This document shows positions 1 through 32,442 of a stretch of DNA of 32,442 bases, one piece after another; the first letter of the stretch is position 1; each line of letters opens with the position of its first letter. Below the pieces are notes generated by a model. It did not search any database. It was not told the origin of the DNA and saw only the letters and a list, made by a program, of their open reading frames with translations. The stretch covers positions 1-32,442 of the forward strand of contig JAUPLS010000150.1 of assembly GCA_030836805.1 (NCBI GenBank). The letters are read 5' to 3'. This stretch comes from Campylobacterota bacterium (GTDB taxonomy: Bacteria > Campylobacterota > Campylobacteria > Campylobacterales > Sulfurovaceae). Position numbers and translations under genes: made by a program.

Positions 1-815
1 AAAAATACCCCTGCAGTAACCATTGTTGCAGCATGAATCAGTGCAGATACGGGAGTAGGGCCTTCCATTGCATCTGTTAGCCAAGTATGAAGCGGGAATT
101 GTGCTGACTTACCCATGGCCCCTATAAAAAGTGCCAAAGCAGCTGTAGTCAAAATGATTTCACTAAGATGTGGAATTGCTGCAAATACTTCATCATACTG
201 AAGCGATCCTACGTTCCAATAAAGAATAAAAATGCCCACAAGCATACCAAGGTCTGCAATGCGGTTTACAATAAATGCTTCATTTGCAGCCCATGAGGGT
301 GAAATAGAAGGGTTTTCTTCTCTTGTCTGGTCAGGCTTGTGATACCAAAATCCAATAAGCAGCCAAGAACAAACACCTACGCCTTCCCATCCTATAAAGA
401 GGCCCGCAAAATTATCACTCATGACAAGAACCATCATAGAAAACACAAAGGCAGAAAGATATGAGAAAAATCTATTAAAACTCCTATCGTGATCCATATA
501 TCCAATCGAATACACATGGACTACGGTTGAAACCAGCGTAACTACGCTCATCATTGTTACAGAAACTTGGTCGACAACGAATCCAAATGGTATAAACAAG
601 TCACCCATGCTGATCCATTCCATCATTGTCACATGAATCGGCGCACCTGTTTGATACACATGATATGCAAGCGTCAACGACGCAGCCATCGATACAAAAA
701 GTAATGCGGAAGAAACAATACCGACAAACATCTGCCTTGGACTCATGCCGAATAAAGCTGCAAACAATGAACTAATTAACGGTGCAAATAGTGCTAAATA
801 TACTAAATTTTCCAT
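1..815 (-). CDS. nuoL: NADH-quinone oxidoreductase subunit L (NuoL), 3' end beyond window
   Basis: This is the N-terminal 271 codons of NuoL, the largest proton-pumping membrane subunit of complex I. The reading frame is open from an ATG at 815 to the window edge, so the C-terminal half lies outside. Residues near the middle carry the strongly conserved core of the family: NFAGLFIGWEGVGVCSWLLIGFW, given here only as landmarks FIGWEG and GVCSWLLIGFW, then EAFIVNRIADLG and GKSAQFPLHTWLTDAMEGPTPVSA in shortened form GKSAQ and LHTWLTDAMEGPTP. These include the Glu and Lys positions used in proton transfer in NuoL/Mrp-type subunits. It starts two bases after the nuoK stop, so it belongs to the same transcript. 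Nothing looks truncated apart from the window edge. Confidence 0.96.
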   Translation of the reverse strand, partial: MENLVYLALFAPLISSLFAALFGMSPRQMFVGIVSSALLFVSMAASLTLAYHVYQTGAPIHVTMMEWISMGDLFIPFGFVVDQVSVTMMSVVTLVSTVVHVYSIGYMDHDRSFNRFFSYLSAFVFSMMVLVMSDNFAGLFIGWEGVGVCSWLLIGFWYHKPDQTREENPSISPSWAANEAFIVNRIADLGMLVGIFILYWNVGSLQYDEVFAAIPHLSEIILTTAALALFIGAMGKSAQFPLHTWLTDAMEGPTPVSALIHAATMVTAGVF

Positions 816-817
816 TA

Positions 818-1120
818 TTACCCTTTCATAGTCGTGAGCTCATCAAGATCAAGACTTCCCTGTTTTTTATATAATACAATCAAAATACCCAACCCTACTG
901 CGACTTCACTTGCTGCAATTGCGATTACAAAAAACGCAAACATTTGACCGGTCAAGTCATTATAATAGTGCGAAATAGCTGCAAATGCGATATTTACTGC
1001 ATTAAGCATAACCTCTGTTGCAAAAAAAAGCATCAACAGATTTCTTCTTCTTAATACTCCCACCAATCCTATAGAAAAGAGCAGTGCGGAAACGATAAGG
1101 TAGTGACTAAGTCCTATCAT
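818..1120 (-). CDS. nuoK: NADH-quinone oxidoreductase subunit K (NuoK)
   Basis: A 100-residue hydrophobic protein with three predicted membrane spans, the standard length for NuoK. The family core is visible: LRRRNLLMLFFATEVMLNAVNIAF near residues 25-47 (Glu in the second span) and FFVIAIAASEVAVGLGI near 63-79 (Glu in the third span). These two buried glutamates belong to the proton path of the membrane arm. Its ATG overlaps the nuoJ stop as ATGA, a sign of translational coupling, and nuoL follows after two bases. Confidence 0.96.
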   Translation of the reverse strand: MIGLSHYLIVSALLFSIGLVGVLRRRNLLMLFFATEVMLNAVNIAFAAISHYYNDLTGQMFAFFVIAIAASEVAVGLGILIVLYKKQGSLDLDELTTMKG

Positions 1121-1680
1121 TTTACGTCCTTTTGTGTCAAAATTTCTTCATCTACACTCATATCCTGCGTAAAACTTTGATCCATTTTTTTACCTGCAAG
1201 AATAATTCCCGCGATCATGGCAACCAAGAGCATTACGGCTGCCACTTCAAACGGAATAAGATATTTGGTAAAAAGCACAATACCTACATCTTGCGCATTA
1301 CCTGCTTCCGGATGCATCGGATAAAGTGCTTGTATCTTTTCACTAAATATAGGTGCTGCAAACATGAGCACCAAAACCAATGCGCTCATGCCCCCTAAAA
1401 TAAATACCAATGCTGAATTTGTATTTTTCTCTTTCACCTCTCTTGTTGCATCAAAAAACATCATCGCAAACGAATAAAGCGCCATCACGGCACCTACATA
1501 TACGATCAGTTGGACAACACCAAGAAAATCTGCCCCCAAAATAAAAAAGAATCCTGAAATCAGCACCATTCCTGATGCCAAAGATGTCATCGCATACAAT
1601 ACATTTTTACTCATTACAGTGATCAAAAAGAGTATCACCGTTAAAACCGAAAATAGATAAAATGCTATTTGTTCATACAT
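1117..1680 (-). CDS. nuoJ: NADH-quinone oxidoreductase subunit J (NuoJ)
   Basis: A 187-residue membrane protein with about five spans. The NuoJ signature is seen near residues 52-80, with GADFLGVVQLIVYVGAVM followed by YSFAMMFF, where the family has a conserved VQ-hhVYVGAVMVLFLFVIM segment. The C-terminal tail after the last span is charged (QSFTQDMSVDEEILTQKD) and cytoplasmic or variable. It lies 11 bases after nuoI and overlaps nuoK by four bases. The length is normal and no key segment is missing. Confidence 0.95.
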   Translation of the reverse strand: MYEQIAFYLFSVLTVILFLITVMSKNVLYAMTSLASGMVLISGFFFILGADFLGVVQLIVYVGAVMALYSFAMMFFDATREVKEKNTNSALVFILGGMSALVLVLMFAAPIFSEKIQALYPMHPEAGNAQDVGIVLFTKYLIPFEVAAVMLLVAMIAGIILAGKKMDQSFTQDMSVDEEILTQKDVK

Positions 1681-1691
1681 TTATACTCTCC

Positions 1692-2315
1692 TTAATACGC
1701 TAGTGGCGTTTTTTTAATATGATCATCTGCATAAGGCGTCACTGCACCAAATCCATCATATTCTTGTTGCAAATTGAGTTTATCAATCGGTGTTAGCATA
1801 TCTTCAAAAAGTGAGAAACTTGCCCTTTGTTCGGAAGCATTTTCGTATCTGGAGCCGTGGACAATTGCAAGCTCAGGACAAACCTCTGCACAATATCCGC
1901 AAAAAATACAACGGCCAAAATTAATGGTGTACTCGCTCACTTCTTTGCGCTGATTTTCATCGTAACGCGTATCCATACTAATACAGTTCGAGATACAGAT
2001 TTTTTCACAAAGTCCACATCCTATACATCTATAGTGTCCGCTTTCAAGAAGTCTGAGCATATCATGTATTGCTCTATACCTTGGAGAAATGGGAAGTTTT
2101 TCAAGTGGATACTTAACCGTATGCAATTCTCCGCGAAAAAGCGAATTGACCATTTCTCTAAGCGTCACCCAAAGTCCCACAAAAAGTTCACCCTTAAAGG
2201 TTCTTTTGACTACCTGCTTGAATTTATCAAAACTACGAGTAGGTGTTTGACCCAAATCGAGCATTCTATAATTTTGCATACCGACATTTCTGTTTTTAAA
2301 TTGTTCTAAGCCCAT
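1692..2315 (-). CDS. nuoI: NADH-quinone oxidoreductase subunit I (NuoI), 2x[4Fe-4S]
   Basis: A 207-residue peripheral-arm subunit carrying two ferredoxin-type [4Fe-4S] clusters (N6a and N6b), which pass electrons toward NuoB and quinone. The first motif is C97-x2-C100-x2-C103-x3-C107 and the second C136-x2-C139-x2-C142-x3-C146-P; all eight ligands are present. An N-terminal extension of about 60 residues precedes the amphipathic membrane-contact segment. A strong ribosome binding site (GGAGGAG) sits a few bases upstream of the ATG at 2315, 13 bases after nuoH, which supports this start. Confidence 0.96.
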   Translation of the reverse strand: MGLEQFKNRNVGMQNYRMLDLGQTPTRSFDKFKQVVKRTFKGELFVGLWVTLREMVNSLFRGELHTVKYPLEKLPISPRYRAIHDMLRLLESGHYRCIGCGLCEKICISNCISMDTRYDENQRKEVSEYTINFGRCIFCGYCAEVCPELAIVHGSRYENASEQRASFSLFEDMLTPIDKLNLQQEYDGFGAVTPYADDHIKKTPLAY

Positions 2316-2328
2316 CTCTTTCTCCTCC

Positions 2329-3333
2329 TTACACCATTATCACGATACCGGTGATAACCACATTGATCACTGCGATCGGCATCAATACTTTCCAGCACAA
2401 CCACATCAATTGATCTGGCCTAACATGAGGCCATGATGCTCTTACCCATAACATAAGGAAAAAAACAAATGCGATTTTAAGAATAATAGCCAGCCATCCC
2501 GGAAGAAACAACATGTCATTATAGCCACCCATAAACACGACCGCCGTAAGTACTGAAATGGTGATCATGTTTGCATATTCCCCTATAAAGAACATTCCCC
2601 ATCTCATGCCGGAATATTCAGTTGCATACCCTGAAACAACTTCAGCTTCATGTTCCAAAAGGTCAAACGGCGTTCTATTTGTTTCTGCAAAACCGCCAAT
2701 CAAAAAAAGCACGAATGCCACAGGCTGAGTAAACATCAGCCATGCATGCTCACTGCTATAGCTATTGAAATCAACCAAAGAGAGTGATCCTACGATCATA
2801 ATGGGTGCCAATATTGAAAGGCCTGTAACAACTTCATAACTTAAAAACTGGATTGCTGTTCTTGCAGCACCGATAATTCCCCACTTATTTGCTTGCGCCA
2901 TACCTGCAAGCAAGGGCCCGTAAAGCCCTGCGGCCATCATGCCAAGTACAAATAAAATACCAATATTGATATCTGCTGCCACAGAGGGGACAAATGTACC
3001 TCCAAGCAGCGGTATCCATGAAGGAATCGTAAAATCTGGGAATACGGGAACAGCAGAAAGTGCTATAAATGCTGTTGCTGCTGTGATAGCCGGAGCAAGT
3101 GCAAAAATCAACCTATTGGCATTTTGAGGAATAATATCTTCCTTGGTAAACAGCTTGATTCCATCTGCCAAAATTTGCATTAGCCCATAAGGCCCCACAT
3201 GCATTGGCCCCAACCGGCGCTGCATAAATGCAAGGACCTTTCTTTCCAAATAGGTACCAAATCCTGCTACCGCTGAAATGATTGCCAAAATAATAATGGC
3301 TTTGATAACTATACCTAATGTTGTTGCTTCCAT
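2329..3333 (-). CDS. nuoH: NADH-quinone oxidoreductase subunit H (NuoH)
   Basis: A 334-residue membrane subunit with about eight spans that forms most of the quinone-access site. Landmarks are LERKVLAFMQRRLGPMHVGP near residues 29-48, LADGIKLFTKED near 55-66, the loop GFAETNRTPFDLLEHEAEVV near 214-233 (acidic E-rich loop that contacts the quinone cavity), and EYSGMRWGMFFIGEYANM near 239-256. The length equals the bacterial norm. It follows nuoG2 by four bases and precedes nuoI by 13 bases in the same operon. Confidence 0.97.
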   Translation of the reverse strand: MEATTLGIVIKAIIILAIISAVAGFGTYLERKVLAFMQRRLGPMHVGPYGLMQILADGIKLFTKEDIIPQNANRLIFALAPAITAATAFIALSAVPVFPDFTIPSWIPLLGGTFVPSVAADINIGILFVLGMMAAGLYGPLLAGMAQANKWGIIGAARTAIQFLSYEVVTGLSILAPIMIVGSLSLVDFNSYSSEHAWLMFTQPVAFVLFLIGGFAETNRTPFDLLEHEAEVVSGYATEYSGMRWGMFFIGEYANMITISVLTAVVFMGGYNDMLFLPGWLAIILKIAFVFFLMLWVRASWPHVRPDQLMWLCWKVLMPIAVINVVITGIVIMV

Positions 3334-3337
3334 CGCA

Positions 3338-5818
3338 TTACACCTTTCTTATTGTTACATTTTTATATCTTGAACCACCAAAGAGTTCATAGACATTTTG
3401 GGCACTTTTAAAATCAGGCACCTTTACAATATCGCCCAAGATTTTATCGTCTGCTATCACATCCAATACAATACTTCCATTTTCAAACACTACTTCCGCC
3501 TTTTCTCCCAAGCTTTCCGCTTTAGCTCTACTTGCATAAAGTGCAAAAGGCTCAAAAATTTCATGTGCTTTATCTGTAAAATCACTAAATTGTCTTGCGG
3601 GATTGCATCTGTAAGCAATTTCTCCCTCCAGCGCATCTGCCTCATTAAACTTTTCAACTTTGGGCATTTGTGTTTCTTTGATTAGAATATCAAGAAGATA
3701 TCCTCTGTTTTCAACTCCGTCATTTGTATACCCGTTGGATAGAGTATCAAATTCTACTGCCTTGAAACCTTTTGAAATCGGCAATTTTACAGTCCAGTCT
3801 ATCGTCTCTTTGGGCGCTCCAATAAGCTCTCTGACAAGATCATTAAGCTCATAGCCCCCATATGCCAACGCCGCATTGGTAGGAACCACTCTTTTGGACA
3901 TATTGGTCAATGTTCCTTCTTGTTGGTTCATTGCCGGCATATCCAAATCACCTTCGCCTAAAGCAGAGAGTTTAAAATCGCCATTTTCATTGTAGCCGAT
4001 GGTATAGCCTTCTGCCTCATCATCAAGATCACAAATCAATGCAACACCCAATGCATTTGATTTTGGCGGCGCAATAACGACATTAACCGCAGAGGCCTTT
4101 TCGATAAGCGCTACAAGTTTTGCTAGGTTTTCTGCTTTTGGATGATAATAGAAATCTTCACCCACCATGAGAGAGAAAGCCTCTTTTTTGCTCATCATTT
4201 TTGCAAAAGTATCAGCAAAAACGCTACTCTCTTTACCCAAAAGCTCAACCAAACCATTTTGTTCAACTTCTATCTCTTTTTCTACCATTTCAGGCACTTT
4301 TTTCTTGACCTCTTTGGACTCACCCGTTTCTTCGTCTATCACCGTTTCAACGACTTCTTTCATCACTTTTTCTTTGATGGTTTCTTTATTGATGCGCTTA
4401 AAACTGTTTATGTATATTTTTACCTCTTCTGGAAGTTTTTCTTTATCTGCAAAAAGATCCAAGATAAGATAAAGCGCGGCTTCTTCCATTCCAGCTTTAT
4501 GGATAAAACATTCAACTGATTTGCCGAAACTTGGAATCAACGTATCTCCAACCGGATGGAAATAAAGTCCGGCGCCTTTATTCATTTTTTGCACATTATT
4601 GAAAGCATATTTTAATCCCGGGCTGTCATTTCGGAGCGCCATGCCCACTGATATCACAAAATCGCTTTTTTTCATGATCGCATCTGCATCAGTGCTGTAA
4701 AGCGATTGACCCGAAGCTTCAGCATAGTGTGCTAAGAATTTTTGGAATGCTCTTACTTCCGGATTATAAAGCTTTAATCCCATTTTTTCTTTGAGTGTCT
4801 GCAACATAAGTGCTTCTTCATTGGTGATCACAGAATTAAAACGTATCGTTTTTGCTTTTTTAAATGCTTCAATCGCTTGAATAAAAGCTTTTTGATCTTT
4901 GATTGCGTCTCTATTTTCAAAATCATAGGCAAAACGGGCAGACCCATCAAGAGAAACATAATTCCATTCATTTGTAACACGATAAATCTTTTCGCTTCTA
5001 TCTTCTATGGATGTTGGTTTGACTTCATAATAAATTTGAAATCCGTCACTAGAATGAGCACTGACGGCCGGTATACGTTTTAATTCCCACGCATTGGATT
5101 TATAAACAAAATCCCTGCTTGAAAGAGCGCCCACAGGACATACGGCAATACACTCCCCACAATCTGAGCAATTAGTGTAGCCTGTGCCATTGCTTGGTGC
5201 AATAACTGATTTTTGCAATTTATTCCACATTGCATAGGCATCTTTTGGCATTGTATCTTTATACGCCTTGTCTAGTTCTGCCCCTCCCCGTTTGACGGTT
5301 GTGAGCGCCGAATCTCCGATCATATCTTTGCAAACCGTTGTACAGCGCTCGCATACAATGCATAGACCTGCATCATAATGTAATACCGAGCTCCAGTTGG
5401 CTGTTTCTCTTTTGGTATCTGGAATCATATAACTTTGTGAATCTACTCCCAATTCAAGTGTATAGTTTTGAAGCTCACACTCTCCACTTTTGTCGCATAC
5501 CCCACATTGTAACGGATGGTTGACATCATAAACCTCCATGATTGCCCTACGCTCTTCAAGAATATTTGGTGTCTGCGTAACAATCTCCAACCCTTCTTTC
5601 ACTTTTGAATTGCATGCGTATACTTGTTTGCCATCAGCCTCTACCAGACAAAGGCGGCATGCCAACGTCGGTGAACATCGTGTCAAATAACAAATTGCTG
5701 GAATAAAAACATCGTTTGCACGTGCAGCATTAAGGATATACTCACCCTCTTTTGTTTTATATTCTTTCCCGTCTATTGTTATAGTAATCAAGTTTTCTAC
5801 TGCTTTTGCATCACTCAT
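3338..5818 (-). CDS. nuoG: NuoG paralogue 2, ferredoxin-rich form lacking the N7 motif
   Basis: An 826-residue NuoG-like protein. N-terminal [2Fe-2S] ligands are C43, C54, C57, C69; the His-Cys cluster is H101, C105, C108, C114. Then come two full ferredoxin motifs, C153-x2-C-x2-C-x3-C163 and C217-x2-C-x2-C-x3-C227-PVGAL, so two [4Fe-4S] clusters where usual NuoG has only N4. The N7 motif is absent (SAHSSDGF at 253-260 where G1 has three cysteines). The rest is a molybdopterin-oxidoreductase-like fold without visible cofactor ligation. Residues about 474-520 form a highly charged Lys/Glu/Val-rich insertion absent from G1. A block around 617-645 is nearly identical to G1. The ribosome binding site (AGGAAG) lies in the end of the preceding small ORF. 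Confidence 0.93.
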   Translation of the reverse strand: MSDAKAVENLITITIDGKEYKTKEGEYILNAARANDVFIPAICYLTRCSPTLACRLCLVEADGKQVYACNSKVKEGLEIVTQTPNILEERRAIMEVYDVNHPLQCGVCDKSGECELQNYTLELGVDSQSYMIPDTKRETANWSSVLHYDAGLCIVCERCTTVCKDMIGDSALTTVKRGGAELDKAYKDTMPKDAYAMWNKLQKSVIAPSNGTGYTNCSDCGECIAVCPVGALSSRDFVYKSNAWELKRIPAVSAHSSDGFQIYYEVKPTSIEDRSEKIYRVTNEWNYVSLDGSARFAYDFENRDAIKDQKAFIQAIEAFKKAKTIRFNSVITNEEALMLQTLKEKMGLKLYNPEVRAFQKFLAHYAEASGQSLYSTDADAIMKKSDFVISVGMALRNDSPGLKYAFNNVQKMNKGAGLYFHPVGDTLIPSFGKSVECFIHKAGMEEAALYLILDLFADKEKLPEEVKIYINSFKRINKETIKEKVMKEVVETVIDEETGESKEVKKKVPEMVEKEIEVEQNGLVELLGKESSVFADTFAKMMSKKEAFSLMVGEDFYYHPKAENLAKLVALIEKASAVNVVIAPPKSNALGVALICDLDDEAEGYTIGYNENGDFKLSALGEGDLDMPAMNQQEGTLTNMSKRVVPTNAALAYGGYELNDLVRELIGAPKETIDWTVKLPISKGFKAVEFDTLSNGYTNDGVENRGYLLDILIKETQMPKVEKFNEADALEGEIAYRCNPARQFSDFTDKAHEIFEPFALYASRAKAESLGEKAEVVFENGSIVLDVIADDKILGDIVKVPDFKSAQNVYELFGGSRYKNVTIRKV

Positions 5819-5819
5819 C

Positions 5820-5951
5820 TTAGCTTCTTCCTACTCTTTCAAATTCTAACCTGCTAAACCTGTAAGAGGATAGCAAGGCGCTACTTAATCCCATATCAAA
5901 CGTTGGATTAAGCGCAATCGTCCCCTTCATAGATGTATCAATCTTAAACAT
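5820..5951 (-). CDS. Small ORF (43 aa) between the two nuoG genes
   Basis: An uninterrupted ATG-to-TAA frame of 43 codons exactly fills the space between nuoG1 (stop at 5967) and nuoG2 (ATG at 5818); its stop codon ends one base before the nuoG2 start. The product begins MFKIDTSMKG and ends YRFSRLEFERVGRS. It is not membrane-like, has a net positive C-terminal half and no cysteine. The upstream ribosome binding site is weak. Fit between genes and lack of any other sequence in the gap support it as a real gene. I do not recognise the family; it could instead be a translated spacer that keeps ribosomes coupled from G1 to G2. Confidence 0.5.
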   Translation of the reverse strand: MFKIDTSMKGTIALNPTFDMGLSSALLSSYRFSRLEFERVGRS

Positions 5952-5966
5952 TCTAACAATAAGTAC

Positions 5967-8081
5967 TCAGTCTATTGTGAAAGCTTTGTGATCGCCTTCT
6001 AGAAGCTTTGTAACCAGAGCAAATTGTTGAGAACCCCAAAGCACCGCTTCACTGTTGGGAAGATCGCATTTTTCTGTAAATGGCGAAAATTGTTCTGCAC
6101 GGTTGCAGCAATAAACTATAGCACCGTCAAACTCCTCTATTTCAGACACCTCTTCAAATATTTCATCCGTTTTAACACTTATGGGCTGGAGCACATAACC
6201 TCTATTTTCGTTGCCGACAAGATCAAAAGTGTCAGGCAAATTGTCAAATTCTACACACTTGAAGCCTTTATTCTGCGGAAGCTCTTTCGTGTAATCAATG
6301 GTATATGTCGCCTTCAGCCCCAATGCATTGGCAATATCGTTTAAGATATAGCCTCCATAGGGTAATGCTACATGCATAGGCACAACACGCTTATCGAAGG
6401 TTGTAAGCGTTCCTTCTTGCTGATTCATTGCAGGCATATCCAAATCGCCTTCGCCTAAAGCACTCAGCGTAAAATCTGCCAAAACATTATAGCCTACCGT
6501 TGCCCCCTCAATCTTATCATCCAATTCACAAATCAAAGAAATACCCATTGCGTTGCCTGCGGGCGGTATACACAATACATTAAATCCCGCATATTTTTCA
6601 AGCAATGCAATTATTTTTGCAATATGAGTAGCGCGCGGGTGGGCATAAAGATCTGCTCCTACGATCAATGAAAAGCCAGATTTTTTACTGAGTGACTGCT
6701 TGAGTGCAAACAACTCCTCCTCGCCCACATTGCATTCTGCGCTCAAATTGCCTATATCCAAATCATCTAAAAAGCTTCTAATACTTTCGGGAAGTTCTGT
6801 TTCTTGGAGTAAAGCCTCTGCCAACAATGCCACAACGCCCTCTTCGCTGCCGGCTTCATATTTGATAAACTGGGTTACGATATTTTGTATTTCCGTGTCT
6901 TCTATTGGATGCAAATAAGCTACTCTTGCCCTATGCCATTTGCTTGCCATATTGATATGGTATTTAACTATCGGTGCATCATCATTGATTTTACTGCCTA
7001 AAACGATGATTCCTCTTGACTGAGAGAGTGCCTTGAGTGTCCCATTATAAAGATTTTTTCCGCTTACTAAACTATAAGCGTGCATAAATTTTTGATAGGC
7101 TCTTGCCTCGTGAGAAATAAGTTTATAGCCGTAATTTTCTTTAAGCCTCTGCAGGATATACGCTTCTTCATTGGATATCGTACTTGAAAAAAGGATACTT
7201 CCTGTATTCTCAAATGCCTTAACTGCCGCCTGAAATGCTTTTTCATCTTTGGCAACCCCTTGATTGGCATAATCAAAACCGAATCTGGCCGCACCACACA
7301 TGCTCGTAAACTCATAGTTGTTGGTTACGCGATAAATCTTGTCACGCTTCACCTCATAATACATTTGACAACCGCCGCCACAATGAGGGCAGGAACTGGG
7401 TATTTTGTCCAGTTCCCATGCATTGGAAGTATACTTAAAGTTCGTACTCACCAATGCGCCGACAGGACACACAGCTGCTGCTTCTCCGAGCGAAGCATAA
7501 TTTTTTTCTTTTTTGACATTGACAATAGAAGAGGAATATCCTCCAAATTTGACTTGCAGCGCCTCATCGCCTGTAATCTCCGTGGAAACCCTCACACACT
7601 TTTCGCACATAATGCAAAGCGAAGGATCGTAGGAGACATGTCCCCAATTCTCTACCGGCCTAGACTGGTCCCTTGCTGTAAAGTTTTGTTCTTTGATATC
7701 AAATTCTGTCGTTTTATTTTGAAGGTCACACTCTCCGCTTTTATCACATACCCCACACTCCAAAGGATGATTGACACCATAAAGTTTCATAATATTTTGA
7801 CGTTCTTTATAAAGTGCATTGTTTTGCGTGTGAATGACTGCGCCGTCGGTTGCTTTTTCTTGACAGGAAAGGATAAATCCGTCTACCCCATCCACATTCA
7901 CCATGCACATTCGACATGACCCTATGGGAAGTACTTTAGTCAGATAGCACATTGTCGGAATATAGATACCATTTTCTCTGGCTATCTCCAGTATGGTTTT
8001 TCCGAATGTACTATGGCACACTTTGCCGTCTATCGTTACAGTGATCTCTTTATCTTTATAAGCAAAATTATGTACATTCAT
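5967..8081 (-). CDS. nuoG: NuoG paralogue 1, canonical N1b/N5/N4/N7 cluster set
   Basis: A 704-residue NuoG. Visible ligands: [2Fe-2S] C45, C56, C59, C73; His-Cys N5 H105, C109, C112, C118; N4 C156, C159, C162 with the distal C205 of CPVGAL; and an N7-type motif C231-x2-C234-x3-C238 with a likely fourth ligand C262. This matches the classic bacterial subunit, which carries electrons from the NuoF position toward NuoI. The molybdopterin-like domain follows, without a cofactor Cys/Sec. It begins two bases after the NuoF-like gene and is followed by the 43-codon ORF and a second NuoG, so the complex may contain both, or two alternative versions. Confidence 0.94.
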   Translation of the reverse strand: MNVHNFAYKDKEITVTIDGKVCHSTFGKTILEIARENGIYIPTMCYLTKVLPIGSCRMCMVNVDGVDGFILSCQEKATDGAVIHTQNNALYKERQNIMKLYGVNHPLECGVCDKSGECDLQNKTTEFDIKEQNFTARDQSRPVENWGHVSYDPSLCIMCEKCVRVSTEITGDEALQVKFGGYSSSIVNVKKEKNYASLGEAAAVCPVGALVSTNFKYTSNAWELDKIPSSCPHCGGGCQMYYEVKRDKIYRVTNNYEFTSMCGAARFGFDYANQGVAKDEKAFQAAVKAFENTGSILFSSTISNEEAYILQRLKENYGYKLISHEARAYQKFMHAYSLVSGKNLYNGTLKALSQSRGIIVLGSKINDDAPIVKYHINMASKWHRARVAYLHPIEDTEIQNIVTQFIKYEAGSEEGVVALLAEALLQETELPESIRSFLDDLDIGNLSAECNVGEEELFALKQSLSKKSGFSLIVGADLYAHPRATHIAKIIALLEKYAGFNVLCIPPAGNAMGISLICELDDKIEGATVGYNVLADFTLSALGEGDLDMPAMNQQEGTLTTFDKRVVPMHVALPYGGYILNDIANALGLKATYTIDYTKELPQNKGFKCVEFDNLPDTFDLVGNENRGYVLQPISVKTDEIFEEVSEIEEFDGAIVYCCNRAEQFSPFTEKCDLPNSEAVLWGSQQFALVTKLLEGDHKAFTID

Positions 8082-8082
8082 T

Positions 8083-10092
8083 TTATACCGCCACCATAGA
8101 AATGTAATAACAACGCATACATCTTTCTGCCTCGGCTATCGCTTCTTCGCCGCTAAAGCCGAGGTTTACTTCTTTATTGTTTGTCTTTCTCTCATCTATA
8201 CCCAGTTTTTCACTTACTGCGCGAGGCAGTCCGGGCATCCATCCTGTAATTTTTTCATTTTTATCATATACTTTGAGTTTGGTCAGATGGTCTTCCATGA
8301 TTTCATCATCTGTAAGGCTTATTTTTCCCTCATAGATATAACGCGATATCACCGAAGCTGCCCTTTTTGCCTGCCCCACTGCATTTACTATCGTCATTGG
8401 CCCATACTCACAATCTCCGGCCGCAAAAAGTCCGGGACGCGAAGTCATATAATCCTTGCCGTTTGTCAAAAGCGTATTCCATGAAGTAAGCTCAATATTC
8501 CACTCTTCTGGAATCAATTGTAAATCGGCCGCCTGAGATACCGCCGGAATAAGGTAATCACACTCTATTTCAAAATCTCCGCCTTCTATTTTCACAAGCT
8601 CTGCCCTTCCGCCGTTTGGATCAGGAACCAACTCAAAACGGTTGACTTTAAGCCTGGTAATCTTCTCGCTATCATCATAGATTTCTTCTACGGCGGAGTG
8701 GAAAATAAACTCAACCCCCTCTTCTACGGCCTCATGATATTCCTCATAGGTTGTATTGCGGATGATCGTTTTTTCATCGCGGCGGTAGAGCATAATTACT
8801 TTTTTTGCTCCTTCGCGGATAGAACATCTTACCACGTCCATAGAGGTAAATCCGCCGCCCACGCACACAACAACTTTGTCCTTAAGCTGATTGGATGCAG
8901 ATTCACCGATTTTATATTTATTCCAAAGATTGACCTGATCAAGCATTGCAATTGCTCCCCAATATCCACCCATTTTTGGATTTTCATTATTGGCGTATAC
9001 TTTCTTTGAGAGTCTTGTTCCAAAAGCCAAAAGAGTTGCGTCATACTCTGCATCTATTTCCTTCAGGCGTTCAGCATTTACACGATGATTGCTATATACA
9101 TCTACTGCCTCCAAAGAGGTTACAAGCTCTATGTCTTTATTGTATTTGCCTATGGGCATTCTATACTCAGGAACACCCACTGCTACTTCGCCTCCAAGCA
9201 CCGGCAGTTCTTCAAAAATATCTACCTTAATGCCTTCAAGTGCCAAATAATAAGCTGCAGTCAGTCCTGCCGGGCCAGCACCGATAATGGCTACCTTCTT
9301 TCCATCATTTCTTAATGGCTTAGGCGCATACGGATGGTGCCAAGGCAAACCATGATCCGCCTCATAGTCTGCACCCATTCTTTTAAGCTCCATGATGGAA
9401 ATGGGCTCATCAAGATTTGCGCGACGGCAGGCATCTTCACACGGATGGGGACAGACACGTCCACAAGTATGGGCAAGCGGCATCGTTTGTCTCGTTGCAG
9501 CCAAGGAATCCCCAAACATCATATCCCTTACTCCTTCGATATAAGCAGGTATATCGACATGGGAAGGACACATATCGGTACAAGGAGCAGTTACTTTTGC
9601 AATATAGGTGGTATCCCCTCCATAATGCTTTGATGGTTTTTGTTGATTGATCGCATCATCAAATTGATCTTTATAGTGCTCCATCAAATCCAAAATAGGT
9701 TTAGGTACCGTTTTGCCTATTTCACATTTAGAGGTCATCATCATCGTCTGACTGATCTCCTTTAAATGCACAATATCATCATGCGAACCTTCTCCGCGTG
9801 CTATTTTATCAAGCAAATCATAAAGAATTCTTCCGCCCCATCTGCCCGGAGCACAACGTCCACATGCTTCAGAATATTGCTGATACTGGGCTGCATACTG
9901 TGATGCCAATTCAACGGCATCAATGTCTTCATCAAAGATAGCCACACCATCCCATCCAATGAACGCTTTTGAATCCCTATCCCCATGATAGGTTTCGGGC
10001 AATTTAAATGCAGATCCACTCAACTCGTCTGAAGATTTACCGCGATTATCGATAAACTCATCCCTCCAAGTAGAGAATACAATCTTTGACAT
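8083..10092 (-). CDS. NuoF-position flavoprotein: NuoF-type 4Fe-4S segment fused to GltD-like FAD/NAD(P) oxidoreductase
   Basis: A 669-residue protein in the place of NuoF. Residues about 75-135 resemble the C-terminal 4Fe-4S domain of NuoF: C77-x2-C80 in ACGRCAPGRWGG, then SKC123. The third canonical cysteine is glycine (G83). Residues 165-250 match the 4Fe-4S domain of glutamate synthase small chain (GltD): C171-x3-C175, and C210-x3-C214-x3-C218-x3-C222. An FAD Rossmann motif follows (VAIIGAGPAGLTAAYYLALEG from 267, quoted in part), an NAD(P) motif at 407-418 (VVVCVGGGFTSM) and the GltD-type end FAAGD 556-560. It should take electrons from NAD(P)H or another donor into NuoG. The classic NuoF FMN domain is missing. 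It shares a TAATG junction with the NuoE-like gene. Confidence 0.85.
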   Translation of the reverse strand: MSKIVFSTWRDEFIDNRGKSSDELSGSAFKLPETYHGDRDSKAFIGWDGVAIFDEDIDAVELASQYAAQYQQYSEACGRCAPGRWGGRILYDLLDKIARGEGSHDDIVHLKEISQTMMMTSKCEIGKTVPKPILDLMEHYKDQFDDAINQQKPSKHYGGDTTYIAKVTAPCTDMCPSHVDIPAYIEGVRDMMFGDSLAATRQTMPLAHTCGRVCPHPCEDACRRANLDEPISIMELKRMGADYEADHGLPWHHPYAPKPLRNDGKKVAIIGAGPAGLTAAYYLALEGIKVDIFEELPVLGGEVAVGVPEYRMPIGKYNKDIELVTSLEAVDVYSNHRVNAERLKEIDAEYDATLLAFGTRLSKKVYANNENPKMGGYWGAIAMLDQVNLWNKYKIGESASNQLKDKVVVCVGGGFTSMDVVRCSIREGAKKVIMLYRRDEKTIIRNTTYEEYHEAVEEGVEFIFHSAVEEIYDDSEKITRLKVNRFELVPDPNGGRAELVKIEGGDFEIECDYLIPAVSQAADLQLIPEEWNIELTSWNTLLTNGKDYMTSRPGLFAAGDCEYGPMTIVNAVGQAKRAASVISRYIYEGKISLTDDEIMEDHLTKLKVYDKNEKITGWMPGLPRAVSEKLGIDERKTNNKEVNLGFSGEEAIAEAERCMRCYYISMVAV

Positions 10093-10412
10093 TATTCGGC
10101 CTTCTCTTCAACTTTTTGAGCACTTTGTTCTGCATTTTCCTGTGCTGCTTTTATTTTCTCCTGACGCTCTTTTTGTATCTGCGGAGTAGCTTTTTTTACA
10201 ACAATCGTCCAGTCAACTTCATTAAATTTAAGGGAGTTCATAAGATCGTGTCCATTCGCCTTGATGACATCGGCGCTTTTTTGGATAGAAGAAAAATCTC
10301 CTACCTCAAAAAGAAATATCCCTACTTCTGCGACATTGAGTCCTTTATCGATAAGCTCAACCATTCTATCGTAGAAATCATCTTTTAGATGTCTCAAATC
10401 ATATCTTTTCAT
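10092..10412 (-). CDS. nuoE: NuoE-position small protein of the HP1264/Cj1575 type
   Basis: A 106-residue soluble protein that begins MKRYDLRHLKDDFYDRM and has no cysteine, so it is not a thioredoxin-like [2Fe-2S] NuoE. The start and the position between nuoD and the NuoF-like gene match the Campylobacterota replacement subunit known in H. pylori as HP1264, which was reported to bind FMN. About 25 extra residues at the C-terminus are Glu/Lys/Ala/Gln rich and probably an extended helix. A good ribosome binding site (AAGGAG) precedes the ATG. The family assignment is from memory of sequence character, not a search. Confidence 0.8.
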   Translation of the reverse strand: MKRYDLRHLKDDFYDRMVELIDKGLNVAEVGIFLFEVGDFSSIQKSADVIKANGHDLMNSLKFNEVDWTIVVKKATPQIQKERQEKIKAAQENAEQSAQKVEEKAE

Positions 10413-10423
10413 ATTTGCTCTCC

Positions 10424-11650
10424 TTAACGATCCACTTCACCAAATACAATATTGGTTGTACCAATAATGGTTACAACATCTGCAATGTATGTGCCCACTA
10501 AAATCTCTTGCAAAAGTCCCGTATGGAAAAAACTAGGTGCTCTACATTTGAGCCTATACGCATACGGCTCTCCTTCTGATTTAATGTAAAAACCAAGTTC
10601 GCCTTTTGGTGACTCCGTAGGGGCATAGACTTCTCCTTTGGGGGGCCTCATGCCCTGTGTAACCAACACAAAGTGCTGCATCAATGCATAGTTCTGTGTC
10701 ATAATCTCTTCTTTGGGTGCAGAGATATATTGGGGCGCATGCGCCATGAGTTGAGGTTCGGTCTCAAAATACATAGGAATAAGTTGCTTGAGAATTTTTA
10801 CCGACTCTTTCATTTCTTCCATGTAAAGTCTATAGCGCCCATAAGAGTCGCATCTGTCACTTACAGGTATATCAAAATCCAATTCAGAATAAAGCTCATA
10901 CGGCTCCTCTTTTCTGATATCATATTTAATCCCGGATCCTCTAAGCATCACTCCCGTACAACCCCAATTGAGCGCATCTTCTCCTGAAATAACCCCAACA
11001 TTTTCCAAACGCATTTTCCAAATTCGGTTTTCTGTAAGCAAATCTTCATACATTTTGATTGCTTCTGGCATTTTTTCAATATACATGGCCAATTTTTCAG
11101 TCCAACCTGCCGGCAAATCAAGCGGTACCCCACCGATACGTACCGCTGAATGGGTCAATCTTGCACCGCAATAGTCTTCCATCAAATCCATTGCAAACTC
11201 TCTCTCGCGGAAAGCATACAGGAAAACCGACATAGCGCCCACATCAAGTGCATGTGTTGCCAAAAAGAAAAGGTGAGAAATGATACGGTTGATCTCGAGT
11301 AGCATTGTTCTGATCACCTGCGCTCTTCTGGGGGCCTCTATGCCAAGCAGTTTTTCGACTGCATGGGCATAAGCATAATTGTTTGAAGTTGATGCAATAT
11401 AATCGAGCCTGTCGGTTGTAGGCAAAAACTCATTATAAGTCATATTTTCAGCCATTTTTTCGATACCCCGATGCAAGTACCCGATATCAGGGTAGGCTTT
11501 GGTAACAAGCTCTCCATCAAGCTCAAGCACCAGCCTGAGCTGGCCATGCGCAGAAGGATGTTGTGGACCAAAGTTGATGACCATTGTGTTGTCGTCTCGC
11601 TCAAAATTAAGGTTTTCAAAAAATGGGGTTAATTTATTTGGCTGTTGCAT
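10424..11650 (-). CDS. nuoD: NADH-quinone oxidoreductase subunit D (NuoD)
   Basis: A 408-residue protein of the 49-kDa/hydrogenase large-subunit family, which forms the quinone site with NuoB. Landmarks: [22 protein letters not shown] near residues 26-47 (shortened: [12 protein letters not shown]), [18 protein letters not shown] near 56-73, TDRLDY near 79-84, and [10 protein letters not shown] near 349-358. The His of HPSAH and the Tyr of the quinone site region are present. It follows nuoC by nine bases; a GGGAGAAAAG ribosome binding site precedes the ATG. The length is normal. Confidence 0.97.
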
Positions 11651-11659
11651 CTTTTCTCC

Positions 11660-12442
11660 CTACTTTCTCTCATCTAATTGCTTAGATGATTTATTGTAAT
11701 TTACCATGAAAGTTTCGCTATATTCGATCGGCTGTTCAGTCTCGCCGCCGGAAATATCTGCACCAAACGGTACCTCATATCCTATTCTGGAGAAACGCTT
11801 TGTGTCATATCTATCTATACGCGCGGGGTCCCTATTTTCCGGCCCTATAATATTTCTATATTCTTTTCCGAAGATCTTATCAACCTCATACCATGAAGCA
11901 AATTCATCCCCCTGCAAAGGATATGTTTTAAGAAGAGGATGCCCCTCCCAATCATCAGGCATGATAATTCTTTTGAGGAAAGGGTGATTGTTTACTTTGA
12001 TGCCAAACATATCGAACATTTCTCTTTCTGCAAAATTGGCTGACTTGAAAAGAGGAACGATACTTTCAATTGCCTCATCTTTTTTGATACGGCATACTAC
12101 TCTTACTCTTTTGGCTTCATTTATATTTAAAAGCTGATAAAAAAGTTCAAACTCACCTTCTTTTGCAAGATAGTCAACCGCACTCTGTTCTGAACATTGG
12201 GTGTATCCACATTGCTCTTTGAGTATTTTTATCACTTGAAAATTTTCTGTCGCTTCTATGTGCATGACAAGTTGGCCCACTTGAATATAAGCTTCTTTAA
12301 CTTGTGCCCCCAAAGCAGCAACCACTTTTTCAAAATGTGTTCCTTCTTCTACCGCTTCTTTAGGCACGCGCGGAGCTACCCAAAATCTATCTGTATAGTA
12401 AGATTTTGCCTGGACATTATCTTTTGGCGTATACTTTCTCAT
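11660..12442 (-). CDS. nuoC: NADH-quinone oxidoreductase subunit C (NuoC)
   Basis: A 260-residue peripheral-arm subunit (30-kDa family). The signature ANFAEREMFDMFGIKVNNHP near residues 135-154 (ERE-hhD-hhGI) and LLKTYPLQGDEF near 170-181 are the standard NuoC hallmarks. The N-terminal 40 residues are variable and the C-terminal 40 residues form an extension as in other Campylobacterota. Its start codon overlaps the nuoB stop by one base (TAATG), so nuoB and nuoC are translationally coupled. It is not fused to NuoD, unlike the case in E. coli. Confidence 0.96.
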   Translation of the reverse strand: MRKYTPKDNVQAKSYYTDRFWVAPRVPKEAVEEGTHFEKVVAALGAQVKEAYIQVGQLVMHIEATENFQVIKILKEQCGYTQCSEQSAVDYLAKEGEFELFYQLLNINEAKRVRVVCRIKKDEAIESIVPLFKSANFAEREMFDMFGIKVNNHPFLKRIIMPDDWEGHPLLKTYPLQGDEFASWYEVDKIFGKEYRNIIGPENRDPARIDRYDTKRFSRIGYEVPFGADISGGETEQPIEYSETFMVNYNKSSKQLDERK

Positions 12443-12960
12443 TACACTAACCTCAAGTTTTGTTTTTTGTTTTTCTTCATATCGGCTGATTCTTTACGAA
12501 TTTTCTTTTGGAGCATCATCAATGCATACTGGAGTGTTTCTGGCCTTGGAGCACATCCGGGCAGATAAATATCTACCGGTACGATACGATCTACCCCCTG
12601 AACCGTTGCATAAGTATTGAACATACCGCCGGTATTGGCACAGGAACCCATCGAAATAACCCATTTTGGTTCTGTCATTTGATCATACAGCCTTCTGGCA
12701 AACTCTGAATGTTTTTTAGAGAGTGTTCCTGCCAGAATCATCACGTCAGCTTGTCTGGGAGAGGCCCTAAAGATAGTTCCCATTCTATCAAAATCATAAC
12801 GGCTTGCCCCCGATGCCATCATTTCGATCGCACAGCATGCCAAACCATAGGTCAATGGCCAAAGCGAATTCGAACGTCCCCAATTTACGAGTTTGTCAAC
12901 CGACGTTAATGCGATCGGCAAGCCTGCCGATGAGGCATAATTTACTTGATGCTGTGCCAT
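12442..12960 (-). CDS. nuoB: NADH-quinone oxidoreductase subunit B (NuoB)
   Basis: A 172-residue subunit that holds the terminal [4Fe-4S] cluster N2 next to quinone. Ligands are in [10 protein letters not shown] (tandem Cys), [11 protein letters not shown] and [10 protein letters not shown]. The start was set at [10 protein letters not shown] (12960) rather than farther upstream: an AGAAAGGAGC ribosome binding site lies just before it and the upstream in-frame codons run through the nuoA coding end with no family likeness. It therefore overlaps the 3' end of nuoA by 19 bases. Confidence 0.96.
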
Positions 12961-13334
12961 TCTAGTGCTCCTTTCTTCCATGCATATACAAAACCAATTG
13001 CGAGTAACAAGATAAATAGTATCATCTCTACAAACCCAAACCAACCAAGCAATTTAAAATCAATCGCCCACGGGAACATAAAAATAATCTCAACATCAAA
13101 CAAAATAAACAAAAGTGCTATCAAATAAAATTGAGAAGAGATAGTATTGGGCTGCTTTGTTACTTCAGGTCCACATTCATATATAGTAAGTTTGAGTTTT
13201 TCAGTATCAAGCCTTGCAAGCTTTCTGCTGACAAAACGTGCTAAAAAAAGCGTTGCAGGAAATGCAACTGCCGTCAACGCAAATAGAACAAATACACCAA
13301 AATACGGATGTTCTGTAATTACATGAGTCATCAT
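12942..13334 (-). CDS. nuoA: NADH-quinone oxidoreductase subunit A (NuoA)
   Basis: A 130-residue membrane protein with three spans, the first gene of the complex I set. The conserved loop is [23 protein letters not shown] near residues 49-71 (landmark YECGPE, with the cysteine seen in most families) and the second span has [15 protein letters not shown] near 76-90, with the buried DVE acidic pair. A ribosome binding site (AAAAAGGGA) precedes the ATG at 13334. That ATG overlaps the stop codon of the upstream 46-codon ORF as ATGA. Confidence 0.96.
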
Positions 13335-13471
13335 AAATCCCTTTTTTTGTCATTCTTCTTAAAGATGGAGCATGTCCCGCAAGGCACTTTCTGCCCACTT
13401 TCGCATTCCCTCACCCCAGATTCCTCCCATACTAACGCACGCCTATCAACATAGTGCATTGCACCATGCAT
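13331..13471 (-). CDS. Small Cys-containing ORF (46 aa) directly upstream of nuoA
   Basis: An open frame of 46 codons starts at ATG 13471 and stops with TGA overlapping the nuoA ATG (ATGA). The product begins MHGAMHYVDRRALVWEESG and has C23-x7-C31-x2-C34 followed by a Lys/Asp-rich tail ([10 protein letters not shown]). No clear ribosome binding site precedes the ATG. A GTG at codon 20 (13414) has GGAGG eight bases before it and would give 27 residues that still include all three cysteines. The +1 frame also holds a 23-codon ORF (13359-13430), so coding is not proven and the leader could instead be conserved RNA. I do not know the family. The coupling to nuoA suggests a role in complex I synthesis or Fe-S handling, as inference only. 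Confidence 0.45.
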   Translation of the reverse strand: MHGAMHYVDRRALVWEESGVRECESGQKVPCGTCSIFKKNDKKRDL

Positions 13472-13484
13472 GAGAGTATTCTCA
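13454..13484. repeat. Cluster of short palindromes at the 5' end of the nuo transcript
   Basis: Three palindromes lie side by side: GTGCATTGCAC (13454-13464), ATGCAT (13466-13471) and TGAGAGTATTCTCA (13471-13484). They sit between the candidate -10 box and the coding start of the 46-codon ORF. They could be an operator or small RNA hairpins; each arm is only five or six bases, so chance is possible. Confidence 0.35.
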
Positions 13485-13705
13485 GAATATTACTTTCATA
13501 TTATCTAAAAGAGTATTAAAGTGTTTTGGTGTTTGAATGCTTTAAAAAATTAGTTTTAGGTGTGTAACCATGCGAAACAAAGAAAAAGGCGAATCTATTT
13601 CAAAAAGAAAAGAATGGATACAATCCAAATTTCCTATTGTGGGCGATAAATCATGACTTTTGATCGCCTATCCCAACAAAAAGATTTTAAAAACCTATTC
13701 AAAAA
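13485..13705. other. Spacer between nuo promoter and AAA+ ATPase gene
   Basis: This AT-rich spacer holds the candidate nuo -10 box and a hairpin GGGCGAT...ATCGCCT at about 13641-13667 downstream of the ATPase gene, which may stop its transcript although no U-run follows. A 28-codon plus-strand ORF (13570-13656, beginning MRNKEKGESI) is open but lacks a clear ribosome binding site, so I do not call it. Confidence 0.4.
13500..13505 (-). promoter_or_regulatory. Candidate -10 box of the nuo operon
   Basis: On the minus strand GATAAT, preceded by TTTTA and followed by ATGAAAG, lies about 29 bases upstream of the 46-codon ORF and about 170 bases upstream of nuoA. No good -35 is seen, as is common in Campylobacterota. 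A second TAATAT lies ten bases downstream. Confidence 0.35.
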
Positions 13706-15439
13706 TTAGATTTTGAACCCCATACTCTTTTCTCCTTCAAAACTAGAACCCATTTCCTTTTCTATCTCTTCAAAAAAATCCTGCATTGTAAAGAGACTCT
13801 CTTCGCGCACAGCTACTTTATAGGCTGTATTTTTAAGGATAAGGCTGATTTGCCCCCCGGTAAGCTCGTGTGCCGCAAGCGTATTGACGTCAAAACCATC
13901 TTCATACTCTGCATTTTGAGGAAGCATAAACTGCCAAAGCTTCAGCCGTTCTCTTTTGCCTGGTTTTTTAAATTCTATTTTATGGTTAAAACGTCGCGAA
14001 AAAGCCTTATCAATATTACCGAGCAGATTGGTTGTGGCAATCAGTATGCCTTCAAACTTTTCTATCTGTTCAAGAAAAATATTTTGCATCTGGTTGTGCA
14101 TCTTGTCTGCACTGCTTGCCAAACCTTCGCTTCTTGAGCCTAAAAATTGATCGGCTTCATTCAGCAGCAATATAGGTTCAACTTTGGCTTTTTGGCTCAA
14201 CTCCTTAAAATCATCAAATATTCTTCGCACATTTTTTTCACTCTCCCCTACATACATAGAGAGGATCTTGGAGCAGTCAAAAGACAAAATAGGTTTTTTA
14301 AGCGTTTTTGCCAAACTCATAGCCGTCATCGTTTTCCCTGTGCCCGGAGGTCCATAAAAGATGATCCGCGCATCAATCCCTTTGCGTTTATCTTTGATGC
14401 CCCACTCTTTGAGTTTTTTAAATACCTCTTTGTCAACCTGCTTGATCAATGTGTTGAGTGTTTCCCTTGTTTTGGGATGCAGTACCACATCCTCAAGTGT
14501 TGTTGCGGGCTTAAGATATTCAAAAAGCTCCTGCTCCTGCACCAAAGCATCCAGTTTGAGTTTGGTAACTTTATTATTTTTAGTAGGATGAATGATGCGC
14601 TGCATTACTTCTTCTTGGAGATAAAATGAACGGCTTACCCCCCCAAACATATTAAGGATCTCTTCATAATCAATAATATCTTCGGTAATAAGTTTTGCGC
14701 CGTCTTCAAGCAATGCACGGTTTTTTATCTTCTCATATTCGTCAAAACTGATGAGCTCTATAAGCGTATTCATATCTCTAAACTGTCCCTCTCCCCCGCT
14801 GTACTCCTCTTTAAGGAGTGCCAAAAAGAGGCGTTTTTCTTTTTCATCAAGCCTTTTTTCTTTAAAAAACTCCTCAACAACAATGGGTGTTTGGGTCATC
14901 TTCACACGCTCCTCTATACGAGCAGTCAAAAGTGTCAATTTATTTTTTAAGCGCCCGATACTGAGTGAATTGTCTGCGAGCCCTTGTTTGTATGTGGCTA
15001 TTTTATGAAGCAGCGTTACCATGTCAAACTGATCCTGAAGGTATTCAAGATGATCGGTGTAGGGCTTTACTTCAGGAAGAAATATCTCCAAAGATCCCTC
15101 TTCAAGCAGACGCAGCAAAGAGATGCTTGGAGCTATCGAGACATTTAACAATTCAAGCTGTGAAGCCTCATGGGCTTTTGGCTGGCCGAAACTGATTTGA
15201 ATGATCCAGCCTAGGTCCAAAAGATTTTTTACCAACGCCAGCCTCTTGAGATAGACATAATCTTTCTGCGAAAAAATTTCTTGAAGCATCTCCAACACTG
15301 AAACCTCTTCAAGCCCTTTCACGTAACGTCTGCACACATATTGAATAAGCTCCGCTTCCTCTTTGGTGCACTTAAGATGCTCATAAATCGATGCTTTGCT
15401 GACATCTTCTGCTTCGATAAAATCAATAAGGTGTTTCAA
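13706..15439 (-). CDS. AAA+ ATPase with N-terminal helical region
   Basis: A 577-residue protein. Residues 1-310 are mostly helical and of no recognised family. A classic AAA+ module follows at about 315-560: Walker A FYGPPGTGKT (361-370), Walker B region ILLLNEADQFLG (423-434), sensor 1 ATTN (468-471), arginine finger zone SRRF (481-484) and sensor 2 region LTGGQISLILKN. The Walker B acid that binds Mg is Asn (LLLNEAD, usually LLLDEAD); the catalytic Glu is kept. It is nearest to the FtsH/spastin-like group. The start is a TTG at 15439 with TAGGA seven bases upstream; the first ATG is 50 codons farther in. It stands alone, divergent from the PTS genes. Substrate unknown. Confidence 0.8.
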   Translation of the reverse strand: MKHLIDFIEAEDVSKASIYEHLKCTKEEAELIQYVCRRYVKGLEEVSVLEMLQEIFSQKDYVYLKRLALVKNLLDLGWIIQISFGQPKAHEASQLELLNVSIAPSISLLRLLEEGSLEIFLPEVKPYTDHLEYLQDQFDMVTLLHKIATYKQGLADNSLSIGRLKNKLTLLTARIEERVKMTQTPIVVEEFFKEKRLDEKEKRLFLALLKEEYSGGEGQFRDMNTLIELISFDEYEKIKNRALLEDGAKLITEDIIDYEEILNMFGGVSRSFYLQEEVMQRIIHPTKNNKVTKLKLDALVQEQELFEYLKPATTLEDVVLHPKTRETLNTLIKQVDKEVFKKLKEWGIKDKRKGIDARIIFYGPPGTGKTMTAMSLAKTLKKPILSFDCSKILSMYVGESEKNVRRIFDDFKELSQKAKVEPILLLNEADQFLGSRSEGLASSADKMHNQMQNIFLEQIEKFEGILIATTNLLGNIDKAFSRRFNHKIEFKKPGKRERLKLWQFMLPQNAEYEDGFDVNTLAAHELTGGQISLILKNTAYKVAVREESLFTMQDFFEEIEKEMGSSFEGEKSMGFKI

Positions 15440-15461
15440 TAAAATTCCTATTTTTTCTTTG

Positions 15462-15467
15462 AGTATA
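15462..15467 (-). promoter_or_regulatory. Candidate -10 box of the AAA+ ATPase gene
   Basis: TATACT on the minus strand, in TTGTTATACTC, lies 22 bases before the TTG start. A second possible -10 for the opposite strand, TGCTATACT (TATACT at 15480-15485), lies close by. Confidence 0.45.
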
Positions 15468-15572
15468 ACAAAGATTTGCTATACTTTGACTAAGACAATC
15501 CATTCATAAGGGACAAAAGACGCGCAGGCGGCAAAGATGGTGAGTATATTTTTATATTTAAATTCATAAAAC

Positions 15573-15578
15573 TATAAT
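15573..15578 (+). promoter_or_regulatory. -10 box of the HPr-EI gene
   Basis: A perfect TATAAT lies 57 bases before the chosen ATG, with only a weak T-rich -35 region. Transcription should begin near 15585, which places the hairpin at 15590-15608 at the very 5' end of the mRNA. Confidence 0.55.
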
Positions 15579-15589
15579 CTCTTTGCCTG

Positions 15590-15608
15590 TTGTGCCAAAA
15601 GTGCACAA
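15590..15608 (+). promoter_or_regulatory. Hairpin at the 5' end of the ptsHI leader
   Basis: TTGTGC (15590-15595) and GCACAA (15603-15608) form a perfect six-base stem with a seven-base loop; the palindrome TTGCGCAA follows at 15614-15621. No ribosome binding site is seen before the ATG at 15635. The hairpin may stabilise the message or be an operator. Confidence 0.4.
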
Positions 15609-15634
15609 TAAGCTTGCGCAATAACAATATACTC

Positions 15635-17473
15635 ATGTCATTTTTAAATACAATTTTTTATAAACCTTATCAGACACAACTGCGTGTCACTTCAGCCAAT
15701 GGGTTTCATCTGCGGCCCGTAGCCTCTTTTGCCAATATAGCAAAACGGTTCCCCTGCCGCATCTGGGCCTCCTTTAAAAATAAAAAAGCCGATGCCAAAA
15801 ACATTAATGCGCTGCTTTCACTTTCATTAGATACACAAGACTGTTTTACGCTTACCGCCCAGGGCAGAAAAGCAGAAGAAGCGCTTGAAGCATTGACGGA
15901 ACAATTTTCTTTTCTGATGCAAAATGACCCAGAACCATACAAAATACAAAAAGAAAAAAACCTCTATGAAGGCAGTGGAGTCGAAGGTGAAATCATTGCA
16001 GACGGTATCGCTGTAGCCAGGCTGCACAACCATTCCACGCAAGAAATACTGACAGAAAACAGATTGGGCTTTCAAGATGCACTTAAAGAGAGCCTGCAAG
16101 AGCTAGACATGCTTCACTCCCTGCACCAAACAGCTTCTAGCGGAAGTATCTATCTTGCGCAAAAAGAACTGCTCAAGACACTGGCACAAACCAATAATAC
16201 CTTAAAAGATTTTGAAGATGCCATCGCAGATGCTTCACATTCCCTCAAAGGAACCCCGATAGAAGCCAAAATAAGTGATTACCGGGATCTCCTTTGGCGT
16301 ATCAAAAAACACTTAGGTGCTGAAGAAAAATTAATACTTCCGGCTACACCTTTTATTCTTGTCGCAGACGATCTTCTTCCTGGCCATATAGAACAGTTGA
16401 CACAAAGTCAAGCGCAAGGCATTGTCCTCAAAAAAACCTCTTTACGTTCGCATACTGCCATTTTGTTGCGTGCAGCGGGGATACCTTCACTTATAATTGT
16501 GCGGCCTGATGATGCAAAATATGACTTCATTTCCGATATGGTTATCCTGGATGCCCATGCAGGGATACTAGTTTACACACCAAGCCAAAATGATTTACAA
16601 AAAGCAATGGAACGTTTACAAAAAAATAAAAGTGAAAAAAAACAAGCACAGGATCAACGCTTTAAAAAAGCAGTTACGGCCCAAGGTAAACCCATCCATC
16701 TTTTTGCCAATGTCTCGGATGTCAAAAGTGCCAAAGAAGCCAAAGAAGAAGGGGCTGAAGGTATCGGCCTTTTACGCAGTGAATTTTTATTTACTCAGAC
16801 AAAACCCTCATTTGAAGCACAAGTTCATGCCTACAAAGAAATCTTTGCCCTCTTTGAGGACATCACTGTGCGTACACTGGATATAGGAGGCGACAAAGCG
16901 CTTCCTTATATGCAGCTCCCATACGAGAGCAATCCTTTCTTGGGCGTCAGGGGAATACGTCTACTCGAGACCCATCCCGAAATTCTTGAAGAACAGCTTC
17001 ATGCTATTTTTATCGCTGCGCAAAGAAAACCTATAAAAATTATGTTTCCGATGGTTGCCCGGACAGAAGAGTTCATTCAAGCCAAAGCTTTTGCCTATCG
17101 CGTCGCCAAAAAATATGGACTTGACATCTCCTCTATCCGATTTGGCATTATGATAGAAGTGCCGTCTGTGCTCTTTTTGCTGCAGCAGTTCAATAAAGTG
17201 GTCGATTTTTATTCTGTCGGCACCAATGACTTGAACCAATATCTCTTTGCCATTGAGCGCACCCATCCCACCCTTAAACTCGATGCACACTCCAGTGTGC
17301 TTTTTGACGCACTGGAAAAGATCGTCAAAGAAGTGGCCAAACCGCTTAGCCTCTGCGGAGAACTTGCCTCAAATAAAGAAGCGATACCCAAATTGGTGGC
17401 CCTGGGGATCGAAACGCTAAGCGTCTCGGCCAAAATGATTAGCACCATCAAAGAAGAGATACGCCATGTTTAG
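15635..17473 (+). CDS. ptsI: PTS HPr-Enzyme I fusion protein (PEP-protein phosphotransferase)
   Basis: A 612-residue cytoplasmic protein joining HPr (about 12-95) to Enzyme I (about 115-612). HPr active site: H25 in NGFHLRPVA. Enzyme I: phospho-His H273 in SLRSHTAILL, PEP-binding IGLLRSEFLF (377-386), LDIGGDK (415-421), NPFLGVRGIR (433-442), VGTNDLNQY (528-536) and catalytic Cys C574 in LSLCGELAS. The position matching the HPr regulatory Ser is Asn in this chain, so HPr-kinase control is unlikely. It carries no IIA or GAF domain. It starts the phosphate relay from PEP. The ATG at 15635 was preferred over an upstream TTG at 15590 because the latter lies within the leader hairpin and adds residues unlike HPr. 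It overlaps nagE by eight bases. Confidence 0.93.
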   Translation: MSFLNTIFYKPYQTQLRVTSANGFHLRPVASFANIAKRFPCRIWASFKNKKADAKNINALLSLSLDTQDCFTLTAQGRKAEEALEALTEQFSFLMQNDPEPYKIQKEKNLYEGSGVEGEIIADGIAVARLHNHSTQEILTENRLGFQDALKESLQELDMLHSLHQTASSGSIYLAQKELLKTLAQTNNTLKDFEDAIADASHSLKGTPIEAKISDYRDLLWRIKKHLGAEEKLILPATPFILVADDLLPGHIEQLTQSQAQGIVLKKTSLRSHTAILLRAAGIPSLIIVRPDDAKYDFISDMVILDAHAGILVYTPSQNDLQKAMERLQKNKSEKKQAQDQRFKKAVTAQGKPIHLFANVSDVKSAKEAKEEGAEGIGLLRSEFLFTQTKPSFEAQVHAYKEIFALFEDITVRTLDIGGDKALPYMQLPYESNPFLGVRGIRLLETHPEILEEQLHAIFIAAQRKPIKIMFPMVARTEEFIQAKAFAYRVAKKYGLDISSIRFGIMIEVPSVLFLLQQFNKVVDFYSVGTNDLNQYLFAIERTHPTLKLDAHSSVLFDALEKIVKEVAKPLSLCGELASNKEAIPKLVALGIETLSVSAKMISTIKEEIRHV

Positions 17474-18842
17474 CTTGCTTCAACGCATCGGCAAAGCCCT
17501 CATGACCCCTATAGCGGTATTGCCTGTTGCAGCACTGCTGCTTCGTCTGGGCTTTGGCGATATTTTTGACGGGCAAGCGGCTTTGATAATGAAAAGTGCG
17601 GGGGAGGCGGTATTTGCCAATCTTGATCTGCTTTTTGGAGTAGGTATCGCCTACGGACTCTCTAAAAACCATGATGGGGCTGCTGCATTATCCGGGGCAA
17701 TTGGCGTACTGATCGCCAAAGCGGTATACACCAGCATTGACGAAAATGTCAATATGGGGGTATTTGTGGGCATCATTGTCGGAGTACTTGCGGGCAGTCT
17801 CTATAACCGCTTTTATAGCATTAAACTCCCTGAGTATCTCGGTTTTTTTGGAGGTAAACGTTTTGTGCCCATCATCACTTCTCTTGCTGCGATCCTTGTG
17901 GGCGTACTTTCGGGGTACTTTTGGCACTATGCCCAAAGCGGCATCACTATATTTTCCAATGCAATCATAGGATTAGAAGCATGGGGCACCTTTATATACG
18001 GCACTCTCAACCGTCTCCTTATCCCCCTTGGATTACACCATATTCTTAACTCTGTTTTTTGGTTTCAATTGGGCGACTATAACTACATCAAAGAGAGCCA
18101 GGAGATCATTGCCCACGGTGATTTGCATCGTTTCTTTGCGGGAGACAAAACCGCCGGCGTGTATATGTCAGGATTTTATATCATCATGATGTTTGGGCTG
18201 CCGGGTATGGCCTTGGCAATGTACCTCAATACAGCAAAAACCTACAGAAAAAAAGCGGGAGCAATTTTGGGAGGCGTAGCCTTTACTTCTTTTCTTACGG
18301 GGATTACCGAGCCTATGGAATTTTTATTTCTGTTTGAAGCCCCCCTGCTTTTTGTGGTGCATGCACTGCTGACGGGTTTGGCACTTGCTTTGGCGCAGAT
18401 ACTTGATATCCATGCGGGCTTTGGTTTTTCTGCAGGATTTATAGATTATCTCATCAATTATAAACTTGCTACCCATCCTCTGCTTCTTCTTCCTTTGGGG
18501 ATAGTATTTGCGCTCGTCTATTTTGTTACCAGCTATTACATCATAAAATATTTTAGGCTGAAACTATTTGAAGAATCCTCCGATACACCTACACTGCAAA
18601 CCGACAATGAAACTTTAGCGTTTATCAACGCACTGGGAGGGGCTGAAAATATTATTCATGCCGATGCCTGCATCACAAGGCTAAGAATGAGCCTCAAGCA
18701 AAGCGGGGAACTTGACGAAAAAGCGTTTATACCACTGGGGGCGAAAGGGGTAATACGGCCCGACAACACGTCCATTCAGATCGTACTTGGCGCAAAAGCA
18801 CAACATGTTGCCGAATCGATCAAAGAGGCACTAAAACGCTAA
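17466..18842 (+). CDS. nagE: PTS IICB permease of the glucose family, GlcNAc (NagE) type
   Basis: A 458-residue inner-membrane protein. Residues 1-365 are the IIC channel with about ten hydrophobic segments; IPLGLHHILNSVFWFQLGDY (186-205; landmark GLHHILNSVFWF) resembles NagE more than PtsG, and the ITEPMEF signature is at 280-286. Residues 380-458 are the IIB domain with the phospho-Cys C402 in DACITRLRMS. The IIA part found in E. coli NagE is missing here but is supplied by the convergent crr gene. It overlaps the HPr-EI gene, so the two are co-expressed. The last four bases, including the stop, overlap the 3' end of the small gene on the opposite strand. The substrate is inferred as GlcNAc or a related N-acyl amino sugar. 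Confidence 0.9.
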   Translation: MFSLLQRIGKALMTPIAVLPVAALLLRLGFGDIFDGQAALIMKSAGEAVFANLDLLFGVGIAYGLSKNHDGAAALSGAIGVLIAKAVYTSIDENVNMGVFVGIIVGVLAGSLYNRFYSIKLPEYLGFFGGKRFVPIITSLAAILVGVLSGYFWHYAQSGITIFSNAIIGLEAWGTFIYGTLNRLLIPLGLHHILNSVFWFQLGDYNYIKESQEIIAHGDLHRFFAGDKTAGVYMSGFYIIMMFGLPGMALAMYLNTAKTYRKKAGAILGGVAFTSFLTGITEPMEFLFLFEAPLLFVVHALLTGLALALAQILDIHAGFGFSAGFIDYLINYKLATHPLLLLPLGIVFALVYFVTSYYIIKYFRLKLFEESSDTPTLQTDNETLAFINALGGAENIIHADACITRLRMSLKQSGELDEKAFIPLGAKGVIRPDNTSIQIVLGAKAQHVAESIKEALKR

Positions 18843-18934
18843 TCTTTCTTTTTGGACGACTTTAAGACCAAAAAGAAAATAACAATAATAATTGCATATG
18901 CGGCATAGTGATAATAGCCGTCAACTTCAGACAT
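18839..18934 (-). CDS. 31-aa single-span membrane protein, coupled to crr
   Basis: An ATG at 18934 shares its A with the crr stop (TGATG), and a strong ribosome binding site (GGAGGT, six bases away) lies inside the end of crr. The frame gives a short acidic start (MSEVDGYYHY), one membrane span of about 16 residues (AAYAIIIVIFFLVL) and a Lys-rich end (KSSKKKD), which suggests N-terminus outside and C-terminus in the cytoplasm. Its TAG overlaps the nagE stop tail-to-tail by four bases. I do not recognise a family. Known small membrane or soluble peptides that act on PTS permeases (such as SgrT on PtsG) make a role at NagE/Crr possible; a CcmD-like small anchor is another reading. Confidence 0.75.
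   Translation of the reverse strand: MSEVDGYYHYAAYAIIIVIFFLVLKSSKKKD
18845..18878. terminator. Perfect 11-bp inverted repeat at the nagE/small-gene convergence
   Basis: TTTCTTTTTGG (18845-18855) and CCAAAAAGAAA (18868-18878) are perfect arms around a 12-base loop, two bases after the nagE stop. It lies fully inside the 31-codon gene and encodes part of its span and Lys tail. No clean U-run follows on either strand, so terminator function is uncertain, yet no other terminator candidate exists between the two convergent units. Confidence 0.4.
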
Positions 18935-19404
18935 CAGATTACCTCCATAATAATATCTCCGCTTTTGACAACGGTATATTTTTTTTCGATCTTTTTAACG
19001 TCGCTCTCATCAGAAATAATAACCGGCGTAATGATATCTTTTGCATATTGACGCAAATAGGCAAGATCTGCCCGGATGATCGGATCACCGCTAGAAACAC
19101 GATCACCTTCGTCGGCAAGACGCTCAAATCCTTTTCCCTCTAAAGCAACCGTATCCAAACCGATATGCACCATGACGGTTAAATCTTTATCCGATTTGAC
19201 GGTATAGGCATGGTTGGTTGGAAAAATTCGTGCGATTACGCCATCTATGGGTGCTGTAAATATCTCTGACATCGGGACTACAGCCACGCCGTCTCCTACC
19301 ATTTTTTGTGAAAAAACATCATCTTTAACACTTTCAAGTGCTACCACTTCTCCGTCTACAGGAGATTTTATCTCTCTTGTTTTGCGTTTAAAAAATCCAA
19401 ACAT
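18934..19404 (-). CDS. crr: PTS IIA component of the glucose family (Crr)
   Basis: A 156-residue cytoplasmic IIA-Glc protein. Core motifs: SPVDGEVVALESVKDDVFS from residue 14 (landmark SPVDGEV), MVGDGVAVVP (35-44), the supporting H65 in FPTNHAY, and the phospho-His H80 in VMVHIGLDTVALEGKGF. It would take phosphate from the HPr-EI fusion and give it to C402 of NagE; the window thus has every step of the relay. The ribosome binding site AAAGGTGATAA precedes its ATG, three bases after the ligase-NagA fusion gene. The stop overlaps the start of the 31-codon gene. Confidence 0.94.
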   Translation of the reverse strand: MFGFFKRKTREIKSPVDGEVVALESVKDDVFSQKMVGDGVAVVPMSEIFTAPIDGVIARIFPTNHAYTVKSDKDLTVMVHIGLDTVALEGKGFERLADEGDRVSSGDPIIRADLAYLRQYAKDIITPVIISDESDVKKIEKKYTVVKSGDIIMEVI

Positions 19405-19407
19405 TTA

Positions 19408-22092
19408 TCACCTTTGATATTTTATTTCTCCCTCAACAATTGTCATTATGATACTAAATTCTTCATCAAACATCACTATGTCTGCATCATAACCCGCTTT
19501 GAGAGCTCCCTTTTTTATGCCAAGCTTTTGCGCAGGAAGTGTTGTCACGCTCCTCACTGCCTCCAATGGCGTCATAGAGGTAAAGGCTGTCATGTTTTTC
19601 AATGCTTCGTTGAGTTTAAGTACGCTGCCTGCCAGCGTGCCATCTTCCAAAAAAACTTTTCCTTGCAAAACTTCTGCTTTTTGTCCTCCCAAATCGTAGA
19701 TCCCTTCCTTCATGCATCCTGCCCGCATACTGTCGCTAACAAGGATCAATTTGTCTTTTTTAAGCCGATAAATATGCGACAATACAGAAGGATGGATATG
19801 CACTAAATCCGCTATAACATCACATGTAACGTCTGTATCGAAAACTGCGCCTGCGATACCGGGGCTTCTGTGATGATAAGGATTCATCGCATTAAACAAA
19901 TGGGTCGCATGCGAAATGCCGTGTACAAAACTTGCTTTGCTTTGTTCATAGCTTGCATCGCTGTGTCCGATACTTAAGATAACATGAGGGTATCGGTTTG
20001 CCATATACTCGATGAACGTCCGGCCTTCTTCTACTTCCGGGGCAAGTGTAATCATCTTCACCTCATCGATATACGGCCCTATCCATGTTGTATTGGGTGT
20101 TTGAACATATGCCTGATCTTGCGCACCATGTCTCATGGGGTTTACAAACGGCCCCTCCAGATGCACGCCCAATATCTTTGCGCCGTTTACTTGGTGCTTG
20201 TGTTTTTTTACATTTTCTAAAGCATGGCATATCGCCCCTGTTGACATCGTCATCGTTGTTGCCAAAAATGAGGTCGTACCTGTTTGCAAAAGTGCCGAAG
20301 AGATCGTCTCCAGCGCCAAAGGTGTCGCATCCATCACATCTGCACCGCCGCACCCATGGATATGCAAATCGATAAACCCTGCACTCACATAGGCCCCTTT
20401 GGCATCAATGAGCTCCACATCTTCAGGAGGCATATCGACAATACCGACAATCTTCTTGCCAAAAAGCAATACTTTTCCTTCGACTATCCCTTCATCAAGA
20501 AACATTCTGGCATTCACAATCGCTTTGACAGCCCCAGAATCTTCAAACAAATACCCCTCTTTTAGCTGTTCTTTCAGCATGCGCTTGAGCACTTTTCCCG
20601 TTGCATTTTTAGGCAATGCCTTGACAATATGAAATTGTCTAGGCATCTTATAGTTGGCAAGATGTTGACGGACATATGCTTTAAGTTCTGCCTCGTCTAT
20701 GCGATCCAGTTCCTCTTCAAGCTCCAAATAGGCTATAGGTATTTCGCCGTTTTTTTCGTCTTCTATGCCTATCACCGCAGAAGCGGCAACACCTTTAAAA
20801 CTGTTGATTACCTCTTCTATCTCGCGTGGGTAAATATTGATTCCTTTTGAGATGATCAAATCTTTTTTTCTATCGACGATAAATAAAAATCCTTCTTGAT
20901 CCATATAGCCCATATCACCCGTAAGCAGCCATCCGTTTATAATCGTCTGGGCAGTAGCCTCCGGAAGCCCGAGATAGCCTTTCATCACATTATCCCCTCT
21001 GAGGATAATGTCACCTATTTCACCCAGTGGCACTTCAACCAGATTTTCATCTACAATTTTTATCTCGTATCCATACAGCGGCGTTCCCACCGATCCGGCT
21101 TTTTGTTTTTGAAACGTATTCATACTCACAGCAGGCGATGCTTCGCTCAATCCATACCCTTCCAGCAAGGCGGCTTTTTTAAATTTGCCTGCCATTGCAT
21201 CAAGCGTTTTAGACTGTAAGGGTGCTGCTCCGGAAATAAAAGCACGCACACAATTAAACCACATAAAATACCAAGGCAGTTTTGCTTTGGAAAGTGCATT
21301 ATACACATCAGGTATCCCAAAGAAAATTGTTACACGCTTAAGCAACACCTGCTTAAAGATATTTGAAAAAGGCTGTATAGATCTGATAATGACGATACTT
21401 GCCCCCACGTACAGCGGCAGCATCACCCCTATCGAAAAGGTAAAAGAGTGAAACATCGGCAAAAAAACAATCGCCCTGTCTTTGGGGGTGACATGGATCG
21501 TCATCGCTCCGGAACGGGTATTGGAAAAAATATTTTTATAACTGAGCATCGCGCCTTTTGGTTTGCCGGTAGTTCCGGATGTATAGATAATCACCGCCGT
21601 ATCTTCTAGTATCATGCCTGCTTGCGGCACATGGAATGTTGAGTTTATGGCTTCTTTGCATTCGCAATCAAAACTGCTCTTTGTTTCAAAATCGCCTTCC
21701 CAAATCACATTGGTACACAATGCATAAGCACAGCTTGCCTTCACTGTTTTTTCATAAGCCGCCGAAGCGATCAATACGGTTGCTCCGCTGTTTTCAAGAA
21801 TATACGAAAGCTCTTCTTCTTTCAGGAAAGTATTGATCGGCACGACGATAGCCCCGACTTTGGAAGCAGCAAAAACACTATAGACAAACTCGGGACAGTT
21901 ACGCAAAAAAAGTGCGATTTTATCGCCTTTTTTGATGCCCTTATGTGCCAAAAATCCTGCAAATGCATCTATCTTTTCAAGCAGCTGGCCGTACCTGATT
22001 TTCTCCTCATCGATAAGAAGCGCTGCTTTTCTTCTGTCTTTTTCCGCTCTAAAGGAGATCAGCTCATAAAAATTATTAAATGCATCATCCAT
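19408..22092 (-). CDS. nagA: Fusion of AMP-forming acyl-CoA ligase (N) and N-acetylglucosamine-6-phosphate deacetylase NagA (C)
   Basis: One 894-codon frame. Residues 1-515 are an acyl-adenylate ligase of the FadD/4CL type: P-loop YTSGTTGKPKG (170-180), YGLSEASP (313-320), TGDMGYMDQEGF (391-402), DRKKDLIISKG (407-417) and the catalytic Lys K500 in NATGKVLKR. From about 521 a full NagA begins: metal ligands in DLHIHGCGG (575-583), E646 in GVHLEGPF, H710 in SIGHSDAS, the HLFNAMNPYHHRSPG substrate motif (731-745), and the catalytic Asp D787 in LVSDSMRAG. Both halves keep their key residues. The junction shows no frameshift. NagA alone would give GlcN-6-P and a free acid, which the ligase half could activate. 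It starts two bases after fadL. A separate internally started NagA is possible but unproven. Confidence 0.92.
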   Translation of the reverse strand: MDDAFNNFYELISFRAEKDRRKAALLIDEEKIRYGQLLEKIDAFAGFLAHKGIKKGDKIALFLRNCPEFVYSVFAASKVGAIVVPINTFLKEEELSYILENSGATVLIASAAYEKTVKASCAYALCTNVIWEGDFETKSSFDCECKEAINSTFHVPQAGMILEDTAVIIYTSGTTGKPKGAMLSYKNIFSNTRSGAMTIHVTPKDRAIVFLPMFHSFTFSIGVMLPLYVGASIVIIRSIQPFSNIFKQVLLKRVTIFFGIPDVYNALSKAKLPWYFMWFNCVRAFISGAAPLQSKTLDAMAGKFKKAALLEGYGLSEASPAVSMNTFQKQKAGSVGTPLYGYEIKIVDENLVEVPLGEIGDIILRGDNVMKGYLGLPEATAQTIINGWLLTGDMGYMDQEGFLFIVDRKKDLIISKGINIYPREIEEVINSFKGVAASAVIGIEDEKNGEIPIAYLELEEELDRIDEAELKAYVRQHLANYKMPRQFHIVKALPKNATGKVLKRMLKEQLKEGYLFEDSGAVKAIVNARMFLDEGIVEGKVLLFGKKIVGIVDMPPEDVELIDAKGAYVSAGFIDLHIHGCGGADVMDATPLALETISSALLQTGTTSFLATTMTMSTGAICHALENVKKHKHQVNGAKILGVHLEGPFVNPMRHGAQDQAYVQTPNTTWIGPYIDEVKMITLAPEVEEGRTFIEYMANRYPHVILSIGHSDASYEQSKASFVHGISHATHLFNAMNPYHHRSPGIAGAVFDTDVTCDVIADLVHIHPSVLSHIYRLKKDKLILVSDSMRAGCMKEGIYDLGGQKAEVLQGKVFLEDGTLAGSVLKLNEALKNMTAFTSMTPLEAVRSVTTLPAQKLGIKKGALKAGYDADIVMFDEEFSIIMTIVEGEIKYQR

Positions 22093-22093
22093 A

Positions 22094-23311
22094 TCAATAC
22101 TCGTAAGAAATTCCTATGGTAGTCAAGAAAGCGCCGCCTTCATCAAAACTTCCGCCATTTTTAAGTACTGCATTGGGATTGACGCCTGCGGGGACGGAAA
22201 AACTCTCTTTGCTGTCATAAAGAATCGCTGCACCCCAGGAAAGATTTTCTGTTTGCTGATATCGAAATCCCATCGAAAAGATCTTGGCGTCACTATCGGG
22301 CAATTCAAAACCTACTGTTTCTACACAAACAGGTGTTTCATCTATTGAAAATCCCATCATTGCAGTCAGCTTATTGTCCATTCTCATTGTTGCTCCTATC
22401 CTGAACGTATCGGTATCTTTCCAGTTTTTGACGATAGGATCATCAAAATAGGGTGTCAATGGTTCGATGTCTGCGCCTGCGTATTCAAAATCCAATGTTT
22501 TATATTTTGACCAATAGGTTTTTTCATAATTAAATTCCAAAGTGAACTTTTCTTGCCAGGTTTTACTTACGGCAATATTGAGTGAAGCGGGCAGCGGAAC
22601 CGATACACTCGCATCTCCATTATAAAGCAAAACATCACCATAAAAAAGTTTTGCCGTTCCTTTTTCGTCAAGGTCGATATTGGACCGATAGGTAACAGCC
22701 AGATTGATATCTTCACCCAATGCATAAGCCATCGCCAGATTGTATCCCGTTTCAAACGTATCGCCTTCCATATCCCGTGAAATATCCCCTGCACTTTTCA
22801 CCACGCCTTCACTGTAAACAATTCTTGCTCCTCCGCCGACACTTAAATAGTCCGACACCTTATAAGAAACAGAAGGATTAAATTCTAAAACTTTGAGTGT
22901 AAACTCTTGGGCATACAGTTTTTGATAAGGCGCATCCCATCTTTTTGTCAATCCCGCAGGTACCGTCAAGCTTGCTCCCCATCTGAAATCACCCATCGGT
23001 GCGGATACATAATGGAAATTGGGGATCAGGATATTTTCTGTTTTTGACTCGCCTGAATATGGATCAATCAGCGTATAAATATTTGGAGGCAGATGCGCCA
23101 GAGTAAGCCCTCCTTCTATATATTCTTTATCCACGGCCATAAAAGCCATATTTGCCGGATTGTAGTAGGCGGTATCCGCCCCGGCCGTGTGCGCCGTATA
23201 CGCCCCACCCAAAGCCACCGAATTGAGAGACTGTTCAGGAATTTTGTATCCTCCTGCCATTGCCGACGTGCCTGCTGTAATGGCCAGCACCAATCCTTTG
23301 ATGTTTTTCAT
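22094..23311 (-). CDS. FadL/OmpP1-family outer-membrane channel
   Basis: A 405-residue outer-membrane beta-barrel with a signal peptide (MKNIKGLVLAITAGTSAMA, cleavage near AMA-G) and the FadL family start: GGYKIPEQSLNSVALGGAYT followed by the NPANMAF turn (family NPAxM/L). It ends in aromatic alternation (ISYEY). Members pass long-chain fatty acids or other hydrophobic molecules. The start at 23311 was chosen since it has a very strong ribosome binding site (AAGGAGGGAGGGG) and begins the signal peptide; the longer frame would run into nfo. It lies between nfo (28 bases) and the ligase-NagA fusion (one base), so it is co-transcribed with the latter. Confidence 0.9.
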   Translation of the reverse strand: MKNIKGLVLAITAGTSAMAGGYKIPEQSLNSVALGGAYTAHTAGADTAYYNPANMAFMAVDKEYIEGGLTLAHLPPNIYTLIDPYSGESKTENILIPNFHYVSAPMGDFRWGASLTVPAGLTKRWDAPYQKLYAQEFTLKVLEFNPSVSYKVSDYLSVGGGARIVYSEGVVKSAGDISRDMEGDTFETGYNLAMAYALGEDINLAVTYRSNIDLDEKGTAKLFYGDVLLYNGDASVSVPLPASLNIAVSKTWQEKFTLEFNYEKTYWSKYKTLDFEYAGADIEPLTPYFDDPIVKNWKDTDTFRIGATMRMDNKLTAMMGFSIDETPVCVETVGFELPDSDAKIFSMGFRYQQTENLSWGAAILYDSKESFSVPAGVNPNAVLKNGGSFDEGGAFLTTIGISYEY

Positions 23312-23339
23312 CCCCTCCCTCCTTTTTTCAATAAATATT

Positions 23340-24227
23340 TTATTTAACCAGCCCATAAAGCCCTTTAATCTCTTCCGGCCAGCGCGATTCATCGATGGTT
23401 TCCAATATCAAAGGAATATCATCCATGCACAAATCATTCATTATAAACCTAAACGTATCCCAGCCAAGCTGACCCCGGCCCAAAGATTCATGCCTGTCCA
23501 CCCTTGAACCCAATGTTGGCTTAGAGTCATTAAGATGCATACCGCTAAGATACTCAATTCCTACGATACGTCCGAATGTATCCATTGTTTCATCATAAGC
23601 ATCTTTGGTGCGCAGGTCATAGCCTGCCGTGAAGGTATGGCATGTATCCAAACAAACACCTACACGGCTTTTGTCTTCAATCCTATCGATCAAATAAGCT
23701 AAGTGTTCAAACTTATACCCTAGATTGCTGCCTTGGCCTGCGGTATTTTCTATCACAAGTTTGACGCCGGAATTTTTGGTCGCCTCTATAACCCTGTTCA
23801 TTGATTCGGCTATCACATCCAAACAATGCTGTTCGGCATTTGCCAACAAATTATCGTATAAAGGATCTTTTTTATTAATCTTTGTCAAATGTGAACCGGG
23901 ATGAAAATTGAGCTTGTCGAGCCCCAATACGCGGCAACGCTCTACCTCATCGATAAACGCTTCGCGTGATTTTTCAAGCTTGTCAACCTCAGGATGTCCA
24001 AGATTGATCAGATAACTGTCATGAGGAAGAACATGCTTAGGCAGAATGCCTGCGAGTTCTAGGTTTTGATGAAAGGCATCAATGTTTTCTTTCTGCAAGG
24101 GTTTTGCCGTCCACTGCCTTTGATTTTTTGTGAAAAGAGCAAAAGCTTTCGCTCCGATCGCCATCGCATTTAAAGGAGCATTCTCTATTCCCCCGCTTAT
24201 ACTGACATGTGCGCCTACAAATTTCAT
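23340..24227 (-). CDS. nfo: Endonuclease IV (AP endonuclease, Nfo)
   Basis: A 295-residue TIM-barrel AP endonuclease that cuts at abasic sites in base-excision repair. Seen: N-terminus [16 protein letters not shown] (His zinc ligand in GAHVS), NFHPGSHL near 101-108, [13 protein letters not shown] near 157-169, [13 protein letters not shown] near 192-204, [22 protein letters not shown] (landmarks [15 protein letters not shown]) and ILETIDE near the C-terminus. All trinuclear zinc ligand motifs are present. It starts by a four-base ATGA overlap with the lipoprotein gene. Its presence in this operon seems unrelated to sugar or lipid metabolism. Confidence 0.96.
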
Positions 24228-24709
24228 TGTTTTTTCACCTTGATAAGTATTTGGTTGATTGTATCACGGAAAATAATTTCATTATTTAAAACGCTATAAA
24301 AAATGTCATATTTGGCCCCACTTACGATCTTTTGCGTAAAGCCGTTACTCTTTTTTTTCAATCCTGTTTGACCAAAAATAGATTTTCCTTGAAAAATATG
24401 CTCAAGCGTGTCCTGAGGATAATAAGCACTCAGTACTTTTTGATTGAATGTTTCTTTGGACATGCATTCCAATAAACTCATACAAATTGTTTTTTTTGAT
24501 ATTTCAAGCGTCATCAATGGCTGGGCATTGCTGTAAATTTCTACTTTTGTCTCTTCTTTGTTCTCATAAATAAATCCCAAATCGGCATACTGAAAACTTG
24601 GCGTCCTAAAAACAATCAGAGCAGCATTTTGCTTTATATATTGTTTAGGCGCGCATGCGCTGAGAAAAAATGCAAATACCATAAAAAGCAGAAAAAATCT
24701 TATTTTCAT
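24224..24709 (-). CDS. Putative lipoprotein of unknown function
   Basis: A 161-residue protein with a lipoprotein signal: [15 protein letters not shown] then LSAC with Cys at residue 19. The mature part has no domain I recognise; it contains a repeated polar beta-rich pattern and two more cysteines (C75, C82 in [12 protein letters not shown]). It is the first gene of the minus-strand operon, preceded by a GAAGGGGG ribosome binding site and a perfect -10 box, and overlaps nfo. Similar small lipoproteins occur next to unrelated genes in Campylobacterota. Confidence 0.8.
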
Positions 24710-24734
24710 GGTTTCCCCCTTCTTTTTTTCTTAA

Positions 24735-24740
24735 ATTATA
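24735..24740 (-). promoter_or_regulatory. -10 box of the lipoprotein-nfo-fadL-nagA-crr operon
   Basis: A perfect TATAAT on the minus strand, in GAGTATAATTTAAG, lies 26 bases upstream of the lipoprotein ATG. No stronger promoter is seen within the tightly packed genes below it, so it likely drives the whole unit down to 18839. Confidence 0.6.
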
Positions 24741-24773
24741 CTCACTTTAAGAGTTTTTTAAGCACTCAATTTA

Positions 24774-24779
24774 TATAAT
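24774..24779 (+). promoter_or_regulatory. -10 box of tRNA-Glu
   Basis: TATAAT in TTATATAATTCCG lies 21 bases before the tRNA 5' end, which agrees with a short trimmed leader. The -35 is T-rich and weak. Confidence 0.6.
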
Positions 24780-24799
24780 TCCGTCCACAAGTTGTGAAT

Positions 24800-24874
24800 G
24801 GCCCCATCGTCTAGCGGTTAGGATCCATGGTTTTCATCCATGTTACCGGAGTTCGAGTCTCCGTGGGGTCACCA
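24800..24874 (+). tRNA. tRNA-Glu (anticodon UUC)
   Basis: A full cloverleaf of 75 bases with encoded CCA. The acceptor stem GGCCCCA pairs with TGGGGTC; the anticodon stem CATGG/CCATG encloses the loop TTTTCAT, with TTC at 24833-24835; the T arm is CGGAG-TTCGAGT-CTCCG. It lies between the divergent lipoprotein operon and modE. No attachment-site repeat of its 3' end is seen in the window. Confidence 0.97.
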
Positions 24875-24906
24875 CGTACATCATTGCAATAAAATCTTCT
24901 TTTTGC

Positions 24907-24912
24907 TATACT
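24907..24912 (+). promoter_or_regulatory. Candidate extended -10 box of modE
   Basis: TGCTATACT (TATACT at 24907-24912) lies downstream of the tRNA and 124 bases before modE. A later TATAAA at 24922-24927 is another choice. No ModE-box-like repeat is found in this 161-base gap, so autoregulation is not evident. A 27-codon open frame (24944-25027) lacks a ribosome binding site. Confidence 0.35.
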
Positions 24913-25035
24913 TTTCCGACTTATAAATTAATATACACACGCGATGAATAAAAAATTTGAATTGTTTTTTATCAATTATATTTTCCAATATTCATTTATT
25001 CACTCCCTATACCGGATCAAAAAATAAGGGTATTC

Positions 25036-25827
25036 ATGCATAACCATATTGACGGAAGACTTTGGATTAACAAAGCCAAACAAAATTTTTTAGGCAGAGG
25101 ACGCATTGAGCTGCTTGAACATATTCATCAAACAGGCTCCATCTCCGGCGCTGCCAAAATAATGAAGATGAGCTATAAGGCTGCCTGGGACGCCATCGAT
25201 GCGATCAACAAACTCTCTGAAGAACCGCTGGTAGAACGATCCACAGGAGGCAAAGGGGGCGGGGGTACACGCCTGACTCCAAAAGGGCTGGAATACATTG
25301 CCCTCTATAAAAAAATTGAACATGCCCAGCACCTTTTTTTTGAAGCGCTGGAGCACTATACTGACGACAGCGATAAATTTTCTGCTTTTGTCTCTAAACT
25401 GACATTGCGAACCAGCGCAAGAAATCAGCTTCTAGGCACCGTTGTCGACATCAAAACAAACAAAAACCAAGCCAAGCTTACCATTAAAATCGATGAGAAA
25501 ACACAAATTGTCGTCATCATCACCAAACAGAGCCTTAAAGAGATGGATATCCAAAAAGGAGCAGCGCTCTATGTTTTGCTCAAAGCCGCCTGGATCTCTT
25601 TGCTTAAAACCAAACCGGCCATCACAGAAGAAACAAAAAATTATCTTTGCGGGACAATTATACGCATTGACGAAGATGAAGTACAAAGCGAAGTCACAGT
25701 CTCCCTTGAAGGAAAGCAGACGCTTATTGCATCGATCCCGACCCAAAATCTCACAACGCAATCGCTTGCTTGCGGCGATAAAATCTGGGCAGCATTCGAT
25801 ATCTCAAGTGCTTTGGTTGCCGTCTAG
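25036..25827 (+). CDS. modE: ModE-family molybdate-responsive regulator
   Basis: A 263-residue regulator. Residues 15-100 form a LysR-like winged helix: LLEHIHQTGSISGAAKIMKMSYKAAWDAIDAIN (landmarks GSISGAAKIM and SYKAAWDAID, typical of ModE), then the wing STGGKGGGGTRLTPKG. From about 125 two TOBE/Mop-type molybdate-binding repeats follow; the first starts TSARNQLLGTV, the usual ModE entry, and the second near 205 (NYLCGTIIRI). It thus has the full ModE layout, binding molybdate or tungstate and then DNA. AAGGG precedes the ATG. Inverted repeats of the ModE type lie directly downstream, before the transport operon and before the porin. Confidence 0.93.
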   Translation: MHNHIDGRLWINKAKQNFLGRGRIELLEHIHQTGSISGAAKIMKMSYKAAWDAIDAINKLSEEPLVERSTGGKGGGGTRLTPKGLEYIALYKKIEHAQHLFFEALEHYTDDSDKFSAFVSKLTLRTSARNQLLGTVVDIKTNKNQAKLTIKIDEKTQIVVIITKQSLKEMDIQKGAALYVLLKAAWISLLKTKPAITEETKNYLCGTIIRIDEDEVQSEVTVSLEGKQTLIASIPTQNLTTQSLACGDKIWAAFDISSALVAV

Positions 25828-25896
25828 ATTTGCAGTTTGGCACAATACGCCTCAATTTTTTAAAAACTTTTATCGAAAATGAAATATTTTTAAAAA

Positions 25897-25928
25897 ATAT
25901 CGTTATATTTTAAGTTATATAACGATAT
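25897..25928. promoter_or_regulatory. ModE box 1 (perfect 12-bp inverted repeat)
   Basis: ATATCGTTATAT (25897-25908) and ATATAACGATAT (25917-25928) are exact inverted copies eight bases apart. This matches the known ModE operator style (CGTTATAT with an inverted partner). It overlaps the candidate -10 box, so metal-bound ModE would block the transport operon. Confidence 0.8.
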
Positions 25929-25937
25929 GATTTTAAA
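25903..25937. repeat. Duplicated promoter-operator segment, copy 1
   Basis: The 35 bases here match 31719-31753 with a single mismatch (T at 25909, C at 31725). The match spans part of the ModE box, its spacer, the TATGAT box and a following TTTTAAA, more than ModE binding alone would need to conserve. It suggests one copy arose from the other. Confidence 0.75.
25926..25931 (+). promoter_or_regulatory. Candidate -10 box of the Mo/W transport operon
   Basis: TATGAT begins inside the right arm of ModE box 1 and would start RNA near 25938, giving a leader of about 200 bases. The same TATGAT is conserved at the porin promoter within the duplicated 35-base segment. Confidence 0.45.
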
Positions 25938-25961
25938 GTATCTGGAGGGAAGGTAAGATAA

Positions 25962-25989
25962 ATCGTTATATATTTATTTATATAACTAT
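25962..25989. promoter_or_regulatory. ModE box 2
   Basis: ATCGTTATATA (25962-25972) and TATATAACTAT (25979-25989) form an 11-base inverted repeat with one mismatch and a six-base spacer. It lies 33 bases beyond box 1, inside the leader if the TATGAT promoter is used, where bound ModE could act as a roadblock or guard a second start site. Confidence 0.7.
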
Positions 25990-26023
25990 TTTTGTATGTA
26001 CTGCAAAATTGTAAGTGATTTTA

Positions 26024-26093
26024 TTTGCCAAATACTTCATTTGCAAACAGTGACTCTTCATATGATATCGCCTCCATAGCCTCCGGCGGTATC
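26024..26093 (+). ncRNA. Structured leader before the Mo/W transport operon (two hairpins)
   Basis: Hairpin A, 26024-26046: TTTGC(C)AAAT and ATTTGCAAA around ACTTC with one bulged C. Hairpin B, 26064-26093: GATATCGCC pairs with GGCGGTATC (one U-G) around a 12-base loop containing CCTCC; GCCTCC occurs twice. The CCTCC could pair with GAGGGG at 26098-26103 or with the AAGGAG ribosome binding site of the next gene. This is a candidate cis-acting RNA; it does not plainly match the Moco riboswitch as I remember it. Confidence 0.35.
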
Positions 26094-26135
26094 TTCTGAG
26101 GGGTCAATGCTATTTATTATTTAAGGAGTTTTTGC

Positions 26136-27158
26136 ATGAAATTATTTTCGATTCTTGTTTTTTGTTTTCTGACAAGCTGTCTGCTTGAGGCTAAAAATAT
26201 GACCCAATCCTCCGATCAGGCTTCCCCTTTACCCAAACAGGTAAAACGTGTTTTTGGGTCATCTCCGCCCATGACCTATCTTCTCTATGCTTTAAATCCT
26301 GACAAAATGATAGGGCTTAACTTTAAAGCCAAAAATCCAAACAACAGTGCAGACAAAGAGTTTGTAGGAGAACGCTTTCTCTCTCTTCCTGTTATAGGTT
26401 CTTTTCATGGCGGCGGCAACGATATCAATCTTGAAAGCCTCATGGCATACAAGCCCCAACTTATTTTAGTGTGGCAGGATGATATGCGTATGCAAATAGT
26501 CGAACGTGAAATCATAAAAACCAATATACCTACACTTTTCGTTGAATTTCGTGAGATTGAAGATATGCCAAAAGCCTTTATTAAAGCAGGAGAAGCAATC
26601 GGAGAAAAGGAGCGCGGACAAAGGCTTGCAGAATTTATCCAAAAAAGCATCGATGAAGTTCGCGAGGCTACGGCAAAACTCAAACCGGTGCGATATTACT
26701 ATGCAGAAGGTATTGATGGACTCTCGACTGAGTGCGACCAGTCCTTTCATGTCCAGGCGCTTAATTTTGCCGGGGGAGAAAATGTCCACAAATGCCAACA
26801 AAAAGGGGTGCTTGGCCTGGAAAAAATTACATTTGAAACGCTTCTAAACTATGATCCTGAGGTTATCGTGGTGCAAAACAGAGCGGTCTACAATGATATT
26901 CTTTTGGACCCGCTCTGGGGACGTCTTAGTGCAGTGAAAAATAAGCGTATCTATTTGGTACCCACCGCACCGTTTAATTGGCTCGATAGGCCCCCTTCAT
27001 TTATGCGTGCTTTAGGTATCGAGTGGCTTGCTTCGGTATTTCATCCCGAAGCCCACACTATCGATCTCAATGACCGCATTAAAGCATTTTATGAACTTTT
27101 TTTCAATGTTCATTTAAATGATGAACAAATTAAAAATATATTAAGGACATCTCTATGA
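26136..27158 (+). CDS. ABC transporter substrate-binding protein, siderophore/B12/molybdate (class III) type
   Basis: A 340-residue periplasmic binding protein of the BtuF/FhuD/MolA class. The start has a signal sequence with a lipobox-like LTSC (Cys 15), so it may be lipid-anchored; otherwise it is cleaved near EA-K. Class III features: VKRVFGSSPPMTYLLYALNPDKMIGLN, NLESLMAYKPQLILVW, PTLFVEFREIED, NYDPEVIVVQNR and a C-terminal GIEWLASVFHPE, separated by one long helix region at 145-175. In this class H. influenzae MolA binds molybdate and tungstate. ModE boxes upstream point to the same ligand here. AAGGAG precedes the ATG, and the stop overlaps the receptor gene by four bases. Confidence 0.88.
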   Translation: MKLFSILVFCFLTSCLLEAKNMTQSSDQASPLPKQVKRVFGSSPPMTYLLYALNPDKMIGLNFKAKNPNNSADKEFVGERFLSLPVIGSFHGGGNDINLESLMAYKPQLILVWQDDMRMQIVEREIIKTNIPTLFVEFREIEDMPKAFIKAGEAIGEKERGQRLAEFIQKSIDEVREATAKLKPVRYYYAEGIDGLSTECDQSFHVQALNFAGGENVHKCQQKGVLGLEKITFETLLNYDPEVIVVQNRAVYNDILLDPLWGRLSAVKNKRIYLVPTAPFNWLDRPPSFMRALGIEWLASVFHPEAHTIDLNDRIKAFYELFFNVHLNDEQIKNILRTSL

Positions 27159-29386
27159 AACTCTCTTATTCATTACTTTTGACAATCACCGCTTCGGCTC
27201 TTTTTGCCGAACCGATCACCATCGAAACAATATCGATAGTGGAAACACAAGACAGTGCAGATTTTTTTATGGAAGAAAACAACCGAACGGCACAAATATT
27301 CACCCAAAAAAGTATAGCGTCGCTTGGATCACAAGCAAAAATGAACCCCTATTCGGTCATTTCGTTTGCACCGTCTGTCAATTTTACGCCCGTCGATCAG
27401 GCGGGATCCAATGAGCCTTCTTTTCATGATCCTATCCGCATCCGAGGCAAATCCCAATCGGGCCCCGGAGGTGTATTCATGCTAAACGGCCTGCCTGTCT
27501 CGAGCAACCCTGGAGGCGGAAAACAGATGGTTGATATGGAAAATATAGGCTCTATCGATCTCTACAAGGGCTATCTTGAAGTGGATAAAAACCTAGGCTT
27601 CTCAAGCTTGATCGGAAAAGTGGATCTCAATATCCTCCCCCCTGCTTCTACCAGCAAGAGTACCATTTCGCAGTCATTCGGCACAGATAACTTTGAACGT
27701 ACTTTTTTACGGTTTGATTCGGGAAAAATGGGTAATTTTTCAACCTTTGGATCATTCTCTTACCTTAGCAACGACAAATATAAAGGTGAAGGTGATTTGG
27801 AGCGCATAAATGGAATGTTTGGCCTTACGTATAAACCAAACGATGCTTTAAAAACAGAATTTTATGCGATTTACAATAGCGACGATCATCATAATTATAA
27901 CAGCCTGACCTATGCGGAGGCCCAGGATCTAGATACCTATTTTGATAAAGATTATGCAACTGTGCAGCCAACTGCAAGCAATGATGTCAACTACTATGAC
28001 TGGAATAAACAAAGTTTTGACACGATTGCCTTGCTTGGGAACCTTGAGTACCGTCTTGGCAGCAATGATGTGCTCTCTTTTAAGCCTTACTACAAAAAAG
28101 ATGAGGGAGACTATTGGTATTCAAGCATAAAAGCAGATCCGGCCAAAAACCGCGTGGTCGACTGGTACATGGACCATGATCTGTTTGGGGCTGTTGCGGC
28201 ATATGAGCATACATTCTCCGATATGGCTAAAACAAAAATAGGTTACTGGTATCATCGCCAGCTTCCTCCCGGGCCTCCGTCTGATCAATCAAAATATCGT
28301 GTAGTAGACGGCGAACTTGTATTTGACGGCTATGCCGTGCTGGCAGACAATGATTATCATACCCTCCAGGCGCCATTCGTTAAGCTTTATGGAGAAAACG
28401 GCTGTTTTGACTATGCTGTAGGTATCCAATATCAGTCTTTTGGGCTAGGAAACTTAACAAGCTACACCAACGGTACGAATAGCTCAACCAGCATGGATTA
28501 TGATACCGCTATTGCAGAAGGCACTATAGATCCATGGGCAAGCGTCGAAGAGCATACTTTCCACACTTTTCTGCCTTCGCTTTACTTAGGGTATCAAGCA
28601 ACGGACGATACAACAGTTTATATCGATTATGCGCGCACCTACGGTTTTGATGTAAATCTTTTCCCTACTTATGTTACAAATCGCAATACATTTGTCTCAA
28701 AAGGTATTACGTTGCAAACGCTTTGGGATGAACTTGAACTTGAAACCTCCGACAACATTGATTTGGGATTTAAAACCATGGTCGGCGCCGTTACATTGAA
28801 CCCAAATCTTTTTGTGTCTTTTGTCAAAAACAAGCAAGCCAACATCTATGATCCGCAATACGGTGTGAGCTATCCTGCAAATATGGGGGATGCACTCGGA
28901 TACGGAGCAGAGCTTTCAGCATACGGCCCGATCCTTGATAATCTTGAGCTTATCATCGGGCTTTCATACAACCGTTATGCGTTTTTGGAAAATTTCCAAA
29001 GCAGTCCGACATCCACTGTGCAAACGGATGGCAATCAGCTTCCTGATGCACCAAGAGTGATGGCAAAGGCAGCCCTTTCCTATCAATATGACAACTGGAC
29101 GTTCACGCCAAGTGTCCAATATACTTCCAGCAGATACGGTGATGTACTCAATACACAAAAAATTGATGCATTCACGTTGGTTAATCTTGATATAGCATAC
29201 CGGCCATATGAATTTTTGGGTACAAAAAATGCAAAACTTCACATCGGCCTTACCAATCTGACCGATGAAAAATATATCGCTACGATCAACACACCGGATA
29301 ATGTTTTGTCTGCTTCAACGACAGATGCAACCTTCCAAACAGGAGCACCGTTTAGTGCTTATTTTGGTATTGAACTTAAGTTTTAG
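27155..29386 (+). CDS. TonB-dependent outer-membrane receptor
   Basis: A 743-residue receptor. Signal peptide MKLSYSLLLTITASALFA, cleaved before E19; a TonB-box-like ETISIVET lies near residues 24-31. The plug follows at about 45-160 (SVISFAPSVNF, IRIRGKSQSGPGGVFMLNGLP, MENIGSIDLYKGYLEV in short), then a 22-strand barrel with aromatic-rich strands, the late motif GLTNLTDEKYI near 693-703 and a terminal Phe (YFGIELKF), which fits BAM export. It is translationally coupled to the binding protein and followed after six bases by the permease, so its cargo is likely the same: a molybdate/tungstate species or chelate, under ModE control. Sequence alone does not show the ligand. Confidence 0.92.
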   Translation: MKLSYSLLLTITASALFAEPITIETISIVETQDSADFFMEENNRTAQIFTQKSIASLGSQAKMNPYSVISFAPSVNFTPVDQAGSNEPSFHDPIRIRGKSQSGPGGVFMLNGLPVSSNPGGGKQMVDMENIGSIDLYKGYLEVDKNLGFSSLIGKVDLNILPPASTSKSTISQSFGTDNFERTFLRFDSGKMGNFSTFGSFSYLSNDKYKGEGDLERINGMFGLTYKPNDALKTEFYAIYNSDDHHNYNSLTYAEAQDLDTYFDKDYATVQPTASNDVNYYDWNKQSFDTIALLGNLEYRLGSNDVLSFKPYYKKDEGDYWYSSIKADPAKNRVVDWYMDHDLFGAVAAYEHTFSDMAKTKIGYWYHRQLPPGPPSDQSKYRVVDGELVFDGYAVLADNDYHTLQAPFVKLYGENGCFDYAVGIQYQSFGLGNLTSYTNGTNSSTSMDYDTAIAEGTIDPWASVEEHTFHTFLPSLYLGYQATDDTTVYIDYARTYGFDVNLFPTYVTNRNTFVSKGITLQTLWDELELETSDNIDLGFKTMVGAVTLNPNLFVSFVKNKQANIYDPQYGVSYPANMGDALGYGAELSAYGPILDNLELIIGLSYNRYAFLENFQSSPTSTVQTDGNQLPDAPRVMAKAALSYQYDNWTFTPSVQYTSSRYGDVLNTQKIDAFTLVNLDIAYRPYEFLGTKNAKLHIGLTNLTDEKYIATINTPDNVLSASTTDATFQTGAPFSAYFGIELKF

Positions 29387-29392
29387 GGAAAA

Positions 29393-30439
29393 ATGGCCAT
29401 GTTGCATTTTCTGTTTGATCGAACCAAACAAAAAAGATACTTAGTTGTTGGAACAGTTATACTTACGGCAATAGCAGCTTTATCGCTGCTATTGGGCCAG
29501 TACCCTATCGATTTTCATACATTTATAGCATATTTAAATTATAAAATTTACGGCATTGCTGATATAGAAATAGATACTTTGGCTCTCATGGACAATATCA
29601 TTCTAGAGATTAGGCTGCCTAGAATTTTGCTTGCCATTCTTGTAGGAGCAGCACTTGCAACTTCCGGAGCAGTGTTTCAAGCGATGTTTGTCAACCCTCT
29701 CGTTTCGCCCGGAATCCTGGGTGTTTTGGCAGGAGCTTCATTTGGTGCAGCATGCGGAATGCTTATCAGCGAACAATGGTACATAGTACAAGCATTGGCG
29801 TTTTCTTTTGGATTTATCGCTGTTGGTTTTGCTGTTTTAGTTGGTTCCATAGGAACAAACTCACGCTCTACCGTGATGCTTGTTTTGGGTGGAGTGATTA
29901 GTAGCTCGCTCTTCACTTCACTTTTATCTATTATAAAATATGCAGCAGACCCTTACAGCTCACTTCCGGCTATAGTTTATTGGCTGATGGGTTCGCTTTC
30001 CATGGCGAAACTTGATGAAGTTTTAATTGTAGCAATTCCTATTTTAATTAGTATTTTTGGAATGATATTTATGGGTAAATACTTTGACCTCTTAAGCCTT
30101 GGCGACGAAGAAGCAAAATCGCTTGGCATCAATGTCAAGCTTATTCGTATAGTTGCGATTATCTTAGCTACCTTGGCCAGTTCACTCTCTGTCGTTATGG
30201 CCGGGATTATCGGCTGGGTTGGGCTTATCATTCCTCACATCATCCGTCTGGCAATAGGACCGTCCCACCGTTTGCTTGTTCCGCTCTCTGCCATTGTCGG
30301 AGGAGCATTTTTGCTTCTGGCCGATGCCGTCTCACGCCTTGCACTTAGCGTCGAGATACCTATTGGGATTTTAACCTCTCTTATAGGAATACCGGTATTC
30401 ATTATGGTTTTAAAAAATGCGAGGGCGGCATGGAACTAA
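29393..30439 (+). CDS. ABC transporter permease, FecCD/BtuC family
   Basis: A 348-residue inner-membrane permease with about nine or ten spans. Family motifs are visible: IRLPRILLAILVGAALATSGAVFQAMFVNPLVSPGILGV (landmarks RLPRILLAILVGA, NPLVSPGILGV), LGDEEAKSLGI near 230-240 (coupling region) and GIIGWVGLIIPHIIRLAIGPSHR near 270-292. It forms the channel for the class III binding protein. FecCD-type permeases carry siderophores, B12, haem, and in MolBC molybdate or tungstate. It overlaps the ATPase gene by ten bases. The ATG at 29393 has AGGGA just upstream. Confidence 0.92.
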   Translation: MAMLHFLFDRTKQKRYLVVGTVILTAIAALSLLLGQYPIDFHTFIAYLNYKIYGIADIEIDTLALMDNIILEIRLPRILLAILVGAALATSGAVFQAMFVNPLVSPGILGVLAGASFGAACGMLISEQWYIVQALAFSFGFIAVGFAVLVGSIGTNSRSTVMLVLGGVISSSLFTSLLSIIKYAADPYSSLPAIVYWLMGSLSMAKLDEVLIVAIPILISIFGMIFMGKYFDLLSLGDEEAKSLGINVKLIRIVAIILATLASSLSVVMAGIIGWVGLIIPHIIRLAIGPSHRLLVPLSAIVGGAFLLLADAVSRLALSVEIPIGILTSLIGIPVFIMVLKNARAAWN

Positions 30440-31206
30440 AACCTATCATAGAAGTGAAAGATCTACACTTTTCATACAAAAAAAGCCAAGTTCTCTGCGG
30501 CGTAGATCTGCGGCTTTTCAAGGGTGAAGTTGTCTCGCTTTTAGGACCAAACGGGTGCGGAAAAAGTACGCTTATCAAACTTATTTTAAAACTGCTTCAT
30601 GGGAATGGAGAGATACTTTTGCATGAGAAATCCATTGAAGAATATTCGCACAAAGAGATAGCCTCTCATATTGCCTATATACCTCAATACCATCATGTCC
30701 CCTTTGGCTACAGTGCTTTAGAAATGGTACTTATGGGGAGAGTCTCAAAGCTTGGCATTTTCGCCTCTCCTTCATCCCATGATCATTTTATAGCGCTTGA
30801 AGCGCTAAAAAAAGTCGGTATTTTGGATTTGAAAGACAGGATATTCGGACAATTAAGCGGCGGACAAAAACAACTCGTTCTTTTTGCACGCGCCATTGCC
30901 CAAGGGGTAGATACATTCATCATGGATGAGCCTGTAAATGGGCTAGACTATGGGAATCAAATGAGACTTTTAGAGTTTATTTATAAACTAAGCCACGAAG
31001 GGTATACATTTTTAAAAACCACGCACTATCCGGACCATGCACTTCTTATTTCAAGCCGTACAGTGGTTATGAACGGCGGGAAAATTATATCGGACGGCCA
31101 ACCTGGCGAAGTGATTACTGTACCCATGATTCAAGATGTTTACGGAGTCAATGCAGAGATTATCACACACGATACACATAAAAGATGTATGCCGATCTTT
31201 AGATAA
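30430..31206 (+). CDS. ABC transporter ATP-binding protein, FepC/BtuD type
   Basis: A 258-residue ATPase. Walker A LLGPNGCGKSTLIK near residues 37-50, Q-loop YIPQYHHVPFGYSALEMVLMGR near 81-102 (landmark IPQ...FGYSALEMVLMGR, typical of the siderophore/B12 group), signature LSGGQKQLVLFARAIAQ near 144-160, Walker B TFIMDEPVNGLD near 164-175 and switch His in KTTHYPDHA. It powers the permease encoded just upstream, with which it overlaps. Confidence 0.94.
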   Translation: MELKPIIEVKDLHFSYKKSQVLCGVDLRLFKGEVVSLLGPNGCGKSTLIKLILKLLHGNGEILLHEKSIEEYSHKEIASHIAYIPQYHHVPFGYSALEMVLMGRVSKLGIFASPSSHDHFIALEALKKVGILDLKDRIFGQLSGGQKQLVLFARAIAQGVDTFIMDEPVNGLDYGNQMRLLEFIYKLSHEGYTFLKTTHYPDHALLISSRTVVMNGGKIISDGQPGEVITVPMIQDVYGVNAEIITHDTHKRCMPIFR

Positions 31207-31230
31207 AAAATTAAAACGAAGGAAAAAATA

Positions 31231-31689
31231 ATGGAACTTTTTTATAACATCGTTCACATCATACATCTATTTAGCGCGATGCTTTTTTTGGGGTGGGGGT
31301 TTGCAAAAATATTTGTTTTGCCGGCAGCAAAAAACAACATTGATTCAAACGCACACTTTGAAATGAAAAAATCTTTAGCAAAGAGGGTTTGGAAAATATA
31401 TCCGACTAACTTCTTCATCCTGATAATAACGGGGGGTATATTATTTTTTAAATATACAAATTTTGAAAATGGGTTTTTTCCTACAACATTTCAAACACTT
31501 TTGATTATAAAGGCTGCTCTTGCTTTGGGAATCGGTGCCAAAGTTTTATATTCTGTTTCCGGCAGAATTCTATTTAAGATCCAACATTCACAGGATCCAA
31601 ATCCGGTAGAAAACTCTGCTTACAAATATATTTTTTCTATTGCGGTCATTATCGTATTGTTAGCAAAATTAATGTTTATGGTCCGGTAA
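31231..31689 (+). CDS. Four-span integral membrane protein, possibly CopD/DUF2269-like
   Basis: A 152-residue protein with four hydrophobic segments at about 5-30, 58-75, 82-105 and 126-150. The first contains HIIHLFSAMLFLGWGFAKI; His residues near the membrane face recall CopD and related haem- or copper-linked families. GAAGGAAAAAAT precedes the ATG, 24 bases after the ATPase gene, so it is likely co-transcribed with the Mo/W importer. It has no soluble domain. No specific function can be read from the sequence; it may help metal entry, or be a haem-binding or regulatory protein. Confidence 0.7.
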   Translation: MELFYNIVHIIHLFSAMLFLGWGFAKIFVLPAAKNNIDSNAHFEMKKSLAKRVWKIYPTNFFILIITGGILFFKYTNFENGFFPTTFQTLLIIKAALALGIGAKVLYSVSGRILFKIQHSQDPNPVENSAYKYIFSIAVIIVLLAKLMFMVR

Positions 31690-31712
31690 ACAGATTTTTG
31701 AAGCTTATTGGG

Positions 31713-31744
31713 ACATCCTTATATCTTAAGTTATATAACGATAT
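31713..31744. promoter_or_regulatory. ModE box 3, before the porin gene
   Basis: ACATCCTTATAT (31713-31724) and ATATAACGATAT (31733-31744) are inverted copies with two mismatches and the same eight-base spacer as box 1. It lies 36 bases before the porin ATG and overlaps the TATGAT box at 31742-31747, so the porin should be repressed with the transport operon. Confidence 0.7.
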
Positions 31745-31753
31745 GATTTTAAA
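31719..31753. repeat. Duplicated promoter-operator segment, copy 2
   Basis: This is the partner of 25903-25937, identical in 34 of 35 bases, and includes the TATGAT -10 candidate at 31742-31747, which would start porin RNA near 31754 with a leader of about 27 bases. The left arm outside the duplicated part has diverged, which is where box 3 departs from the perfect repeat. Confidence 0.75.
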
Positions 31754-31780
31754 AGTGCTGTAAAATAAAAAGGAGGAAGA

Positions 31781-32442
31781 ATGTTGTTCTTTAGATTTTG
31801 TCTAATCACACCACTCCTTCTTCTGGGCCCAAAAACAGTCTACGGAACAGATGAGGCGTCTAAACGTACGCTTAAGTCCAATATGAGGGAGGTTTATCAT
31901 CAAATCCCCGGCGGTGCGGAAACGTTTACACAAATGCTCTCAGAAGGCATATGGTACGGAAGAATCCGCTTTAACAGCTTCAAGTGGAACTGGGAAACGC
32001 AGACCGATCAAGATCAAAACAATTGGGCAACTGCGATAGGAAGCAGCCTGATCTACAAAAGCGCCTATCTTAGCGGCTTTGGTTTTACGGCAGGCCTTTA
32101 CACCTCTTACAATCCTTGGCATATGGATGCAGAAGATGTCAGATTTGTCAAATCGGGCAAAGATCTTTTTTCGCGCTATGAAGTGCTTCACGGAGGAAGA
32201 TTTGATTTGGCAACATTTGCCCAGTCCTATCTGGAATATAAAAACGAGCAGCTCTCTATTAAGGCAGGCCGCCAGATCTTTGAAAGTTTTTTAACCGCAA
32301 GTAACGATACTAAAATGATACCCAATACCTTTGAAGGCATGGCTCTAGAGTCACGGCATATTCCTCATACATTCATCAAAACAGCCTATCTCACCCGCCA
32401 AAAACTAAGAGACCACGAAACATTTCATCATCTTCTTGCTTA
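31781..32442 (+). CDS. OprD-like outer-membrane porin, 3' end beyond window
   Basis: The first 220 codons are present. A signal peptide (MLFFRFCLITPLLLLGPKTVYG) precedes a segment typical of Campylobacterota Opr-type porins: EGIWYGRIRFNSFKWNW near 55-71, SAYLSGFGFTAGLYTS near 93-108, YLEYKNEQLSIKAGRQIF near 151-168 and IPNTFEGMALESRHIP near 181-196. OprD-like porins pass small ions or organic acids. An excellent ribosome binding site (AAGGAGGAAGA) lies directly before the ATG. With ModE box 3 upstream, it may admit molybdate or tungstate, or help under metal shortage. The family call is from sequence character and is less sure than the other features. Confidence 0.8.
   Translation, partial: MLFFRFCLITPLLLLGPKTVYGTDEASKRTLKSNMREVYHQIPGGAETFTQMLSEGIWYGRIRFNSFKWNWETQTDQDQNNWATAIGSSLIYKSAYLSGFGFTAGLYTSYNPWHMDAEDVRFVKSGKDLFSRYEVLHGGRFDLATFAQSYLEYKNEQLSIKAGRQIFESFLTASNDTKMIPNTFEGMALESRHIPHTFIKTAYLTRQKLRDHETFHHLLA

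Follow-up and report, generated by a model that had tools for sequence, protein, structure and literature searches.

A ModE-boxed gene cluster with a TonB-dependent receptor, a probable route for energised molybdenum and/or tungsten import across the outer membrane in a Campylobacterota bacterium

Gene content of the locus

The DNA analysed here (the window, 32,442 nucleotides at its full length) is contig C143:1-32442 of a Sulfurovum-like host genome of 1.73 Mb that is 94% complete and comprises 175 contigs. From position 25036 onwards, the plus strand encodes, in this order, ModE, a Peripla_BP_2 binding protein, a TonB-dependent receptor (TBDT), a FecCD permease, an ABC ATPase, a 152-aa membrane protein and the start of a porin, together with three predicted ModE boxes:

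25036..25827, + strand: ModE, molybdate-responsive regulator with HTH and tandem Mop/TOBE domains (TIGR00637, TIGR00638, 1B9M)
25901..25924, + strand: predicted ModE box 1, CGTTATATTTTAAGTTATATAACG (0 mismatches; ~210 bp 5' of the binding-protein gene)
25964..25987, + strand: predicted ModE box 2 (1 mismatch; 63 bp downstream of box 1)
26136..27158, + strand: periplasmic binding protein, 4PAG family, class III fold (Peripla_BP_2, 1.3e-21; 4PAG, 3.8e-84)
27155..29386, + strand: TonB-dependent outer-membrane receptor (plug and barrel domains above the Pfam cut-off)
29393..30439, + strand: FecCD-type inner-membrane permease (PF01032, 7.5e-81; HI1471 = MolB, 4.1e-59)
30430..31206, + strand: ABC ATPase (PF00005, 2.5e-28; closest solved relative HI1470 = MolC, 5.6e-38)
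31231..31689, + strand: 152-aa membrane protein, weakly DUF2269-like (Pfam 25.1 bits, under the cut-off of 28)
31717..31740, + strand: predicted ModE box 3 (1 mismatch; precedes the porin gene)
31781..32442, + strand: porin, 5' part, ending at the contig edge (OprD, 1.7e-5; NF033923, 2.3e-8)

Between 26136 and 31206, neighbouring genes overlap or lie at most 7 bases apart, a spacing that suggests a single operon. A sequence-only reading of this DNA had described, for positions 25897-32442, modE followed by genes for a binding protein, a TonB receptor, a FecCD permease and an ATPase. All were found intact at or adjoining this range, which contains the other genes but not modE, located just 5' of it. 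The same reading had placed a porin with its own box after the ATPase unit; porin and box are present, but the gene for the 152-aa membrane protein intervenes and the porin is incomplete at the contig end.

Upstream of modE lies a tRNA-Glu (ttc) gene (24800-24874, plus strand). Elsewhere in the window, an 894-aa protein encoded on the minus strand (19408-22092) fuses an AMP-binding acyl-CoA synthetase to a NagA-resembling amidohydrolase; its gene adjoins that of a FadL-type outer-membrane protein (22094-23392), and homologues of equal length occur in L017 and L039, loci of two close Sulfurovum relatives.

ModE and its predicted boxes

The regulator combines an N-terminal ModE HTH domain with tandem Mop domains. 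It scored 107.4 bits against TIGR00637 (cut-off 98.5) and 90.8 against TIGR00638 (cut-off 55), and 209.9 against the full-length equivalog model PRK10676, under that model's cut-off of 369. The match to the E. coli ModE structure 1B9M (7e-42) extends over nearly the full length, with the SYKxAWDAI and TGGKGGGG motifs conserved.

The two boxes that had been proposed before the operon and the one before the porin are borne out by consensus matching and shuffle tests. Three CGTTATAT-N8-ATATAACG sites start at 25901, 25964 and 31717, with 0, 1 and 1 mismatches of 16, respectively. The window-wide chance expectation for such sites is 0.19, three sites were obtained in 0/100 shuffles, and none of 200 shuffles per intergenic region reached the observed match. 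The geometry equals that of the E. coli-type ModE consensus, ATCGNTATATA-N6-TATATANCGAT (PMC545781). When the whole genome (1.73 Mb) was searched for CGNTATAT-N8-ATATANCG with at most one mismatch, only four sites were found, three of them in the cluster and one on contig C128 after modC. Sites of this pattern thus stand 5' of the cluster genes and are kept in relatives: in both L017 and L039, box 1 is identical, box 2 recurs in a weaker form at an unchanged distance, and box 3 is unchanged in sequence. No box was detected upstream of modE itself (best match 9/14, the same as in shuffles). For four further receptor genes of the host genome, one of them having just 183 upstream bases, the upstream match to the ModE pattern was at most 9/14.

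An AT-rich region and the TA-rich core of the box would favour the view that the sites are palindromes arising by chance in AT-rich DNA. This view is contradicted by the shuffle tests and by conservation at the same places in relatives, and we regard it as exceedingly improbable.

The cluster thus resembles the E. coli ModE regulon (modABC) in the architecture of ModE and in box geometry. It differs in that, in the window and its relatives, a TBDT, TonB and a porin carry boxes. To our knowledge, the E. coli ModE regulon includes no TBDT, TonB or porin.

The porin and the linked mod genes

The truncated porin scored 24.6 bits against OprD, just under the cut-off of 25, and was also under the cut-off of the Opr porin model NF033923. 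Complete homologues of ~490 aa are encoded in L017 and L039, where the boxed porin leads into mod genes, modA being next. The order in both is modE-SBP-TBDT-FecCD-ATPase-membrane protein-porin-modA-modB-TauE-modD-mop-modB-modC. In the host genome, the same mod series follows a closely similar porin end on contig C128. The porin ends of C143 and C128 are similar, not identical, and the contigs have no exact overlap; continuity from the porin to the mod genes in this genome is therefore deduced from the synteny in L017 and L039. The C128 site within one mismatch lies downstream of modC, ahead of a second porin.

The host genome also contains moaA and genes for several molybdopterin enzymes. Nitrogenase was considered as a molybdenum consumer and is not supported, since the NifH model matched short fragments only. 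Between modC and the second porin, which is of the Alginate_exp type, two ModE-like boxes can be seen on C128 (L063, 1823-1916).

The binding protein and the MolBC-like importer

The structure model of the binding protein (mean pLDDT 87.9) aligned with 4PAG at Z 41.8 and with MolA (3PSA) at Z 26.3. The nearest solved relative is 4PAG, 39% identical in the structural alignment. Its PDB title designates a solute-binding protein without assigned function, and no mention of it was found in the open-access literature searched. Stretches of 4PAG match the product of the gene that immediately follows modE in locus L011, which identifies this locus as belonging to Sulfurospirillum deleyianum; the 4PAG gene thus adjoins modE and boxes, like that of its family member in the window. 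Among proteins with known ligands, MolA was the best single-sequence match, and structural Z values were close among MolA, nickel-binding CeuE and YiuA. In the alignment, MolA has no equivalent of four family-invariant residues (C200, H205, C220 and R285). The binding protein is therefore not a MolA orthologue, and the pocket chemistry of MolA cannot be transferred to it.

The closest solved relative of the permease is MolB (HI1471), ahead of FhuB, HmuU and BtuC, and that of the ATPase is MolC. H. influenzae MolA binds molybdate and tungstate, and MolABC is a low-affinity system (PMC4031551). The analogy that had been drawn with H. influenzae MolABC (HI1470-HI1472) holds for the ABC machinery and for the class III type of binding protein, but not for the binding pocket, as MolA lacks the invariant Cys/His/Arg signature. 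In a further difference from the present cluster, TonB is not mentioned in PMC4031551.

The 152-aa membrane protein recurs as well: S. deleyianum (L011) and L031 encode proteins 58-60% identical to it next to their TBDTs.

The TonB-dependent receptor and its energisation

The receptor was modelled with a pLDDT of 86.1 and a pTM of 0.87, and the closest folds were PqqU, Fiu, PiuA, FoxA and FecA. It shares the plug/barrel architecture of the metallophore receptors (FhuA, FoxA, CntO, FecA and Fiu) and of PqqU, and a TonB-box-like motif, ETISIV, was noticed by eye at residues 24-29, near the mature N-terminus. In structural alignment it is only 12-17% identical to these proteins, and ModE boxes and mod genes occupy the place where iron regulation would be in metallophore systems. 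None of the curated siderophore, haem and B12 receptor models reached its cut-off (106.2 versus 223.5, 27 versus 316.9 and 18.1 versus 599.7 bits).

In five related loci (L018, L019, L021, L022 and L025), the binding-protein gene is immediately preceded by a TonB gene, itself located behind a ModE box. In S. deleyianum, boxes lie between modE and a divergently oriented ExbB-ExbD-TonB-FecCD-ATPase series, and the 4PAG protein is encoded after modE. The window cluster has no TonB gene of its own, and five TonB_C genes are located elsewhere in the host genome.

Distribution of the receptor and its genomic context

A scan of 84,980 genomes, which may have lacked the records closest to the window, yielded 36 receptor loci. 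The nearest relatives of the receptor, at 95% identity, are from Sulfurovum MAGs; Sulfurovum, Sulfuricurvum, Sulfurimonas, Sulfurospirillum and former Deltaproteobacteria contain homologues that are 40-67% identical, whereas those of Thiobaca, Halothiobacillaceae and Arcobacter are more distant. The receptor tree groups largely by lineage. An order-level sample contained the receptor in 7/149 genomes and in 0/3 other genomes of the same genus, so that its distribution is patchy. No relatives were found among viral contigs.

In 35 loci, a fixed 2.5 kb window upstream of the TBDT was surveyed for boxes with at most 2 mismatches of 14. Such boxes were present in 18/35 loci, not all of them independent, versus 0.18 expected. 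In 14 loci, mod genes lie within ~11 kb of the receptor gene. Mod-linked receptors include those of L026, L027 and L044 (former Deltaproteobacteria) and of L040 and L041 (Gammaproteobacteria), in none of which a box with at most 2 mismatches was found within 2.5 kb 5' of the receptor. L033 has 3-mismatch sites only. Boxes and recognised mod genes are both absent from the loci of the six remotest homologues (L047-L052, 22-29% identical), which served as the control for boxes. The sequence-only reading had suggested a search for ModE boxes before TonB receptors in other Campylobacterota; among Campylobacterota, former Deltaproteobacteria and Gammaproteobacteria, related TBDTs have such boxes or mod genes as neighbours.

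Related clusters from Sulfurovum, Sulfuricurvum and Arcobacter often include a luciferase-like monooxygenase, a small methyltransferase, a truncated globin and further TBDTs. The monooxygenase recurs in L018, L019, L020, L021, L029, L038, L043, L045 and L046, often with the methyltransferase and globin alongside; the window cluster, L017 and L039 showed none of these genes and no further TBDT. One possibility is that these accessory genes handle a chelator.

Such contents bear on two other readings of the cluster. The first is that an ordinary uptake cluster for iron-siderophore, haem or cobalamin happens to adjoin modE, which merely tunes it to the demand of Mo-enzymes. The fold families are indeed common to iron, haem and B12 systems, the second TBDT type of the related clusters is haemin-receptor-like (under cut-off), and truncated globins occur in these clusters. 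We nonetheless consider this reading improbable: the receptor falls under the cut-off of every siderophore, haem and B12 receptor model, and the linkage across several phyla is with ModE boxes and modABC. In addition, no classical 19-mer Fur match above shuffles was found in the upstream regions of the cluster, although Fur sites in this phylum may differ.

The second is cofactor salvage, in which the receptor would take up an intact organic Mo/W compound such as molybdopterin or a breakdown product. This would fit the fact that a cofactor receptor, PqqU, is the closest TBDT fold, and that second TBDTs (e.g. in L045) repeatedly have small Oxidored_molyb-domain proteins and luciferase-like monooxygenases as neighbours. 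These genes are missing from the window cluster, however, and a search of the host genome, run without a positive control, turned up no homologue of the monooxygenase. With moaA present in the genome and co-location with ModABC pointing to the metal, salvage seems quite improbable.

A proposed pathway for energised Mo/W import

We consider it likely that the cluster encodes a ModE-controlled pathway for the import of Mo and/or W with an energised step at the outer membrane. Predicted control by ModE and a putative role in Mo/W uptake are both well supported. The proposal of a ModE-controlled TonB receptor with a class III importer for Mo/W, already made in the sequence-only reading, gains support from the genome-wide search for boxes, porin-modABC synteny, box or mod linkage in at least three phyla, boxed TonB and ExbBD-TonB genes, and the likeness to MolB and MolC. 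Counting against the pathway are the closest predicted folds of the receptor, whose known members transport Fe-siderophores or PQQ, as well as the patchy occurrence of the receptor, the unboxed delta- and gammaproteobacterial relatives, the mismatch to MolA residues and the absence of a dedicated TonB gene from the window cluster.

From the gene content, the boxes and their conservation or mod linkage in relatives, we infer the following steps. Under Mo/W scarcity, oxyanion-free ModE would leave the two boxes 5' of the binding-protein gene and the porin box, as suggested by E. coli ModE. The receptor, presumably driven by TonB-ExbBD, would then import Mo/W species that pass poorly through porins, most likely bound to a chelator or other ligand. 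The binding protein would pass these species on to the MolBC-like FecCD/ATPase importer, while the boxed porin and the downstream modABC products would take up free oxyanion in parallel.

Chelation or organic binding of the substrate, suggested by the very use of a TBDT, has in our estimate about an even chance. Free oxyanions pass porins, and the known substrates of TBDTs are mostly larger. A variant of the preferred pathway would make the receptor a high-affinity gate for free molybdate, tungstate or thiomolybdate at very low concentrations. That the TBDT is linked to a porin with a box, to ModA and to a MolBC-like importer is consistent with this variant, as is the lack of recognised chelator-synthesis genes in the cluster; the size of known TBDT substrates speaks against it, and we hold it to be rather unlikely. 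Azotobacter imports Mo complexed with secreted ligands, the catecholate molybdophores. The comparison is one of principle, and chelator synthesis genes were not found in the window cluster.

Molybdate and tungstate are generally held to cross the outer membrane passively. The combination of a predicted ModE-controlled TBDT with an importer, and the retention of the receptor beside molybdate-uptake genes in relatives from sulfidic habitats, suggest that some bacteria probably pump Mo/W through the outer membrane rather than await its diffusion. The evidence leaves evenly balanced the broader hypothesis of a TBDT family dedicated to group-6 metals, one that would import a molybdophore-like Mo/W complex under ModE control in bacteria of sulfidic habitats and that, in some lineages, would have its own TonB-ExbBD and accessory enzymes. 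In the open-access literature searched, of which coverage was incomplete, no report was found of a ModE regulon that includes a TBDT, or of a TBDT that serves Mo/W. If real, a TonB-energised, ModE-controlled route would extend the substrates of TonB receptors to group-6 metals and would point to limitation or ligand binding of Mo/W in sulfidic waters. A ModE box combined with a TBDT gene might also serve as a genetic marker for possible users of molybdophores. S. deleyianum, a cultured organism with a solved binding protein, makes the pathway directly testable.

Other genes near the related transport clusters

In L040 (Thiobaca trueperi), positions 309-17867 encode ModE, mop, modC, TauE and modD together with three TBDTs, and boxes lie near modE. 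Small Oxidored_molyb-domain proteins are encoded near the second TBDT type at L037:9284-9805, L040:6177-6821 and L045:16825-17301. Beside the transport clusters of L011 and L026 (at L011:16212-17993 and L026:8043-9857), a radical SAM half is fused to a periplasmic-binding-protein-like half, as recognised from Pfam matches for L026 and from similarity for L011.
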